DNA of 64,000 nucleotides from Roseburia sp. (lineage in GTDB: Bacteria > Bacillota > Clostridia > Lachnospirales > Lachnospiraceae): positions 1 to 64,000 of the forward strand of contig JAFYVJ010000074.1 of the NCBI GenBank assembly GCA_017549185.1, read 5' to 3'. Numbering within the stretch: position 1 is the stretch's first letter; each line of letters opens with the position of its first letter. The position numbers and the translations under genes were made by a program. The notes below the pieces were generated by a model. The model saw only the letters and a list, made by a program, of their open reading frames with translations. It was not told the DNA's origin and searched no databases. Positions 1 through 64,000 of the stretch are shown here, piece after piece.

Positions 1-113
1 TCCCCTCCTAAAAGGAGATAAGACCCCTTGAAGACTACAAGGTAGATAGGGCAGAGGTGGAAGTGCAGTAATGCATGTAGCTGACTGTTACTAATAGGTC
101 GAAGGCTTGACCA
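1..113 (+). rRNA. rrl: 23S ribosomal RNA, 3' end (partial)
   Basis: The first 113 bases match the conserved 3' end of bacterial 23S rRNA, including the AAGACCCCTTGAAGACTACA segment, the TAGCTGACTGTTACTAATAG segment and the closing GGTCGAAGGCTTGACC. The 5' part lies outside the window. The exact 3' end is set by similarity to known 23S ends. Bases 114-233 downstream carry no 5S rRNA sequence that I can recognise, only A-rich spacer before tRNA-Asn. Confidence 0.95.
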
Positions 114-233
114 AGAAAAAGGTTTGAAATTCAGTCTGTATGAAGTTTTGAAGGTACAAAGTTCGAAAGAACAGAGTATTTTCAGGAAAAAGAAACGAAG
201 TTTCTTTAACAGCTTTACGAAGTAAAGATGTTT

Positions 234-306
234 TCCTCGATAGCTCAGTCGGTAGAGCACGCGGCTGTTAACCGCGCTGTCGTAGGTTCAAGTCCTACTC
301 GGGGAG
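234..306 (+). tRNA. tRNA-Asn (GTT)
   Basis: A 73-base cloverleaf. The 7-bp acceptor stem TCCTCGA/TCGGGGA pairs with one G-U, the D arm carries AGCTCAGTCGGTAGAGC, the anticodon loop is CTGTTAA with GTT in the centre, and the T arm contains GGTTCAAGTCC. No CCA is encoded. It is the first tRNA after the 23S rRNA gene and is followed by a hairpin and T-run. Confidence 0.97.
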
Positions 307-308
307 TT

Positions 309-347
309 AAATCTTACTTAGCAATTAATACTAAGTAAGATTTTTTT
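309..347 (+). terminator. Rho-independent terminator after tRNA-Asn
   Basis: The arms ATCTTACTTAG and CTAAGTAAGAT form a perfect hairpin around a 9-base loop, followed by seven T. It closes the rRNA/tRNA-Asn transcript, although tRNA-Glu starts only 14 bases later. Confidence 0.85.
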
Positions 348-360
348 AACAAAAGAATAT

Positions 361-432
361 GGCTCCTTGGTCAAGCGGTCAAGACATCGCCCTTTCACGG
401 CGGTAACACGGGTTCGATTCCCGTAGGAGTCA
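361..432 (+). tRNA. tRNA-Glu (TTC)
   Basis: A 72-base cloverleaf. The acceptor stem GGCTCCT/AGGAGTC pairs with one G-U, the anticodon loop CTTTCAC has TTC in the centre, and the T arm contains GGTTCGATTCC. It is separated by four bases from the next tRNA, so the two are probably cotranscribed. Confidence 0.97.
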
Positions 433-436
433 TTAT

Positions 437-507
437 GGCGACATAGCCAAGTGGTAAGGCACGGGTCTGCAACACCCTTATCATCGGTTCAAATCCGATT
501 GTCGCCT
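437..507 (+). tRNA. tRNA-Cys (GCA), copy 1
   Basis: A 71-base cloverleaf with perfect acceptor stem GGCGACA/TGTCGCC, anticodon loop CTGCAAC with GCA, T arm GGTTCAAATCC and the U73 discriminator expected for Cys. It is the first of three near-identical tRNA-Cys genes (others at 27775-27845 and 28864-28934) and lies just left of the pilus locus. Confidence 0.97.
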
Positions 508-515
508 CTAAGATT

Positions 516-548
516 ACCCTCGAAAACTTAGGTTTTCGAGGGTTTTTT
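516..548 (+). terminator. Terminator after the tRNA-Glu/tRNA-Cys pair
   Basis: The arms ACCCTCGAAAAC and GTTTTCGAGGG pair around a short loop and run into TTTTTT. It isolates the tRNA transcript from the pilus locus downstream. Confidence 0.85.
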
Positions 549-615
549 GTTTTTAGATACAAAAGGAGACTGCCACTCTACTATGATTTGCTAAATAATC
601 TTTTTCAGTATATGT

Positions 616-644
616 TTGACAAGTATGGACGCAGCATATATAAA
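616..644 (+). promoter_or_regulatory. Sigma-A type promoter for the first two-component system
   Basis: TTGACA (616-621), a 17-bp spacer and TATAAA (639-644) precede the kinase gene at 685. No half-sites like those at the pilin promoters are seen here, so this promoter may be constitutive. Confidence 0.6.
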
Positions 645-684
645 TATAATAAAGATTATCTAGATTATAAAGGAGAGAAATCAA

Positions 685-2484
685 TTGAATAATAAATATA
701 TTAGACTAGTAACAATCCTATTACCAATTCTATTAGCAACAATTTGTCTTACACAAATGGTAATAAATAATAATCAATCCCATATGCCTATTCCAATAGA
801 TGTTACTTTTATAGGTGAATATAGCTATGACAGAGAAAACTGGTATCCTTATAACGAAAATAGTGATATATCAGCCCTTGAAGGAGATATTATCATAAAG
901 GGACATTTAGATACTGAAATTCCGGAAAGTGGAATGTTAAATTTTTACTGTAATCATATCGGGATAAGTATATATGTTAATGGAGAACTGTTATATATAG
1001 ATACACCATCAGAAATTAAGAATTATGGAATAGATTTAATGGCATCTATGTGTGGAAAACGCTGGGAACAGTTTAGGTGTCCGCTTATCACGACAGAAGA
1101 TGAAATCGAGATTCATTTTATTAATTATCATAGTCATGGAAATAAAACTGCATACAAAGAAGCCTTGGATTCTTTACTTATAACACCTCTAGATAGTTCG
1201 ATTCTAGAAACATATTTAGAAACATATACCAAACCATTTGAGATGTTAGGCTATGCACTTTTTATTGTAGCATTGATGCTTTTAGGAGCAGCTCTTTCTT
1301 CTATTGTGTTTAAAAGTAATATGACAAATTCTTTGTTTAAAATGGGTATTACTACATTGTTTGTAGCTGGATATATGGTATTTGATGTGATGATGACTTT
1401 TTTTACGGGTGAATTGTTAGTGGTAAAAACCTACGGCAGACAGCTGTGTCTGATGCTTGCAGTTTATTTTATGGGACTAATGATTTGCGATGCTTTAAAG
1501 GGAACATATAAAAAAATAGCGGAAATTCTAATGTGTGGTTCCTGTATCATCAATCTAAATATTATAGCTCTTGCTACTATAGGAAAAGTGTTAATATTTG
1601 ATACACTATTTTTCTGGGAATTGACACAATATATTGTTAGTATTGGAATGATTATGTTGTGTATGTTGGAACTAAAAGGAGAACAGGATTTTAGAAAAGA
1701 ATTTATAATTTATGTTGGGATAAACATTGCCTTGCTAATTGATATAGCTGGTGTAAATTATAGTATGTATTATTCTGGTATCTTTTTTAAATCTATGTAT
1801 GTGTTGATGATGATTATATTCCTTTTTTATGGAATAAAACAGGTGATTTTGAATCATCAGGCCTCTGTAAAGAATAAAAAATTAAAAGCAGAATTGGAAC
1901 AGAGTCGTATTTCGGTAATGCTTAGTCAGATTCAGCCCCACTTTTTATATAATTCATTAACTAGTGTAATGGATTTATGTGATAGAGATCCAAAGCAGGC
2001 AAAAGTAGCTATTGCAGATTTTGCAGATTATTTGAGAGGTAATTTGTATTCTTTAAAGACAGAAAATCTGATATCTTTTCGAACGGAGTTAGAACATATT
2101 GAAAAGTATTTGCGATTAGAAAAATTGCGATTTCAGGATGAACTTGAAGTGGTATATGATATTCAAACGCTAGACTTTATGCTTCCGTCATTGTCCGTAC
2201 AGCCATTGATAGAGAATGCGGTAAAACATGGTGTAGGTCAAAAGATAGGCGGTGGAACAGTCGCTATACATACCTATGAGACAGAAGAGAATTATATTAT
2301 TAGCATAGTGGATGATGGTGTTGGTTTTGTAGAGGGTGAATACGTGGATGAAAACGGTACGCATGTCGGAATAGAAAATACAAAGAGACGACTGGACATG
2401 ATGATGGGTGCTCGGTTAGAAATTGAAAGCAGAAAAGGAGAAGGTACAACTGCATGTATCCTGATTCCAAAAAGGAGTAATTAA
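685..2484 (+). CDS. LytS/YesM-type sensor histidine kinase
   Basis: A membrane sensor kinase of 599 residues that should autophosphorylate on His and pass the phosphate to the regulator encoded next. A signal anchor (about 8-27) precedes an extracytoplasmic domain (about 30-185), then about six or seven membrane helices (about 188-395), a short coiled coil, the His_kinase box QIQPHFLYNSL with His419, and an HATPase domain with the N box LIENAVKHG (near 511) and DDGVGF (near 543). The start is TTG at 685, placed 8 bases after AGGAGA. It ends two bases before the regulator gene, so the two are a coupled pair. The stimulus is unknown. Two related kinases lie at 5857 and 22722 in the same locus. 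Confidence 0.9.
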   Translation: MNNKYIRLVTILLPILLATICLTQMVINNNQSHMPIPIDVTFIGEYSYDRENWYPYNENSDISALEGDIIIKGHLDTEIPESGMLNFYCNHIGISIYVNGELLYIDTPSEIKNYGIDLMASMCGKRWEQFRCPLITTEDEIEIHFINYHSHGNKTAYKEALDSLLITPLDSSILETYLETYTKPFEMLGYALFIVALMLLGAALSSIVFKSNMTNSLFKMGITTLFVAGYMVFDVMMTFFTGELLVVKTYGRQLCLMLAVYFMGLMICDALKGTYKKIAEILMCGSCIINLNIIALATIGKVLIFDTLFFWELTQYIVSIGMIMLCMLELKGEQDFRKEFIIYVGINIALLIDIAGVNYSMYYSGIFFKSMYVLMMIIFLFYGIKQVILNHQASVKNKKLKAELEQSRISVMLSQIQPHFLYNSLTSVMDLCDRDPKQAKVAIADFADYLRGNLYSLKTENLISFRTELEHIEKYLRLEKLRFQDELEVVYDIQTLDFMLPSLSVQPLIENAVKHGVGQKIGGGTVAIHTYETEENYIISIVDDGVGFVEGEYVDENGTHVGIENTKRRLDMMMGARLEIESRKGEGTTACILIPKRSN

Positions 2485-2486
2485 GT

Positions 2487-3293
2487 ATGCATATTATTGC
2501 AACAGATGACGAACAAAGTGCATTAAATGTATTGACGGGAGCGATTAAAGAAGCAGTGCCACTAGCAACGGTGCATGGATTTCGGAATCCTCTCGAAGCA
2601 CTTGAATTTATGAAAAAGATAAAATGTGAGATTGCGTTTTTAGATATACAGATGCGTGAAATGAGTGGTATTGTATTAGCCAGGAAATTAAAAGAAATAT
2701 ACCCAAAAGTCAATATTATATTTGTAACAGGCTACTCACAATATGCAAACGAAGCATTTGCCTTGCATGCAAGTGGTTATGTATATAAGCCGGTAACAGC
2801 GGATAAAATTATAATCGAAATGGAGAATCTGCGTAATCCGGTAAAATGGAAGGAAACAGGGATTTATGTAAATACCTTTGGCAATTTTACACTCATTGTA
2901 AATGGAGAAGAAGTTTCTTTTGGCAGAGAAAAATCCAAGGAAATGCTTGCCTATTTGGTAGATAAGCAAGGAAATGCTGCTACCAGAAAAGAACTAGCAG
3001 AAGTATTGTTTGAGAGAGAAGATTATTCTAGAGCTACACAGAATTATTTATCAAAAATAGTAAAAGAGTTGATTACAGCGTTAGAAAGAGTGGGAGCGGA
3101 AAAGATGCTAAAACGAGGATTGAACAGTTATTCCGTAGATGTAGATGCATTTTTCTGTGATTTGTATGATTACGAAAAGGATAATGTTACACCTGACGAA
3201 TTGAATCGGTTTCAGGGTGAATACATGAAGCAATACAGTTGGGCAGAGGTGACACTTGCAAGATTATTTTGGGAAAAAGAGGGTAAAAGTTGA
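2487..3293 (+). CDS. Response regulator, REC plus winged-helix DNA-binding domain
   Basis: 268 residues. The receiver domain (1-120) shows the acidic pair TDDE near the start, phosphoacceptor Asp53 in FLDIQM and Lys101 in YKPV. The C-terminal half (about 128-215) is a winged helix of the OmpR/SARP type, with FGNFTLIVNGEEVSF and KSKEMLAYLVDKQG. The tail YMKQYSWAEVTLARLFW closely resembles that of the regulator at 26791 (YMSQYSWAENTLGRLL), so the two are paralogues. It is the probable partner of the kinase at 685. The lipoprotein and GGDEF genes just downstream share a promoter element (3334-3368 and 4210-4244), and I infer that this regulator binds it. Confidence 0.88.
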   Translation: MHIIATDDEQSALNVLTGAIKEAVPLATVHGFRNPLEALEFMKKIKCEIAFLDIQMREMSGIVLARKLKEIYPKVNIIFVTGYSQYANEAFALHASGYVYKPVTADKIIIEMENLRNPVKWKETGIYVNTFGNFTLIVNGEEVSFGREKSKEMLAYLVDKQGNAATRKELAEVLFEREDYSRATQNYLSKIVKELITALERVGAEKMLKRGLNSYSVDVDAFFCDLYDYEKDNVTPDELNRFQGEYMKQYSWAEVTLARLFWEKEGKS

Positions 3294-3333
3294 AAGAAGC
3301 ATATTTTAGAAAATGAACTTTTATTATTGCGTT

Positions 3334-3368
3334 TGTACTACGTTTTGTCATGTTTAAGATGGTATGAT
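3334..3368 (+). promoter_or_regulatory. Promoter with TGTNCTACRTTTTGTC element, copy 1
   Basis: TGTACTACGTTTTGTC (3334-3349) is followed 13 bases later by a -10 TATGAT (3363-3368). The same element with the same spacing lies at 4210-4244. It takes the place of a -35 box, as expected for an activator-dependent promoter. It drives the lipoprotein at 3424. Confidence 0.55.
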
Positions 3369-3423
3369 AATTTTATAGGAAAAGAGATTACAGTAAAAAA
3401 TATTAAAAAGGAGTGAAGAGGAT

Positions 3424-4143
3424 ATGAGAAAAAGAACATTATATTTCATTTCTGCTACTATAGTATGTACGTTATTGATTGGGTGTAATATAGCAAATGA
3501 GGAACAAAATAATGGTGCAGGTAAAGTAACAGAAGCAGAACTTGCAGAGGACGAAACAGTGGAAGCAGATACTAATATTGAGATAGAAACAGCAGCTATT
3601 ATTTCACCTCTTCCAAATGATATCGATATTAATCACTTGGAGAATGGTACAGTTGCGGTATCGTTAGAACAGGGAGATGCTTATGTAGATGATACAGGTG
3701 CCATGCAGATGGATGTAACGGTCTATACATATGATTTGTATGATATGATAGATATAGCCAATTTAAAAGAAGGTGACACTATCATAATAAGAGGGCAGGA
3801 TGTTAAAGTAACTTCTTTAGAGAGAACGGATATGGGATTACTTATCAATGGAGGTCTTGACGAAAATGGTTATGAATTACGTACAGACGAATCAACCGTT
3901 TGGTATGAAATAGGATATAGTGATATAAAATCTTATTATGAAGTTGGCAAAGCAACCATTCGTGTATCAGCAGATATGAACTTTTATGATAGTTCTGATT
4001 TAGATAAAGGAGAGGTAATTTACTATCCAGGTGATTTCCTGACGGATAAAGCAGGTATTATATATTATTTTGTTCCAAATAATACTAGTATTGTAATTGA
4101 AGATGGAATGATAATAGAGATGTATCGTAGATATACACCATAA
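3424..4143 (+). CDS. Lipoprotein of unknown function
   Basis: 239 residues with a short lipoprotein signal: positive MRKR, a hydrophobic stretch and the lipobox LLIGC. An acidic linker (about 30-60) follows, rich in E and A, and then a beta-rich domain without a family I recognise. It should sit on the outer face of the membrane. ATG at 3424 follows AGGAGTGAAGAGGAT. It has its own promoter and a strong terminator behind it, so it is a single-gene unit inside the locus. Its promoter element is shared with the next gene, which suggests that the two are switched on together. A role in sensing or envelope maintenance is only a guess. Confidence 0.7.
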   Translation: MRKRTLYFISATIVCTLLIGCNIANEEQNNGAGKVTEAELAEDETVEADTNIEIETAAIISPLPNDIDINHLENGTVAVSLEQGDAYVDDTGAMQMDVTVYTYDLYDMIDIANLKEGDTIIIRGQDVKVTSLERTDMGLLINGGLDENGYELRTDESTVWYEIGYSDIKSYYEVGKATIRVSADMNFYDSSDLDKGEVIYYPGDFLTDKAGIIYYFVPNNTSIVIEDGMIIEMYRRYTP

Positions 4144-4156
4144 AAGCTAAAAATAT

Positions 4157-4206
4157 AAAAGAGTCTGTTTTTGAAAAGAATTTCAAAAACAGACTCTTTT
4201 TGTTTG
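4157..4206 (+). terminator. Terminator after the lipoprotein gene
   Basis: A near-perfect 20-bp stem, AAAAGAGTCTGTTTTTGAAA and its complement, around a 4-base loop and ending in TTTT. It lies four bases upstream of the next promoter element. Confidence 0.9.
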
Positions 4207-4209
4207 GTA

Positions 4210-4244
4210 TGTCCTACATTTTGTCCCACGTAAGAAATTATAAT
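4210..4244 (+). promoter_or_regulatory. Promoter with TGTNCTACRTTTTGTC element, copy 2
   Basis: TGTCCTACATTTTGTC (4210-4225) is followed after exactly 13 bases by TATAAT (4239-4244). TAAGA also occurs in the spacer of both copies. It drives the GGDEF gene. Confidence 0.55.
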
Positions 4245-4284
4245 ATATAGAGATTATTATTTTTTGTTGATTGGAGTGCATGCG

Positions 4285-5793
4285 ATGAAAGTGCTACAGA
4301 AAAAAATATTGATACTTGTTATTAGTAGTGTATTGATTTCAGCATTAGTAGTTATAGTGATTGCATTTTCCAACTTTAATCGTATTGTGGAAAGTAATTC
4401 TGGGCAGATTATACAACTTATGTGTTCTGAGAAAAGACAGGTAATTGATGAAAAATTACTAAATATAGAGCAAGGTGTTTATACACTATACCATTTTGCA
4501 GCAAATCAGATTAATGAGGCAGATAACTTATGGCAGGATGAAGAACAGTATGAAGAACATATTAGTAGGATGAAGGCACTAATAGAGACGACTGCCAGAT
4601 ATACAGACGGTGCTGTATCTGTTTATTATCGCATAGATTCTGATATAAAGGGAGCTAAGCAAGGGGTATGGCTGGTGCAGAATGAAAATGGAGATTTTGC
4701 AGAGCATGAAATGACGGATGTTTCTTTATATGACAAAGATGATATAGAGCATGTTGGATGGTATTACATTCCGATAGCGAATGGAAAAGAAACATGGATA
4801 AATCCGTATTACAACCAAAATATGAGTGAAGAAATCATTTCATATGTGATTCCTATTATTTTAGATGACCGAGTGATTGGTGTGGTTGGTATGGATATTG
4901 CCACAAGTCTTTTATATGAGAATACGAAGAATGTTACTGTGTATAATACAGGATATGCATTTTTGATGGATAATGAAGGGAATTTTGTATATCATCCGGA
5001 GATGAAAGAAACTGTGATTACTGCAGATTTTAATAGTCAGCATACATATCTTTATGATAAAAGTTTGCTCTCAGCAGAAAAGCAGAGCGTAGAATCTTAT
5101 CGTTGGAATAATACGGATAAAAAAATGACCGCTCAAAAATTGCGTAATGGAATGATTTTTACCGTATGTGTTACAGAGCAGGAACTTAAAAGTCCTCAAC
5201 AGAAAATGTTGACAGATTCCATTTTGGTAATTGTGCTTATAATGTCGGTATTTTTTGTAGTGACGGTTTATATTACAAAAGCAATTGTAGGACTAATATA
5301 TACAGATGTAATGACGCGACTAGGAAATAAAACGGCATATACTGAGTGTATTGATGCAATATATAAGCGAATAATAAATAAAGAAAAATTCAACTTTGTA
5401 GTTGTGGTTATTGATATTAATGATTTGAAAAAAGTGAATGATACCTACGGACATGAATATGGAGATAAATTAATACAAAATGGGGCGACTATTTTGAAAA
5501 AGGTATGGGGAAGTGATTTCATGTACCGGGTAGGTGGTGACGAGTTCGTAATTATATGTTTAGGTATGGATAAAGGAAATGCCGAGAAAAAGATTGTATT
5601 ATTTGAAAAATCGATAGAAGACTATAATCGTCAAAATAATGGAAAAGAGTCGTATTTGCAAATGGCGATAGGCATGGCAACATATAATCCTGAAACAGAC
5701 AAGGAATATATGGATGTGTTCCGCAGAGCAGATAGTGCCATGTACGAGGATAAAAAGCAAAAAAAACAGCAGAGGCAGGTAAAATTAATATAA
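4285..5793 (+). CDS. Cache-domain diguanylate cyclase (GGDEF)
   Basis: A probable c-di-GMP synthase of 502 residues. A first membrane helix (about 6-28) and a second (about 307-332) enclose an extracellular Cache-type sensor, with motifs such as VGMDIATSLLYE and GYAFLMDNEGNFVYHP. The cytoplasmic part is a GGDEF domain: TRLGNKTAY, DINDLKKVNDTYGHEYGD and an intact GGDEF at 417-421. The inhibitory RxxD site normally five residues upstream is not present (WGSD instead), so product inhibition may be lost. I prefer ATG at 4285, seven bases after GGAGT, over the upstream TTG at 4264. Its place inside the pilus locus suggests that c-di-GMP links an external signal to surface attachment. Confidence 0.9.
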   Translation: MKVLQKKILILVISSVLISALVVIVIAFSNFNRIVESNSGQIIQLMCSEKRQVIDEKLLNIEQGVYTLYHFAANQINEADNLWQDEEQYEEHISRMKALIETTARYTDGAVSVYYRIDSDIKGAKQGVWLVQNENGDFAEHEMTDVSLYDKDDIEHVGWYYIPIANGKETWINPYYNQNMSEEIISYVIPIILDDRVIGVVGMDIATSLLYENTKNVTVYNTGYAFLMDNEGNFVYHPEMKETVITADFNSQHTYLYDKSLLSAEKQSVESYRWNNTDKKMTAQKLRNGMIFTVCVTEQELKSPQQKMLTDSILVIVLIMSVFFVVTVYITKAIVGLIYTDVMTRLGNKTAYTECIDAIYKRIINKEKFNFVVVVIDINDLKKVNDTYGHEYGDKLIQNGATILKKVWGSDFMYRVGGDEFVIICLGMDKGNAEKKIVLFEKSIEDYNRQNNGKESYLQMAIGMATYNPETDKEYMDVFRRADSAMYEDKKQKKQQRQVKLI

Positions 5794-5856
5794 ATATAAA
5801 TAAAGAAGTAAGTATGCACTATCTACTATGTATACTTACAAAGGAGAATACAAAAT

Positions 5857-7134
5857 ATGATGGAGAGTCAATTAATAAATATAACAGCAGAGTTGTGGGG
5901 TGCGGCATTTTGTTTAATGGCTTCTATCAGTGCGCTTTCCTATGGAAAGATTGAAAAATTCACGCAGAAATTAGTGTATTTAGAAGTTAATAATGTACTA
6001 TTGCTTGTATTCGATGTGCTGGCAAATTTTTATCACGGAGATACAAGTACAGTCGGTTATTATATGGTGCGAATTAGTAATTTTATGGTGTTTGCATTAA
6101 GTTATGCCATGATTATTACTGTTTCGGAGTATATATTCTGTTATACAGGTAAGGAGGAAAATTTCCAGAAAACCTGGAGTAAGTTAATGTGGGGAGTATT
6201 TATTACGGAGATTGTTTTATTAGTAATAAATAGTTTTAACCATATGTTTTATTACTTTGATGAACAGAATATATACCATAGAGGAACCTGGTTTGTAGGT
6301 TCTCAGGTATTAGCTGTGATTGGTGCGATTTCTTTTTTTGTATTACTTTTTCAAAATAAAGAAAAGTTTTCTAAAATACAGATTACATTATTTATAATCA
6401 GTCTGATGATACCGGCGGTTGCCATTGTAGTACAGATATTTGCATACGGACTGGCACTTTATAATTTGGCAGTTACTGTGTCAATTATGTTTCAAATTTT
6501 CTTATTCCAAATAGAAAAGAGTAACAAGCTGGTAAGGCAGGAGCAGGCATTAAACGACATGAAAACGAATATTGTGATATCACAGATTCAGCCGCATTTT
6601 TTATATAATTCGCTTACAACAATATATTACTTATGTGATAGTGATCCTCAGATTGCAAAAAGAGCAATAAAAGATTTTTCGAATTATCTTCGTCAGAATC
6701 TGGATTCGTTAAAAATCAATACTCCGATACCGTTAGAAGAAGAGTTAAAGCATGTGGAGAATTATTTAAAACTAGAAAAAATGCGTTTTAAAGAGAATTT
6801 AAGTATTATATATGATATCAAAAGTACAGATTTTACAATTCCTGCGTTATCGCTACAACCATTAGTAGAAAATGCAATAAAACATGGTATTGCTACGAAA
6901 AAAGATGGAGGAACCGTTATTATCAGCACAAGTGAAGATCCGAACCAATATATTCTAACAGTATGGGATGATGGCGTTGGATTTGATACGCATAAGAAAT
7001 GGAATGATGGTAGAAGTCATAACGGAATAGAAAATGTAAAGACACGTATTCGCAGCATGTGCAACGGAGATTTGCTGATAGAATCAAATCCGGGAGTAGA
7101 CACGCAAGTAACGATTACAATACCTAAAAAATAA
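5857..7134 (+). CDS. LytS-type sensor histidine kinase (second)
   Basis: 425 residues, with about six membrane helices in residues 10-220, a short coiled coil, then the His_kinase box SQIQPHFLYNSL with His247 and an HATPase domain (LQPLVENAIKHG, DDGVGF, HNGIENVKTRI). It lacks the large extracellular N-terminal domain of the kinase at 685. ATG at 5857 follows AAAGGAG. A short inverted repeat GTAAGTAT/ATACTTAC sits just upstream. No regulator gene is adjacent, so it may act on the regulator at 26791 at the far end of the locus, or on the one at 2487. The anchor-protein gene with its own TGTAAC promoter follows. Confidence 0.88.
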   Translation: MMESQLINITAELWGAAFCLMASISALSYGKIEKFTQKLVYLEVNNVLLLVFDVLANFYHGDTSTVGYYMVRISNFMVFALSYAMIITVSEYIFCYTGKEENFQKTWSKLMWGVFITEIVLLVINSFNHMFYYFDEQNIYHRGTWFVGSQVLAVIGAISFFVLLFQNKEKFSKIQITLFIISLMIPAVAIVVQIFAYGLALYNLAVTVSIMFQIFLFQIEKSNKLVRQEQALNDMKTNIVISQIQPHFLYNSLTTIYYLCDSDPQIAKRAIKDFSNYLRQNLDSLKINTPIPLEEELKHVENYLKLEKMRFKENLSIIYDIKSTDFTIPALSLQPLVENAIKHGIATKKDGGTVIISTSEDPNQYILTVWDDGVGFDTHKKWNDGRSHNGIENVKTRIRSMCNGDLLIESNPGVDTQVTITIPKK

Positions 7135-7158
7135 ATATATTTGCGAATAGAGAATAAC

Positions 7159-7192
7159 TGTAACGAGTTTGTAACACCTTTAGAACTATTAT
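7159..7192 (+). promoter_or_regulatory. TGTAAC direct-repeat promoter, copy 1
   Basis: Two TGTAAC half-sites (7159-7164 and 7170-7175) lie exactly 11 bp apart, so on the same helix face. The -10 TATTAT (7187-7192) follows after 11 bases. There is no -35 consensus. The same layout is found at 11177 and 18369. This is the geometry of OmpR/SARP-type activators. I infer binding by the regulator at 26791 or 2487. Confidence 0.65.
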
Positions 7193-7230
7193 ACACTTGA
7201 GATGATAGGACAATTCTAAAGGTGTTTTTT
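7173..7230 (+). terminator. Terminator-like hairpin enclosing the promoter -10
   Basis: A perfect 13-bp stem (7173-7185 with 7214-7226) ends in six T, immediately before the ATG at 7231. The -10 box of the TGTAAC promoter lies in the loop and the upstream arm overlaps the second half-site. Transcripts reading through from upstream can fold it and should stop. Transcripts starting here lack the upstream arm. The downstream arm contains the ribosome site AAAGG. A second example is at 18383-18436. Confidence 0.6.
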
Positions 7231-9366
7231 ATGGAAAAAAATAAAATTACATTCGAAAAAGATGAGAAAAAGTCCATATTGATAGCTTTGATAGTGAGTG
7301 TCGTGCTGATTTTTGCACTGATACTTGCTTTTGTTGGAATAAAAAAATACCAGAAAGAGAATCTGGTAGATGTTGAGATAGAATCTAGTGTCACAATCGA
7401 GACGGAGATGACAGATACATATGATGGTAATGTCTATGTAAGAAATCAGGACGAACTGAATGGAGCGTTAAAAAATGAGTTGACGACAGCTATTATGATT
7501 GAGTCGAAAGAAAGTCAGACAATTGTAATTCCGGCAGGTGATTATAGTAAAATTGCACTTGTAATAGATGCTCCATATACAGAGATTACAAATTATGGTG
7601 TGTTTGAATCGATTTTAATTAAGCAGATTTCGACAAATACCTGGACGGAAAGTGCAATGGGTAATACGTTTACAATAGATGCACCAGCATGTCACATGAT
7701 TATTCCGAGTGGTATTACAGCAAATAGTATGGAATGTGTGCAACCGAAATCAACACTTGCATTGGAATTGCAGGGAACATTGCCAGTATTGGCGATAAAA
7801 GCGGATTCTTCGATTGTATCTGTTCAGATTGATGGTGAATTATCGCAGATAAGTGTAAAAAATACTACCAGTTTGAAATTGAGCGGTAGTTCAATGGATG
7901 TTACACCGGTTGAAATAGGCAGTAATGCGGCTAATACGATACTTTCAAGTAAGGTTCCGGTAAACGTGACTTCTTATGCTCAAGTATCGGTAGAGTTTTT
8001 AGAAGGAGCGGAAGGCAGTCAGTTTTTTGTATCGAATGAAGCCGTGGAAATGCTACTCACAAATAATACAAAAGAGGTTGTAGTTGTTACAAAACCGGAT
8101 GAGAAGCAAGAGACAGTTTCCAGCGGTAAATCTTATACCTTTAAAAAGAAACAGACGCTTGCGTCATCGGATAGCTCTAGTACGGGCAATAGTAGTAGCA
8201 ATAGTGGTAGTAGCAGTACAGTTGTCTCAGGTGGCTATTCGAAGAGTCAGGTAGATGCCATGATTAATCAGGCAGTTCAAAATGCTCTGGCAAATGCAGA
8301 CAAGCAGACACAAGAAAAAATTAATCAGGCATTATCAGGAACGATATCAAAAGATAAAGTAGATGAGATGATTGATGAAGCCGTGTCGGATGCATTAAAG
8401 GATGCAGAAGCAGATAAAGAAGAAGAGATTGCTGATGCGGTAGAGGATGCAGTCGAAGATGTAATAGAAGAAATAGTAAACAGACCGGTAATTATAGAGT
8501 TTGTTGATCAGGTACATATTTCGGCAGGAACGCAAGGGAATCTAATTCCGCTAGAGGAAATGGTATTTCCAACGGAAGTATACGGCAGAGATAGTAATGG
8601 AACGGTATATACGATAGCGGTAAAGGAGTGGCAGAATACGGATCATTATTCCGTAGACGTAACAGCCGGTAAGTATACTTTTACAGCAGTATTAGAAAGT
8701 AGTACGGAATATTATATCGCGAATGCGGTGCAAGCGTATTGCACAGTTATGGTAAAACCGACATCTGAGGATAATATTATAACTTATAAAAATGCTGCAT
8801 ACAGTGAGAAAATTAAAGTAACCGAATATAGGATGGCAGATTACGCCAATATACAACAGACCTATCCGCAGGCGTATTATTTAATTGAGAATATATCGCA
8901 GGAAGAAGTTATATATGCGTCGTTGAAATTTTATTATTATGATGGTGATGGTAATTTAATAGAACAGGCATATTGGAACGGGCAATACATACAACCGGGA
9001 AATAGTTGGATTGGATATCGTTCCAAACCATGTATGGATTATGCGTATTATGTTGTTGAGATTGATAATTTTACGGGAAAGAATGGAAAAGTAGAAAGCT
9101 TTGCAGAACTTTCATTGACACGGACACCGTCCATAGAGATTAATAAGACCGTAACAGAGAAGGTTTCGGAGTGTAACGGTATCATTTTATATTTGGATAC
9201 AAATGGTAATGCCTATGGCATTCAGACCTTTAAAACAAATGATGTCGATAAAAATTTGACGATAAATGATACGTCAAAAGAAATAAAAATGACTTTTAAT
9301 CTTACTCTACCAAATGGAGCTGATATTGATAGCTCGATTGTGGTATGGAGAGGAGGTTATAAGTGA
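7231..9366 (+). CDS. Membrane-anchored surface protein, first gene of the pilin unit
   Basis: 711 residues with no family I recognise. An N-terminal positively flanked hydrophobic helix (about 15-38) is a signal anchor, so the rest should be outside the cell. Residues about 70-300 are beta-rich with short repeated strands. A Ser-rich linker (about 312-335) follows, then a strongly charged helical segment (about 340-415; motifs KDKVDEMIDEAVSDAL and EDAVEDVIEEIV), likely coiled coil, and a beta-rich C-terminal domain. There is no LPXTG motif. I choose ATG at 7231, not the GTG at 7222, because AAAGG lies 8 bases upstream. The stop codon overlaps the next start (TGATG), which implies coupled translation. 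It may be a membrane base or stalk protein for the pilus. Confidence 0.75.
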   Translation: MEKNKITFEKDEKKSILIALIVSVVLIFALILAFVGIKKYQKENLVDVEIESSVTIETEMTDTYDGNVYVRNQDELNGALKNELTTAIMIESKESQTIVIPAGDYSKIALVIDAPYTEITNYGVFESILIKQISTNTWTESAMGNTFTIDAPACHMIIPSGITANSMECVQPKSTLALELQGTLPVLAIKADSSIVSVQIDGELSQISVKNTTSLKLSGSSMDVTPVEIGSNAANTILSSKVPVNVTSYAQVSVEFLEGAEGSQFFVSNEAVEMLLTNNTKEVVVVTKPDEKQETVSSGKSYTFKKKQTLASSDSSSTGNSSSNSGSSSTVVSGGYSKSQVDAMINQAVQNALANADKQTQEKINQALSGTISKDKVDEMIDEAVSDALKDAEADKEEEIADAVEDAVEDVIEEIVNRPVIIEFVDQVHISAGTQGNLIPLEEMVFPTEVYGRDSNGTVYTIAVKEWQNTDHYSVDVTAGKYTFTAVLESSTEYYIANAVQAYCTVMVKPTSEDNIITYKNAAYSEKIKVTEYRMADYANIQQTYPQAYYLIENISQEEVIYASLKFYYYDGDGNLIEQAYWNGQYIQPGNSWIGYRSKPCMDYAYYVVEIDNFTGKNGKVESFAELSLTRTPSIEINKTVTEKVSECNGIILYLDTNGNAYGIQTFKTNDVDKNLTINDTSKEIKMTFNLTLPNGADIDSSIVVWRGGYK

Positions 9367-11162
9367 TGAGAGGAAATAGAAAAGATATTATCATAAAGAG
9401 TTTGATACTCCTGGTTTCTATCCTATTGTCACTTATATGGGAAGATACCAATGTACAGGCAGTGGAGAATGCGTCCATTTCCATATCCGGATTAAAAGTA
9501 GGCGATTATGTAGAAATCTATCGAATTGCCTCCTACAAAGAAAGTGAGCAAACCTATGTATGGGAAGGAACGGTCGCAGACTGGATTCAGAATAAAGAAG
9601 AAGGCAAATCATACCTTAGCTTAAATCCGAACCAGCTAGATCGAATGACTGCAAGCCGTGCATTGGAATTTTTCCAGACCCTAATCATAGGATTAAAAAA
9701 TGAATCAAAGGGAATTGCCAATTTAGACGGTTATACGTTCTTCCTCGGAGAAGAGAAAGAACAATATAAGGTTGAGAATATAAAGCCGGGATATTATGTG
9801 ATTCTTCCGAAAGGAACGGATAGAATCTATGAATTAAAATGGCAGATGATAGCACCTGGGGAAGAAGCAGTCATCCATTATGACATGGAAGCAGGTGATT
9901 ATCAAATTCCTTCGATAGAGACTGTTTTGATTAATAAGACAAAAGATAGAGGAAAAGTGCGAGATGGAACACTTCTTCTGTTAGATGATGAATTGGAAGT
10001 CACTTCGCATATAGCGATGCCGAAATTCTCGGAAATGTATGCGATAGGTAAGCGCATTTTAAACATTTCTATCGTAGTGCCGAAGGGCCTGACTTATAAG
10101 GAAGATTCGTTGACATTATCGATAGAAGATGCGTCAGCATATTCCGTCGGGACATATGAAAAAGCAACGGTATATAGGAATAGAAACGGAGATGTACTAT
10201 TTTTCGGTACGCCGCAGGGATACTTCTATGAATTGAATGGCAGTTTACTGCTATCATCGGGAGAACCGGAAGAGGCGATGGAAAAATATAATACGACGTA
10301 TGAGACAGATTACTTGTTAGCAGTGCAAAAGACGGCAACGGAAGATCACAGGCAAAGTGATACGGAAATTGCTTCAAGTCAGGAAAGTGAAGTAATAGAG
10401 GAACAAAACTTACACGCACCTCCGGAAATGGAAGTGGAACATTTGATTGCAGAAGATGCAAGTAAAATAGTAACAGCGTATGATGGACAGACGATATTTG
10501 TGATTGCATTGGATACGGCGGATGTGCCGGAAGAGGTAGTAGTTACCTATGCAGCAGAGAAAAATACAGCTGCCAGCGGAACCGGTGAATATAATAATTT
10601 AATCGCTTTAAGTTATTCTGTTAGTCCATTAGATTCGAATTTAATATATTCAAGTATTTCAGAGGGGCTTGCGACTGCTTATAGCATTACAGTTGTAGCA
10701 GCAGAAGGATCTGGGGAATACATAGACTGGACAACAGAGGAGAAGCTGGATAAGGCACCACGATTTAGTGGAGTCGTATTTACGGTATACCGAGTCAAAG
10801 GTGATGAGGAATACGAATATGTGAATACGATTATGACAAATAATCAGGGGGTTGCTTCATTAAGTGGTCTTGAAGCAGCAGAGTATTTGGTGGAACAGAC
10901 GGTTTACCCTACGGGATTCACCTTGTCAGATGCATCTTTACTGATAAAAAAAGATGCTTGGACAGACGAATCAGTTATGGAAGGGGATGAAGATATTATG
11001 ATTCTTTGGTTAGAATATAAGACCAGATACCTTCCGGTAACGGGAAAAACGGGAACCGCACCATATATTTTCAACGGAATGATGATATGTGTGATGGCTT
11101 TAGGAACACTGGTACGACGAAAATATCCATTTGGAATACAAGCGTCATTCAATAAAAAATAA
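9366..11162 (+). CDS. LPVTG-anchored pilin-like surface protein
   Basis: 598 residues with a signal peptide and a C-terminal sorting signal LPVTG (556-560), followed by a hydrophobic helix and RRK. The N-terminal module begins like the pilins downstream (GDYVEIYRIASY). A Cna-B-like domain near 480-545 carries FSGVVFTVYRV and a degenerate E box (EQTVYPTGF). This suggests a minor or tip pilin joined by the class C sortase at 18462. ATG at 9366 overlaps the previous stop, and GAGGAGGT lies 8 bases upstream. The middle region (about 330-380) is acidic and probably unstructured. Confidence 0.82.
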   Translation: MRGNRKDIIIKSLILLVSILLSLIWEDTNVQAVENASISISGLKVGDYVEIYRIASYKESEQTYVWEGTVADWIQNKEEGKSYLSLNPNQLDRMTASRALEFFQTLIIGLKNESKGIANLDGYTFFLGEEKEQYKVENIKPGYYVILPKGTDRIYELKWQMIAPGEEAVIHYDMEAGDYQIPSIETVLINKTKDRGKVRDGTLLLLDDELEVTSHIAMPKFSEMYAIGKRILNISIVVPKGLTYKEDSLTLSIEDASAYSVGTYEKATVYRNRNGDVLFFGTPQGYFYELNGSLLLSSGEPEEAMEKYNTTYETDYLLAVQKTATEDHRQSDTEIASSQESEVIEEQNLHAPPEMEVEHLIAEDASKIVTAYDGQTIFVIALDTADVPEEVVVTYAAEKNTAASGTGEYNNLIALSYSVSPLDSNLIYSSISEGLATAYSITVVAAEGSGEYIDWTTEEKLDKAPRFSGVVFTVYRVKGDEEYEYVNTIMTNNQGVASLSGLEAAEYLVEQTVYPTGFTLSDASLLIKKDAWTDESVMEGDEDIMILWLEYKTRYLPVTGKTGTAPYIFNGMMICVMALGTLVRRKYPFGIQASFNKK

Positions 11163-11176
11163 AAAGTTGTGAAATT

Positions 11177-11210
11177 TGTAACAGGTTTGTAATGCACTAT
11201 GGTGTATTAA
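11177..11210 (+). promoter_or_regulatory. TGTAAC direct-repeat promoter, copy 2
   Basis: Half-sites TGTAAC (11177-11182) and TGTAAT (11188-11193) are 11 bp apart. The -10 TATTAA (11205-11210) follows after 11 bases, as in the other two copies. It drives the LPSTG pilin at 11272. Unlike the other two copies it is not enclosed by a hairpin. Confidence 0.62.
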
Positions 11211-11271
11211 TAGAATATAAGGTGAATATAAAAATATTTTTGATGAGTTACAGATAGAAAGGAGAAATATC

Positions 11272-13770
11272 ATGAAAGGATTAGGAAAGAAGTTTCTGGC
11301 ATTGACATTGGCATTGGTGCTTTTATTGGTAGGAAATGTATCCGTATTTGCAAGCAATGCAAATAATACAGTATTAATCCAGAAACAAGAGACAGTAGAA
11401 GGTTATACGCAGATTACAACAGATGGTAATAATACAAAAGTGACTGCGACTTATAATCTTCGTGTGAAAAGAGAAGATGATGAGTTTAATATGTATAAGC
11501 TCACAAATCTAGTATGGGAGAAGACTAGTGACGGAGTAGACTATGTGAGAATCTCATGGGTGCCGGAAGTACAGAGTTTTATCAACAGTAATGAACCATT
11601 TAATTCGGCAACCTTCTTATCAGCAGATACTACAATAAAGAAAATTTACGAGACCCCTCTTAACTTAGGAGAGGCGGAAGATACTACAGATACAGGTGTC
11701 TATGAGGCAGGTTCTAAAGTAAATGAGACTTATGTAATTGAGTTATTAAAAGCGATTCGTAAAGATGAGACGACTATGAATGCCTTAAAGGCAAACTATG
11801 TAATCGGATATCATGGAAACCCTTATGATGGAAATACTTCCGTATTACCTTCAGCGGAAAATTCTTCCTATGAGGAAGAAGGTTCTATGCCAGGTGAAAT
11901 CGGTCAGGCAAAGGTAACTCCTAGCATGCACGAACAGGAATTTTTATTAGCATATACTATTAGTGACATGCCAATTGGTCTTTGCTTTATCGATGTTACA
12001 AGTGGTCCTAGAGTATATCAGCCGGTTTTAGTAGATTTGATGCCTGTACAGGTAGGACCGACCGGTAATTGGTATGTAAAGAATACACAAGAATATAGCT
12101 TGAAGTATGAAGATGCAAGAATCGAAAAGAAGATTAATGATGCAGATTATGATATCGTACGTGAAGGTGAAATTGTAAACTTCAATATTACGGTAGACGT
12201 ACCTTTATATCATAAAGGTGAGGATAGTAATTATATTTATACATTGTTAAACGTATATGATGATATGGCTCAAGGTTATACTTTGATTCCAACATCTATC
12301 AATATTACATATAAAGATGCAGATGGAAATGATTTTGATGCAACAGAAGCTTTTACACATACAAATAATAAAGTAACAGCTACGGATGCAGATACTACAT
12401 ATACAGCGTTTATGGTTGAAAATGCATATGTATATTATGCTACGACAGACGGAAAAGATGTATTCTATGGTATCGAGACAGGTACAAGTGGTGAATTAGA
12501 ATTTTGGGCAAATATAAATGGTGAAATGGTTTCTTTAGGTACTTATAGAGAAACTGTAAGCAATTTATATGGAACACTTATTACGAACTATAATAATAAA
12601 GTAGTGAATGAGGAAGATAGATTAGGTTATGTGAATGCAGATATTGCTAAGAGAGAGCATGTGCAGTCTATTTTAGCAGTAAGATTTGACTATACGAAAC
12701 TTATGGATACATTAACTGTTTCAGATGCCCCATTTGTTCCGGACAGTATTACAATCAGTTACGATGCTAAGATTAATGATAATTCGTTCGTAGGTAACGA
12801 TGAGAATACGAATGATGCGTTCTTATATTACACAGGTGATTCAGCAGGAAATAGACATATTTCTCAGGATACAGTAAAAGCTTGGACTTATGCACTTAAT
12901 ATTGTAAAAGTAAATGGTAATGATACTTCTGAGTACTTAGCAGGTGCAAAATTTGATTTGTATCGTTTAGATGCAACTTATTGTGGTGGCGAAGCAGCGA
13001 CAGCTGTACCGTCTACTGGAGATTATATGAATTATAGTTTTTATAGGGATGCGGACGGTAATGCGTATGATGCGTCCAGAGCGAATTGGGAAGCTTTAAT
13101 CGGAAAAGCGGTATACAATTATTACGCATCAGATGATTCAGTTTTAGATTTAGAGGCAACCGTTTCTACTAAGAAGAGTGCAATGATTGATGCAACAGCA
13201 GATTATAAAAAATTAGATCAGTTTGCAGCTAAGTTCGGTGCTTTGACTGCAGAGAATCAGGAAATATTTAATGAATACATATTGACACAGGTAAATGCTA
13301 TGAAATATCAGTATCTTCCTGTTGAAGTTAATGAGTGCGAGGTACATCCAGGAAAAGTACATTATCATGTACAGGCGTATACCTTATTCTGGCAGGATAT
13401 TGAATCTGTTGCAGATGCAGAAGGTATTAGTGTAACAGGTTTAGATACAAATACTTATATCTTAGTCGAAACAGTAGCTCCAGAAGGATATCATCAGTTA
13501 GACAATGGTTTACAGTTCGTAATAAACGAGTATAATGAAGATCGAGCAGATGCAGCCGGTGGATATAAAGGTTTCGTAGATGATAATGATACAGATATCG
13601 TAGATGGAATCTACCAAATTACCGTAGAAAACTTTGAAGGTCTCGTATTACCAAGTACCGGTGGTACAGGAACATTACTCTTTACAATCATCGGTATTAT
13701 GTTAATGTTAAGCGCACTTGTAGTAATTATAACTAAGAACCGTAAGGAACAAAGCATTGGCTTATACTAG
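11272..13770 (+). CDS. LPSTG pilin, probable major shaft subunit
   Basis: 832 residues. A signal peptide ending in VFA is followed by an N-terminal pilin domain (FNMYKLTNLVWE), a D2-type middle domain (DYDIVREGEIVNFNITVDV), a Cna-B-like domain starting YLAGAKFDLYRL, and a classic E box YILVETVAPEGY. The sorting signal LPSTG (793-797) is followed by a hydrophobic helix and KNRKEQ. The pattern is that of isopeptide-stabilised pilins polymerised by class C sortases. It has its own activator-type promoter and an AAAGGAG ribosome site. Similar modules occur twice in the next gene. Which of these is the shaft cannot be told from sequence alone. Confidence 0.88.
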   Translation: MKGLGKKFLALTLALVLLLVGNVSVFASNANNTVLIQKQETVEGYTQITTDGNNTKVTATYNLRVKREDDEFNMYKLTNLVWEKTSDGVDYVRISWVPEVQSFINSNEPFNSATFLSADTTIKKIYETPLNLGEAEDTTDTGVYEAGSKVNETYVIELLKAIRKDETTMNALKANYVIGYHGNPYDGNTSVLPSAENSSYEEEGSMPGEIGQAKVTPSMHEQEFLLAYTISDMPIGLCFIDVTSGPRVYQPVLVDLMPVQVGPTGNWYVKNTQEYSLKYEDARIEKKINDADYDIVREGEIVNFNITVDVPLYHKGEDSNYIYTLLNVYDDMAQGYTLIPTSINITYKDADGNDFDATEAFTHTNNKVTATDADTTYTAFMVENAYVYYATTDGKDVFYGIETGTSGELEFWANINGEMVSLGTYRETVSNLYGTLITNYNNKVVNEEDRLGYVNADIAKREHVQSILAVRFDYTKLMDTLTVSDAPFVPDSITISYDAKINDNSFVGNDENTNDAFLYYTGDSAGNRHISQDTVKAWTYALNIVKVNGNDTSEYLAGAKFDLYRLDATYCGGEAATAVPSTGDYMNYSFYRDADGNAYDASRANWEALIGKAVYNYYASDDSVLDLEATVSTKKSAMIDATADYKKLDQFAAKFGALTAENQEIFNEYILTQVNAMKYQYLPVEVNECEVHPGKVHYHVQAYTLFWQDIESVADAEGISVTGLDTNTYILVETVAPEGYHQLDNGLQFVINEYNEDRADAAGGYKGFVDDNDTDIVDGIYQITVENFEGLVLPSTGGTGTLLFTIIGIMLMLSALVVIITKNRKEQSIGLY

Positions 13771-13788
13771 GAAAGGATGGTGAATGGA

Positions 13789-16700
13789 ATGAAACGTTTT
13801 ATAAAAAGTTTAACAGTGTTCGCATTGGTGTTTACCATGCTTTTAGGAAGTACACAACCGATTTTAGCGGTTACCACAGAAGAGCTAAATAATAAAAGCG
13901 ATACTTCTGTTTCAGTACAACTAGTGAACGCAGAAAATAGTACAGGTTCATTTACAGTAAATTGTGCCGGTACAGAAGATGAAATAAAAGTTTATCAAGT
14001 AGCAACCATGCAATGGAATGCTGATACAGAAAGTTTTGATGAACCACAGTGGGTTGCTGCAGTAACAAGCTGGTTGAGTGGAAGCTATGTAAGCTTAACT
14101 ACACCTGCGTTACTTGCCGCTCAGTCTGAATCGGTGCAAGGTGACTTTTTTAAAGCCTTGGTGGATGAAGAAAATGGAATTATTAAAGCGGATGGATTGC
14201 AAAAATGGTCTTCGTTTGCAGGGGATGGAGAAGATGGATATATCATTGATCCATCTATAGTAGTTGAAAAAGATGATAATGTTGATGAAAAAACAGATGC
14301 TTATTCTATCGAAAATGTTCCATTAGGTATTTATGTAGTTGTAGGTTCATCAGGTGCAAAGACTTATGCACCAGCTGTTGTTAATTTAATTCCTGATCGA
14401 GATCCAACAGGTAAATGGTATGTGGATAATAACATTGAAGCTACGATGAAAGCAGCAGATGCTTATATGCACAAATTTATCAATGGTCAAAAGACAGACA
14501 TCGTTACGATTGGTGAGGAAGTAGACTTTACAATTGAGTTTCCATTGCCTGAGTATGAAGATAGAGGTGAGCAGGCAATATACACCTTAACTTTTGATGA
14601 CGTGTTATCAGATGCATTTACATTGGATACAGATTCTGTTGTAATCAAATATCGTACAGATGCAGGTACATCCTGGGAACAAGCTGCTGAATTAAGTAAG
14701 GATTATTATACAGCACTTATCGCAGCTCCAGCACCAGCAAACAATCCGGATGGATATGGTATTACTGTTTGGGGCTGTGGATACCATCATTTAAAATATT
14801 ATACAGATTCTTCAAAAACGAAAATAATAGAATATGTTATTTATCGAAATAAATATAAAGACCCAGAAACTGAAAGAGATAAGTATGCATATTATTATTA
14901 TAAAGAAGGTGCATACCATGTAATTTATGATAGCGAAAAACAGTATGATAGCGTTGACGTAGAGGGATTAAGAGCGGAATACGCACGCCTAACAGGTGAT
15001 AGTACAGGCCATAGTTTGGTTCAATTTAATGCAGATGGAACTGTTAATGGTAGTGGAGGATCTACATCTCCAACGGAAGTACAGGAATTATTTGAGGGTA
15101 AGAACGGATACGAATATGTAGCAAGTCTATTCCATAATATTTTTAATATTACCTTTGATTATAACAAATTGATTGAGAACGATTTATATAATCAGAATGT
15201 AGATATTCAGATTACATATAAGGCTCAGGTAAATAAAAATATCGAAGTAAATAGTGAAAATAATACCAATACTGCAACTATGAAGTATGAAATTAATGCT
15301 GCAGGTGATAAATTCGCAACAATTAGTGATACTGTAAAGGCATATACATACGGTCTTAACCTTGTAAAGATGGATGGTGATACATACCAGACTACTCAGG
15401 CAACAGATGCACAGAGAAATCCTCGATTCGAAGCAGATGGCATTACACCAATATATGAAGATCCTACTTATTTGGAAGGTGCAAAGTTCTATGTATTTAA
15501 AGAAACCGATACTTTCATTGGAGAGGACTATAAAGGTTCTATGCCAGGAAGTCCAGATGCAAAAGATTTGGATGAAAATACTAAATTAACTGAATACAAA
15601 GCAGATCATACAGGGGATGGTCAATATTACTATTATACCTATCAGGCAACAGAAGATACGACATTAGATAATGGAGTAGCTGTTACATCCGGGGATACTG
15701 TAACCAGAGTATTCAAATTAGTGGTATTAGAAGATAAGACATATGGAACTTATTTTAACGGTACACTTACCTCAGATGATGAAGCAGAAGGTGTTACTGT
15801 AAAAGGTTTAGATGAGGGTAATTATATTGTAAGCGAGTACCTTGCTCCAACAGGATACAATCTTTTAGCAGAAGATATGATGTTCTCTATCTATAAGATT
15901 AGTGATAATAAAGCAGAAGAGCAGGCTGGCAGCTATAAACTCTTTTCCGGTAATCAGACTGGAGATGAGTTAGATGATGATGGTTTATATACAATGAACG
16001 TATTAAACTATGCTGGTCTTACACTTCCAAGTACCGGTGGTATGGGTACTATGTTATTTACTATGATTGGTATTTTACTAATGGTAGCAGCTATCGTGGT
16101 AATTATGATGAAAAATAAAAAGAACATGAGATATGCCGCAGAATTTATGGCAATCCTTTTGGTTGTAGGTATGTTATTCCAGCTTACACCACAGAATGTA
16201 TATGCGGTTACTGAGGTAAAACTCAATAACGAATATGGTTCAGCAGTAACTGGCGATAATAAAGTGAACTTTACTGTAAATATTAAAAATGCCGGAGATA
16301 CATTAGAGGTATACAAGATTGCCGAAATGAAATATGAGAATGATACCTATAATGGTCCATCATGGGTTACTGGTGTACAGCAAAAATTAGAAGGGTCTGA
16401 CTATGCCGCATATACTACACCAGCATTATTAGGTGAAGCAAGTATTGATGATCAGGTAGCATTTTTAGAATGGTTGTATACAAATAAAGACACGAATAAC
16501 CTTGAGCAGAATCAAAAAGTACCAGCAGGTAATATAACAGAATCAGTTGGTGGTGAACAGATTACAGTTTCAAATGTTGATTATGGTATTTATCTGGTTA
16601 AAGCTGTGAATACAATTTCTGGAAAGAATTATCAGCTTCTTACGGTAAATGCGATTCCTACACAGGAAGGTCCTCTTGGTGCTTGGTATATCAAAGATAA

Positions 16701-18366
16701 TATATCTGCAAATTTGAAATTCGCAGATATTAAAGTAGTAAAGACTATCAATAATGAAGATGGTATTACCGTATCAATGGGAGATGAGGTAGAATTCGAA
16801 ATTATAGGGGAAGTACCTGATTATCCGGGCGTTGATACTGTGGATAATGAAGGTAATCCAGCAAAGGATTTTTCAAATTATTTCTTCACAATGAATGATA
16901 CCATGTCAGATTCCTTTGAATTTGATAGAGAACAAGGCGTTGTTATTGAGTATACTACCGATAGTGATATAGAGACTGAAACTTGGGTAGAGCTTGAAAC
17001 AGATAAATATGAATCATTATTTGCTTTAGCTTCAAAAGATACAAGTACAGTAGGTGTTCGTAGATGCAAAGATAATATAGGAAATAACGATATTTATTGT
17101 ATCGTTTCCGGACCAGAGTCATCAAAATATACATATAATTTTTATATTTATTCAGAGGAATATGGAACCTATACATGGTTTTATAAATTATCTAGTTCTA
17201 GTTTAAATGCTAGTATTTCAGGAGCATTGACTGATTATAAGAATACTACAAAAAGAACTACTGCAACTACACTTTCTTTTGATAATACAGTCGAATGGAC
17301 AGATATTAATAATATTGTATTTGACTATGAAAAACTTCATGAGTTAGGTGCAAAATATGTTCGTGTGACATATAATGCAGTTGTTACACCAGAAGTTGTA
17401 GTAGGAGCAGATGATAATACCAATACCGTAACATTCCACTATCAGAAAGATTTAAGTGGTGCTGGCGGAAGTTCTTCTGACACAGCGTATGCATGGACTT
17501 ATGGTTTGAACATCGTAAAGAAAGATGGTGATGATACATCTACATATCTAGCAAATGCGAAATTCAAACTTTACAAAGAGGCACATATTTATGTACCAAG
17601 CGATGCAAATGCAGATAAAACAGAAGCTACTTATGCTAATTACGAATTTTTAATGAATGTTGATGAAACTACAGATGTACCAACAGGTATTATTTCAGCA
17701 GAGCAAAATGCTGTAGCAGAAACTCTTGATACATTAGCAGAATTAAATAGTGTAATCAACGGAGATTATTATTACAGATATGTAGCTTATGAAGCAGACA
17801 AGTGTGGAGTAGAAACTTGTGCAATGAAGGATGCAGCTCATTCACATGTACTTGTATATAAATTTATTGGAGTAAATGGTGATGCAACATCAGAAATCGT
17901 TTCTGTTGCAAATGCAAGCGGTGTTACAGTGAAAGGTTTAGCACCAGCTAGTTATGTATTAATCGAAACAAGCGCACCTACAGGCTACAATAAATTACAG
18001 GAAGCTTTAAGATTTGAGATTCAGGAACTTACAGTGGACCAGGCATCTGCATTAGGTCATCATACAGAAGATGGTAAAGTAAGTTTGAAAGGCTTTGCTT
18101 CAGACGAGACATACGAAAAAACTCAGATTGAGAGTGACACATCATTGAAATATGCACAGGTTGGAGAAGGTGATAAGGCAGTTTATTACAAAGTATACGA
18201 AGACGGTATTTATCCAATCGAAGTAGAGAACTTCAAAGGACTTACTCTTCCAAGTACTGGTGGTATGGGTACTTTATTCTTCACACTAATCGGTTTATTT
18301 GTTATGACAGCAGCATTAGTTGTTATCATTGCAAAAAGAAATGGACAAAAATATATTGAGTACTAA
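13789..18366 (+). CDS. Double pilin: two complete LPSTG pilin precursors in one ORF
   Basis: 1525 residues. Residues 1-778 form a full pilin precursor: signal peptide, N-terminal domain (DEIKVYQVATMQW), middle domain, Cna-B-like domain (YLEGAKFYVF), E-box-like YIVSEYLAPTGY, LPSTG (746-750), hydrophobic helix and basic tail. At 780 a second signal-peptide-like stretch begins (MRYAAEFMAILLVVG, ending NVYA near 806) and a second pilin follows (DTLEVYKIAEMKY, E box YVLIETSAPTGY), ending with LPSTG at 1487-1491. The reading frame is continuous and no ribosome site precedes the internal ATG at 16126. The start ATG 13789 is preferred over 13777, which has AAAGG directly against it. Sortase cleavage at the first LPSTG would split the chain. 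Confidence 0.85.
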   Translation: MKRFIKSLTVFALVFTMLLGSTQPILAVTTEELNNKSDTSVSVQLVNAENSTGSFTVNCAGTEDEIKVYQVATMQWNADTESFDEPQWVAAVTSWLSGSYVSLTTPALLAAQSESVQGDFFKALVDEENGIIKADGLQKWSSFAGDGEDGYIIDPSIVVEKDDNVDEKTDAYSIENVPLGIYVVVGSSGAKTYAPAVVNLIPDRDPTGKWYVDNNIEATMKAADAYMHKFINGQKTDIVTIGEEVDFTIEFPLPEYEDRGEQAIYTLTFDDVLSDAFTLDTDSVVIKYRTDAGTSWEQAAELSKDYYTALIAAPAPANNPDGYGITVWGCGYHHLKYYTDSSKTKIIEYVIYRNKYKDPETERDKYAYYYYKEGAYHVIYDSEKQYDSVDVEGLRAEYARLTGDSTGHSLVQFNADGTVNGSGGSTSPTEVQELFEGKNGYEYVASLFHNIFNITFDYNKLIENDLYNQNVDIQITYKAQVNKNIEVNSENNTNTATMKYEINAAGDKFATISDTVKAYTYGLNLVKMDGDTYQTTQATDAQRNPRFEADGITPIYEDPTYLEGAKFYVFKETDTFIGEDYKGSMPGSPDAKDLDENTKLTEYKADHTGDGQYYYYTYQATEDTTLDNGVAVTSGDTVTRVFKLVVLEDKTYGTYFNGTLTSDDEAEGVTVKGLDEGNYIVSEYLAPTGYNLLAEDMMFSIYKISDNKAEEQAGSYKLFSGNQTGDELDDDGLYTMNVLNYAGLTLPSTGGMGTMLFTMIGILLMVAAIVVIMMKNKKNMRYAAEFMAILLVVGMLFQLTPQNVYAVTEVKLNNEYGSAVTGDNKVNFTVNIKNAGDTLEVYKIAEMKYENDTYNGPSWVTGVQQKLEGSDYAAYTTPALLGEASIDDQVAFLEWLYTNKDTNNLEQNQKVPAGNITESVGGEQITVSNVDYGIYLVKAVNTISGKNYQLLTVNAIPTQEGPLGAWYIKDNISANLKFADIKVVKTINNEDGITVSMGDEVEFEIIGEVPDYPGVDTVDNEGNPAKDFSNYFFTMNDTMSDSFEFDREQGVVIEYTTDSDIETETWVELETDKYESLFALASKDTSTVGVRRCKDNIGNNDIYCIVSGPESSKYTYNFYIYSEEYGTYTWFYKLSSSSLNASISGALTDYKNTTKRTTATTLSFDNTVEWTDINNIVFDYEKLHELGAKYVRVTYNAVVTPEVVVGADDNTNTVTFHYQKDLSGAGGSSSDTAYAWTYGLNIVKKDGDDTSTYLANAKFKLYKEAHIYVPSDANADKTEATYANYEFLMNVDETTDVPTGIISAEQNAVAETLDTLAELNSVINGDYYYRYVAYEADKCGVETCAMKDAAHSHVLVYKFIGVNGDATSEIVSVANASGVTVKGLAPASYVLIETSAPTGYNKLQEALRFEIQELTVDQASALGHHTEDGKVSLKGFASDETYEKTQIESDTSLKYAQVGEGDKAVYYKVYEDGIYPIEVENFKGLTLPSTGGMGTLFFTLIGLFVMTAALVVIIAKRNGQKYIEY

Positions 18367-18368
18367 TC

Positions 18369-18402
18369 TGTAACTCCTTTGTAACACCCTTAGGGCTATC
18401 AT
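18369..18402 (+). promoter_or_regulatory. TGTAAC direct-repeat promoter, copy 3
   Basis: TGTAAC at 18369-18374 and 18380-18385, 11 bp apart, with -10 TATCAT (18397-18402) after 11 bases. The half-sites begin three bases after the pilin stop codon. It drives the sortase gene and probably the genes behind it. Confidence 0.62.
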
Positions 18403-18436
18403 GCTAATATATGATAGACTAAGGGTGTTTTCTTTT
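18383..18436 (+). terminator. Terminator-like hairpin enclosing the promoter -10, second example
   Basis: The outer arms AACACCCTTAG (18383-18393) and CTAAGGGTGTT (18419-18429) and the inner arms CTATCAT and ATGATAG form a long stem, followed by TTTTCTTTT. The -10 TATCAT lies within the structure. It should end pilin transcripts while transcripts started here cannot form it. It could also set the ratio of pilin to sortase. Confidence 0.65.
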
Positions 18437-18461
18437 GCCGGAAGACATAAAAGGTGAGAAT

Positions 18462-19781
18462 ATGCGGGTAAGACGGGAGTTCAACAAGACGAATTTTCTT
18501 CTGATCCTAGTCTTTTTGGTGGGACTGGGGATTCTGTTGTACCCAAATATCAGTAATTATTTCAATGAACGCAACAGTTCAAAAGCAAATACCGTTTATG
18601 ACGAGACAGTTGCGTTGATGAATGAAGAGAAAAAAGTAGAGATAAAAGGGCAGGTAACAGAATATAACAAAACACTGCAAAAGGATCCAATCGGTCGTTT
18701 TGCAGAGATGACCATTTCACAGTATCAGGAATACATGTCACAGTTGAATGTAGATGGAAATGGTATGATGTGTTCATTAAAGATTGAAAAATTGGGACTT
18801 AATCTACCGGTGTTTCATGGTACGACAGAAGATGTTTTACAAAAATATGTAGGACATGTTGAAGGAAGTAGTTTGCCAATTGGTGGTATAGGAACACATA
18901 GTGCACTTTCAGCACACAGAGGTCTGCCGACCGCTGTGCTTTTTACGAATTTAGACCGTATGGAAGTGGGAGATTATTTTTCAATTGTAGTAGTCGGTGA
19001 AGAACATATTTATCAGATAGATCAGATTCTTACTGTTTTACCGGATGATCTTTCTCCGTTGGAAATCGATCCGGAGAAGGATTTATGTACATTGATTACA
19101 TGTACACCTTATGGAGTGAACACACATCGTCTGATGGTTAGAGGTGTCCGAATACCGGATGAAAAAGTGGAAGAAGTAATCTCGGAGATGGAAGAGTCAA
19201 AATTATTTGATTTTACAAGAGAAGAAGTTGTCAATATTATCGCGGTTGTCATGGTTAGCATCTTATTAGGTGCATTGGGTCCATCCATTTTGTTCCCGCC
19301 GATTATCATGAGAAAAGTGCCATTGCGTCCATGGGATGATAATATTGAAAAGGTTATAGCAGCGGCGATTCAGGTATCTGAATTTGCAACGCGTGCAAAT
19401 TGGGCAACAGAAGATGTGACCAAAGAAGCTGATCGATTGTCTAGGTTAAGACGTTGGGACGAAACATTAAATCATAAGGAAGAGCTTTCCGAAGAAGATA
19501 CACAACGTCCATGGCACGAATATCAATATGAGGATGAAGAAGAATTATCCGAAGTAGAGAAGAAACGTTATCGCGAATGGGATGATGAGATTCTAGAAAA
19601 GGTAGAGCAGGATTGGAAACCAATAGACCGTGCGGCACATAAGAGAGCGTTACAGTATACAGACGTTGATAAAGTAGTAGAGCAGGGAACTGCAGAAGAA
19701 AAACCTGTAGATTTGGAACCGTATTTTAAAGAAGAAATACAAAAAGGACATGAAATTGTAAAGAAGAGCAGACGAGAATAG
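18462..19781 (+). CDS. srtC: Class C (pilin) sortase with extended cytoplasmic tail
   Basis: 439 residues. An N-terminal helix (about 10-30) precedes the sortase domain. Catalytic residues are visible: His152 in LSAHRGLP, Cys214 in TLITCTPYG and Arg223 in THRLMVRG. A DPI motif near 65 could be the lid. A second membrane helix (about 258-280) is typical of class C enzymes. The remaining 155 residues or so are unusual: a charged cytoplasmic tail with four spaced RxW[DH] motifs (RPWDDN, RRWDET, RPWHEY, REWDDE). ATG at 18462 follows AAAGGTGAG, and the TTG at 18435 is rejected. It should polymerise the pilins encoded just upstream. Confidence 0.9.
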   Translation: MRVRREFNKTNFLLILVFLVGLGILLYPNISNYFNERNSSKANTVYDETVALMNEEKKVEIKGQVTEYNKTLQKDPIGRFAEMTISQYQEYMSQLNVDGNGMMCSLKIEKLGLNLPVFHGTTEDVLQKYVGHVEGSSLPIGGIGTHSALSAHRGLPTAVLFTNLDRMEVGDYFSIVVVGEEHIYQIDQILTVLPDDLSPLEIDPEKDLCTLITCTPYGVNTHRLMVRGVRIPDEKVEEVISEMEESKLFDFTREEVVNIIAVVMVSILLGALGPSILFPPIIMRKVPLRPWDDNIEKVIAAAIQVSEFATRANWATEDVTKEADRLSRLRRWDETLNHKEELSEEDTQRPWHEYQYEDEEELSEVEKKRYREWDDEILEKVEQDWKPIDRAAHKRALQYTDVDKVVEQGTAEEKPVDLEPYFKEEIQKGHEIVKKSRRE

Positions 19782-19801
19782 GCGATAGGAGGGAGGATGC
19801 T

Positions 19802-22702
19802 ATGATGGAACAAAAAAAGGCAATACGTATTAGTAAAAACATGATAGCGATTACTCTCTCAATTTGTATGATACTATATTTTGGCTATGCTGAAAGAAGT
19901 ATGAAAAGAGTTTATGCGGATGCAGATCTAAATACAGAAGTTGTCGTGACTGAAACAGAGTTGCCGGATAGTATAGAAGGCACAGTAGAGAATAGCGGAA
20001 CGGAGATAACGAATAGTGAAGAAACGATTCCTGATTATGTAGAAGATAACAGCAATTCCAACCTAGGCATAGAGCAGGGAACGGAGACGACAGAGAGCAC
20101 AGAATCAACAGAAAGTACAGAGTCGACAGAGAGTACAGAATCGACAGAAAGTACAGAGTCGACAGAGAGTACAGAATCGACAGAAAGCACAGAGTCAACG
20201 GAAAATACGGAATCGACAGAAAGCACAGAGTCAACGGAAAATACGGAATTGACAGAAAGTACAGAGTCGACAGAGAGTACGGAATCGACAGAAAGCACAG
20301 AGTCGGCCGAGAATACAGAATCGACAGAAGATCCGGAAGATACAGAAAAAGAAGAAATTCCACAGATAGTGGCTTCTATTACATATTCCTATACGATACA
20401 TAAAGCAGTAGAAACGGTAGCTCTATCAGATGAGGGAAGTAGCGAAGTTTCTGAAATAGATACACAGGAAGAAGTAATATCTGAGATTGTGACAGAAACA
20501 ATTATAGAAACAAGGGAGTACTATACCCTTTTTGAGGCTTTTGTAGGGGCAGCATCTGTAACAGAATTGTTGATAGAAAAAGGTATGGCAGATTATGTAC
20601 CGACGATTGTATTACTGTCGGATATAACAATAGGTGATACTGTTGTTAATGAAGAGAATGCATCCTTTATTTTAGATTTAAATGGTCATGCTGTACAGAT
20701 TGGAGAAACAGCAGGGATTGATTTTGCTGCTGGAAATATTGTATTAACAGACGGTGCTTATTTGGAAGCAAAAGAGCAGTCTTTAGAAGGTGCACTTCCT
20801 ATATTGGGAAGTGTATCTGGTATAGGTACTTATTTATTTACCGGTTCAGGAAATATGTGTTTTAATACGGGACGATATCAGTTAGAAAATGATATTGTAA
20901 CAGGATGTATCGTGAATCAGTCTACTAATGTAGTAATAAATGACGGTTATTATCTGGCAAAAGCAGGTAGGATAGCCGGCGATATAGGAACGATTACGAT
21001 TAACGGCGGATTTTTTATTTACGATGTAGAAAAGGGGATAAGGCAGACAGGTGAAGTGATTCTGCCAGCTGAACAGGCGCTGATTAAGACACAGATTACG
21101 ATGGGGGATGTGGTTTGGATTGGATTGGTGCTTGGTGAACCAAGTTATATAGTAGAAGTGAAGGTGACGGAAAATGATGAGATAAAGGAAGTTTGTACTT
21201 ATCATGCCGATTTTGCCAGTGCATGGGAACAGGCGATTACACTTAGTTGTGAAAATGGAGGTGTTCCTGCAAAAGTTCGTATCTGTGATGAAGAGATTGT
21301 TGGAGTACAGATAAGTCAGAGCTATGAATTAGATATCGTGGAAGAGCAACCGATACCTATAGTAGAATTGTCTAACATGAATATGAAACGTGCAGAGGGG
21401 TTTGTAGACAGTATGTTTTCTGTGAATAACGGAGAACTGATACTGGATGGATGTTATATAGATGGAGAAGCGGAAGCATCTGCATCTTTAATTCGAGTGT
21501 CTGGAAAATCTCATTTGTCTTTGAAGGATTCGACGTTGGTAAATAATGTCGGTATGTTAAATGAACAGACCGGAGATACAGGCGCAGGTGTACATTTAGC
21601 GGATAACGCTGTTTTGGAAGTAGAGGGAATTGTATCTGTCAAAAATAATGTATGTGTTGTTCCATTGTCAGAAGAAACCGTAACGACAGTAGTTAGAAAT
21701 GTATATATGCAAGATGGGGCTACTATCACAGTAAATGATACCTTAAGAGGCGAAGATGCTAGTTCTAGTATTGGAATTACACATCAGGATGGAATCATTG
21801 CCGGACTTACAATGATGGGTGATATGGATGCGACATTTATCAGCAAAAGAGAAGAATTATCCGGTGGTGCAGAGAATATGGATGTAAGTGATATTCTTGA
21901 AGTATTTACATCAGATGACTATCCATCATATTTTTTAAATTATGACCTAAATAAGAATATTCTTTATTGGGATAAAGAGACGAGATACCTTCCAGAGGCT
22001 GGTTATATTAAATTAGAAATGATACTTCTTTTTGTCGGATTATTTGGTTTTATCGTAAGTAATCTGCCTCAGTTAAAGGATAAAAAGTTATTAGCAAAGA
22101 TTGTAACTACAATGGCGACGGTTTGTATGATTTGTGGAATCGTAATAGGATTTTTACATATTAAGCGTGAACAGGATTTATATCAGGAGAACATACAGAT
22201 TATACAACAAATGACGGAATTGCAGGAAAGTAAGAAAACCACGGCAGATGTTTCTTCAGAGGCAGCATTTGCTACGGAAGCATATGAAAGTGAAGTGGAG
22301 GAAGAGCAGGAAATTGGACTTCCGAATGACGGAAGAGAATATTTTGCAGTTCTTGAATTGCCACAGTTGGGAATTAAGCTGCCGGTATTATCGGAATATT
22401 CCGAAGCTGGTATGAAGATGACGCCATGTGTATATTATGGAAGTATCGAAACCAATAATCTTGTGATAGTAGGGCATAATTACGAGAGCCAGTTGGCAGC
22501 GTTGAATGATTTTGACGAGAATTTAGAGGTAATTCTTACTTGTAAAGATGGAACGGTTTATACATATGAAAGTTTTATGGTAGAAAGTTTAAACCCGGAT
22601 CAGGTTGATGAGATGTTAACAGGTAATTGGGATTTTACCGTATTTACTTGTAATTATGCGGGAGACAAGAGAATAGCATACAGATGCTTTATACAGGAAT
22701 AG
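19802..22702 (+). CDS. LPEAG surface protein fused to its own sortase domain
   Basis: 966 residues. An N-terminal signal peptide (about 10-40) leads to a Thr-Glu-Ser repeat tract (about 96-178) and a beta-rich region (about 240-720; SFILDLNGHAVQIG resembles the giant protein at 52857). A sorting-type signal LPEAG (730-734) precedes a membrane helix (about 737-757), a short basic loop (KDKK) and a second helix (about 769-790). The rest (about 840-966) looks like a sortase: YFAVLELPQLGIKLPVL, His892 in VIVGHNYE, Cys950 in TVFTCNYAG, Arg957 or Arg961 in KRIAYRC. The topology is consistent: surface part out, loop in, sortase out. AGGAGGGAGG precedes the ATG. It follows the class C sortase gene by 20 bases. 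Confidence 0.85.
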   Translation: MMEQKKAIRISKNMIAITLSICMILYFGYAERSMKRVYADADLNTEVVVTETELPDSIEGTVENSGTEITNSEETIPDYVEDNSNSNLGIEQGTETTESTESTESTESTESTESTESTESTESTESTESTESTENTESTESTESTENTELTESTESTESTESTESTESAENTESTEDPEDTEKEEIPQIVASITYSYTIHKAVETVALSDEGSSEVSEIDTQEEVISEIVTETIIETREYYTLFEAFVGAASVTELLIEKGMADYVPTIVLLSDITIGDTVVNEENASFILDLNGHAVQIGETAGIDFAAGNIVLTDGAYLEAKEQSLEGALPILGSVSGIGTYLFTGSGNMCFNTGRYQLENDIVTGCIVNQSTNVVINDGYYLAKAGRIAGDIGTITINGGFFIYDVEKGIRQTGEVILPAEQALIKTQITMGDVVWIGLVLGEPSYIVEVKVTENDEIKEVCTYHADFASAWEQAITLSCENGGVPAKVRICDEEIVGVQISQSYELDIVEEQPIPIVELSNMNMKRAEGFVDSMFSVNNGELILDGCYIDGEAEASASLIRVSGKSHLSLKDSTLVNNVGMLNEQTGDTGAGVHLADNAVLEVEGIVSVKNNVCVVPLSEETVTTVVRNVYMQDGATITVNDTLRGEDASSSIGITHQDGIIAGLTMMGDMDATFISKREELSGGAENMDVSDILEVFTSDDYPSYFLNYDLNKNILYWDKETRYLPEAGYIKLEMILLFVGLFGFIVSNLPQLKDKKLLAKIVTTMATVCMICGIVIGFLHIKREQDLYQENIQIIQQMTELQESKKTTADVSSEAAFATEAYESEVEEEQEIGLPNDGREYFAVLELPQLGIKLPVLSEYSEAGMKMTPCVYYGSIETNNLVIVGHNYESQLAALNDFDENLEVILTCKDGTVYTYESFMVESLNPDQVDEMLTGNWDFTVFTCNYAGDKRIAYRCFIQE
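20087..20337 (+). repeat. Thr-Glu-Ser coding repeat tract
   Basis: About 28 units of a 9-base repeat (ACAGARTCG or ACAGARAGY) encode TES, with a few TEN and TEL variants. It forms a flexible, probably wall-spanning linker in the surface protein. Tracts like this change length easily by slippage, and each 9-base step keeps the frame. Confidence 0.9.
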
Positions 22703-22721
22703 AGAATATAGGAGAATATAG

Positions 22722-23987
22722 ATGAGGATGTTTGGAATAGGGGTAGATCTAATGGCAGTCATGATAACATTTGTGATTTCCATTGGTGTAATCCTTGGGA
22801 AAAAGAATAGTCTGAATAAATATTTCCTGTTAATGTTATTGTTGAATGCACTGACGTTATTAGCTGATATAGGTACTCTGACATTTATGGGAGATACGGC
22901 AGCACTTGTTTTATTACAAGTGAGTTTAATTATGCAACTTTCATTTACTTTTTTGGGAGTGGCAGTGTTCAGTTTTTATATAGATGTTGTTTTGAGCGAA
23001 AAAAAAGGTGCCAGACCGATGTATCGCATCGTTCCTTTTGTAATTGTATTCATATTAATTGTTTTGTGCGTAACTTCGCTTGAAACAGGATTATTATTTC
23101 AAATTGATGCGAATGCAAATGTGAAATATGATAATTATTTTTGGATAGTAGAGTTATTAGGATGTTTTATCGTAATTTTTGATGTTGCGCGTGTTGTTAA
23201 GAGTCAGATTATGAAAAAGATATCTGCAATAACGGCAGTAGATATCTATATTTTTGTTGCAATACCGATGATTATGTTGGTAATACAAGAATTGTTAGGA
23301 GGAAGTCTGTCACTGTTTTATGCAGCAACTACGGTAGCGTTTCTGGTGTATTATATATCTATAAATACGCATCAGAACTATAATATGATGAACGAATCTG
23401 TTGAAGCTGTAAAAGCACAGACAGAACTCGTTCTTTCTCAGATACAGCCGCATTTTGTATTTAATACATTGACTACTATTAAATATCTGTGTAGTACGAA
23501 TCCTCATTTGGCGATTGAAGCGGTTACAAGATTTGCCAAATATCTTCGTAGAAATTTAGATACAATTTCCAATGAAAATTTGGTGAGATTTAAAGATGAA
23601 TTAGAGCATACGAAAAATTATCTATGGCTGGAACAGTTACGCTTTGGTAAAAATTTAAAAGTTGAGTATAGTATTGATTGTGATAATTTTTATGTTCCGG
23701 CACTTTCGTTGCAACCTATTGTTGAAAACGCTGTAAAACATGGTATTACCAAAAAGACCGGAGGCGGTTTGATTACCATTAATGTACGAGAATTAGATGA
23801 ATGTTATCGTATTACAGTAAGTGATGATGGAGTAGGTTTTGACAAACAGGAACGATCAAAGGAACATCATATAGGGATTCCTGATGTTCGTATGCGTATG
23901 TCTCAGTTAAATGGATCAACTTTACATGTACAGAGTGCAATAGGTGTGGGAACATCTGTTGTATATGAGATTATAAAGGATGAATAA
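22722..23987 (+). CDS. LytS-type sensor histidine kinase (third)
   Basis: 421 residues, with about six or seven membrane helices in residues 5-220, then the His_kinase box SQIQPHFVFNTL with His244 and an HATPase domain (LQPIVENAVKHG, DDGVGF). The architecture is the same as the kinase at 5857. AGGAGA precedes ATG 22722. It starts 19 bases after the substrate-sortase fusion and overlaps or abuts the following gene, so it is part of the operon. The regulator at 26791 is three genes downstream and is the likeliest partner. Confidence 0.88.
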   Translation: MRMFGIGVDLMAVMITFVISIGVILGKKNSLNKYFLLMLLLNALTLLADIGTLTFMGDTAALVLLQVSLIMQLSFTFLGVAVFSFYIDVVLSEKKGARPMYRIVPFVIVFILIVLCVTSLETGLLFQIDANANVKYDNYFWIVELLGCFIVIFDVARVVKSQIMKKISAITAVDIYIFVAIPMIMLVIQELLGGSLSLFYAATTVAFLVYYISINTHQNYNMMNESVEAVKAQTELVLSQIQPHFVFNTLTTIKYLCSTNPHLAIEAVTRFAKYLRRNLDTISNENLVRFKDELEHTKNYLWLEQLRFGKNLKVEYSIDCDNFYVPALSLQPIVENAVKHGITKKTGGGLITINVRELDECYRITVSDDGVGFDKQERSKEHHIGIPDVRMRMSQLNGSTLHVQSAIGVGTSVVYEIIKDE

Positions 23988-23988
23988 G

Positions 23989-24576
23989 ATGGAAAATGAT
24001 GAAAAATTAACGTCTATGATCGAAGAATTAAATGAGATACAGAGTCAGCTTGAAGACTGTGAGAAGGTGTTAAAATTAGAAATGCCTGTAGTTCCATCGG
24101 ACAGAGTAGAAAGAAAAACTGTCAGAAGAACTGTTGAGAGACAGCCAGTGGAAACAGATGTAAAACTGCATGCTTCTATAAAAGAACTTTCTGAGCAAAT
24201 GGAAGATATAAAGCATAGGCTAAGGCAGTTAGAAGAAATTACTGTTAAACTAGAGTTGCTCGATGAAGTAGACGAAGATGTCAATTATATCAAGAATTTC
24301 ATGAACCATAAGTTAGATAAGGACTTTGATGCGATGTATCGCAATCTTATGGATCAGATGAATATTGAGGCAATTAAAATTTATCGAAATATACAGGCGG
24401 TTATTGTGGAAGAACAAGCAAAACAGAATCATGTTTTGTTCGGTGTGGATGGTAAGTCTGATAAGTTGAAGTTTAGAATGAATCATGTATTGATTTTTTC
24501 CATCATATCGTTTGTGGTGTCTATTTTGGTAATGATTTTGCAGATTTTACCTGCAATGGGAGTTGATATTTTTTAG
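23989..24576 (+). CDS. Coiled-coil protein with C-terminal membrane helix
   Basis: 195 residues, family not recognised. Most of the chain (1-160) is charged and helical with heptad-like spacing (ELNEIQSQLEDCEKVLKLE, KELSEQMEDIKHRLRQLEE). The end is a membrane helix (HVLIFSIISFVVSILVMIL). This is a tail-anchored topology with the coiled coil in the cytoplasm. I choose ATG 23989 because AAAGGA lies 8 bases upstream. The alternative ATG 23980 abuts that site. A similar protein is encoded at 26226, on the other side of the lysozyme gene. The two could form a cytoplasmic scaffold under the pilus or sortase complex. Confidence 0.7.
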   Translation: MENDEKLTSMIEELNEIQSQLEDCEKVLKLEMPVVPSDRVERKTVRRTVERQPVETDVKLHASIKELSEQMEDIKHRLRQLEEITVKLELLDEVDEDVNYIKNFMNHKLDKDFDAMYRNLMDQMNIEAIKIYRNIQAVIVEEQAKQNHVLFGVDGKSDKLKFRMNHVLIFSIISFVVSILVMILQILPAMGVDIF

Positions 24577-24598
24577 AATGGATATTTGATGGAACTAT

Positions 24599-26170
24599 AT
24601 GAAGAAAAATAGTACTGCAATCGTGACTACTACGGTGATTGTTTGTGTAATGTTTCTTTTCTTTACGATAATGATTATTTTTATACAAAATCATTTAGAT
24701 GTCTCATCAGAAGTAGTAGAAACAGAGAAAAAAGATTTGGTATTACAATTAGATGATACAGAGGAGGAAGTTTCCACAGAGCAGGAAATATTCGATTTAG
24801 GAGTCATTTATACATCGGATAAGATAGATTTGTCGAAGGAAGATAATTCTTTGCACGATGTAGAATATGAAAGTAGTTATTCTAATACGTTAGAATTGCT
24901 TCCAAGTGTGTTTTATATGCACCAGCCGGTAGATAAGAAGCAGGTAGATACTTCGAATTTTATGGAGAGCTACTGTGGATTGGAGCAATCGTGTATCCGT
25001 TTTGGAATGGGCGATGGACAGGAAGACAAAATCAGTGTGCCTTCCGAGATTTATTTGTATAACGTAGAATATGAGAACTCAAATTCTTATGAATTGAAGG
25101 CAGAAATAGAAGGAGCCAATGCTTATATAAAGTCACTTGGATGGAGTACACCAGACTCATCAAAAGTGAAATTGTCAAAAACGAGCGGTGGAGAGACCAT
25201 TGTTTCGCGAGCATCCGATTATACCGGTACGGTGATTATCAGTTTAGTGGTGTCTTATGACAGAGGAAACGGTATAACAGCGACAGAGCAATTAGAAGTG
25301 TATGTTCATGTTTTGGATATGACGGATAAAAATACACAACTATACGATAAGAACGGAAATCAGCTTTACTTAGATAAAGATGGGACAGAGATAGCACATT
25401 TATCGGATTATGCAAATAGAGATGTTTTTTATGGAGCAATGAAGGTAAATGGTTGGCAGGTAATCGACGGAAAGACATATTATTTTAATGAAAATAGTTG
25501 GGCAGTTCGTGGAGAACAAATCATCGGTGGTACGAAATATGAATTTGATGAAGAAGGAGTATTGATTGCCGGTGAAGAAGTAAAGGGTATCGATGTCTCT
25601 CTTTATCAAAAAGAAATTGACTGGAAAAAGGTTGCTACCAGTGGTATAGATTTTGCGATTATTCGATGTGGTTTCAGAGGAAGTGCATCGGGGTGTATGG
25701 TAGAAGATAGCTTTTTTAGGCGCAATATCGAAGGTGCGATGGCTGAAGGTATAGATGTTGGTGTGTATTTTTTTACACAGGCAATAAATGAAAAAGAAGC
25801 AATAGAAGAAGCTAATATGGTGCTTGCACTATGTAAAGAATATAAGTTGGATTATCCAATGTTCATAGATACCGAGAAGGGTCCAAACGGAAGAGCGAAT
25901 GGATTAGATAAAGAGACACGCACACGTGTGATAAAGGCGTTTTGTGAACGTATTACGGAAGCAGGCCATCAGGCAGGTGTATATGCGAGTACAAGCTGGT
26001 ATAGGAATCAGTTGAATGCAAAAGAATTAGAATCATATAGTATTTGGGTGGCACAGTATAACGTAGAATGCACCTATGAAGGAAAAGCTGATTATTGGCA
26101 GTATACGTCGAAAGGACAGATTGCAGGTATTGATGGTTATGTGGACATGGACATTATTTTAAGACCATAA
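24599..26170 (+). CDS. Membrane-anchored GH25 muramidase (lysozyme)
   Basis: 523 residues. A signal-anchor helix (about 8-30) holds the protein on the outer face. A beta-rich region (about 60-240) follows, then repeats resembling choline-binding/cell-wall-binding modules (GWQVIDGKTYYFNENSWAV) near 285-325. The C-terminal GH25 domain (about 329-523) begins GIDVSLYQ with Asp332 and has the catalytic pair Asp424 and Glu426 in FIDTEKG, plus YWQYTSKGQIAGI. It should cut the glycan backbone of peptidoglycan. Its place between sortase and regulator genes suggests local wall opening for pilus passage or attachment. The ribosome site before ATG 24599 is weak. Confidence 0.9.
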   Translation: MKKNSTAIVTTTVIVCVMFLFFTIMIIFIQNHLDVSSEVVETEKKDLVLQLDDTEEEVSTEQEIFDLGVIYTSDKIDLSKEDNSLHDVEYESSYSNTLELLPSVFYMHQPVDKKQVDTSNFMESYCGLEQSCIRFGMGDGQEDKISVPSEIYLYNVEYENSNSYELKAEIEGANAYIKSLGWSTPDSSKVKLSKTSGGETIVSRASDYTGTVIISLVVSYDRGNGITATEQLEVYVHVLDMTDKNTQLYDKNGNQLYLDKDGTEIAHLSDYANRDVFYGAMKVNGWQVIDGKTYYFNENSWAVRGEQIIGGTKYEFDEEGVLIAGEEVKGIDVSLYQKEIDWKKVATSGIDFAIIRCGFRGSASGCMVEDSFFRRNIEGAMAEGIDVGVYFFTQAINEKEAIEEANMVLALCKEYKLDYPMFIDTEKGPNGRANGLDKETRTRVIKAFCERITEAGHQAGVYASTSWYRNQLNAKELESYSIWVAQYNVECTYEGKADYWQYTSKGQIAGIDGYVDMDIILRP

Positions 26171-26225
26171 TCTTACAAATAGAAGATGGTTTATATATAG
26201 AAAAAAAGAATGTGAGGTAAATAAT

Positions 26226-26786
26226 ATGATGTACGAAAAACCAGAGGTTGATAGAAGAAAGTTAGATGACGCATATCTGCTTAGTGAGATTGCTAGACTA
26301 AAAAAAGAAACAGAAGAGATTAGAAAAATTCTTGATGAGCGTCAGAATCAGATGAATATTCTGGAGAAAAATACAAATACGGCAATATTTAAGCTGACGG
26401 ATACCCTGAATAAACTATCTGAAGAGATAGAAGAAGTAGAGATGTCTATATTAGAAGCACTTACGGAAAAGGAAGAGACATTACATAATGAAATCGAACT
26501 TAACAGTAAAAAGTTGCAGAATGCGCAGGAGCAGTTAGAAAAAGCCGTGTTAAAGCACATCGAAGCTGTTAAGGGGGATGTTTTGTCAACAACTGAAAAG
26601 GTGGACGGAGTAAACGATACATTAGAGAAGATTCGTGCAAGTTTAGCAGATAAAGTGGATAAGAAAACAATTTTTGCGTTACATCAGAGAACCACTACAA
26701 TGTTTGGAATTGCGGTGGTAAATATTGTAGGTACAATTATGGTTCTTGGATTATTGTGTTACTTGATTGTTTGTTTGGCGAGATAA
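26226..26786 (+). CDS. Coiled-coil protein with C-terminal membrane helix (second)
   Basis: 186 residues, family not recognised. Long helical heptads occupy about 10-150 (SEIARLKKETEEIRKILDE, EEVEMSILEALTEKEETL), and a membrane helix ends the protein (TMFGIAVVNIVGTIMVLGLL). The tail-anchored layout is the same as in the protein at 23989, but with little direct sequence likeness. GAGGT precedes ATG 26226. Its stop codon lies four bases before the regulator start. Confidence 0.7.
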   Translation: MMYEKPEVDRRKLDDAYLLSEIARLKKETEEIRKILDERQNQMNILEKNTNTAIFKLTDTLNKLSEEIEEVEMSILEALTEKEETLHNEIELNSKKLQNAQEQLEKAVLKHIEAVKGDVLSTTEKVDGVNDTLEKIRASLADKVDKKTIFALHQRTTTMFGIAVVNIVGTIMVLGLLCYLIVCLAR

Positions 26787-26790
26787 GGTT

Positions 26791-27636
26791 ATGAAATATT
26801 TAATTGTAGATGACGAAAGAATCATTTCTGAGGGGATGGCAAGATCTTTACGGTCGATAGTAGGAGCAGATGCAATCATATATACAGCAAATGATCCATT
26901 TGATGCGCTAGAGATAATTAAGCAGCAAAAGATAGATATTATGTTTTGTGATGTGAATATGCCAGGTATGGATGGATTGGAACTTGTACAGCGAATCCAG
27001 AAGATTACAGAGGATATAGATGTAATTTTTGCTACAGGGTATGCACATTACAGTTTAGATGCATGGAATACCATGGCACAGGCATTTGTTTTAAAACCGG
27101 TTGGTGAAGATGAAATAAGAGACGCGCTAGACAAGGTTATGAGTAGAAGAAAAGGGTGGACTCCGGTAACTTTAGAATCAAAAGCAGAGATGAGAATCTT
27201 TGAAGAGAAAAAAACAAAAGACCTAAAAGCAATGTGTTTTGGAAATTTTGAATTATTTTATAAAAATCGACCGATTCATTTTACGCGAAAAAAGAGCAAG
27301 GAAATGATGGCTTATCTTATTGACCGTAGAGGAGCAGTTATTACTACGGAACAGATTCGAACAATTCTTTGGGAAGAGGATGTGGATACGGAAGAAAAAC
27401 AGGGATATGTAAGAGTGCTTGCGAATGATATTCGTAAGGCGTTTGCAAATATTGGTGTGGAAAGTGTTCTTATAAATGAGCAGAATGGTTACCGGATTGA
27501 TATATCTAGAATATCATGTGACTATTACGACTTCTTAGAAGGGGACGAGCATGCGAGACGTATGTTTCACGATGAATATATGTCGCAGTATTCTTGGGCA
27601 GAGAATACATTAGGGAGATTGCTAAAAATAAAATAA
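26791..27636 (+). CDS. Response regulator, REC plus winged-helix DNA-binding domain (second)
   Basis: 281 residues. The receiver shows VDDE, phosphoacceptor Asp54 in MFCDVNMPG and Lys102 in VLKPVG. The C-terminal domain (about 145-250) is an OmpR/SARP-like winged helix (CFGNFELFYKNRPIHF, KKSKEMMAYLIDRRG), followed by YMSQYSWAENTLGRLL. It is paralogous to the regulator at 2487. ATG 26791 is preferred because TAAGG lies just upstream and the longer frame would overlap the previous gene. As the last gene of the pilus locus it is the favoured activator of the three TGTAAC direct-repeat promoters. Confidence 0.88.
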   Translation: MKYLIVDDERIISEGMARSLRSIVGADAIIYTANDPFDALEIIKQQKIDIMFCDVNMPGMDGLELVQRIQKITEDIDVIFATGYAHYSLDAWNTMAQAFVLKPVGEDEIRDALDKVMSRRKGWTPVTLESKAEMRIFEEKKTKDLKAMCFGNFELFYKNRPIHFTRKKSKEMMAYLIDRRGAVITTEQIRTILWEEDVDTEEKQGYVRVLANDIRKAFANIGVESVLINEQNGYRIDISRISCDYYDFLEGDEHARRMFHDEYMSQYSWAENTLGRLLKIK

Positions 27637-27644
27637 GAATAAGG

Positions 27645-27674
27645 CGGAGTGTCACGATAGGCACTCCGTTTTTT
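27645..27674 (+). terminator. Terminator at the end of the pilus locus
   Basis: CGGAGTG (27645-27651) pairs with CACTCCG (27662-27668) and is followed by six T. It marks the right end of the locus. Confidence 0.85.
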
Positions 27675-27693
27675 GAAAAATTTAGGAAATAGC

Positions 27694-27722
27694 TTGACAG
27701 TAATGAGTAGTTTTGTTAAAAA
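27694..27722 (+). promoter_or_regulatory. Promoter of tRNA-Cys copy 2
   Basis: TTGACA (27694-27699), a 17-bp spacer and TAAAAA (27717-27722) lie about 50 bases before the tRNA. Confidence 0.5.
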
Positions 27723-27774
27723 TTCTTTTGTAGCAGATAACATACTTGTTTTGCAATAACATAGAATCTAATAG

Positions 27775-27845
27775 GGCAACATAGCCAAGTGGTAAGGCAC
27801 GGGTCTGCAACACCCTTATCATCGGTTCAAATCCGATTGTCGCCT
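27775..27845 (+). tRNA. tRNA-Cys (GCA), copy 2, with an acceptor-stem mismatch
   Basis: 71 bases, differing from copy 1 only at position 4 (GGCAACA instead of GGCGACA). The 3' strand is unchanged, so the acceptor stem has an A-C mismatch at 4:69. The anticodon GCA and all other arms are intact. It may be functional at reduced level or decaying. It lies at the right edge of the pilus locus. Confidence 0.93.
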
Positions 27846-27848
27846 CTA

Positions 27849-27882
27849 AAAAACCTCGAAAATTCAATTTTCGAGGTTTTTT
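27849..27882. terminator. Terminator between tRNA-Cys copy 2 and the convergent gene
   Basis: AAAACCTCGAAAATT and AATTTTCGAGGTTTT pair around a 1-base to 3-base loop with A and T flanks on both sides, so it can work in both directions. Confidence 0.8.
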
Positions 27883-27934
27883 ACATGTAAGAAAATCTAT
27901 TAAGAAATCTTATTTACTATAATTTAATTTGATA

Positions 27935-28573
27935 TTATAAATGAGAATATCCAAATGCGTTTGCAAAAGCATCAATTTGTTTTTTTTCTTTACACATAGA
28001 ACATCCTTCCGGTGCATATGCTTTGTAGTCAGGAAGATTTTTTGTGGTAAATAATGAATTTATAGGAATACCCATAGAGCTATTGGCAGTACTGAATATA
28101 GCACTGATTCCGCTGATGTTTGCACCATAATATTTCAGTGCTTCTATTGCTTTAATAACAGATTGACCGGTTGTTGCAGAAGCTAATAATAACAAAACAT
28201 TTTTTCCTTTAATCATTGGTTGAATATTATCTCTAAAAAGTAACTGGCCAGCATGAGTTACTTCTGGCGTAGTTATGTAAATTGTTTTATGAGAATTGAT
28301 AGAAATAAAACCTGCTTTGGTGAGTTCTTCAGCAAGATATGCACCTATGATTTCACAACCATCCATGCACAGGATAGTATCTACAACTGTTGATGGTGAA
28401 ATACGTTTACTTAATTCTTGTGCAGCGGCAGAAGCTTCACTTAAACGACTCTTAATAGTTGTCATATCTAGATAATAATTAACATGAGAATTTGGAGTAA
28501 TGAAATGTCCGGGAATGGCTTTCAGTACAACATTTGGATTAGAATCTAAGAAAATTTTAATCATATTTTGCAT
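27935..28573 (-). CDS. Phosphoribosyltransferase-like protein (OPRT-like)
   Basis: 212 residues resembling orotate phosphoribosyltransferases that stand outside pyrimidine operons (HFITPNSHVNYYLDM, DTILCMDGCEIIGAYLAEEL). The region that should carry the PRPP loop reads LLLLASATTGQSVIKAIEAL: the TTGQS part is kept but the acidic pair that normally precedes it is missing. A C-terminal cluster CSMCKEKK could bind a metal. The start has AAGGAGG at good distance. The product could be an enzyme with altered activity or a nucleotide-binding regulator. It is a single gene convergent with tRNA-Cys copy 2. Confidence 0.65.
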   Translation of the reverse strand: MQNMIKIFLDSNPNVVLKAIPGHFITPNSHVNYYLDMTTIKSRLSEASAAAQELSKRISPSTVVDTILCMDGCEIIGAYLAEELTKAGFISINSHKTIYITTPEVTHAGQLLFRDNIQPMIKGKNVLLLLASATTGQSVIKAIEALKYYGANISGISAIFSTANSSMGIPINSLFTTKNLPDYKAYAPEGCSMCKEKKQIDAFANAFGYSHL

Positions 28574-28639
28574 ATATTGTCCTCCTTGTTTTTGAAGAAA
28601 AACACCTGTTCATTTTGTGATACAGAATTCACTTCACTT

Positions 28640-28661
28640 ATTGTCAGAATTGTGTGACAAT
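28640..28661. promoter_or_regulatory. Inverted repeat upstream of the phosphoribosyltransferase-like gene
   Basis: ATTGTCA and TGACAAT are perfect 7-base arms around an 8-base centre, about 70 bases before the minus-strand start. TTGTCA could also serve as a -35 on the minus strand. A candidate operator; the rest of 28574-28863 is AT-rich with nothing else recognised apart from the tRNA promoter. Confidence 0.35.
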
Positions 28662-28782
28662 TTTATATTGTATATTGTAAAACAATATGCAATTTAATGC
28701 AATATATTTTATGTGTTATTATAAAATGATAAAATATAAAAATATTAAAAAATAATTTTACAACAAAGATTTATAAATTTAC

Positions 28783-28811
28783 TTGACTAACTATAAGTGT
28801 TTTGCTAAAAT
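28783..28811 (+). promoter_or_regulatory. Promoter of tRNA-Cys copy 3
   Basis: TTGACT (28783-28788), a 17-bp spacer and TAAAAT (28806-28811). Confidence 0.55.
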
Positions 28812-28863
28812 TTTTGATGTGGAATAAAGGATATTTAAAAAAATTCCACATAAGATATAATAC

Positions 28864-28934
28864 GGCGACATAGCCAAGTGGTAAGGCACGGGTCTGCAAC
28901 ACCCTCATCATCGGTTCAAATCCGATTGTCGCCT
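28864..28934 (+). tRNA. tRNA-Cys (GCA), copy 3
   Basis: 71 bases, differing from copy 1 only in the variable loop (TCATC instead of TTATC). The acceptor stem is perfect and the anticodon is GCA. It has its own promoter and terminator. Confidence 0.97.
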
Positions 28935-28938
28935 CTAC

Positions 28939-28970
28939 ACCCTCAGAGCAAAAGCTTTGAGGGTTTTTTA
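28939..28970 (+). terminator. Terminator after tRNA-Cys copy 3
   Basis: ACCCTCAGAGC pairs with GCTTTGAGGGT around AAAA, followed by six T. Confidence 0.85.
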
Positions 28971-28999
28971 TTCATTGAGATTTTTTATAGGAGAGAATT

Positions 29000-29866
29000 A
29001 TGGATTTTATTGAAATTTTAAAGGCTATTTTATTTGGTATTGTTGAAGGTATTACAGAATGGCTTCCAATCAGTAGTACGGGACATATGATTTTACTGGA
29101 TGAATTCATTCATTTGCAAGTTTCGGAAGAATTTATGAGCATGTTTGAAGTAGTAATTCAGTTAGGTGCGATTTTTGCAGTAGTTCTCTTGTTTTGGAGT
29201 CAGATATGGCCGTTTGGTAAAAAAGATAACAAAGAACCGTTAGCAGACAAAGGTGTGCTTTCCTGGGCAAAATGGGATATTTTCAAATTGTGGTTCCATA
29301 TTTTAGTATCTTGTGTACCGGCTGCGATTATAGGTATTCTGTTTGATGATATTTTAGAAGCATGGTTTTATAATTATCAGACGGTTGCGATTATGTTGAT
29401 TCTTTTTGGTATCGCATTTATTATTATTGAAAATCAGCATAAAGGCAAAAGTGCAGCAGTGAATACATTAGAAGGAATCGATTATAATCTGGCATTTTGG
29501 ATTGGTATGTTTCAGTTAATAGCAGCGATTTTCCCAGGAACATCGCGTTCCGGTGCTACAATCGTAGGTGCATTATTGCTCGGAGTATCAAGAACTGTTG
29601 CAGCAGAATATACATTTTTCCTTGCAATTCCGGTAATGTTTGGTGCGAGCCTTTTGAAAGGTGTGAAGTTTCTTATGGAATCGTCTTTAGTACAGGGCGA
29701 AGGTATGATTTTACTTGTGGGAATGGTTGTGGCATTTGCGGTATCACTTTTTGTAATTAAGTTCCTCATGGGATACATAAAGAAGCACGATTTTAAGGTA
29801 TTTGGATGGTATCGTATTGTATTAGGTGTGATAGTGTTGCTCTGTGGTATTATTGGTATAATATAG
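29000..29866 (+). CDS. uppP: Undecaprenyl-diphosphatase (UppP/BacA)
   Basis: 288 residues, a polytopic membrane enzyme that dephosphorylates undecaprenyl diphosphate to recycle the lipid carrier for wall synthesis; extra copies give bacitracin resistance. Both family signatures are clear: GIVEGITEWLPISSTGHM (13-30) and FPGTSRSGATI (near 178-188). About eight membrane helices are evident. GGAGAG lies upstream of ATG 29000. It is a single gene between tRNA-Cys copy 3 and bioY. Confidence 0.95.
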   Translation: MDFIEILKAILFGIVEGITEWLPISSTGHMILLDEFIHLQVSEEFMSMFEVVIQLGAIFAVVLLFWSQIWPFGKKDNKEPLADKGVLSWAKWDIFKLWFHILVSCVPAAIIGILFDDILEAWFYNYQTVAIMLILFGIAFIIIENQHKGKSAAVNTLEGIDYNLAFWIGMFQLIAAIFPGTSRSGATIVGALLLGVSRTVAAEYTFFLAIPVMFGASLLKGVKFLMESSLVQGEGMILLVGMVVAFAVSLFVIKFLMGYIKKHDFKVFGWYRIVLGVIVLLCGIIGII

Positions 29867-29980
29867 GGTATTATCGGATGGTATATCATTCAGTATAGAT
29901 GAAGATCATTAGAGATTAGAGTAATTATGGGATACAGAATTATTGTGAATATTTTGTAAAATAAAGATGGAGAAATTTAA

Positions 29981-30541
29981 TTGAGAAATACACAGAAGAA
30001 TAAAAATGTTTCTATATCAACAATGACAATGGTTGCATTGATGGCGGCAGTTATATGTGTGCTGGCGCCATTTTCTATACCAATTGGTCCAGTTCCGATA
30101 TCGTTGGCAACTTTTTGCTTGTATATTGCGGTGATACTATTAGGTGGAAGAAAAGCGTTCATTGTGTGTTTGATGTATTTGTTAATAGGATTTGTGGGTC
30201 TGCCTGTTTTTTCGGGTTTTTCTGGTGGACCGATGAAACTGCTTGGACCAACTGGCGGCTATTTTTTCGGGTATTTATTATTAACCATGATAGCAGGTTG
30301 GTTTGTGGATAAGTTTCCGAAAAAACGTGTGATGTGTTTATTAGGATTCATTTTAGGAACAGCGTCTTGCTATTTGACAGGAACAGCGTGGCTGGCATTT
30401 CAGATGAATATGAATTTTGTATCGGCATTGATAGTAGGGGTGGTTCCATTTTTGGTAGGTGACGTGATAAAAATCGTTGCGGCAATGTGGATTGGAACTT
30501 TGGTACGCAGACAAATGAATAAAGTAGGATATGGCATATAA
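29981..30541 (+). CDS. bioY: Biotin transporter substrate-binding subunit BioY
   Basis: 186 residues with about six membrane helices, the S component of an ECF-type biotin importer. Family hallmarks are PIGPVPISLATFCLYIAVIL, GRKAFIVCLMYLLIGFVGLP and GPTGGYFFGYLL. The start is TTG at 29981 with GATGGAGA upstream; the next ATG lies inside the conserved region. No BioM/BioN genes adjoin it, so it must use a shared ECF module encoded elsewhere. Confidence 0.93.
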   Translation: MRNTQKNKNVSISTMTMVALMAAVICVLAPFSIPIGPVPISLATFCLYIAVILLGGRKAFIVCLMYLLIGFVGLPVFSGFSGGPMKLLGPTGGYFFGYLLLTMIAGWFVDKFPKKRVMCLLGFILGTASCYLTGTAWLAFQMNMNFVSALIVGVVPFLVGDVIKIVAAMWIGTLVRRQMNKVGYGI

Positions 30542-30577
30542 GGACATTACACCATGTTGGGTAAGGTCCTTTTTTTA
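30541..30577 (+). terminator. Terminator after bioY
   Basis: The imperfect arms AGGACATTACACC and GGGTAAGGTCCT are followed by seven T, starting at the stop codon. Confidence 0.7.
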
Positions 30578-30684
30578 AGAAATTATTAATTTTGGTAGAT
30601 TATATTGAAATTGTATTTTAGAAAGAAGATAATAACAGTAAATTATTTTATGAAAAAGTGATATATATGAGGAAATAGGAATTT

Positions 30685-31161
30685 ATGGTAGAACATCCAA
30701 TCAGACCGGTATATGATGAGAATTCAAAAATATTGATATTGGGAAGTTTTCCATCGGTGAAGTCAAGAGAGGCTAATTTTTTCTATGGACATCCACAGAA
30801 CCGCTTTTGGAAAGTATTAGCAGCAGTATTTGGCGCAGAAGTGCCGGAGACTGTGGATGAGAAAAGAGCATTTTTGTTGGAGCATGGTGTAGCAGTATGG
30901 GATGTGATTAAGTCTTGCGACATTGTGGGCTCTTCAGACAGCAGTATTAAAAATGTTGTGTCGAATGATTTACGGGAGATTTTAAATAGTGCTGACATCA
31001 GGCAGATTTTTGTGAACGGAAAAACGGCGGAACAATATTATAAAAAATATATTGAAAAAGAAATTGGACGAAAAGCAATTTGTCTGCCGTCTACAAGTCC
31101 TGCTAATGCAGCTTGGAATGTGGAGAAATTAGTGACAGAGTGGAGGCAGATATGTAAATGA
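30685..31161 (+). CDS. DNA-deoxyinosine glycosylase (uracil-DNA glycosylase family 6)
   Basis: 158 residues. The protein excises hypoxanthine from DNA in base excision repair. The family motifs are LILGSFPSVKSREANFFYGH near the N terminus, PQNRFWKVL, and the C-terminal LPSTSPANAAW that carries the Ser-containing active-site loop. GAGGAAATAGGA precedes ATG 30685. It is a single gene. Confidence 0.88.
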   Translation: MVEHPIRPVYDENSKILILGSFPSVKSREANFFYGHPQNRFWKVLAAVFGAEVPETVDEKRAFLLEHGVAVWDVIKSCDIVGSSDSSIKNVVSNDLREILNSADIRQIFVNGKTAEQYYKKYIEKEIGRKAICLPSTSPANAAWNVEKLVTEWRQICK

Positions 31162-31213
31162 ACCGTGAAAACAGATGTGAGTTGTCGCTAATACGATGTT
31201 TTTATGACACGAG

Positions 31214-31238
31214 AGTGTGCGAAGCACACTTTTGTTTT
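31214..31238 (+). terminator. Hairpin after the glycosylase gene
   Basis: AGTGTGC and GCACACT pair around GAA, followed by TTTGTTTT. Confidence 0.6.
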
Positions 31239-31289
31239 ACTACGAGAGAGATTTAGTGGAAATAGAAAAGATAAAGGTAGGAAGAAACA

Positions 31290-32435
31290 ATGAAGAAAAC
31301 GATAATTAGTATGATGATGGTGGTAGTGGTTGGCACATTATTGGCAGGCTGTGGAGGAAAAGAACCGCAGGTGGAAAGCGGCAGTATACAGGATACGCAG
31401 GTTACGGTAGAGAGTCAAGAAATAGAACAGAGTGGTAAAATAGAAGCCGATGCGTTGCTTGACCAATTCCTAGAGGGTGAAATCGATGCTTGGTATGGTG
31501 AAGATACGTTCAATATTTCTGACCTTCAAATGGATGTCGAAGATTGGGCATCGTATAGCGTCGGTGAAAGATTGGATTTAGACAATGATGCTGACAATGA
31601 GCAGATATTGAATGGACCTTATGGTGGTATCTATTTGGATGCTTCGGATGGTAAGGTGAAGGTACTTGCCTGTGGCGAAGGAACCGCAAGAAATCTTTCG
31701 TATATATATTTTGATGGAGAAGTATGGATTGTTTATTATGACGACATGCATGTCGGCAGAGCCTGCTATTTCTTAGAAAAATATTATGGAGCCGATGATT
31801 TGGCAGAAACGATATCTTTGGAACGGTATGAGGAAGAGGATTGTGTAACTTACTATTTGAATGGACAGGAAGTTTCTTCTTCTATATATGGAAATGAGTA
31901 TGAGAAATTTTTTGGAACCTATGAAGTGTACGACCCAGTTATGGACACGGAAATTGTAGATGAGGGCAGTTCAGTAGAGGAATTATATGAAGCTTTTTTA
32001 AGTAATGAAATCAGTGTAGAGAATCCCTATGTAGACGGAGATATTTTATCTGTAATGACTGATGAAGATTATAATGGCGAATTTGATGGTGCAGAGAAAA
32101 GATATGCTTTTGTAGATATGAACAGCGATGAGCAGGAGGAACTTATTTTTAAAATAACTGCATCTCCAAGTGAATTGATGATGATATTAGGTGTGGTTGA
32201 GGGAGAACTTATTTGCTTTGATGTAATGGAAACCCATACAAACAGTATCGCGTTTAGTGTGTATGATTTTGGTTTGGCATGGAAAGATGAGAGTTATGAC
32301 CATTTTGTAAGAGGCATCTATCATTATGGGGAGGACGGACAACCATCGTTGATTCGAACATTTACCGAAGGTGATGAAGCCAGTATGGAGACGTTTGCAG
32401 GCGATGAACCGGAGTGGCAGGAGTTGGATAAATAA
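31290..32435 (+). CDS. Lipoprotein of unknown function
   Basis: 381 residues. The lipoprotein signal ends in LLAGCGG. The mature part is acidic and appears to hold two related halves: each has a LxxFLxxEI stretch (DALLDQFLEGEIDAWYG and EELYEAFLSNEISVENP) followed by a D-rich strand (DLDNDADNEQIL and DMNSDEQEELIF), the latter resembling repeat proteins with calcium-like loops. I do not recognise a named family. AGGTAGGAAG precedes ATG 31290. It is upstream of the sigma factor but with a 73-base gap. Confidence 0.75.
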   Translation: MKKTIISMMMVVVVGTLLAGCGGKEPQVESGSIQDTQVTVESQEIEQSGKIEADALLDQFLEGEIDAWYGEDTFNISDLQMDVEDWASYSVGERLDLDNDADNEQILNGPYGGIYLDASDGKVKVLACGEGTARNLSYIYFDGEVWIVYYDDMHVGRACYFLEKYYGADDLAETISLERYEEEDCVTYYLNGQEVSSSIYGNEYEKFFGTYEVYDPVMDTEIVDEGSSVEELYEAFLSNEISVENPYVDGDILSVMTDEDYNGEFDGAEKRYAFVDMNSDEQEELIFKITASPSELMMILGVVEGELICFDVMETHTNSIAFSVYDFGLAWKDESYDHFVRGIYHYGEDGQPSLIRTFTEGDEASMETFAGDEPEWQELDK

Positions 32436-32508
32436 AAAATGTGACCATCTCGAAGATTTTGTTGTCTATAGTAGTAAGAGGCCTTAATACAAAGAAAAGG
32501 AGAGTGCT

Positions 32509-33069
32509 ATGAACGACGAACAAATAATAGATTTATACTGGTCGAGACAGGAAAACGCAATCACTGAAACGTCCCAAAAATATGGGAAATATTGTAGTTG
32601 TATTGCGTTTCAGATTCTTCATAATAAGGAAGACAGTGAAGAATGTGTCAATGATACATACATGAAGGCTTGGGATGTGATACCGCCACAGAGACCGAGG
32701 ATGCTATCTGCTTTTTTAGGAAAGATAACGAGAAACCTGGCGTTAAACCGCTATAAGTATTATGTCAGAGAAAAAAGAGGAGCTGGTCAGGTGGCATTTG
32801 CTCTCGAGGAACTGCAAGAATGTATTCCTACAAAAAATGACACGGAGCAAATAATAGAAGATGAAATTTTTGTTGATATTTTAAATCGGTTTCTTACTAC
32901 ACAGACACCGAAAACCCGAAAAATTTTTATGCGCCGTTACTGGTATATGAGTTCTATTAAGGAAATAGCGGCTGATTATAAACTCAGCGAAAGCGATGTG
33001 AAAATGACTCTGTATCGGGCAAGAGGCGAATTAAAAAAGATTTTGGAGAAAGAAGGTGTTCGGGTATGA
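32509..33069 (+). CDS. ECF-like sigma-70 family RNA polymerase sigma factor
   Basis: 186 residues. Region 2 includes EECVNDTYMKAWDVIPP, which binds core polymerase and the -10 element. Region 4 is a helix-turn-helix near 135-180 (SSIKEIAADYKLSESDVKM) that would read the -35. AAAAGGAGAG precedes ATG 32509. The stop overlaps the start of the next gene (ATGA), whose product looks like its membrane-bound inhibitor. A trans-envelope stress or wall response is the likely role. Confidence 0.88.
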   Translation: MNDEQIIDLYWSRQENAITETSQKYGKYCSCIAFQILHNKEDSEECVNDTYMKAWDVIPPQRPRMLSAFLGKITRNLALNRYKYYVREKRGAGQVAFALEELQECIPTKNDTEQIIEDEIFVDILNRFLTTQTPKTRKIFMRRYWYMSSIKEIAADYKLSESDVKMTLYRARGELKKILEKEGVRV

Positions 33070-33857
33070 GCGAAGAGAGATTGTTGCATTTATTAGGTCA
33101 GGTAAATGATGAGTATATTTTAGAAGCAAATCCGTTGATAAAAAATAGGAAAAATCGGGCTTGGATAAGATGGTGTGCAATGGCAGCAGGCATATGTCTG
33201 GTGTTATCGAGTGTATTTTGGGGGCAGCAGGTGATGGACGTATATGCGATGGAGACTTCCTATATCAGTATAGATGTGAATCCTTCGATTGAATTGTGTC
33301 TGAATAAGTATGACAGAGTTGTAAATGTGATTGCATATAATGAGGAAGGACAGCGGGTGGTCGATTGTCTGGATGTGAAAAATAAATGCTATACAGATGC
33401 CTTGGAAGAGATTTTGCACAATGAGGTATTTTGTAGTTACATGGGAGCAGAGTCAGATGTGACATTTACGATTGTGTCCGATAAGGAAGAAGTGCTCCGA
33501 GCAGGAATCGAGTCCTGTGCACAGGGAATGGAACATCACGGCACGATTAATTGTTCTGATACACAGACACGCCAAAGAGCACATGATAATCATTGTTCTG
33601 TCGGAAAATACTCGGCATATGAAGAACTGGTGCAGTATGATGATACAGTTACGATTGAAGAGTGTAGGGATATGAGTGTGCATGAAATTCATAATCGAAT
33701 TAATGAGTGCAAGAGTCATCATGGAACCTCCGGCAGCAGCTCAACAAATAGTAGTGATAACAGTATAACAAATGGCAATGAGAATACATTTGATACAGAG
33801 TACGATTATCCCGATAACAATAATTCCGGACATCACCGGGAGCAGCATCATCAATAA
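33066..33857 (+). CDS. RsgI-like anti-sigma factor
   Basis: 263 residues. A cytoplasmic N-terminal part (1-40) would hold the sigma factor, one membrane helix follows (about 42-60), and the extracellular domain carries the RsgI signature SYISIDVNPSIEL, where RsgI proteins self-cleave between Asn and Pro, then NKYDRVVNVIAYNEEG. The C-terminal tail (about 200-263) is low-complexity, rich in Ser, Asn and His. It overlaps the sigma gene by four bases, as expected for a translationally coupled pair. The classical RsgI partner is SigI; pairing with an ECF-like sigma factor is seen from the context only. Confidence 0.82.
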   Translation: MSEERLLHLLGQVNDEYILEANPLIKNRKNRAWIRWCAMAAGICLVLSSVFWGQQVMDVYAMETSYISIDVNPSIELCLNKYDRVVNVIAYNEEGQRVVDCLDVKNKCYTDALEEILHNEVFCSYMGAESDVTFTIVSDKEEVLRAGIESCAQGMEHHGTINCSDTQTRQRAHDNHCSVGKYSAYEELVQYDDTVTIEECRDMSVHEIHNRINECKSHHGTSGSSSTNSSDNSITNGNENTFDTEYDYPDNNNSGHHREQHHQ

Positions 33858-33865
33858 AAAATAAG

Positions 33866-33902
33866 AAAATCCTTTTGTGATTTTGTCACAGAAGGATTTT
33901 TT
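33866..33902 (+). terminator. Terminator after the sigma/anti-sigma operon
   Basis: AAATCCTTTTGTGA pairs with TCACAGAAGGATTT, followed by T. The same hairpin, base for base, occurs at 62991-63029. Confidence 0.9.
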
Positions 33903-33982
33903 ATTTGTGTTATTATATGAGTATAGAAACGATAGGGGCACAGCCCAGAAAGAAAAATAGAAAATTCGTATGGAGGTATATC

Positions 33983-34189
33983 ATGCAAGAAACAAAGAAA
34001 ATCAGAAAAAAAGCAAGTATTTTACAGAATGAATGTGTGGCATGTGGCTGTTGTGTAAAGGTGTGTCCACTTGGCGCAATTAGCATTTATAAAGGTGTTT
34101 ATGCACAAGTAGATGAAGATAAGTGTGTCGGCTGTGGTAAGTGTGCAGTAGAATGTCCGGCAAGTATAATTAATCTTATCTCGAAGTAG
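33983..34189 (+). CDS. 2[4Fe-4S] ferredoxin-type protein
   Basis: 68 residues. Two cluster motifs are complete: CVACGCCVKVCP and CVGCGKCAVECP. It should carry electrons in the cytoplasm. The start ATG 33983 follows GGAGG; the longer open frame has no ribosome site. The gene just downstream encodes a membrane 4Fe-4S protein, which may be its partner. Confidence 0.9.
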   Translation: MQETKKIRKKASILQNECVACGCCVKVCPLGAISIYKGVYAQVDEDKCVGCGKCAVECPASIINLISK

Positions 34190-34279
34190 GATATGTTAGG
34201 TTGTTTCAGTCAGCAGAAACTATTTCAAAGAAACGAATTATAGTAAAATAACGAGAATAAAGTGAAAGAGAGAAATATT

Positions 34280-34882
34280 ATGAAACAGAAAAAACAATGG
34301 TACGATTATCTTTGGATTTGGACAACGATTTATTTAGTGATGGGATTTTTTAATATATTATTTGCGTGGCTTGGATTGGCATGTTTTTTCATTCCGTTAA
34401 TAATTTCAGTGGTGAAAAGTACGAAAGGCTACTGTAATAATTATTGCGGAAGAGGTCAGTTGTTTGCATTGCTCGGTGGCAGATTTGGGCTTTCCAGAAA
34501 AAAGGATATGCCAAAGTGGATGAAGTCAAAATGGTTCCGTTATGGATTCTTAATTTTCTTCTTCATTATGTTTTTCCAGATGCTTTGGAATACATATCTG
34601 GTATTTGCCGGTGCACAGGATTTGAAACAGGTTGTGACATTGCTTTGGACGTTTAAAGTGCCTTGGCATTGGGCTTATCATGGGACATTGTTTAGTGATG
34701 GTGTAGCACAGTTCGCGTTTGGTTTTTATAGCGTGATGTTGACATCGACCATCTTAGGATTTGTGACAATGATTTTATTTAAACCAAGAAGCTGGTGTGT
34801 GTATTGTCCGATGGGAACGATGACACAGTTAATCTGTAAAGCAAAAGCCGGAACTTGTAGCACAGGTTCTTGCAGTAGATAA
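34280..34882 (+). CDS. Membrane 4Fe-4S binding protein (NapH/YccM-like)
   Basis: 200 residues with about four membrane helices and two Cys-rich cytoplasmic motifs (CNNYCGRGQLF and CVYCPMGTMTQLIC), which resemble polyferredoxin-type membrane proteins that pass electrons between quinone or flavin and soluble carriers. A full cluster set is not visible, since the usual second CxxCxxCxxxCP is lacking. ATG 34280 is used; GTG 34262 is an alternative, with only weak ribosome sites for either. It lies 90 bases after the ferredoxin gene. Confidence 0.75.
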   Translation: MKQKKQWYDYLWIWTTIYLVMGFFNILFAWLGLACFFIPLIISVVKSTKGYCNNYCGRGQLFALLGGRFGLSRKKDMPKWMKSKWFRYGFLIFFFIMFFQMLWNTYLVFAGAQDLKQVVTLLWTFKVPWHWAYHGTLFSDGVAQFAFGFYSVMLTSTILGFVTMILFKPRSWCVYCPMGTMTQLICKAKAGTCSTGSCSR

Positions 34883-34911
34883 GTATAATTAAAAAGATAA
34901 AGGTAAGTAGT

Positions 34912-34953
34912 AAAACCCCTCAACCATCGACTGAACGTGATTGAGGGGTTTTG
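34912..34953. terminator. Bidirectional terminator between convergent genes
   Basis: AAAACCCCTCAA pairs with TTGAGGGGTTTT around a 17-base loop, with A on one side and T on the other. It serves the 4Fe-4S gene and possibly the deacetylase gene. Confidence 0.85.
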
Positions 34954-35017
34954 TAGTTGAGCTGTTTTCTGTATTGTTGGATGAAAAGCGTTTGGTCATC
35001 TGATGCGTGGCTTTAAT

Positions 35018-36442
35018 CTAACGTTTATTGTATACGTTTCCGGCACAGACCTCTTCATCACTATAAGAAAGAAGTTCAGATACGGTAACGAGCTGGTAAC
35101 CCTGTTCGATTAAATCAGGAATAACTCGTTCCATTGCGTCTACGGTTGTGCTGTGTAAATCGTGACAGAGAATGATGGCACCATCTTTTACGTCTTCCAT
35201 GATTGCGTTATAAACCATGTCTGCATTTTTGTTTTTCCAGTCTAAGGTGTCTAGGGACCAATTCACCATGACAATTCCAAGGTTAGCACAAACCTCTTTT
35301 ACATCACTGTTAAAAGCTCCGTATGGAGGACGGATAACGGTAGAGTCTACGCCTGTTACTTCGTAGATTTTGGCACGGGTAGTCATAATCTGGTCTGTCA
35401 ATTCGGATGGTGTTAGTTTAGTAAGCTGACGGTGGCTCCAGCTGTGCCCCGCAACTTCGTGACCTTCATCTGCCATACGTTTTACGGTGTCCACACGATT
35501 GTCAATCAAATTTCCAACGACAAAAAAGGTGCCTTTTCCGCCATAGGTTGCAAAAATATCCAATAAATGTGCAGTGTGCTTACTTGGACCATCATCAAAG
35601 GTAAGTGCAATCATTGGTTTATCCGGGTCGATGGTGGTAACGGTCAGGTTATTTTCTGTATTTTCTGTCAGTTCTGTTTCTGTTAATTCTTCCGTTTCAG
35701 ATACTTCAGATTCATTTTCGACCGGTAAGAGAAGAATGTCTTTTAACTCATCATAAGAATAGCTGAGCGTTACGGTTCCTGCTGACATAGGCAAGTAGTC
35801 ACCGCGTTCTAGGATGATTTCTAAACCATCAGATGTTAATGTCCAAAGGTCTAATAAATATTCATTCACTACTTCGACTTCAAGTTGGGCGTCTTTTATT
35901 ACCATGTTCTGTAAAACTTCTCGTCCACCGGAAGTAAGAATATTGTCTAAAGAAAGTAATTTTCCCGTAGATAAATCTGCATGGAAAGTAGCGATAATGT
36001 CGATTGGATGTGCCAAATATGGTTTGTCGTATAAACCAGAAAATTTGACACTGACAATATTTCCGGTTAGGAAACTGTCGTAATCGACTGTTAATTCGGC
36101 AGAATCTTCCATGTCAATGGCATCAGCAGATTCGTATTCAAAGTATGAAACTGTATCTGTTATCCAAGTTTCGATTGCTTGATTCAAGGCATCAAGTTCT
36201 GTTTCCGGATAGGCAATTCGAACACCTAAATCCTCATCTAACTGAATAAAGGCAGTACTTTCACCATATTCTCGAATAGGTGTCTCTAAAATGTTGGGAT
36301 TAGCAAGGTATTCTTCTAATAAGTTATCGGAAGAAGTACCCGATTGCTCGGTTTGCGTATTTGATAAAGAGTCGTTTTGTGTTTTTGTGCAGCCGGATAG
36401 GAAAACACAAAGCACAAGAAAGAGAGAAAATAGTTTTTTCAT
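35018..36442 (-). CDS. Lipoprotein polysaccharide deacetylase (PdaC-like)
   Basis: 474 residues. The signal ends in the lipobox LSGC. The N-terminal half (about 45-245) resembles the DUF4163/DUF3298 region found in PdaC and RsiV. The C-terminal NodB domain (about 278-465) has TFDDGPS (catalytic Asp and metal Asp), HSWSH (metal His pair), RPPYG and ILCHDLH. It likely removes acetyl groups from peptidoglycan sugars, which protects from lysozyme. AGGAGG lies upstream of the start. The Crp/Fnr gene precedes it by 16 bases on the same strand. Confidence 0.9.
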   Translation of the reverse strand: MKKLFSLFLVLCVFLSGCTKTQNDSLSNTQTEQSGTSSDNLLEEYLANPNILETPIREYGESTAFIQLDEDLGVRIAYPETELDALNQAIETWITDTVSYFEYESADAIDMEDSAELTVDYDSFLTGNIVSVKFSGLYDKPYLAHPIDIIATFHADLSTGKLLSLDNILTSGGREVLQNMVIKDAQLEVEVVNEYLLDLWTLTSDGLEIILERGDYLPMSAGTVTLSYSYDELKDILLLPVENESEVSETEELTETELTENTENNLTVTTIDPDKPMIALTFDDGPSKHTAHLLDIFATYGGKGTFFVVGNLIDNRVDTVKRMADEGHEVAGHSWSHRQLTKLTPSELTDQIMTTRAKIYEVTGVDSTVIRPPYGAFNSDVKEVCANLGIVMVNWSLDTLDWKNKNADMVYNAIMEDVKDGAIILCHDLHSTTVDAMERVIPDLIEQGYQLVTVSELLSYSDEEVCAGNVYNKR

Positions 36443-36458
36443 AGAAATCCTCCTAGTA

Positions 36459-37109
36459 TTAAGTATTTGCTAATTTTTCGAAATCTATGATTTCTATAGT
36501 GCCTCTGCTAAGGGAGACAATTCCTTCTGACTGAAGGTATTTTAATAACCGTGTGATGACTTCTCTAGCGGTGCCCATATGGTTTGCAATTTTATCATGA
36601 GTGATATGAAGTATCAAACTGCCCGCAAGGTTGCTTTCTTCTATAAGAAATGCGGCTAGACGGGAGTCCATACTTTTCCACAGAACCTGTTCTATCAACC
36701 ACATCACATCGGTAAATTTTGTCGCCATAAGTTGATTGGTATAGTTGGCGAGTGCCACGGACTGCTCCATCATTTTTTTGTAGAGGTCAGCCGGGATAAT
36801 CCATGCTTCGGTGTCTGTTTCAGGCATAACGGAGATATCAAACTGGATACTGTTCATCATACAGGATGCCGAAAAAAGGCACATATCGCGGTCAAAAAGA
36901 CGGTAAATCGTAATCTCACGACCTTCCTCAGAGGTAATGAAGACACGGAGCTGTCCACTTTTAATTAAGACGAGACCGAGGCAATCGTTAGAGCCGTTAT
37001 GTAGCAGTGTGTCTTTTTCAAAAGTGTGCAGGCGGGCATTTTTTGTAAGCAATGCCTGTTCTTCGGATGTTAAATTTTTGTAGATTGGGAAGTAATTTGC
37101 AAAATCCAT
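36459..37109 (-). CDS. Crp/Fnr-family transcriptional regulator
   Basis: 216 residues. A cyclic-nucleotide-binding-like beta barrel (about 20-130) and a C-terminal helix-turn-helix (about 165-206; HDKIANHMGTAREVITRLLK). No Cys cluster for iron-sulfur binding is seen in the N-terminal region, so it is not a classical FNR. It probably heads an operon with the deacetylase gene. The ribosome site is weak. Confidence 0.88.
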   Translation of the reverse strand: MDFANYFPIYKNLTSEEQALLTKNARLHTFEKDTLLHNGSNDCLGLVLIKSGQLRVFITSEEGREITIYRLFDRDMCLFSASCMMNSIQFDISVMPETDTEAWIIPADLYKKMMEQSVALANYTNQLMATKFTDVMWLIEQVLWKSMDSRLAAFLIEESNLAGSLILHITHDKIANHMGTAREVITRLLKYLQSEGIVSLSRGTIEIIDFEKLANT

Positions 37110-37310
37110 TTATATCACAACTTTCGTAATTTATAGTTCTTCTTTTTCTTAGCCAAATAAATTAGCTTTTTGTGTTACCTAATTTAATAATGGCATGAAA
37201 AAATGAACAAGTCAAATAAATATAATACTTAAGATTTTATGAAGGATATTCTAAAAGAGATTTTATAGTGGTAAAATAAAAGTCACATAAAGATAAAGGA
37301 GCATGATGAT

Positions 37311-38450
37311 ATGAAAAAGTTGATTGGATTCATTTTATCGTTGGTTTGTGTGCTGGCTATGGCGGGCTGCAACAATAAAAGTATGGATTATATTATTGAA
37401 AATAAACCAAGTGTAACAGGAATAGTAGAAGAAGTACGTGATGATTATATTATCATGTATTCCGACTCAGCAGAAGGATATCCGAATGGTTCCAGATGGT
37501 CGATTTCTTTGGATGTAGAGAACAAAGACAGTTATACAGACCTCGTAGTGGGTGATGAAATCATTGTGTATCATGATGGAAATGTGATGGAGACAGAGCC
37601 ATTAAAAGTAGGAACGGTATATGCAATCACCTTGAAGACACCTGCGGAACGTGTGGATAAAGAAGTGCAGGAGAATGAGACAGAGAATTTTGGAGAAGAA
37701 GATTATGTCGAAAGCGTTCAGGATGAGATCGCAAGAGTAGAGGAGCAGTCTCGCGAACATTGTGATATAGATTCAAGCGATATGGGACAGCAGCAAATGA
37801 ACTATCACAGTGCACAATGGTATAAGCTTTGGGACGATGAACTCAATTCCCTGTGGAGCAGATTAAGTGATGAATTGGATGCAGAGACGAAAGCAAAGGT
37901 GCTTGAGGAACAGCGTACATGGATTAAAAGAAAAGAAGGAAATGCGACCGCTGCCGGAGTGCAGGCTTTGGGTGGAAGTCTTCAGCCGTTGTTAGAAAGT
38001 GGAACTGCAGCAGAAATGACACGTGCAAGAGTATATGTATTAGCAGGTTACTTAGCAGAGGTTAGAAATGAAACCTTCACAATTTCACCGGAGATTCAGG
38101 AAAGTCTGGATGTGGCTGAGCCAAACTTGAATGACGTGTTTGCACAGTTTGAAGGACAATGGATTTTCGATGAAAATCGCGGTGCGTGTGTAGGAGTTGA
38201 GAGAACCGTAGAGTGCGCATACGGTGTCGAAGGAAGTAATTGGACTGTTTGGGTAACGGGTGGAGATCTTTTCTCGGATTTGGATGTATATGGATATACC
38301 GAACAAAATATTTTATTTAAAGTTACCCATGCTGATTTTGAGGCTTATTATGATCTTTCGTTTGGGATGGAGGGTAACCTGGTTCTTATATATAGAACTT
38401 CCTTAGCTCCATCTGATATGAATGACTATGATATTATTGTTTGTGATTAA
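37311..38450 (+). CDS. LprI-domain lipoprotein, full-length copy A
   Basis: 379 residues. The lipobox is AMAGC. The N-terminal beta domain (about 25-125) contains IIMYSDSAEGYPNGSRWSIS. The middle (about 140-245) resembles the LprI-like, lysozyme-inhibitor-type domain (DUF1311), with C in EHCDIDSS and NYHSAQWYKLWDDEL. A C-terminal domain (about 265-379) ends YDIIVCD. Two related loci follow: a truncated gene at 43112 and a broken one at 63186. All three share their upstream leader (from about 37165 here), so the whole unit was duplicated. AAAGGAG precedes ATG 37311. Confidence 0.8.
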   Translation: MKKLIGFILSLVCVLAMAGCNNKSMDYIIENKPSVTGIVEEVRDDYIIMYSDSAEGYPNGSRWSISLDVENKDSYTDLVVGDEIIVYHDGNVMETEPLKVGTVYAITLKTPAERVDKEVQENETENFGEEDYVESVQDEIARVEEQSREHCDIDSSDMGQQQMNYHSAQWYKLWDDELNSLWSRLSDELDAETKAKVLEEQRTWIKRKEGNATAAGVQALGGSLQPLLESGTAAEMTRARVYVLAGYLAEVRNETFTISPEIQESLDVAEPNLNDVFAQFEGQWIFDENRGACVGVERTVECAYGVEGSNWTVWVTGGDLFSDLDVYGYTEQNILFKVTHADFEAYYDLSFGMEGNLVLIYRTSLAPSDMNDYDIIVCD

Positions 38451-38457
38451 AGAATAA

Positions 38458-38519
38458 AAAACGGAATAGAATCCTTTTTTGATGAAATTATCAATAAATA
38501 TGGATTCTATTCCGTTTTT
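38458..38519 (+). terminator. Terminator after lipoprotein copy A
   Basis: AAACGGAATAGAATCC and GGATTCTATTCCGTTT pair across a 26-base AT-rich loop, with T after the stem. Confidence 0.75.
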
Positions 38520-38540
38520 ATATTTTTATTAATACAGAAA

Positions 38541-38576
38541 CACTACTTGACATACGACAAGTAGTGAAAATATAAT
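38541..38576 (+). promoter_or_regulatory. Promoter and palindromic operator of the split HipA-like module
   Basis: A perfect inverted repeat, CACTACTTG (38541-38549) and CAAGTAGTG (38558-38566), overlaps the -35 TTGACA (38547-38552). The -10 TATAAT (38571-38576) follows after 18 bp. A dimeric repressor, perhaps the protein at 39398, could block transcription here. Confidence 0.65.
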
Positions 38577-38598
38577 AAGAAAAAAGGAGGGAATAAGT

Positions 38599-39423
38599 AT
38601 GGATAAAAAGGTAATCAGAGAAAAACAGAATATGACTTATCTGTCATGGGCGAAAATCAGAAATTCATCAGGAACAGCAGGCTCTTTTTTGAAGTCTTTT
38701 TCTGACTTTGAAGATATAAAAACATATTATAAACTCTCCAATTATGATGCTTATAGAGGCATTATCGGGCATGAATGTGTGAACGAGATAATTGTAGATC
38801 GATTATTGTCAATCTTAGGAATTGAACATTTGGAGTACCGATTGATACATGCAGATGTTCAAGTGGATGATATTATAATAGATACGTATTTATGTGAATC
38901 GAAGGACTTTAAAGCAAAAGGTGAAAGCAAAATTGCGCTTGATGCGTTCTACCAGGCAGAGCGGTTGGGAGGAGAAAAACCGTTAGATTTTTGCATCCGT
39001 ATGGGATGGGAGAGATATATTTATGAGATGTTGGTAGTAGACTTTCTTATTTTGAACAGAGACCGGCATGGTGCCAATATAGAAGTGTTACGTAATTCCA
39101 AGAATAAGACATTGCGATTAGCACCGTTATTTGATCATGGATTAGCACTGCTGTTTCAATGTCAGGAAAGTGGTAGTTTTGAAAAAGTACATGTAATGGA
39201 AGATAAACCGATACAATGTTTTGTAGGTTCAAAATCAGCCAAGGAAAACTTGTCGCTGATACCGAAAGGAAAAGAGCCCAAAATGCATGCATTGAAGGAA
39301 AGTGATAGAGCGATACTTTTCGCAGATTTAGGGGGTATAATCTCAGTGGAATTAGCAGATAAAATATGGGAAATGATATGGAAGAGGTGGAACTATTATG
39401 AAGCTTTTTGCAATCAGAGATGA
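38599..39423 (+). CDS. HipA-like kinase, catalytic half only (split form)
   Basis: 274 residues that correspond to the C-terminal kinase part of HipA-type Ser/Thr kinases. ILNRDRHGANIEVL holds the catalytic Asp and Asn, and LAPLFDHGLALL holds the metal-binding Asp. The N-terminal lobe present in the related protein at 40800 is absent here. That lobe is found in the next gene. GGAGGG precedes ATG 38599. The two genes overlap by 26 bases. It is likely the toxin-like enzyme of a two-gene module; its target is unknown. Confidence 0.78.
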   Translation: MDKKVIREKQNMTYLSWAKIRNSSGTAGSFLKSFSDFEDIKTYYKLSNYDAYRGIIGHECVNEIIVDRLLSILGIEHLEYRLIHADVQVDDIIIDTYLCESKDFKAKGESKIALDAFYQAERLGGEKPLDFCIRMGWERYIYEMLVVDFLILNRDRHGANIEVLRNSKNKTLRLAPLFDHGLALLFQCQESGSFEKVHVMEDKPIQCFVGSKSAKENLSLIPKGKEPKMHALKESDRAILFADLGGIISVELADKIWEMIWKRWNYYEAFCNQR

Positions 39424-40213
39424 ATCAGAAAAAGATAAACCGATTTTAGGATATTTGGTTTATTATGAAAAGGATAAAAATTTTTATATTGAACTTCCGG
39501 AAAATGCTGATCCGTGGAGAATACCGTTGCTTTTATCGTCGTTTGCAAAAAGAGGTGAACAGACAGTAAATGCATACTGGAGTAAACTATGGGTACAGCA
39601 AAGAATCGTGCCATCGGACCGTCAGAACATCGGGAAAATTTTAAAAGAGAACGGTCTGAATGAATACGATGAATACGAACTTCTGATGTTGGGTCAAGGG
39701 CGTTGTGCACAAGACGATTATTATCTGGAAGCCTTACCTGAAAATGAATTGCCAAAAGAAGTGGCGAAGAGATTTCAGAATAGAGTTGAGGATGTGGTGC
39801 CATTAAAAGATAGACAGTTATTAGTTTTCTTTCGGGATGGAATGGTAAGAAAATGTGATATGAGACCATTTTTTGAAAAAGAATCAAAATTCTTGCCGCT
39901 ATTAAATAATCAGGAATACTTCTGCAAAGTAGCAGTTGCACCGGGCGGATATGGTATCTGTTGGGGTGAGATGATTACGATTTCCGACAAAGAACTTTAT
40001 AAATACGGAGTCGAGATAGGATTATCAATGGATGATTTTCGGGATTTTGTGTCTCATAGGGTAGTAAACGCAGCGGAAGCAGCAGAAATTCAAGAATGCT
40101 CAAGGCAGAATATCGGGGATTTGGTACAGAGGGAAAAACTGCATCCGATTAAGAGAGAAGCAAAGAGTACGCTTTTTCTTAAGAGCGAAGTAGTGCAAAG
40201 GAAGTGGATGTGA
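39398..40213 (+). CDS. HipA N-lobe-like protein with DUF2442-like and HTH segments
   Basis: 271 residues. Residues about 55-115 (WVQQRIVPSDRQNIGKIL, then KENGLNEYDEYELLMLG) match the N-lobe of the HipA-like protein at 40800 (WWRERSVPISQGRVQSMLKE, GEYLIRNLG). A DUF2442-like domain follows (about 130-205; VVPLKDRQLLVFFRDG). The end (about 220-271) looks like a small DNA-binding region (AAEAAEIQECSRQNIGDLVQ). So the kinase is split from its N-lobe, in reversed gene order. It may combine antitoxin, repressor and structural partner roles. GAGGTGG precedes ATG 39398. Confidence 0.65.
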   Translation: MKLFAIRDESEKDKPILGYLVYYEKDKNFYIELPENADPWRIPLLLSSFAKRGEQTVNAYWSKLWVQQRIVPSDRQNIGKILKENGLNEYDEYELLMLGQGRCAQDDYYLEALPENELPKEVAKRFQNRVEDVVPLKDRQLLVFFRDGMVRKCDMRPFFEKESKFLPLLNNQEYFCKVAVAPGGYGICWGEMITISDKELYKYGVEIGLSMDDFRDFVSHRVVNAAEAAEIQECSRQNIGDLVQREKLHPIKREAKSTLFLKSEVVQRKWM

Positions 40214-40252
40214 TAAGCAATAGAGTATTTTTCAATCACAAAAGACATAGAG

Positions 40253-40287
40253 GAAGAAAAGGGCGATTTTTGTCCTTTTCTTTTTTT
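40253..40287 (+). terminator. Terminator after the split HipA-like module
   Basis: AAGAAAAGG and CCTTTTCTT pair around a 10-base to 12-base loop, followed by T. Confidence 0.7.
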
Positions 40288-40350
40288 GATATTATTTAAT
40301 ATACAGAATAAAATCGAAAACGGATTTTATTCCGGTTGGTAACCATCAAT

Positions 40351-40379
40351 TTGACACACTAACGCTGTGGCGGTATAAT
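40351..40379 (+). promoter_or_regulatory. Consensus promoter of the XRE/HipA-like module
   Basis: TTGACA (40351-40356), 17 bp and TATAAT (40374-40379) form a perfect consensus promoter 20 bases before the XRE gene. Confidence 0.75.
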
Positions 40380-40399
40380 GATACAAATAAGGGGGGATT

Positions 40400-40846
40400 A
40401 TGTTTAAAGAATATCTGAAACAAAGAGGAATTTCTATATATTATCTGGCAAAAAACACCGGTGTTTCGTATAGTACACTGAATGATTTTGTAAATGGTAA
40501 AGTCGATATTGAAAATTGCAAATTTGGCATGATTAAAAAAATTTCGGATGTATTAGAACTTACTTTAGATGAAATGTATAAATTGTGCCGGAACAAAAAA
40601 ATGGTATACTCTAAGAAATATGAAATAGCAGGAGAGTTAAAAGTTGTTCATAAATCGTATCATATTGTATTTGATGACGGTGATAAACGTATGAATATAG
40701 AGGTATGTCCTGTAAATGCTATTAATGACGTGTTTGCACATATAGCAGCACTTTGGGAGATGGAAGAATATTTTGCGGAAAAGGAGATGCGAGAAGCTTA
40801 TGAAATATATATTGATGCGAAAAAACACGCCGATAACGCTCATTGA
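40400..40846 (+). CDS. XRE-family HTH protein, probable antitoxin/repressor
   Basis: 148 residues. A Cro/C1-type helix-turn-helix (about 8-60; YYLAKNTGVSYSTLNDFVNG) is followed by a beta-rich part and a helical tail. As in HipB/HipA pairs, the regulator gene comes first and overlaps the kinase gene. AAGGGGGGATT precedes ATG 40400. It probably represses the consensus promoter upstream and neutralises the kinase. Confidence 0.83.
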   Translation: MFKEYLKQRGISIYYLAKNTGVSYSTLNDFVNGKVDIENCKFGMIKKISDVLELTLDEMYKLCRNKKMVYSKKYEIAGELKVVHKSYHIVFDDGDKRMNIEVCPVNAINDVFAHIAALWEMEEYFAEKEMREAYEIYIDAKKHADNAH

Positions 40847-42080
40847 TTTTAATAATGATGGAACGATTCATAAAGTGTATAACGAAAATATTGATAAAGA
40901 AATAGGACCTTTACAGGAGCAAAATGCAACAAATTGGATTGAAAAATGGTGGAGAGAAAGAAGTGTTCCGATTAGTCAAGGACGTGTGCAGTCAATGTTA
41001 AAAGAAAGTGGTTTAATTGGTACGGGGGAATATTTGATCAGGAATTTGGGATTAAGCCTTACAGATTATTATTGGATAAAACCATTAGAAAAATCTTTTA
41101 CATGGGAACAGGTTAATTTGTTTCAAAATAATTTCAGAAACGAACTGATGTTGCAGCAGGATGATATTACAGATGATAATGAGTATGCACAATTTTCACC
41201 AAATAGTTCTTTGCAGGGACAGCTTGAAAAAAGCTGGATAATTATTGATGGAAAGAGAGTATTGCTAAAAGGTAATCACGATAATTTATCTGCGGAGAGT
41301 ATAAATGAAGTAATAGCATCGCAGGTTCATAAGATGCAGGGGTATAATAATTACACGGCATACGCATTGATAAAAATTAAAGATAAGGAATATGATTATG
41401 GATGCGGATCGGTTGCATTTACGGATCAACAACATGAATTTGTATCGGCATATGGGGTTTTATCTTCTAGGAAACAGCGGAATGATATGTCAACCTATGA
41501 ACAATTTATCAATATTTGTGGAATGCATGGAATGGATAAAGAACAACTTCGGGCAGATTTAGAGTATCAGATTCTTACGGATTTTGTATTATCAAATCGG
41601 GATAGACATCTTAGTAATATTGGTATTTTGCGAGATGCAGATACGTTGCAGTTTTTGCGTATGGCTCCAATTTTTGATACAGGAAAAAGTTTGTGTGTGG
41701 GAACGGTTGCAAGTACAAACAGTTATGATTTATTAAGTATTGAGACAAATAGTTTTGCAAAAAACGAGTTGAAATTGTTAAACTATGTAACTGATAAACA
41801 TTTGGTTGATATTTCAAAACTGCCGGATAAACAATTTATTATAGATATGTATATGATTGATTCACAAATGGACGAACTAAGAATCAAACAAATTGCAGAT
41901 GTATATGAAAAGAAAGTAGATTTATTGGAACGTTTTCAGCAGGGACAGAATTTAGGAGATATCAAAAGAGGAATTGCAGTTCCAAGAAAAACAGGAGAAG
42001 TATTTGATATAGTAAAGAAAGTGGAGCAGGTTCAGATTGCAGCAGAGTTACGAAATAAAAGCAGTTCAAGAGAAGGATAA
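40800..42080 (+). CDS. HipA-like Ser/Thr kinase, full-length form
   Basis: 426 residues from ATG 40800; ATG 40815 is an alternative. The N-lobe (about 40-110) carries WWRERSVPISQGRVQSMLKE. The kinase part contains RVLLKGNHDN (ATP-binding Lys), FVLSNRDRHLSNIGIL (catalytic Asp, Asn) and APIFDTGKSL (metal Asp). It overlaps the XRE gene by 47 bases, so translation is coupled. This is the usual HipBA order, unlike the split module just upstream. Confidence 0.82.
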   Translation: MKYILMRKNTPITLIDFNNDGTIHKVYNENIDKEIGPLQEQNATNWIEKWWRERSVPISQGRVQSMLKESGLIGTGEYLIRNLGLSLTDYYWIKPLEKSFTWEQVNLFQNNFRNELMLQQDDITDDNEYAQFSPNSSLQGQLEKSWIIIDGKRVLLKGNHDNLSAESINEVIASQVHKMQGYNNYTAYALIKIKDKEYDYGCGSVAFTDQQHEFVSAYGVLSSRKQRNDMSTYEQFINICGMHGMDKEQLRADLEYQILTDFVLSNRDRHLSNIGILRDADTLQFLRMAPIFDTGKSLCVGTVASTNSYDLLSIETNSFAKNELKLLNYVTDKHLVDISKLPDKQFIIDMYMIDSQMDELRIKQIADVYEKKVDLLERFQQGQNLGDIKRGIAVPRKTGEVFDIVKKVEQVQIAAELRNKSSSREG

Positions 42081-42089
42081 TTCATACAA

Positions 42090-42369
42090 ATGCCAAGATA
42101 CGTAAAAGACGAAATAAACTTTCATAAATTCTTAGATGCCATGCTGCAGCTTAAAGAGGTAACCTTAGAGCAGGTATGTGATGGTCTGTGCACTTCCATC
42201 ATGATGAAGCGTATAGAGTGTGGGGACCGTCTGCCGGAAAAACAGATGCGTGACCGCATTATGGCGAGAATGGGTGTGTCGCTATTATGAGATTCCTGGC
42301 GAGCTGGAAACACAAGCAACGCTTAGAGCAGAGAATGCCGAAAAAATATATGACGTTTTAATGAAATAG
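42090..42369 (+). pseudogene. Fragment of an HTH regulator joined to an out-of-frame remnant
   Basis: An open frame of 66 codons (42090-42290) looks like the N terminus of a larger HTH regulator (LEQVCDGLCTSIMMKRIECG, KQMRDRIMARMGV) and stops abruptly. Directly after, in another frame, coding-like sequence reads YYEIPGELETQATLRAENAE and ends at 42369 without a start of its own. I read this as a decayed remnant of one or two genes. A short functional HTH protein of 66 residues is possible, since AAGGAT lies 10 bases before its ATG. Confidence 0.5.
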
Positions 42370-42385
42370 GAGTGTAAGACATTTA

Positions 42386-42817
42386 ATGAAGTGCAAATAT
42401 TTTACAATTATTGGGATCGCAATTTTATCGCTAGGTATACTTTGGGGAATTGCAAATTATTTAAACGCAAAGAGTGAACCAGATAGATATGAAGGTGCAT
42501 ACAATTCTTATGATGTAAATGAACCAGATCTCCAAATACAAAAAAACGAAGACGGAACATATTTAATACAAATTGGTATTTTTAGACTGACATTTTTACG
42601 AGAATGCACGGGAATCTTAGCAGAAGACAAAATAGTATTTTCTACTACGGAATGGGGAGAAGATAAGGAGATAACCGGAACAATAACCGTAGATGATGAA
42701 GATATTGCTACAGTAACACTGGCAGCGACGTGGAGTGATTGGTGGTTTAAAAACATAAATGTGTATAAGTATTATAAGGTATCAGACATTCCAGATATAT
42801 ATGAATTACAGTATTAA
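42386..42817 (+). CDS. Hypothetical membrane-anchored protein
   Basis: 143 residues, not recognised. An N-terminal hydrophobic helix (about 6-26) is a signal anchor or uncleaved signal. The remainder is beta-rich and acidic (GIFRLTFLRECTGILAEDK, ITGTITVDDEDIATVTL). TAGGAGTG precedes ATG 42386. It stands alone between the decayed fragment and a strong hairpin. Confidence 0.6.
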   Translation: MKCKYFTIIGIAILSLGILWGIANYLNAKSEPDRYEGAYNSYDVNEPDLQIQKNEDGTYLIQIGIFRLTFLRECTGILAEDKIVFSTTEWGEDKEITGTITVDDEDIATVTLAATWSDWWFKNINVYKYYKVSDIPDIYELQY

Positions 42818-42854
42818 GTAGTCTCTGGACGAGACTGTAAAAAATTGAAAGGGG

Positions 42855-42905
42855 CTGTTGCTCTAGTAGATACATAATCTACTAGAGCAACAGTTCTCTT
42901 TTTCT
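42855..42905 (+). terminator. Strong hairpin with perfect 17-bp arms
   Basis: CTGTTGCTCTAGTAGAT (42855-42871) and its exact complement (42877-42893) enclose a 5-base loop, followed by TTCTCTTTTT. It acts as a terminator for the gene at 42386. Bases 42906-43111 hold the duplicated leader of the next lipoprotein gene and nothing else recognised. Confidence 0.7.
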
Positions 42906-43111
42906 GCCTAAAAATAGAAAAGCAGACTCTGAAGAACCTGCCATTCATGGTATAATAAGATATGGCGAGTAACTTAATATACCATAAAAATTATACCGAA
43001 CTTGGAGAAACTTATCAACTGGTTTTACCACTTAAGATTTTATGAACGATATTCTAAAAGAGATTCCATAATGGTAAAATAAAAATCACATAAAGATAGG
43101 AGCATGATTAT

Positions 43112-43507
43112 ATGAAAAAGGTGATAGGATTTATTTTAGTAATGGTTTGTTGGCTAGCTATGGCAGGTTGCAATAATAAAAGTATGAATTATATTATTTC
43201 AAACAAACCAAGTGTAACTGGAATAGTAGAAGAAGTACGTGATGATTATATTATCATGTATTCCGACTCGGCAGAAGGATATCCGAATGGTTCCAGATGG
43301 TCGATATCTTTGGATGTAGAGAATAAAGATAGTTATACAGGCCTTGTGGTGGGTGACGAAGTGGTTGTCTATCATGATGGAAAGGTGATGGAATCAGATC
43401 CATTACAAGTAGGAACAGTATATGCAATCACATTAAAAACACCTGCAGAACGTGTCGATAAGGAAGTGCAGGAAAATGCAACAGAGATTTTTGGTGAAGA
43501 AGATTAA
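43112..43507 (+). CDS. Truncated LprI-family lipoprotein, copy B
   Basis: 131 residues. Signal and lipobox AMAGC are intact, and the N-terminal domain is nearly identical to copy A at 37311 (DDYIIMYSDSAEGYPNGSRW). It stops after IFGEED, exactly where copy A goes on into the LprI-like domain, so both C-terminal domains are missing. It may be a working one-domain lipoprotein or a truncated pseudogene. The leader and ribosome site match copy A. Confidence 0.7.
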   Translation: MKKVIGFILVMVCWLAMAGCNNKSMNYIISNKPSVTGIVEEVRDDYIIMYSDSAEGYPNGSRWSISLDVENKDSYTGLVVGDEVVVYHDGKVMESDPLQVGTVYAITLKTPAERVDKEVQENATEIFGEED

Positions 43508-43617
43508 GTGACGAGTAGTAGAAATATGATAAATGCGTATGGGAGTAAAGTACGTAAATTGTCTTAAAGCAGACTTTGCAAGCATTGGTTGAAAAATATC
43601 AAAGGAGAATTTGATTC

Positions 43618-44862
43618 ATGAATAAAATAAAATTCACTTTTTGTAGTGACACAAAATTATTCGCGTCATTAATAATTTGGAGTTTATTTCCCTCTATTTA
43701 CATGTTGTTTCGAATGAATGTGCTTCAAATCAATAATGTAGATATCAATATAATGGGGCAATTAGAATGGTTCGACTTGATAGATGAAGTATTTGACACA
43801 ACGCTTATTGTTCCATTGTATTCGTTACTAAAATCAAATGAGACAGCCAAAAATAGAACAGGATTAGCATTTTTGATCTCATTCGGAGTTTATGCATTGT
43901 TTACGGGTATTGTTGCAGTATATATATCATCGATTACAGAGTTTATGAATGCTACATTTGCAACTACATATTTGAAGCTTCAAACTGTTTCAATGTTGAT
44001 TTCATTTATTTGCACATTTGCAATCATGTTATTTACGCTGCGAGGAGATTATAAAACAGTAGCAGTGTTAACTGTTACGAAATTAATCATTCTAGCAATG
44101 TGTGACAGCATCTTTATAAAATTGTTTGCAGAATTAGGTGCTTCGTATTCAGAGATAACAGTAAATACAATTGTTGCAATAATAGCTATTATAATATTAT
44201 TACAACAAGAATATATTTTGATTTCCGTTCCATGTAGTGTGATTGAGATTGCATGGTTAAAAGATTATTTTCGGATAGGAGCATTTGCAGGTATACAAAT
44301 CTTTTTAGACAATTTTATTTATGCAATTATGATTTGTAAGATGGTAAATGCAGTTTCTGAGTCTGGAAATTATTGGGCTGCTAACAATTTTATATGGGGA
44401 TGGTTACTTGTCCCAGTTACTTGTGCAGTAGAAATTATTAAGAAGAATCATTGGCAGCGATTAACATTTAAAAATACATGGAGGGTAGCGATAATTATTG
44501 TTGTTATCTGGATGAGTTCAGTTCCGTTGTGGCGTTGGTTTATTAGTGGACCGATGGCGTGTGAAGCAGATATAATGCTTCAAATTTTATATCCGTTAGT
44601 GCCGTTTTATATAACATATATTGTATCAGCGTTTATTGATGCATGGTTTATTGCTCGTGGAAAGACAATTTATAATGCAATTAATTCGTTTTTGGTGAAT
44701 ATTGTGTATTATGGAAAGGCATATATATTGTTTAAACAAGGACTGTTTAAAACAAATATGATGTTTATTATTTTGCTATTTGGATTTGGAATGGTATTTC
44801 ATATGATGATATCTATAGTTTTGTATTGTTTGGAGCAGAAACGTTTGAAACAGAACAAATAG
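43618..44862 (+). CDS. MATE-like membrane transporter
   Basis: 414 residues with about 11-12 membrane helices. The general pattern, including the long helices and the segment YFRIGAFAGIQIFLDNFIYA, resembles the MATE/MOP superfamily of multidrug or lipid-linked oligosaccharide exporters. It is divergent, and the substrate cannot be named. AAAGGAG precedes ATG 43618. It converges with the kinase gene at 44921. Confidence 0.65.
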   Translation: MNKIKFTFCSDTKLFASLIIWSLFPSIYMLFRMNVLQINNVDINIMGQLEWFDLIDEVFDTTLIVPLYSLLKSNETAKNRTGLAFLISFGVYALFTGIVAVYISSITEFMNATFATTYLKLQTVSMLISFICTFAIMLFTLRGDYKTVAVLTVTKLIILAMCDSIFIKLFAELGASYSEITVNTIVAIIAIIILLQQEYILISVPCSVIEIAWLKDYFRIGAFAGIQIFLDNFIYAIMICKMVNAVSESGNYWAANNFIWGWLLVPVTCAVEIIKKNHWQRLTFKNTWRVAIIIVVIWMSSVPLWRWFISGPMACEADIMLQILYPLVPFYITYIVSAFIDAWFIARGKTIYNAINSFLVNIVYYGKAYILFKQGLFKTNMMFIILLFGFGMVFHMMISIVLYCLEQKRLKQNK

Positions 44863-44892
44863 TAACAATAAACCTACTGGAACGAAAAGTTT

Positions 44893-44921
44893 AACCTGAA
44901 TTATTCATAATAATTCAGGTT
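44893..44921. terminator. Bidirectional hairpin between convergent genes
   Basis: AACCTGAATTATT and AATAATTCAGGTT form a perfect 13-bp stem around CAT. Confidence 0.7.
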
Positions 44922-46189
44922 TATATGATGACTCTTAAAATAAAAGTATTATCCTGTGTAAAAAATTGATAGTTACCGCCTAAGTGTTCTGTCATATAGC
45001 GAATACTTTGAGTACCATATCCATGCCCCTTTTCATTTGTAACGGGAAGCCCATCTGAGAAGATCGGTTGTTTAGCTATAGGATTTTCTACTGACAATAG
45101 AAGTTTATTATGGGCATATTTTAGTACTAAGTGAATGGTACGCATGGAAACTGCTAACTCTTTTTGTGCGTTAAGTGCATTGTCTAAGGCATTGGAGAGA
45201 ATTGAAGAAAATAAAACTTCATCAACAGTAAGTTCTTCCAATTCTATGGTGTATACAAAACGAACATTTTGAGAACTACATTTAGCAACAAAATGTGAAA
45301 GTATATAATTAAGAGTATCATTTTGACAGAAATGTTCTAGTTTCGTTCCTTCTATAAGAGAGGAATAGGTAGTAATCATTTCCTTTGCTTTATCTGGATT
45401 ATCATTTTCAATGCAGAGAGCAATGTTACTGAGTAGAAGTCGCATATCATGGCGTAGAAGTCGCAGTTCCTGTTCACTGCGTTTTATAGCTTCAAATTCT
45501 TTTGCCTGAGCATCTGCTGTAATACGGATAAGCTGTTCTTTTCGTTCAATATCTAGTTTCTGTTCATATTCCTTATAATACATAAAACAGAAGATAGTGT
45601 AAGTAATTCCTAAGAAAAAAGGAAGAAATTCAGCAACAACACGATTATTATCAATCCATAGATCAGTATAAATTATAGTGACATAATCAAATATATAATA
45701 TGTTATTGGCATGATACCAAAAATACATACGCTTCGAGCATCTTTATTATAGATTACAGAAAAATATCCTGTCATATATTTTAAAGTAATAAAGGCAACA
45801 ATACCCATTATGATAAATTTTGCAAAATATTCAGCAACTATATTTTCTGAAAAATAATAAACCAAAACACCGAACCATTTTGCAGGTTGACACCATAAGT
45901 ATGCTGTAAAGACAGAAACTAATGCCGTGATAAGCTTTTTATGGTATATAATATATAAAAATAAAACCAAAGGAAGATGTGTAATTAGTGGGTATATTTC
46001 CCATAAGGAATCCATGGGGAGTAATATATATGCAACAATTTGTAAGACACCACAAAAAATGCAAAGAATAAAAACATTTAGCAGATTTTTTCTGGTAAAC
46101 GAAATACCTGCAAAAGCAATAGACAGGTAGGTACCAAAAAGTAAAAGTAAGGTAGCATGTACTAAAAATAAAATGGTTTCTAGCATCAC
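44921..46189 (-). CDS. GHKL sensor histidine kinase (AgrC-like)
   Basis: 422 residues. Six membrane helices (about 5-195) are followed by a linker coiled coil and a kinase core with phosphoacceptor His247 in LRLLRHDMRLLLSN, the N box SNALDNALNA and GHGYGTQSIRYMTEH. This layout is typical of AgrC-type kinases that pair with LytTR regulators. It overlaps the regulator gene by four bases. No peptide-pheromone gene is seen nearby. Confidence 0.88.
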   Translation of the reverse strand: MMLETILFLVHATLLLLFGTYLSIAFAGISFTRKNLLNVFILCIFCGVLQIVAYILLPMDSLWEIYPLITHLPLVLFLYIIYHKKLITALVSVFTAYLWCQPAKWFGVLVYYFSENIVAEYFAKFIIMGIVAFITLKYMTGYFSVIYNKDARSVCIFGIMPITYYIFDYVTIIYTDLWIDNNRVVAEFLPFFLGITYTIFCFMYYKEYEQKLDIERKEQLIRITADAQAKEFEAIKRSEQELRLLRHDMRLLLSNIALCIENDNPDKAKEMITTYSSLIEGTKLEHFCQNDTLNYILSHFVAKCSSQNVRFVYTIELEELTVDEVLFSSILSNALDNALNAQKELAVSMRTIHLVLKYAHNKLLLSVENPIAKQPIFSDGLPVTNEKGHGYGTQSIRYMTEHLGGNYQFFTQDNTFILRVII

Positions 46190-46902
46190 GTATTTCCTCC
46201 AAACAATAGCGAAAAATAAGTGTTTTCAAAATTCTTGTGAGCACTTCGGGAAATAGGAATTCGATAGCCGCAACGCATGAGTAATTCATTTTGTGTATAG
46301 GTCTTAATACGGTACAGATTGACAATGTAGCTACGGTGACATTTATAAAATTCTATGTCAGACAATAGTTTTTCTTCAAAAAAATATAAGGGTTCTATAG
46401 CCTCTATGGAGCCGCCGTTAGACAAAGAGAGAAGCGTATGTTTTTGATGTGCTTCGATTACTTCAATATCCCGTAGCATAATACGATGTACAGCAGTAAT
46501 ACTGCGTATCGTAAGGTATTTTGCCTGAGAGGAAATCTCTTCTGAAAGTTCTGTAAGGCATTGGAATAAGAGCGTTGTATTTAACGGTTTGAGTAAATAG
46601 TTGTAGGCTTTAACAGTATAGGAATCCACAGCATATTCAGAAGAATGGGTCAAAAAAACAATTTTTACAGATTTATCAGATTGACGGATTTCTTTAGCAG
46701 CATCCAAACCATTTAATAATGGCATTATAATGTCCAATAGAATAATATCAAATGGTTTACTGTGATGGCTGGTGATAAGGGAGTCTGCGTCCACAAAGGT
46801 TTCTATATATAAATTGTCAGGTTTGTCTTTCCACTGTTCGATGGTGTATCTTATTTGCAGGAGAAATTCTGGCATGTCATCACAAATCGCAATTCTTAAC
46901 AA
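46186..46902 (-). CDS. LytTR response regulator
   Basis: 238 residues. The receiver has CDDMPE near the N terminus, Asp57 in IILLDIIMP and Lys105 in YLLKPLN. A LytTR DNA-binding domain follows (about 130-235; LTIRSITAVHRIMLRDIEVI, FYKCHRSYIVNLYRI). LytTR proteins bind direct repeats upstream of the -35. It is divergent from the cohesin protein gene, and its likely targets are the matching elements at 46994 and 52708. Confidence 0.92.
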   Translation of the reverse strand: MLRIAICDDMPEFLLQIRYTIEQWKDKPDNLYIETFVDADSLITSHHSKPFDIILLDIIMPLLNGLDAAKEIRQSDKSVKIVFLTHSSEYAVDSYTVKAYNYLLKPLNTTLLFQCLTELSEEISSQAKYLTIRSITAVHRIMLRDIEVIEAHQKHTLLSLSNGGSIEAIEPLYFFEEKLLSDIEFYKCHRSYIVNLYRIKTYTQNELLMRCGYRIPISRSAHKNFENTYFSLLFGGNT

Positions 46903-46993
46903 AACAATACCTCCCCAATTATATTTGTATCTTTAAAAAGTATAGCAAATTAATTTTTTTAAAGCAATTATTCAGGATACCATTCGGTCTTTT

Positions 46994-47045
46994 AAAAGTA
47001 CATTTCGCTCCAAAATCCAAAATTTAACAGGTTAGTTGTTATAAT
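46994..47045 (+). promoter_or_regulatory. Promoter with GTRCATTTCGCTCCAAAAT element, copy 1
   Basis: GTACATTTCGCTCCAAAAT, preceded by AAAA, ends 23 bases before the -10 TATAAT (47040-47045). The same element at the same spacing lies at 52708-52759. It drives the double-cohesin protein. The rest of the divergent region 46903-47163 is AT-rich with nothing else recognised. Confidence 0.65.
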
Positions 47046-47163
47046 TACGATGACTATATATAGATTATTTGTAATGATTCAGTTTCTAAATCATAATTAT
47101 GGTAGTGCTGAATTTTTACGATTATTTTAACTATATAAAATAGTTTGGAATGGAGGTTAAAGT

Positions 47164-49209
47164 ATGGTCAAGGATAAAAAAGTTACACTTGTCGTAGCGG
47201 TAGTGGTATTAATGATTGCCGTAATGATGTGGGGTGTAATGTTTCTGAACGGAACATCAGCTTCGTCTTCCGAAATCGAAAATGGATTGTATGCATATGG
47301 ACTCACGACACAATCTGGTTATGATGGAACAGTTCGGGAATGGCTGGCATTACTTGCAGATAAATCTGCGTATGAAATTGCTGTAGAAAATGGATATTCT
47401 GGAAGCGAAGAGGAATGGAACAATGAAGTAGAAGATGCTGCAGAAAATCCAGTAAGTGTAAAAGCGGCCGAATTTAGCAAAAGAGGAGAGATGTTAGTGA
47501 CACTCTCCAACGATTCTGTTTTAAATCTTGGTGTTGCAGCAGAATTTAGTGCTACTGATGGTGTTACCAATGCAAGTATCAGTGAGGATGGACAGTTAGA
47601 AGTTAGTTATGCGGATGGTAAAGCAGTAAAGCTTGGCAATGCTTATGGAGAAGCACAGAATGTAGATAACGGACTTTCTATGCAGACGATTGATATGAGT
47701 TCTGAGGGTAATTTAAAGATTGCATTAACCAATCAGAATACAATGGATTTAGGATGTATTAAGGAAGCTGGTGCAGAAGAAGTAGGGGTAAGCGGAGCTT
47801 CGATTGATGAAAATGAAAATGTTCTTATTACGTTATCAGATGATAGTGTGATTAATGTAAGTGATGTAGTCGGAGAAGCAAAAACAGAAATGAAAACAGT
47901 AGCTGTATCGAAAGAAGGTATTTTGACAGTTACCCTCGGTAATGATACAAAGCGTATACTTGGAAGTATTAAGTATAGAGTAGGTATTGACGGTAAAGCA
48001 CCAAGTTTTAGAGAAAATGTTGTGCTAACTGAGGATGGTACAAAATCCGGAGAAGATACAGATAGTATCATCAAAGCATATATCAATGGTGTGGATGGGA
48101 TGAATGTAGTGAATGCCTATATCAACGAAAATATGGAAATGATTCTTGAAATGAGCAACGGACAGCTTATTAATGCCGGTAATACCGGTTCCGGCGGTGT
48201 GGCTGCGGCTATGTTTACCGTAACCTTCAAGGATTATGATGGTACAGTATTAAAGACTGAGACAGTAGAGAGAGGTAAGTCTGCTACAGCTCCAACGTCA
48301 CCAACCAGAGATGGATATGTATTTATTGGTTGGGATGTGGCATTTGATAAAATAAGCAGCGATTTAACAGTTATTGCACAGTATGAAGAGTCAACGACAC
48401 CGGTAATTTATGTGGCAAAAGTAAGTGCTGAAAATGGTGATAAGAGTATTCAGGTTCCGGTATCGATTGCAAATAACCCGGGTATTATGGGCATGGTTTT
48501 AACGGTAACTTACGATGAAAGTGTGATGACATTAAAAGGCGGTACGGCAGGATCTGCTCTTAGCGGACTTGAAATGACGGCACCCGGTAAATTAGGAAGT
48601 GGCTGTAAGTTCGGTTGGGACGGTATGCAGGAAGTAACCGGCAATGGTGAAATGTTAATCCTTACGTTTGATATCAAAGATTCTGCGGCAGCAGGTATCC
48701 ATGACATTCAGATATCATGCGGTACGGGTGATATTTTTGATGGAGATTATAATGACCTTTCATTTGAGATGAAGAAAGGTACTATAACGATTCGTACAAA
48801 GATTTCAAGTCAGTCGATTTATGGTGCAACTGTGACTGCATCAGCAGGACAGACAAGTATACAGGTTCCGATTTCTATTACCGACAATCCGGGTATTATT
48901 GGTATGGTTTTAAAAATTTCTTACGATGAAAGTGTAATGACATTAAAGAGTGGTACAGCGGGGGCTGCCCTTAGTGGATTAGCCATGACGGCACCCGGCA
49001 ATTTGGGAAGCGGCTGTAAGTTCGGTTGGGATGGTACGGATGCAGTAGCTAGTGATGGTGAAATACTAATTCTGACATTTGACATTAACGACACAGCAGC
49101 GGCAGGTACATATGATATCCAGATTGCCTATACCCAAGGAGATATCTTTGATGGAGATTATAACGACCTTACGTTTGAATTACAGAAAGGTTCAATTATC
49201 ATTCAATAA
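47164..49209 (+). CDS. Membrane-anchored surface protein with two cohesin domains
   Basis: 681 residues. A signal-anchor helix (about 5-28) leads to a segment with the short motif SGSEEEWNNEVE seen in many surface and fibre-type proteins, then beta repeats (about 95-330), an InlB B-type repeat (about 352-415; GYVFIGWD) and two tandem cohesin-like domains (about 415-545 and 554-681), each containing NNPGIMGMVLTVTYDESVMTL or a close match. Cohesins bind dockerins. A dockerin is encoded in the next gene, so this protein is a plausible membrane scaffold. GGAGG precedes ATG 47164. Confidence 0.82.
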   Translation: MVKDKKVTLVVAVVVLMIAVMMWGVMFLNGTSASSSEIENGLYAYGLTTQSGYDGTVREWLALLADKSAYEIAVENGYSGSEEEWNNEVEDAAENPVSVKAAEFSKRGEMLVTLSNDSVLNLGVAAEFSATDGVTNASISEDGQLEVSYADGKAVKLGNAYGEAQNVDNGLSMQTIDMSSEGNLKIALTNQNTMDLGCIKEAGAEEVGVSGASIDENENVLITLSDDSVINVSDVVGEAKTEMKTVAVSKEGILTVTLGNDTKRILGSIKYRVGIDGKAPSFRENVVLTEDGTKSGEDTDSIIKAYINGVDGMNVVNAYINENMEMILEMSNGQLINAGNTGSGGVAAAMFTVTFKDYDGTVLKTETVERGKSATAPTSPTRDGYVFIGWDVAFDKISSDLTVIAQYEESTTPVIYVAKVSAENGDKSIQVPVSIANNPGIMGMVLTVTYDESVMTLKGGTAGSALSGLEMTAPGKLGSGCKFGWDGMQEVTGNGEMLILTFDIKDSAAAGIHDIQISCGTGDIFDGDYNDLSFEMKKGTITIRTKISSQSIYGATVTASAGQTSIQVPISITDNPGIIGMVLKISYDESVMTLKSGTAGAALSGLAMTAPGNLGSGCKFGWDGTDAVASDGEILILTFDINDTAAAGTYDIQIAYTQGDIFDGDYNDLTFELQKGSIIIQ

Positions 49210-49270
49210 TACGTTATAGGATGGTTAGTAACAGAACAAAAAATATACAAAAATTTAGAAAGGAAACATT

Positions 49271-52200
49271 ATGAGTAAAGCTAAACGAATAATATCTGTT
49301 TTATTAGCAATGGTTCTCATGATTACAAATTCTCCTGTGCTTCCGATAGAAGCGGCAGAGAATAGTGATGTCACTACAATTACCGTAGAATCAGTTGGTG
49401 CAAAACCAGGTGATTTAGTAGACGTGGATGTAACAATTGAGAATAATCCGGGAATTCTGGGTGCCGTATTGAAGTTAACATATGATAAGGCTCTGACGTT
49501 GGAAAGTGTAACAGAGGGAGAGGCTTTTGCTGAATTAGAGATGACAAAGCCGGGTAGTTTTTCATATACTGGATGTTCATTTGGCTGGGACGGTATGGAA
49601 GCAACGGATGCAGATGGCGTAATTATGACATTGACTTTTAGAGTGTCAGAAACTGTTGCTAAAAATGAGAAATTAAATATAGCGGTTTCTGCTAAAGTCG
49701 GTGACATCTTCGATGTAAATTCGAATAACATATCAGTTGCATTTGAGAGCGGTCGTGTGATAGTAGTTGATTATGTGCCGGGCGACTTAAATACAGATGA
49801 TGCGGTTAATATGAAAGACGTTGTAGCATTAAGAAGATACATTGTGGGAGACACAGTAGTAATCAATAAACCTGCGGCAGATGTCAACGATGATGGAACA
49901 CCGAATATGAAGGACGTTGTACAGATTCGTCAGCACATAGTAGGCGGATATGGGGTAGTATTAATGCCATCTACCAAGATGTGCGATCATGAAATGGAAC
50001 ATACTGCATACAAGGCTCCGAACTGTACGGAAGCAGGTAATACAGCATATTACTACTGTGCACTTTGCGAACGTTATTTTGCAGATGAAGATGCGGCAAC
50101 GGAATTAACAGAAGATCAGATTGTTATGGAAGCATTAGGACATACGGAAGTAATTGATGAAGCCGTTGCTCCTACTTATACATCAAGTGGATGGACAGAA
50201 GGTTCACATTGTTCGGTATGTAATGAAGTAATCGTAGCACAGCAGGAAGTACCAATGCTTGAAGCAGCTACACATTCTATCAGTTATAGAAATCTTCAGG
50301 GAGCAGCTAACCCGGAACCAACAAGCTACAAAGAGACAGAAGGTTTACTGGAAATGCCGGTACCGGTACGTGCAGGTTATGAATTTAGAGGCTGGTATGA
50401 TGCATCAGTAGGTGGAAATGTGGTGGATTATATTCCGGCGGGAAGAACAAAGGACTATATCTTATATGCACGTTGGGAAGTAGAAGAGTATAGTATTATT
50501 TATTGGGAAGCTCCGGAACATTCGAATGTAACTACATATACGGTAGAAGATAGAGTTATTTTAGGAAACCCTAAGTGGAGTGGTTTGAAGTTTGTTGAGT
50601 GGCAGGATGCAGAAGGTAATGTGTATACTGAGATTCCTAAGGGAACAACAGGAGACTTAGAACTTACTGCAATTTGGAAATTACAAAGAAATATTGCGAT
50701 TCCATCAAAAGAGCAAGAAATAGCATTTGCACAGTTTGATCCGGATACAAACTTGTATTGTTTTGCATACGAAATGGGTACTATTGAACATGTGGTTATT
50801 GATGAACTTAATGCAAATATGCCGAATGCAAAATACCATACCGGTGCAGGTGACTTGGAATTCGGATTAGAGCAGTCATTAACGATTGAAGAAAGTGTTG
50901 CAGATTCTATTGCTGAGACGATATCAAAGTCAGTGTCAAGTTCTACAGAATGGGAAAAGACAAAAGAGCAAGCAAAAGAAAAATCTTGGAATGTAGAAGG
51001 CAGTGTAACAATGGGCTGCGAGTGGGGCGCAGGTGTTAAGGGTAAGTTTGAAGCTACTCTGACTGCTGGAGGCGGTGGAAGTACAAGTACATCTGAGTCA
51101 AAGACAGAGGGTGGTTCATATTCAGAAGATAGTGGTGTTGAAAATGAAGTAGCTACTACCGTTTCTTATTTGGAGTCTATTACATCTACGATTACAGGAA
51201 GTGTTACGGTGGAGAAAGATATGCCGGAAGGCTACTATAGTTATGTACATGCCGGAAATATCAGAGTATTTGGTCTTGTAACATACAATACAGAGACCGG
51301 AAACTATCATTTGAATACTTACAGTCTTTTGGATAATATGCATGAGATGTTATTGTATTATCCGGATGCTGAATCATTGAATAAGCCAACATGCGAGACA
51401 TTACCATATAATGTTCCGATGGATAAGATTTTTGATATGATAGAAAATTGTTATTATGTGGAATATGATGCAAACAGTGGCGACGGTGAAATGGACAGAA
51501 GTGTTCATGCAGTTGGTGGAGAGCAGACTTTGTTGTCAAATGCATTTAGCAAAACAGGCTATAGTTTTGCCGGATGGTTGCATATGGATGAAACCGGTGA
51601 ACCGGCGTACATCTATCAGGATGGTCAGGCAGTATTAGATATTGCAGAAGCTCGAGAAGTTCTTACATTATATGCGAAGTGGGAGCCACATCACTATAGT
51701 ATTACATACAATGCGAATACACCTGCAGGAGCAAGTACTGTTGTAGAAAATATACCGGCATCTACCATGTGTGAATATGATGCGGATGTAACTTTAACTG
51801 AAAAAGTGCCGACACTTACCGGATATACATTTAGCGGATGGTATTTAGACGTAGAATGTACAGAGAAAGTAGGTGATGCAAATCAGACACTTACAAAACC
51901 AAACTATACAGCAGAGGATAATGGAGTAGTCAATGTTTATGCAAAATGGACACCAAATGTTTATAATCTTATTTATAATTTCAATGGTGGTACAGCAGAA
52001 GCAGCAAGTAAGCAGGTAACGTTTGACGATATGTATGGTGAATTTGCAGCTCCGACAAGAGATCAGTTTAGGTTTAAAGGTTGGACTTTAAACGGTCAGT
52101 GGTTAAGTGTAAATGATTATGTACAGATACCGGAAGACCATACAATTGATGCACAGTGGCTTAGAACAGCATCTACCGTACGGTTTAGATCGGGACATTC

Positions 52201-52585
52201 GGGTGAGATAAGAGTTACTGAGGATGATAAAGTTTATGAAGAGATTTCACCTGATTTTAACAGAGATGCATTACTGGAAGAAGGATATAACAGAATTAAA
52301 CTTGTACTTACTTTCTATGTAAGAGAGGTAAATGACGGATATCAGGATTTATGGATTTACTCAGACAATCTTGGAACCAAGCATACTTCGAAAACGGACA
52401 TGGAGACTTCTGACAAGGATTCATGGCATAAGCATGAGTACACATTCTGGTTAAATTTAGCTAATCTTGAAACAGATGGTGGATTTACAATTGAATGGGG
52501 TGCAAATGGATCCGGTGCTGATACTTGGAGATTAGGTGAGACAACTTTCAAGATGACAGCTGAATATGTAAATGAAGGTGCTTAA
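49271..52585 (+). CDS. Secreted cohesin-dockerin protein with InlB repeats and pore-former-like segment
   Basis: 1104 residues. A signal peptide (1 to about 30) is followed by a cohesin (about 36-165) and a type I dockerin (169-233) with two calcium-loop repeats (GDLNTDDAVNMKDVVALRRY and DVNDDGTPNMKDVVQIRQH). Cys-pair repeats follow (CALCERYF, HCSVCNEV), then InlB-type repeats (GYEFRGWYD, GYSFAGWLH, GYTFSGWYLD). Residues about 530-680 hold long alternating Ser/Thr strands around a Gly-rich stretch, somewhat like the membrane-insertion region of aerolysin-type toxins. That last reading is weak. AAAGGAAA precedes ATG 49271. It probably docks on the double-cohesin protein encoded upstream. Confidence 0.8.
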   Translation: MSKAKRIISVLLAMVLMITNSPVLPIEAAENSDVTTITVESVGAKPGDLVDVDVTIENNPGILGAVLKLTYDKALTLESVTEGEAFAELEMTKPGSFSYTGCSFGWDGMEATDADGVIMTLTFRVSETVAKNEKLNIAVSAKVGDIFDVNSNNISVAFESGRVIVVDYVPGDLNTDDAVNMKDVVALRRYIVGDTVVINKPAADVNDDGTPNMKDVVQIRQHIVGGYGVVLMPSTKMCDHEMEHTAYKAPNCTEAGNTAYYYCALCERYFADEDAATELTEDQIVMEALGHTEVIDEAVAPTYTSSGWTEGSHCSVCNEVIVAQQEVPMLEAATHSISYRNLQGAANPEPTSYKETEGLLEMPVPVRAGYEFRGWYDASVGGNVVDYIPAGRTKDYILYARWEVEEYSIIYWEAPEHSNVTTYTVEDRVILGNPKWSGLKFVEWQDAEGNVYTEIPKGTTGDLELTAIWKLQRNIAIPSKEQEIAFAQFDPDTNLYCFAYEMGTIEHVVIDELNANMPNAKYHTGAGDLEFGLEQSLTIEESVADSIAETISKSVSSSTEWEKTKEQAKEKSWNVEGSVTMGCEWGAGVKGKFEATLTAGGGGSTSTSESKTEGGSYSEDSGVENEVATTVSYLESITSTITGSVTVEKDMPEGYYSYVHAGNIRVFGLVTYNTETGNYHLNTYSLLDNMHEMLLYYPDAESLNKPTCETLPYNVPMDKIFDMIENCYYVEYDANSGDGEMDRSVHAVGGEQTLLSNAFSKTGYSFAGWLHMDETGEPAYIYQDGQAVLDIAEAREVLTLYAKWEPHHYSITYNANTPAGASTVVENIPASTMCEYDADVTLTEKVPTLTGYTFSGWYLDVECTEKVGDANQTLTKPNYTAEDNGVVNVYAKWTPNVYNLIYNFNGGTAEAASKQVTFDDMYGEFAAPTRDQFRFKGWTLNGQWLSVNDYVQIPEDHTIDAQWLRTASTVRFRSGHSGEIRVTEDDKVYEEISPDFNRDALLEEGYNRIKLVLTFYVREVNDGYQDLWIYSDNLGTKHTSKTDMETSDKDSWHKHEYTFWLNLANLETDGGFTIEWGANGSGADTWRLGETTFKMTAEYVNEGA

Positions 52586-52644
52586 TTCAGTTTAGTAATT
52601 CTGAAAAGATAGAAAATTGAGTGCTTGAAGGTAAAATAAAAGGT

Positions 52645-52685
52645 GACCGCTTTAACGATCAAAATCGTTAAGGCGGTCGTTTTTT
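52645..52685 (+). terminator. Terminator after the cohesin-dockerin gene
   Basis: GACCGCTTTAACGAT and ATCGTTAAGGCGGTC pair (one G-U) around CAAA, followed by T. Confidence 0.9.
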
Positions 52686-52707
52686 GCATATTGCAGTTGA
52701 CTCTCTC

Positions 52708-52759
52708 AAAAGTGCATTTCGCTCCAAAATATAAAAATGAATGCTTGGATTGCTATAAT
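52708..52759 (+). promoter_or_regulatory. Promoter with GTRCATTTCGCTCCAAAAT element, copy 2
   Basis: GTGCATTTCGCTCCAAAAT, again preceded by AAAA, ends 23 bases before TATAAT (52754-52759). TATAATTAC is also shared with copy 1. It drives the giant repeat protein. Confidence 0.65.
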
Positions 52760-52856
52760 TACTATGAGTCATTATAGAGATGTATTTCTAAAGTACAGCT
52801 TAATAATTAAGAGATAAATAACGATAGAAAGCATCCATAAATTAGGAGGAAGAGGT

Positions 52857-55800
52857 ATGAAAACACGAAGATTGCTTGCAATTGTACTTTGTTTTGTAAT
52901 GCTTTTTAGCGATGCAATAAGTACATTTGCATCAACCACATCCGGTGAAAGCATAGACGTTACAGAGTTATCGGATACAGGTGTGACGAGTACGGAGGAG
53001 GATGAATCTCTGACTGAGTCTGAAACTGTGGAAGATATGAGCACAATGGAAGAAGATACGGACACGACGGAAGAAGCGGGAACGGAGTCGGGAAATGAAC
53101 CGGAATCAGCTACAGAGGTTGTGACTGCATATTATCAGGAAAATAATGCAACAGTGGCAGAATTTGGCTTGTTTACAAATTTTGGTGATGCATTAAAGGC
53201 AATCAATGATTATCTTACATTAAATCCGGAGAGTATCGGAACAATGTACTTAGACATGTTAGCAGATGTGAGTGTTTCAGAAGCCGATTTGGTGATTGAA
53301 TCTTCAATTGCCGGATTGGTTTTGAATTTGAATGGACATATGCTGATGGTAGAAGATTACTTGGATGTTCAAGCTGATATTTATGGCGGAGATACGAAAG
53401 GTCAGATTTTGGCGGTAGCAGATAGCAGCATCAGTATACGCCCATCAGGAACAGGAAACACAGCATCCTGTACAGTTGTTGAAAATGTTGAAATTTTATT
53501 TGAGGGTGAAGAACGCACAGGTTACGTGAAAATAGGACGAATGTCTGAAGAAGGAGAATTGTTGGATGATGCGATGCTTTTGAGCAATGTTTTGATTTCC
53601 AATGCAAAAGACGTTGTTCTGGAAGGGCAGACTGCGATTCAAAGTACAGCACCGAACACATATGCCCTTAATGCAGAGAATATTACTTTTTCAAATGCCA
53701 ATGAAGAAAGTGAGATAGAACAGTTCTTTACAATATCGGTTCCGGTAAACTGTGAGATTCTCGAATGGAATGGAAATGGTATAGTAGATAAAGTGGTGGT
53801 TGCGGATTCACTTGTTGGTCTTGCTGGAAGTAATTTGTATGTGAATGAACAGCTTACGGTAAATGATATCCAGGTGACCAGAGGAGAGGACAAACGTGAT
53901 AGTTTTACAATTGCTAACCGTTATTTACATAAAGCAGATGGTGAATTGGAATCAAAGGCTGTTATTATAATAAATGGAAACATTACTTATGAAGAAGGTA
54001 TGGAATCTCCAATTATGTTTTGCAAGGAGTATGCGATTTGGGAAACAGAAAGTAATGGGGAAGATTCTCAGATAGTAAGTGAGGGATATGTTTATTACGA
54101 GCAAGGCGAAGTAATTGCTACAGCCCCACTTGCAGATAGAAGCCTTATGTATGTTGATAATGAGGAACGTGAAGATAAACTGTTTGTATCAAGGGATTCG
54201 GAAGGAAAACTTATTGCAGAGAAATTAGCGGTAGAAGTGGCTTTCTGGAATGATGAATACGAGCAGTACGAAAAAAGTTTGGCATATGCTTCCTGGGATT
54301 TAGCAGTAGAAGGTATGAAAGCAGAATTTAATAAATTTGCGGGGCAGTATATTATTACAATTTATGAGGATATTAAACTTACAAATAATGTAGAATTACC
54401 GGAATATATGAGATCTATTTGTATAGAGCCGGACTGGGAAGAAGTTGGAACATTTGATGAAATTAATTTTGTAAATATGGACTTTAATGGACATTCGATT
54501 TTAGCAAATGGTACGATTATTTGGTCAGAGGCGATTACTATGACAAACAGTGCCGAGACAAATGCAGAAGTTAATATTTGTTCTGAGGATGGCTTTTTCG
54601 TAGAGACACTTTGTTTAAAATCAGGAGAAATTGAATGGCCGGTATCAGAATATACATTCAATAAAGGTGTAAATATTAATGCACCAAAAGGTTTTGTAGA
54701 TTTAAGTATATACGAAGTCGATACAACGACACATATATTGGATGCCGAAGTTACGGCACAGTGGGTTAGTGTAGAGAGCGGAGCATGGAAAGTTACAGAC
54801 TTTACCCTTGTGGAAAGTGAAAATAATACTTACATTAAAGAGGGCGGAAATCTTACCGTAACCGGAACTACTATCATAACCGGAGGCAACGGTATTGAAG
54901 TGCGTGGTAAGTTACAATTAGGGGATGTATTTGTAAAGGCAAATAGCAAAAATCCGGCTGCAAATCTGAGGTTAGAAATTGGAAAAGTATATGATGCAGA
55001 TAAGAATAATGAGCATTTATATACCGGTGAAGTGATATTTACAGGCACCATCACCGCAGAAGAATCTGCTTCGGATATAATCAGTATCAGTAAAAATGAG
55101 ATTTATGTAAGCAATATACGTGGTGAAGAAGTGTATGCACAGGAAGTGTCTTATACGAGTGGGGAAGAACTTGCTGTGATAAAAAATAGTTCCATTACAT
55201 CTGACAAGTTTGCTTTGAATATTCCGGATACATTCCTTAGTATCTCCGGAGAGAGATTAAAAGTGAGCACAGTAGCGTTACAGGCAGCTTTTTATGATGA
55301 AAGCGAGGACAAAATCATTACGTTTCGTTATGAAACCTTGAAAGATGCATTTGTACAAATGGAAAATGATTTTGGTGGTAGGGAGGGATTATATACCATT
55401 ACCCTTATAAAAGATATTAAGATATCAGAAGATATGGTAGTACCATCTTTTATAACTGAGCTTGTTTTAGAGGCGGCCATTTCCAATAAAATAGACTTAA
55501 ATGGTTATACTATTTCATCTAATGGAACATATGAATTGAGAGAAAGTCTTGAAATTATAAGTACAGCAGAAGAAAAGGGACAAATTATTTCTAATGCAGT
55601 AACCAGTGAAAGTACAGATGTTTACGGGGCAGTTGTTATAGCACAGACTGTTTTAGAAAATGTTGATGTAGTAGCACAGAATGGTGTCGTACAGCTTTGG
55701 GCAGATGGAACAGAAGGTATAGTAGTAGGTGATATTATTGCCAATACGGTAGATGTTTCCGGTAAGTGGAGTGTAGAAAATCTTTCCATCGCAGGTGGCA

Positions 55801-58800
55801 AATTCTATAATCGTGCAAATACACTTTTGGTATGTGATACATTTACACAGACAGAAAAAGGACTTACTTATTTAGAAGGAACTTCTGTATTGGTTGTAAA
55901 GAAAGAAGCGGTAATAAATAATCTGTATATAACAGATTGTGCATACCTCTATCGTGCAAACGAAGCTAAAATACAGATAAACGGAAAAGTAGAGCGTCAG
56001 AACGAATTTGCGAATCTATGTTTTGGTATTTACGAAGAAACAGAAGAAAGCTGGACATTTATCACGTTAGAGAGAAACGAAGTTCTGTTTACGACTGATA
56101 TCGAAGAGTTTCCAACAGAATGGCTCTGTTTTGTACAGGATGAGGAGAATGCAAAATATGAGTCAGCATATCAGGTAGAAAATGAAGATGGTGTGTATGA
56201 AGTATTAGTAGGTGGTAATTGGATTTTAGTATCGTCTTTGATTACAATCGGAGATGAATCGAAACAACAGGAATTGGCTTCGTTTAATACATGGTCAGAA
56301 GCAATCAAATATATCAATGATTTGGCAAATCCAAATATCGGTTATGTGATTGAATTGACAGAGGATATTAATGCAGATGATAAATTAGAACTTCCGGAAA
56401 ATGTGTTGGAACTTATCGTATGTAGTGGAATAGAAGAACAGGTAACATTAACTTGTGAGGAAAGTGATATTACCATAACAGCAGATACCTGTTTTGAAAA
56501 TGTCAAATTAGTAGGTATTATTGACATAGAAGTAGAGGATGGTCAATTATTACTTGCAGGGGTAACAGCAGATTTTGGTAAGGTTGAAGGTAATGGAGAG
56601 AATATTCTTGCAGTTACAAGAGGTTCTAGTATAACTGTAGAAAAGATTACCGATTTAGCAGAACTTGCGTTGGATACATCTGTTTTGATTGTAGAAAAAG
56701 AATTTGCTGAGGTAGAAGAACTGCATATGCAGGGAAGTACCTTAAAAGCAAATGGTAAGATTGCAATGAATGATATTGTTTCTTACGATGACAAAAACCA
56801 GATTATTACAAAAGAAAATGTTTTAAAGATTAAAGGTACCATTAGCGGAGTTGGGGCAGGCGAAGTAAATGTAGCAGCAGATTATAGCATTGGTGAGGCT
56901 GCAAAAGGAAAAGAAATTATCGACAGTATTCGTGCATATGCGATTGATATCGTAGTAGAGTCTAATAATGGAGTCTATACGACAGAAACAAAACTTCTCG
57001 AGGCGGAAAACGCAGCATCTGCGTGGTTTGTTGTGGGAAGTAAGTATGACGATGAGACCGGAGATAGAATTGCTATTGAAAGTCTGACACATAAAAAGGG
57101 AAATGCAAATAGTATTTATTATGGCAGACAGACTGTAGAAAAGAAAGCTGTCAGCGTAAGAGTATTAGACTGGGATGCGGCTGATTGGGTTTTATTCAAT
57201 AGCTATGCAACTTTGGAAGATGCTTTTGATGCGATTGAAGACAAGGATGATAATGAAGCAATCTACTATATCACATTAGCAGAAGATGTTGTGTTAGATG
57301 CTTTTGAAACACCGGAAAGTGCTGTACAGATTCAGATTTGGGCAGGAAAAGAAGATCTTACGATTACTTATGATGAAGAGATGGTGTTAAATTCTCATTT
57401 ATTATTAGGTAATATTATCTTAAATCCGGATTCAGAAGAGGGTAGTATTGATTTGGGTGAATATGGTCTTGATCTTCTTTGTGGAACTACGTTGGCAGAA
57501 GGATGCGAGATTACTTCTGTTACAGGTAATGGTGTAGATAGTAATTCTGTATTTAATGTCCATAATACCGTATTTACCATTTCAGGTGATATTGTAGAAG
57601 TGGGTGAAATCTGGATTCAGAGTGCCGAATTAATCGTAGAAGGTGCGGTTGATACAGGTAATCTCATGGGTTGGGTTGATACTACTTTGACGGATACGCA
57701 GAAAGTACCGACATTAGTAGGTACTGCTGAAGTATCAAAACCCGGTAAAAAGATTACAGATATTAAAACGCAGATTACAATTAGAGGTGAAGTATGTTGT
57801 AACAGAGATACAGTTACCATCGCTTTACGAGAAGAAAAATCTGCTGGCAAATACGAATATATTGATTTTTCTAAAGTAGATGAAGATATGTGGGATGCCG
57901 GTGTACAGCTCGTAAATGCACCAAAAGCAGATTCCATGATGATTGTGGTATCTGAGCAAAATATGGATGACGAGGCATATGTATCTGCGAAGGCAAATGG
58001 TTATATTGTCTGCCAGCATGAAGATAATATAGGGGTTATTTTAGGATATGAGAAGTCTTATGGAAAAGAGACAGTAAAGGTTTATTCCGGTTATCGTACA
58101 TTTGAGGAAGCAATTACCCAGATTAATGCATTGGCAGTGAAACAGGAATATGAAATTTTATTACAGCCTGGAATATCCGGAATGTCACAAGAAGCACCGA
58201 TCACGTTTAAAATGCCAAAGGCAAACGTGATGGAATCTTTGGTTATTAAAGCAGAGAGTGAGGAAGTAATTGATTTATATTATAAAGGTAATATTACTCT
58301 GACTAGTGACTTGCGTGTAGAAAGCGTGGCATTCAGACAGGCAGATAAAAATGGTAAGGCATATGGAAAGAAAGATATGCCTGCAGCCGTAACTATTTCT
58401 ACAGCAGGAAATGATGTAACCTTTATAGGAGAAGTTATTTTTAATACACCGATTAAGTTAGATGGTAAGAAGAAAGGCAATTTGAATATTGTAGGTACAG
58501 ATGCAGGTATTCTTCTTACAGAGACTTATAATGCAACAGATAGTGTATTTGGTTCTATTACAAATTTTGCAGAAGTGAATGTAGTAAATGCAGTAGTAGA
58601 AGAAGAGGAAGTAAGGGGTATTTTCCTTGCACAGTTTGGTAAAACAGCACCTACATTTAGTGCGGCAGCATTAAATGTATATGACAATGCTTATTTAGGA
58701 GTAGTTTCAAGTACTAATAAAGCAAAATTAACAGTTACTGATTTGACAGTATCAAACGGTAATGTGTCTGTAGATGGTACCGTTACTGCTAAGAATACCA

Positions 58801-61800
58801 AGATGTATGGTGAATCAGCAGTGGATGCATTTGGTAAGATGACATTAACAAATGTAACATTAAATGATACATCAGCCATTAGAGGTGATGCAGATGTTAC
58901 GATTAGTGGTACATTGATATGTAATACGCCAAATGCTGTATTGCGATCAAAACAGAAATCAGCAAAGAATCTGAAACCGGGACTTAATATTAAAGGAAAG
59001 GTCTTATTAAGTGATCCATCTTATAAGATTAATGTTGAAGTAGAAGGATATGATACGGATAACTTAGTGAAGTTAACAGATGCACCAAAAGCAAGTGGTT
59101 TGCTACTGACTGCTAAGAGTGCTACGACAGAGATGTTCGTACCATCAGAAAAAAATGCCGGTAAGAATGCTTATCCGGAAAATAAGAACGGATATATATT
59201 GGCAAAATCCGGTACAGGCATTTATGTATATTACGGTAATACTTTAGCTGTAGAAGTGAGCAGAGAAGGTGAAGTACTTGGATATTACAACACTGTAAAA
59301 GATGCTGTAAAAGCAATCGATGCTTGGAAAGAGAAAGAAGCCGTTTATGTATTGAGATTCCTAAATGAAGTGGGAGATGAAGAATCACCGGTTGCAATGA
59401 CGATGCCTAAGAATGCAAAAGAGATTGTACTCCAAAGTGAGGAGGAGCTTTATTTAACAGGAAATTTGAAATTAAATGCTTCACCGGTGTTGACCTTATT
59501 GGCGGATACGGTAATAACAGGAAATGTATCCGGAAAGGGAATACTTAATATTGGAAGAGACGTAACCGTTATGGTAAATGGCAGTTTTGCTGCTAATAAT
59601 GTAGTCTTTAACGGAGAAAGTGTATTAGATGCACAGAAAAATAAAGTAACTATTGGTGCAGTTGAAAATAACGGAAGCGAAAATCAGATTATTTATGGTA
59701 AAGATAAAGCCGGAGCACCGAATTTAACTATTAAAGGGATGGTAAGCGGTGAAAGTGAAAATCCGATTTTATTGAAGCTTATGTCAAGTAACATGAATTA
59801 TAAGAAGTATAAGCTTAGTAAAGAAAATGGACAGGTAAAATTAGATAATAAGCAAAAGATTGCTTCTATTGAAAAAGCTGCTCTTTCTAATTTTATAATA
59901 GCAATTAACAGTGATAGTTTAGATGTCAGACAGGTAGTGAAAGCAAATAAGGGTATATACTACTATGGTGAGAGTGGAATAACTTTGGAAATATATGATG
60001 ATGAAACATATGTTGGTACATCAGTATGTCTTGACTATGCACAGGCTATTAATGAAATAAATGCAATAGCGGATAAGACAGCAAGTTATCATATCTGTTT
60101 TGATAGTATTGAAGATACAAATATAACAGATAAAAAGCCAGTAAGTGCTATTATAATGCCAAAAGCAAATGTAGCGGCTGAAGTTAAGATTATTTCTAAC
60201 AGCAATGATGGTGGAATGGAATTTACGGGCAATATTACGTATGCAGGTATTTTAGGTCTTGTAAACTGCGAATTAAAGGTGGATAAGATTAGCAGTGTGA
60301 AAGAGCTGATATTAGAAGATACCAAGCTTATTACCGCTGGTGATGTGAAAGTCGGAGATGTGGTAGTAGAAGGAAAAAGTACATGGGATGCGTTTGGAGC
60401 AACAACGATTGCAAATCTGGATGTAACAGGAGCTGAGTTTATAACAGGAGATAATTCAGAGGGTAGTTATCTTGCATCAAAACAGAACGCTAAAGGTGAT
60501 TCTACATTTACGATAACAGGAAATGTGAAGGGTGTAAGTGTATGGAAAGTAATAAAAGCTGATGCAAAGGATACAACAGACAATAAAAATCGTTATATTA
60601 CAGATTATAAGGATGAGAGTCTTGTAATTGCCAAAGCGGCAGGTGCAGACAGATTCCTGGCAGAGTCATTTGTAAAAGCAGAAGGCATCCGTGCATATAA
60701 GGATATTAAGAATGCGGTTAGAAATGGTGATGCAGAAGAAATGAAGGTATTGCTTGCATACAACGATACTGAGACATATACAAAGTCATTTGAAGAAGCG
60801 ATTAAATTAATCGATAATATCGGTAATAAAGAAGGCGAATATGAGATTACTTTCTTAAGTGAGGAGGAAGAAGTTACTACGAAAATAGCAAGTGCATATG
60901 GTGCATTAACGCTTCCGAAGAAAGCAGCAAGTGTACATATTATGGGTATGCCTGATAGCGATGGTAATCCGTCTACCACACTTAAGTATACCGGAACAAT
61001 GAAGACAACAGTAGACCTTATCTTTTCAAATATTATTTTAACAGAGGGTAAGGTAGACAAAGTCTCCGGAAGATTTGTTCCAAGTTATGCGGTAACACCT
61101 GTTATGTCTAATGCACAGGCAGAGATTCGCTTCGCAGAAGGTGCATTAACATTAAAAGAGACAAATAACGAAGATGCAGCAGACCTTGTATTTACTTCTG
61201 TAAGTGGTAAAGGTAATCTTTTAATTAGTGACAGAACTGCAAAAGTAGAAGGTGCATTAGCTGCAAATATTCTTACTGTAAATAATGCTAGTGTTGAAGT
61301 AGAAAATGATGTGAAAGTAACTACACTACATATTGCAGATAATGCTGCATTAGAGACTGCTGGCAAATTTACAGCCAAAGATGTATATGTTTTAAATATG
61401 GCAGAAAATGAACAGCGTTATGCAGTGGTAGATGCAGATAGTGTAATTACAATTACAAACGTGAGTGGTGAAGAGTCCGGTGATGGTTTATTAATCGTAA
61501 CAAACCGTACACAGGATAAAGACGCTTCACAGTTAACCATTAGTGGTCTGGTTCTTGGCACAGAAGTAGATGTGGCAATGAACATTTACGATGATGGTGA
61601 GTATCGTGAAATGACTGCAGAGGATATTGCAGAAATTCTTATAACAGATGAAAAAGAAATACCGGTTAAAGAACAGGCGTTGATAATCGGTAAGAAGTTA
61701 TCATCCGGCAATATCGGTGTAGCTGCATTTGATGAGAAAGAAAAATGCTGGATAGAGTTAGCAGAAATTTCAACTTATGCACAGGATGGTAACGTATACA

Positions 61801-62960
61801 TGACAGATATACCGGTACTGGTTCAGGTATATGGTATCAATGGAGATAAGCTGACATATAATTCTAATTTCATTAATTGGAATCAGGCAGTAAAAGAAAT
61901 TGATAGTCTGAATAACAAGAAATTGAGCTATGAAATGAATATCCAGAGAAACGTAGGTCAGAACGCAGATGGAACATTAGAACCGATTGCAGAATTGACA
62001 TTGCCAGCAAAAGCAAAAGAGGTTATCGTAACCGGTAATATTATTTTCTTAGAAGAAAGTACTATTTCACCAAAAGTGAAGACTATCTTTACGAATGTAG
62101 GTTTGATGGCAGTAGAAGAAAACAGAGATGGCTACGAATCAGTTTCTTATGATGTAAATGTTGGCAACTGTTACGTAGAAATGAATAATATTACAGGCAT
62201 AACAGATATTTTCGTTGCAGATTATGGATGGATTACGTTGGAGAATATTCCAGGTACGATTTCAGGTGCTAAGAAAGGTCACTTTGTATTTCATTGGGAT
62301 GACGAAGGTGCCGGAAATGATATGGCTGCGACTATGATTAACGGAGTTGGTACCGTTGAGTTCTGGGATAGTGATTATACTGTTGACATGGATGATGCAG
62401 AAACAGATGTTTATACATATGTAAATGTTCCGGAAGGAATCACAGGAGCAGAAAAATTAATTGTACATCCATTTGTACAATTAGAATCTGTGGAAGGTGC
62501 TATTTCTGTTAAGAATATCATTGCAAAAGCATCGGTTATTCATGCAAAAGATGTGGAAGTAAAAGGAAGTGCTGATTTGGCATCTGCATGGCTGGAAGCA
62601 GGAACAGAAAGCATAGGCGATGGATTTATGAAGATTGCGAATGTGGTATTACAGGATGCAGAGTCCGGTCTTTCTGCAAAACAGGATGAGAATGGCAATT
62701 CTTTATTACAAATTACAGGAAAGATTTCTATGAGCAAAACCTTTGCCGATGAGAAAAAGGAGGCATTACAAATTGAGGTTCGTTATAATAATGACAGTGC
62801 TTCTGCACAGTTATATGATGGAATGCTTCTTCTTACAGCACCAAAGGCAGATGTAACTGTATTTAAACCATTGTATTCAGGTATGGGCGGTTCACGAGAA
62901 GGATATGGCTTATACAAAGAAGGGAAAGCAAATGTTTATTATGGTGCATTAAATGAATAA
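52857..62960 (+). CDS. Giant secreted repeat protein, 3367 residues
   Basis: A signal peptide (1 to about 27) and an acidic Thr/Glu-rich linker (about 30-85) precede ten modules of about 250-400 residues. Each starts with an aromatic/AI head such as TNFGDALKAINDYL (107), YASWDLAVEGM (477), FRYETLKDAFVQM (823), FNTWSEAIKYIND (1142), YATLEDAFDAI (1449), GYRTFEEAITQINAL (1744), YNTVKDAVKAIDAW (2143), YAQAINEINAIA (2393), SFEEAIKLIDNI (2642) and WNQAVKEIDSL (3006), followed by many short beta strands, which suggests a beta-solenoid. No LPXTG, dockerin or C-terminal helix is present. The last residues (VYYGALNE) match a module boundary. A single head-like module also occurs in the protein at 19802. 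It is likely an adhesin or fibre. AGGAGGAAGAGG precedes the ATG. Confidence 0.85.
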   Translation: MKTRRLLAIVLCFVMLFSDAISTFASTTSGESIDVTELSDTGVTSTEEDESLTESETVEDMSTMEEDTDTTEEAGTESGNEPESATEVVTAYYQENNATVAEFGLFTNFGDALKAINDYLTLNPESIGTMYLDMLADVSVSEADLVIESSIAGLVLNLNGHMLMVEDYLDVQADIYGGDTKGQILAVADSSISIRPSGTGNTASCTVVENVEILFEGEERTGYVKIGRMSEEGELLDDAMLLSNVLISNAKDVVLEGQTAIQSTAPNTYALNAENITFSNANEESEIEQFFTISVPVNCEILEWNGNGIVDKVVVADSLVGLAGSNLYVNEQLTVNDIQVTRGEDKRDSFTIANRYLHKADGELESKAVIIINGNITYEEGMESPIMFCKEYAIWETESNGEDSQIVSEGYVYYEQGEVIATAPLADRSLMYVDNEEREDKLFVSRDSEGKLIAEKLAVEVAFWNDEYEQYEKSLAYASWDLAVEGMKAEFNKFAGQYIITIYEDIKLTNNVELPEYMRSICIEPDWEEVGTFDEINFVNMDFNGHSILANGTIIWSEAITMTNSAETNAEVNICSEDGFFVETLCLKSGEIEWPVSEYTFNKGVNINAPKGFVDLSIYEVDTTTHILDAEVTAQWVSVESGAWKVTDFTLVESENNTYIKEGGNLTVTGTTIITGGNGIEVRGKLQLGDVFVKANSKNPAANLRLEIGKVYDADKNNEHLYTGEVIFTGTITAEESASDIISISKNEIYVSNIRGEEVYAQEVSYTSGEELAVIKNSSITSDKFALNIPDTFLSISGERLKVSTVALQAAFYDESEDKIITFRYETLKDAFVQMENDFGGREGLYTITLIKDIKISEDMVVPSFITELVLEAAISNKIDLNGYTISSNGTYELRESLEIISTAEEKGQIISNAVTSESTDVYGAVVIAQTVLENVDVVAQNGVVQLWADGTEGIVVGDIIANTVDVSGKWSVENLSIAGGKFYNRANTLLVCDTFTQTEKGLTYLEGTSVLVVKKEAVINNLYITDCAYLYRANEAKIQINGKVERQNEFANLCFGIYEETEESWTFITLERNEVLFTTDIEEFPTEWLCFVQDEENAKYESAYQVENEDGVYEVLVGGNWILVSSLITIGDESKQQELASFNTWSEAIKYINDLANPNIGYVIELTEDINADDKLELPENVLELIVCSGIEEQVTLTCEESDITITADTCFENVKLVGIIDIEVEDGQLLLAGVTADFGKVEGNGENILAVTRGSSITVEKITDLAELALDTSVLIVEKEFAEVEELHMQGSTLKANGKIAMNDIVSYDDKNQIITKENVLKIKGTISGVGAGEVNVAADYSIGEAAKGKEIIDSIRAYAIDIVVESNNGVYTTETKLLEAENAASAWFVVGSKYDDETGDRIAIESLTHKKGNANSIYYGRQTVEKKAVSVRVLDWDAADWVLFNSYATLEDAFDAIEDKDDNEAIYYITLAEDVVLDAFETPESAVQIQIWAGKEDLTITYDEEMVLNSHLLLGNIILNPDSEEGSIDLGEYGLDLLCGTTLAEGCEITSVTGNGVDSNSVFNVHNTVFTISGDIVEVGEIWIQSAELIVEGAVDTGNLMGWVDTTLTDTQKVPTLVGTAEVSKPGKKITDIKTQITIRGEVCCNRDTVTIALREEKSAGKYEYIDFSKVDEDMWDAGVQLVNAPKADSMMIVVSEQNMDDEAYVSAKANGYIVCQHEDNIGVILGYEKSYGKETVKVYSGYRTFEEAITQINALAVKQEYEILLQPGISGMSQEAPITFKMPKANVMESLVIKAESEEVIDLYYKGNITLTSDLRVESVAFRQADKNGKAYGKKDMPAAVTISTAGNDVTFIGEVIFNTPIKLDGKKKGNLNIVGTDAGILLTETYNATDSVFGSITNFAEVNVVNAVVEEEEVRGIFLAQFGKTAPTFSAAALNVYDNAYLGVVSSTNKAKLTVTDLTVSNGNVSVDGTVTAKNTKMYGESAVDAFGKMTLTNVTLNDTSAIRGDADVTISGTLICNTPNAVLRSKQKSAKNLKPGLNIKGKVLLSDPSYKINVEVEGYDTDNLVKLTDAPKASGLLLTAKSATTEMFVPSEKNAGKNAYPENKNGYILAKSGTGIYVYYGNTLAVEVSREGEVLGYYNTVKDAVKAIDAWKEKEAVYVLRFLNEVGDEESPVAMTMPKNAKEIVLQSEEELYLTGNLKLNASPVLTLLADTVITGNVSGKGILNIGRDVTVMVNGSFAANNVVFNGESVLDAQKNKVTIGAVENNGSENQIIYGKDKAGAPNLTIKGMVSGESENPILLKLMSSNMNYKKYKLSKENGQVKLDNKQKIASIEKAALSNFIIAINSDSLDVRQVVKANKGIYYYGESGITLEIYDDETYVGTSVCLDYAQAINEINAIADKTASYHICFDSIEDTNITDKKPVSAIIMPKANVAAEVKIISNSNDGGMEFTGNITYAGILGLVNCELKVDKISSVKELILEDTKLITAGDVKVGDVVVEGKSTWDAFGATTIANLDVTGAEFITGDNSEGSYLASKQNAKGDSTFTITGNVKGVSVWKVIKADAKDTTDNKNRYITDYKDESLVIAKAAGADRFLAESFVKAEGIRAYKDIKNAVRNGDAEEMKVLLAYNDTETYTKSFEEAIKLIDNIGNKEGEYEITFLSEEEEVTTKIASAYGALTLPKKAASVHIMGMPDSDGNPSTTLKYTGTMKTTVDLIFSNIILTEGKVDKVSGRFVPSYAVTPVMSNAQAEIRFAEGALTLKETNNEDAADLVFTSVSGKGNLLISDRTAKVEGALAANILTVNNASVEVENDVKVTTLHIADNAALETAGKFTAKDVYVLNMAENEQRYAVVDADSVITITNVSGEESGDGLLIVTNRTQDKDASQLTISGLVLGTEVDVAMNIYDDGEYREMTAEDIAEILITDEKEIPVKEQALIIGKKLSSGNIGVAAFDEKEKCWIELAEISTYAQDGNVYMTDIPVLVQVYGINGDKLTYNSNFINWNQAVKEIDSLNNKKLSYEMNIQRNVGQNADGTLEPIAELTLPAKAKEVIVTGNIIFLEESTISPKVKTIFTNVGLMAVEENRDGYESVSYDVNVGNCYVEMNNITGITDIFVADYGWITLENIPGTISGAKKGHFVFHWDDEGAGNDMAATMINGVGTVEFWDSDYTVDMDDAETDVYTYVNVPEGITGAEKLIVHPFVQLESVEGAISVKNIIAKASVIHAKDVEVKGSADLASAWLEAGTESIGDGFMKIANVVLQDAESGLSAKQDENGNSLLQITGKISMSKTFADEKKEALQIEVRYNNDSASAQLYDGMLLLTAPKADVTVFKPLYSGMGGSREGYGLYKEGKANVYYGALNE

Positions 62961-62990
62961 GGGTAGTAGCTTTTAGATAAAAAGACTATC

Positions 62991-63029
62991 AAAAAATCCT
63001 TTTGTGATTTTGTCACAGAAGGATTTTTT
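62991..63029 (+). terminator. Terminator after the giant gene
   Basis: The hairpin AAATCCTTTTGTGA/TCACAGAAGGATTT followed by T is identical to the one at 33866-33902. Confidence 0.9.
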
Positions 63030-63185
63030 GATTTTCTTCTTCCATAGATTGTTGTCTAATTTTATAATGACATGAAAAAAAGTAAGTCAAATAAATATAA
63101 TATTTAAGATTTTATGAGCCTTATTCTAAAATGTGGTTCATTTTGATAAAATGAAAATCATTTAGAGGTAAAGGAGTGAAATGAT

Positions 63186-63983
63186 ATGAAAAAGTGGATG
63201 ATATTGGTTTTGACATGGGTATGTGTGCTGTCTATGACAGGCTGTAACAAAAAAGTATGGACTATATTATCGAAAATGAATCGATCGTAACCGGAATTGT
63301 AGAAGAAATGCATGATGATTACATTATTATGTATTCTGATTCGGCTGAGGGATATCCGAATGGGTCGAGATGGTCAATCTCTTTGGATGTAGAGAACAAG
63401 GACAGTTATACAGACCTTGTGGCGGGAGATGAAATTGTCGTGTATCATGATGGAAATGTGATGGAAACAGAGCCGCTAAAAGTTGGTACAGTATATGCAA
63501 TTACATTAAAGACACCTGCAGAACGTGCGGATAAGGAAGTACAGGGAAATGACACGTGCAAGAGTATATGTGTTAGCCGGATATTTGGCGGAGGTCAGGG
63601 GCGAATCCTTTATGATTTCACCAAAGATTCAGGAAAGTTTGGACGCAGCAGAACCGAATTTGGATGATGTTTTTGCACAATTTGAAGGACAGTGGATGTT
63701 TGATGAAAGACGCGGAGCATGTGTCGGCGTTGAGAGAACAGAAGCCTGTGCTTATGGTGTAGAGGGAAGCAACTGGACCGTCTGGGTAACAGGTGGAGAT
63801 CTTATTTCTGATTTGGATGTATATGGATATACCGATTACAACATTTTATTTAAAGTTGCATATGATAATCAGGATGTTTATTATGATCTTTCATTCGGTA
63901 TGGAAGGCAATTTGATTCTTACATATAGAACTTCCTTAGATCCAATGGATGCGGATGATTATGATATCATTGTTTGCGAATAA
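63186..63983 (+). pseudogene. LprI-family lipoprotein, broken copy C
   Basis: The signal peptide starts at ATG 63186 and reaches the lipobox MTGC, but one base is missing in the run after TGTAAC, so the frame ends soon after. The N-terminal domain goes on in the -1 frame (63257 onward). About 341 bases of the middle, the LprI-like domain in copy A, are gone; the joint falls at AATGA, which occurs at both ends of the lost part in copy A. The C-terminal domain (to 63983) is then back in the first frame. Leader and ends match copy A. It should not give a full protein. Confidence 0.8.
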
Positions 63984-64000
63984 ATAACAAAGGGTATGTG

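Follow-up and report, generated by a model that had tools for sequence, protein, structure and literature searches.

A pilus-locus protein that joins a surface protein with a sorting signal to a sortase domain in one chain

Self-cleaving sortase fusions beyond the one considered at the end of this article have been engineered; such proteins are laboratory constructs, not natural membrane hairpins. Otherwise sortase and substrate are normally separate proteins, a premise of the preliminary description of the present gene that holds among its relatives: 98 distinct related sortase sequences, obtained from 102 loci with identical proteins counted once, comprise 89 stand-alone and nine fused forms (L141, a protein of 407 aa with no motif, being counted as stand-alone). 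AbpA and SrtB of oral streptococci (PMC4974636) are a described pair in which, as in the fusion, a locus combines a single sortase with a single substrate, although the two are separate proteins rather than a single chain. No natural sortase-substrate fusion was found in the titles and abstract openings listed from one open-access library, which lacks most subscription papers. Below, we describe a single chain that is a surface protein with a cell-wall sorting signal and also a sortase, and that is encoded in a pilus gene cluster of a gut bacterium. The window, that is, the whole stretch of DNA analysed, is 64,000 nucleotides long. The reading that we favour, at somewhat better than even confidence, is that the chain is a real natural fusion of a surface protein with its own dedicated anchoring sortase, processed at an LPEAG motif by itself or by a neighbour.

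The fusion gene and its pilus locus

The fusion reading frame (19802..22702, + strand) encodes 966 aa, is uninterrupted by stop codons and has AGGAGGGAGG immediately 5' of it. The preliminary description had read from it a signal peptide, stalk, LPEAG, helix, basic loop, helix and sortase in one chain, and this layout is confirmed by the reading frame, hydropathy and Pfam (Table 1). The N-terminal hydrophobic segment starts at residue 14 (Kyte-Doolittle 1.99 over 17 residues) and is followed by a signal-peptidase-like end, VYA↓D, of which Ala39 is invariant in a five-row alignment. The layout of an LPXTG anchor is partly present, with LPEAG, a helix at 736-752 and then a KDKK loop, Ala replacing Thr; the sorting signal is internal, not C-terminal, the second helix and the sortase domain coming after the motif. 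A helix spanning residues 761-819 in the structure model covers the second membrane helix.

Table 1. Features of the pilus locus and of the fusion gene, with positions in the window.
Feature	Position	Strand	Residues, evidence or remarks
LPVTG surface protein	9363..11162	+	Pfam SpaA 31 bits; LPVTG at 557
Pilin with C-terminal LPSTGG	11272..13770	+	Pfam SpaA and Gram_pos_anchor
Double pilin, LPSTG signals at 750 and 1491, internal signal peptide	13777..18366	+	NCBIfam NF033902, 112.6 bits against cut-off 95
Class C (pilus) sortase, directly upstream of fusion	18435..19781	+	NCBIfam NF033745, 242.7 bits against cut-off 160
Signal peptide of fusion protein	19802..19918	+	residues 1-39, VYA↓D; cleavage site inferred
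Thr-Glu-Ser repeat stalk	20084..20344	+	residues ~95-181; from sequence
Ectodomain, beta-helix-like	20351..21988	+	residues 184-729
LPEAG sorting motif	21989..22003	+	residues 730-734; invariant in 6/6 fusions
First membrane helix after motif	22007..22057	+	residues ~736-752; hydropathy
Short basic loop, predicted cytoplasmic	22067..22111	+	residues ~756-770; PQLKDKKLLAK in the window
Second membrane helix, anchor of sortase part	22112..22162	+	residues ~771-787; hydropathy
Extracellular linker	22163..22339	+	residues 788-846; pLDDT lower in part
Sortase domain and stop codon	22340..22702	+	residues 847-966
Catalytic His892 codon	22475..22477	+	invariant in 18 rows and in 67 rows
Catalytic Cys950 codon	22649..22651	+	invariant in 18 rows and in 67 rows
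Catalytic Arg957 codon	22670..22672	+	invariant in 18 rows and in 67 rows

The C-terminal domain belongs to the sortase superfamily on three counts: its sequence, its predicted fold and its catalytic residues. Pfam PF04203 matches residues 851-957 with 41.9 bits (cut-off 26.6), and structure prediction gives the sortase fold that had been supposed for this part. The three residues put forward as catalytic (Table 1) proved to be invariant in two alignments, A1 of 18 rows (the window and 17 of 20 loci, L064, L068 and L080 being left out) and A3 of 67 rows (the window and 66 of 80 loci); Arg961 is nearly invariant in the 18 rows, the window included. The fused sortase is below the cut-off for every NCBIfam sortase class, reaching 19.8 bits of the 160 set for class C (NF033745) and 18.5 of the 140 set for class D (NF058671, SrtD, LPxTATN-specific).

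The window ectodomain looks like a beta-helix adhesin, its fold being uncertain (pLDDT 66.6; no Foldseek match at E ≤ 0.001); Pfam found no Cna_B, SpaA or pilin D1 match in the window fusion protein at E ≤ 1. In place of the Thr-Glu-Ser repeats, the stalks of related fusions are of other low-complexity or Cys-rich types. Residues 233-265 of one Pseudobutyrivibrio fusion (L083, protein at 4580-7639), in its Cys-rich stalk, match the Pfam CD1107-like model with 35.9 bits against a cut-off of 26.

The fusion gene does follow a class C sortase gene, as had been described, by a match well above the model's cut-off (Table 1). The five relatives that also carry LPEAG fusions have a preceding gene similar in size and N-terminus to this class C sortase, with a PF04203 match in all four tested. 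In the window enzyme about 160 residues follow the second helix as a long, charged C-terminal tail; the counterparts are of 443-444 aa in four relatives and of 387 aa, as called, in the fifth. The double pilin consists of LPSTG, a helix, a basic loop, an internal signal peptide and a second pilin with LPSTGG in all six loci (the window and L178-L182), and its inferred internal signal-peptidase-like sites are VYA↓VTEV in the window and NA↓ATTIS in the others. The flanks (685-7134 and 22722-27636) hold what we take to be sensor-kinase-like and response-regulator-like genes, small transmembrane proteins and a lysozyme-like gene. This flanking gene order is partly common to Pseudobutyrivibrio loci. 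Only two sortases were found in the window genome, which is 70% complete, and four Pseudobutyrivibrio/Butyrivibrio genomes tested have 7-9 sortase matches each, that is, 6-8 besides the fused sortase, including the class C enzyme of the locus.

Fused and stand-alone relatives

The same domain order, sought in other genomes by a contig search, is present in five besides the window; the LPEAG fusions thus come from six genomes in two genus groups (the window, L083-L086 and L178). A contig search with a single query sequence found nothing, and relatives were found with alignment A1 as query. Four of the fusions, among the best 80 of 580 relatives in named genomes, belong to Pseudobutyrivibrio sp. 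OR37, P. xylanivorans DSM 14809, Butyrivibrio fibrisolvens 16/4 and P. ruminis AD2017, in frames of 1003-1039 aa. The 29 genomes searched in the Pseudobutyrivibrio/Butyrivibrio genus group hold five fusions, these four and that of G479 (L178, a frame of 1034 aa). In the window's own genus group (62 genomes) the fusion was seen only in the window, in a search swamped by Thr-Glu-Ser repeats in which at most 13 candidates were scored per genome; besides the window, the only match listed that covers the sortase part there is a 204-aa frame in G023 with 27% identity. The five relatives are 31-33% identical to the window protein and 56-81% identical among themselves.

Within the family, three of 74 matches (397 genomes) lie in frames above 380 aa, as do five of 79 matches with E ≤ 1e-40 within the order (392 genomes), the two samples overlapping; across the phylum (398 genomes), the longest frame among the PF04203 matches listed is 542 aa. 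Of four long-frame places taken from the phylum survey, L203, L204 and L205 lack a fusion of motif, helix, helix and sortase, and for L206 the scripts picked no sortase frame. The closest relative (G217) has a sortase-domain piece of 129 aa between regulator-like genes (L063, 9933-10322; L089 is the same contig by length). The piece keeps the His, Cys and Arg, no membrane helix was found in it, and it looks like the remnant of a lost pilus locus.

The stand-alone sortases indicate what the fusion replaces. An upstream gene could be assessed for 81 of the 89 (eight had none to assess), and in 68 of the 81 the sortase gene lies 3' of an LPxTG-type protein gene at a distance of no more than 400 bases, the two genes overlapping in 59 of the 68. 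The signal is LPQTG in 48 of these neighbours, and the residue after the motif is Gln in 41 of the 68 and Met in 13. In the other 13 assessable cases the rule used found no signal-bearing neighbour; in three of them (L087, L090 and L133) the preceding gene resembles a pilus sortase by eye. Three neighbour proteins were tested with Pfam: pilin D1 and Cna_B exceed the cut-off in that of L070, and SpaA stays below it in those of L071 and L072. The usual order in related loci is a large surface protein, a pilin, a pilus-type sortase, a small LPQTG protein and a sortase, where the middle sortase was assigned by size and helices and PF04203 matches were confirmed in G288, G092 and G461. In the window, the fusion gene stands where many of these loci end with a small LPQTG protein and a sortase.

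Four further fusions (L069, L076, L159 and L183) have LPQTG or FPQTG between the parts. They resemble the LPEAG fusions in having sorting signal, helix, basic loop, helix and sortase in a single chain, but differ in the part before the motif, which is of about 190-300 aa. With Pfam, Cna_B together with SpaA in L069, and SpaA in L076, exceed the cut-off; no Cna_B, SpaA or pilin D1 match was found in L159, L183 or the LPEAG fusion L083. A tree was made from 99 rows and 126 columns, its bootstrap not having settled. It places the LPEAG clade, including the G217 remnant, together with support 100/99, L069, L076 and L159 branching apart from it and L183 standing on a long branch near it at a weakly supported fork. 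The label 'fused' changes state six times on this tree, at least three of the changes being forced by well-supported branches, although three changes may also be one gain and two losses. It is likely, though not proved, that the fusion arose more than once.

Conservation and processing at LPEAG

LPEAG is the only run of at least four invariant residues outside the sortase domain of the six fusions, the remaining four such runs all being inside it. Invariant positions number 97 of 546 in the ectodomain, 10 of 23 at 735-757, five of 56 in the linker (789-844) and 63 of 122 in the sortase. A chance motif is ruled out by this conservation in six of six, with the caveat that it rests in effect on two lineages, because five of the six are 56-81% identical and from one genus group. 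In both close pairs compared, dN/dS is lowest of five regions in the sortase part (0.011 and 0.041), that of the ectodomain being 0.082 and 0.078 and the range over all regions 0.011-0.216; these ratios are rough because dS exceeds 1 in eight of the ten region-pairs. The six genomes contain 18 sites that code for LPEAG; of these, just one per genome, the fusion, is a long reading frame with a membrane helix directly after the motif, so that LPEAG looks private to the fused enzyme. The window's own genome also has LPEAG in an open stretch of 53 residues, where a hydrophobic tail comes after it (L190, G000:C39 near 8313).

These observations leave almost no room for the idea that the long frame is spurious or the gene decaying (through a stop that was missed, a MAG wrongly assembled or a sortase that is dead): although the window genome is incomplete and the close relative G217 retains just a sortase piece, assembly error and decay are ruled out by the same frame in five other genomes, named strains included, and by the dN/dS values, rough as they are, and the catalytic residues are invariant.

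The idea that the sortase is translated by itself, from a start within the gene, was rejected for the window: of the six in-frame start codons that lie after LPEAG and before the sortase domain, none has a site matching AGGAGG at four or more of six bases. In the other nine fusions weak start-like sites do occur between the two parts, and an internal start could be used there.

The predicted membrane topology bears on how the chain could be processed. The loop between the helices contains Lys or Arg in all six LPEAG fusions. Judged from the helices together with the positive-inside rule, this basic loop alone would be inside, and the ectodomain, LPEAG and sortase domain would all be outside; motif and enzyme would share the outer face if both helices are membrane-spanning, which the Lys-rich loop suggests. 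With nearly 60 residues, the linker would be long enough for the sortase domain to reach the motif. The shared face and this reach favour self-processing that leaves a two-helix sortase. Under the favoured reading, Cys950 would attack the Ala-Gly bond of LPEAG, in its own chain or in a neighbouring copy, the ectodomain would be handed to the wall precursor or to the pilus, and the two-helix sortase would remain in the membrane.

By its locus position, the ectodomain might be the base, or last subunit, of the pilus; it might also be an adhesin anchored to the wall. The suggestion that the gene encodes the anchor or base of the pilus thus stands in part: its position after the class C sortase gene in a pilus locus points to such a role, but the window ectodomain has no pilin-type Pfam domain, and the beta-helix-like ectodomain modelled for the LPEAG clade would equally suit an adhesin. 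With ectodomain and anchoring enzyme made in a fixed 1:1 ratio, the termination of the pilus would be linked to its anchoring in the wall. More tentatively, at well under even confidence, we propose that the chain cuts itself once, in cis, at LPEAG when the pilus reaches its base, coupling the end of growth to wall anchoring, and that the whole locus works through membrane-spanning polyproteins, the latter because the upstream pilin gene also fuses two pilins. This double pilin would be matured by a sortase and signal peptidase.

Alternatively, a different sortase may cut LPEAG, either the class C enzyme of this locus or a further one, the fused domain instead anchoring the LPSTGG pilins. The class C gene is directly upstream, and the several sortase matches of each of the four Pseudobutyrivibrio/Butyrivibrio genomes could include such an LPEAG cutter. 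We regard this as unlikely: unfused sortases of the same type mostly adjoin an LPQTG protein, with Gln or Met after the motif in the proportions given above, which sets these signals apart from the LPSTGG pilins; a signal of that kind, LPQTG or FPQTG, is also retained in the four further fusions; and the window genome, at 70% completeness, shows just two sortases.

It is also conceivable, though we think it improbable, that LPEAG is left uncut and that the protein stays whole in the membrane, as a sortase whose ectodomain acts as adhesin or scaffold, the motif being an internal pseudo-substrate or a docking site. All six LPEAG fusions have Ala at the fourth motif position, compared with Thr in 67 and Ser in one of the 68 neighbour signals of stand-alone sortases, and the anchor models PF00746 and TIGR01167 miss the signal, giving no match to the 966-aa protein at E ≤ 1. 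Given this Ala, the motif could be a slow or lost site. Against this, the four other fusions retain Thr (LPQTG or FPQTG), and Ala is not disqualifying, because LPxAG is counted among the sorting motifs of S. aureus (PMC3436756) and of S. uberis (PMC2657157).

Comparison with known systems

Matching a sortase to its substrate from sequence is usually difficult; here a likely pair has been written by the genome as one chain, probably more than once in evolution. The fusion offers a ready system for testing in-cis sortase action and tolerance of Ala at the fourth motif position, and likewise how the growth of clostridial pili ends and how they are anchored. It also provides a natural template for self-processing surface display, and the locus hints at polyproteins as the source of some bacterial pili.

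The stand-alone sortases of clostridial pilus loci are of the same clade as the fused sortase and share its catalytic domain. They usually have one N-terminal membrane helix, and mostly an adjoining LPQTG partner; sortase and partner are two separate, often overlapping genes, and the motif is mostly LPQTG as opposed to LPEAG in the fusion. An engineered sortase construct described as cutting itself (PMC10726597) embodies the principle proposed here for the window fusion. The window protein would resemble both such engineered fusions and a cognate pair of sortase and substrate in its working, while being a membrane hairpin of natural origin.
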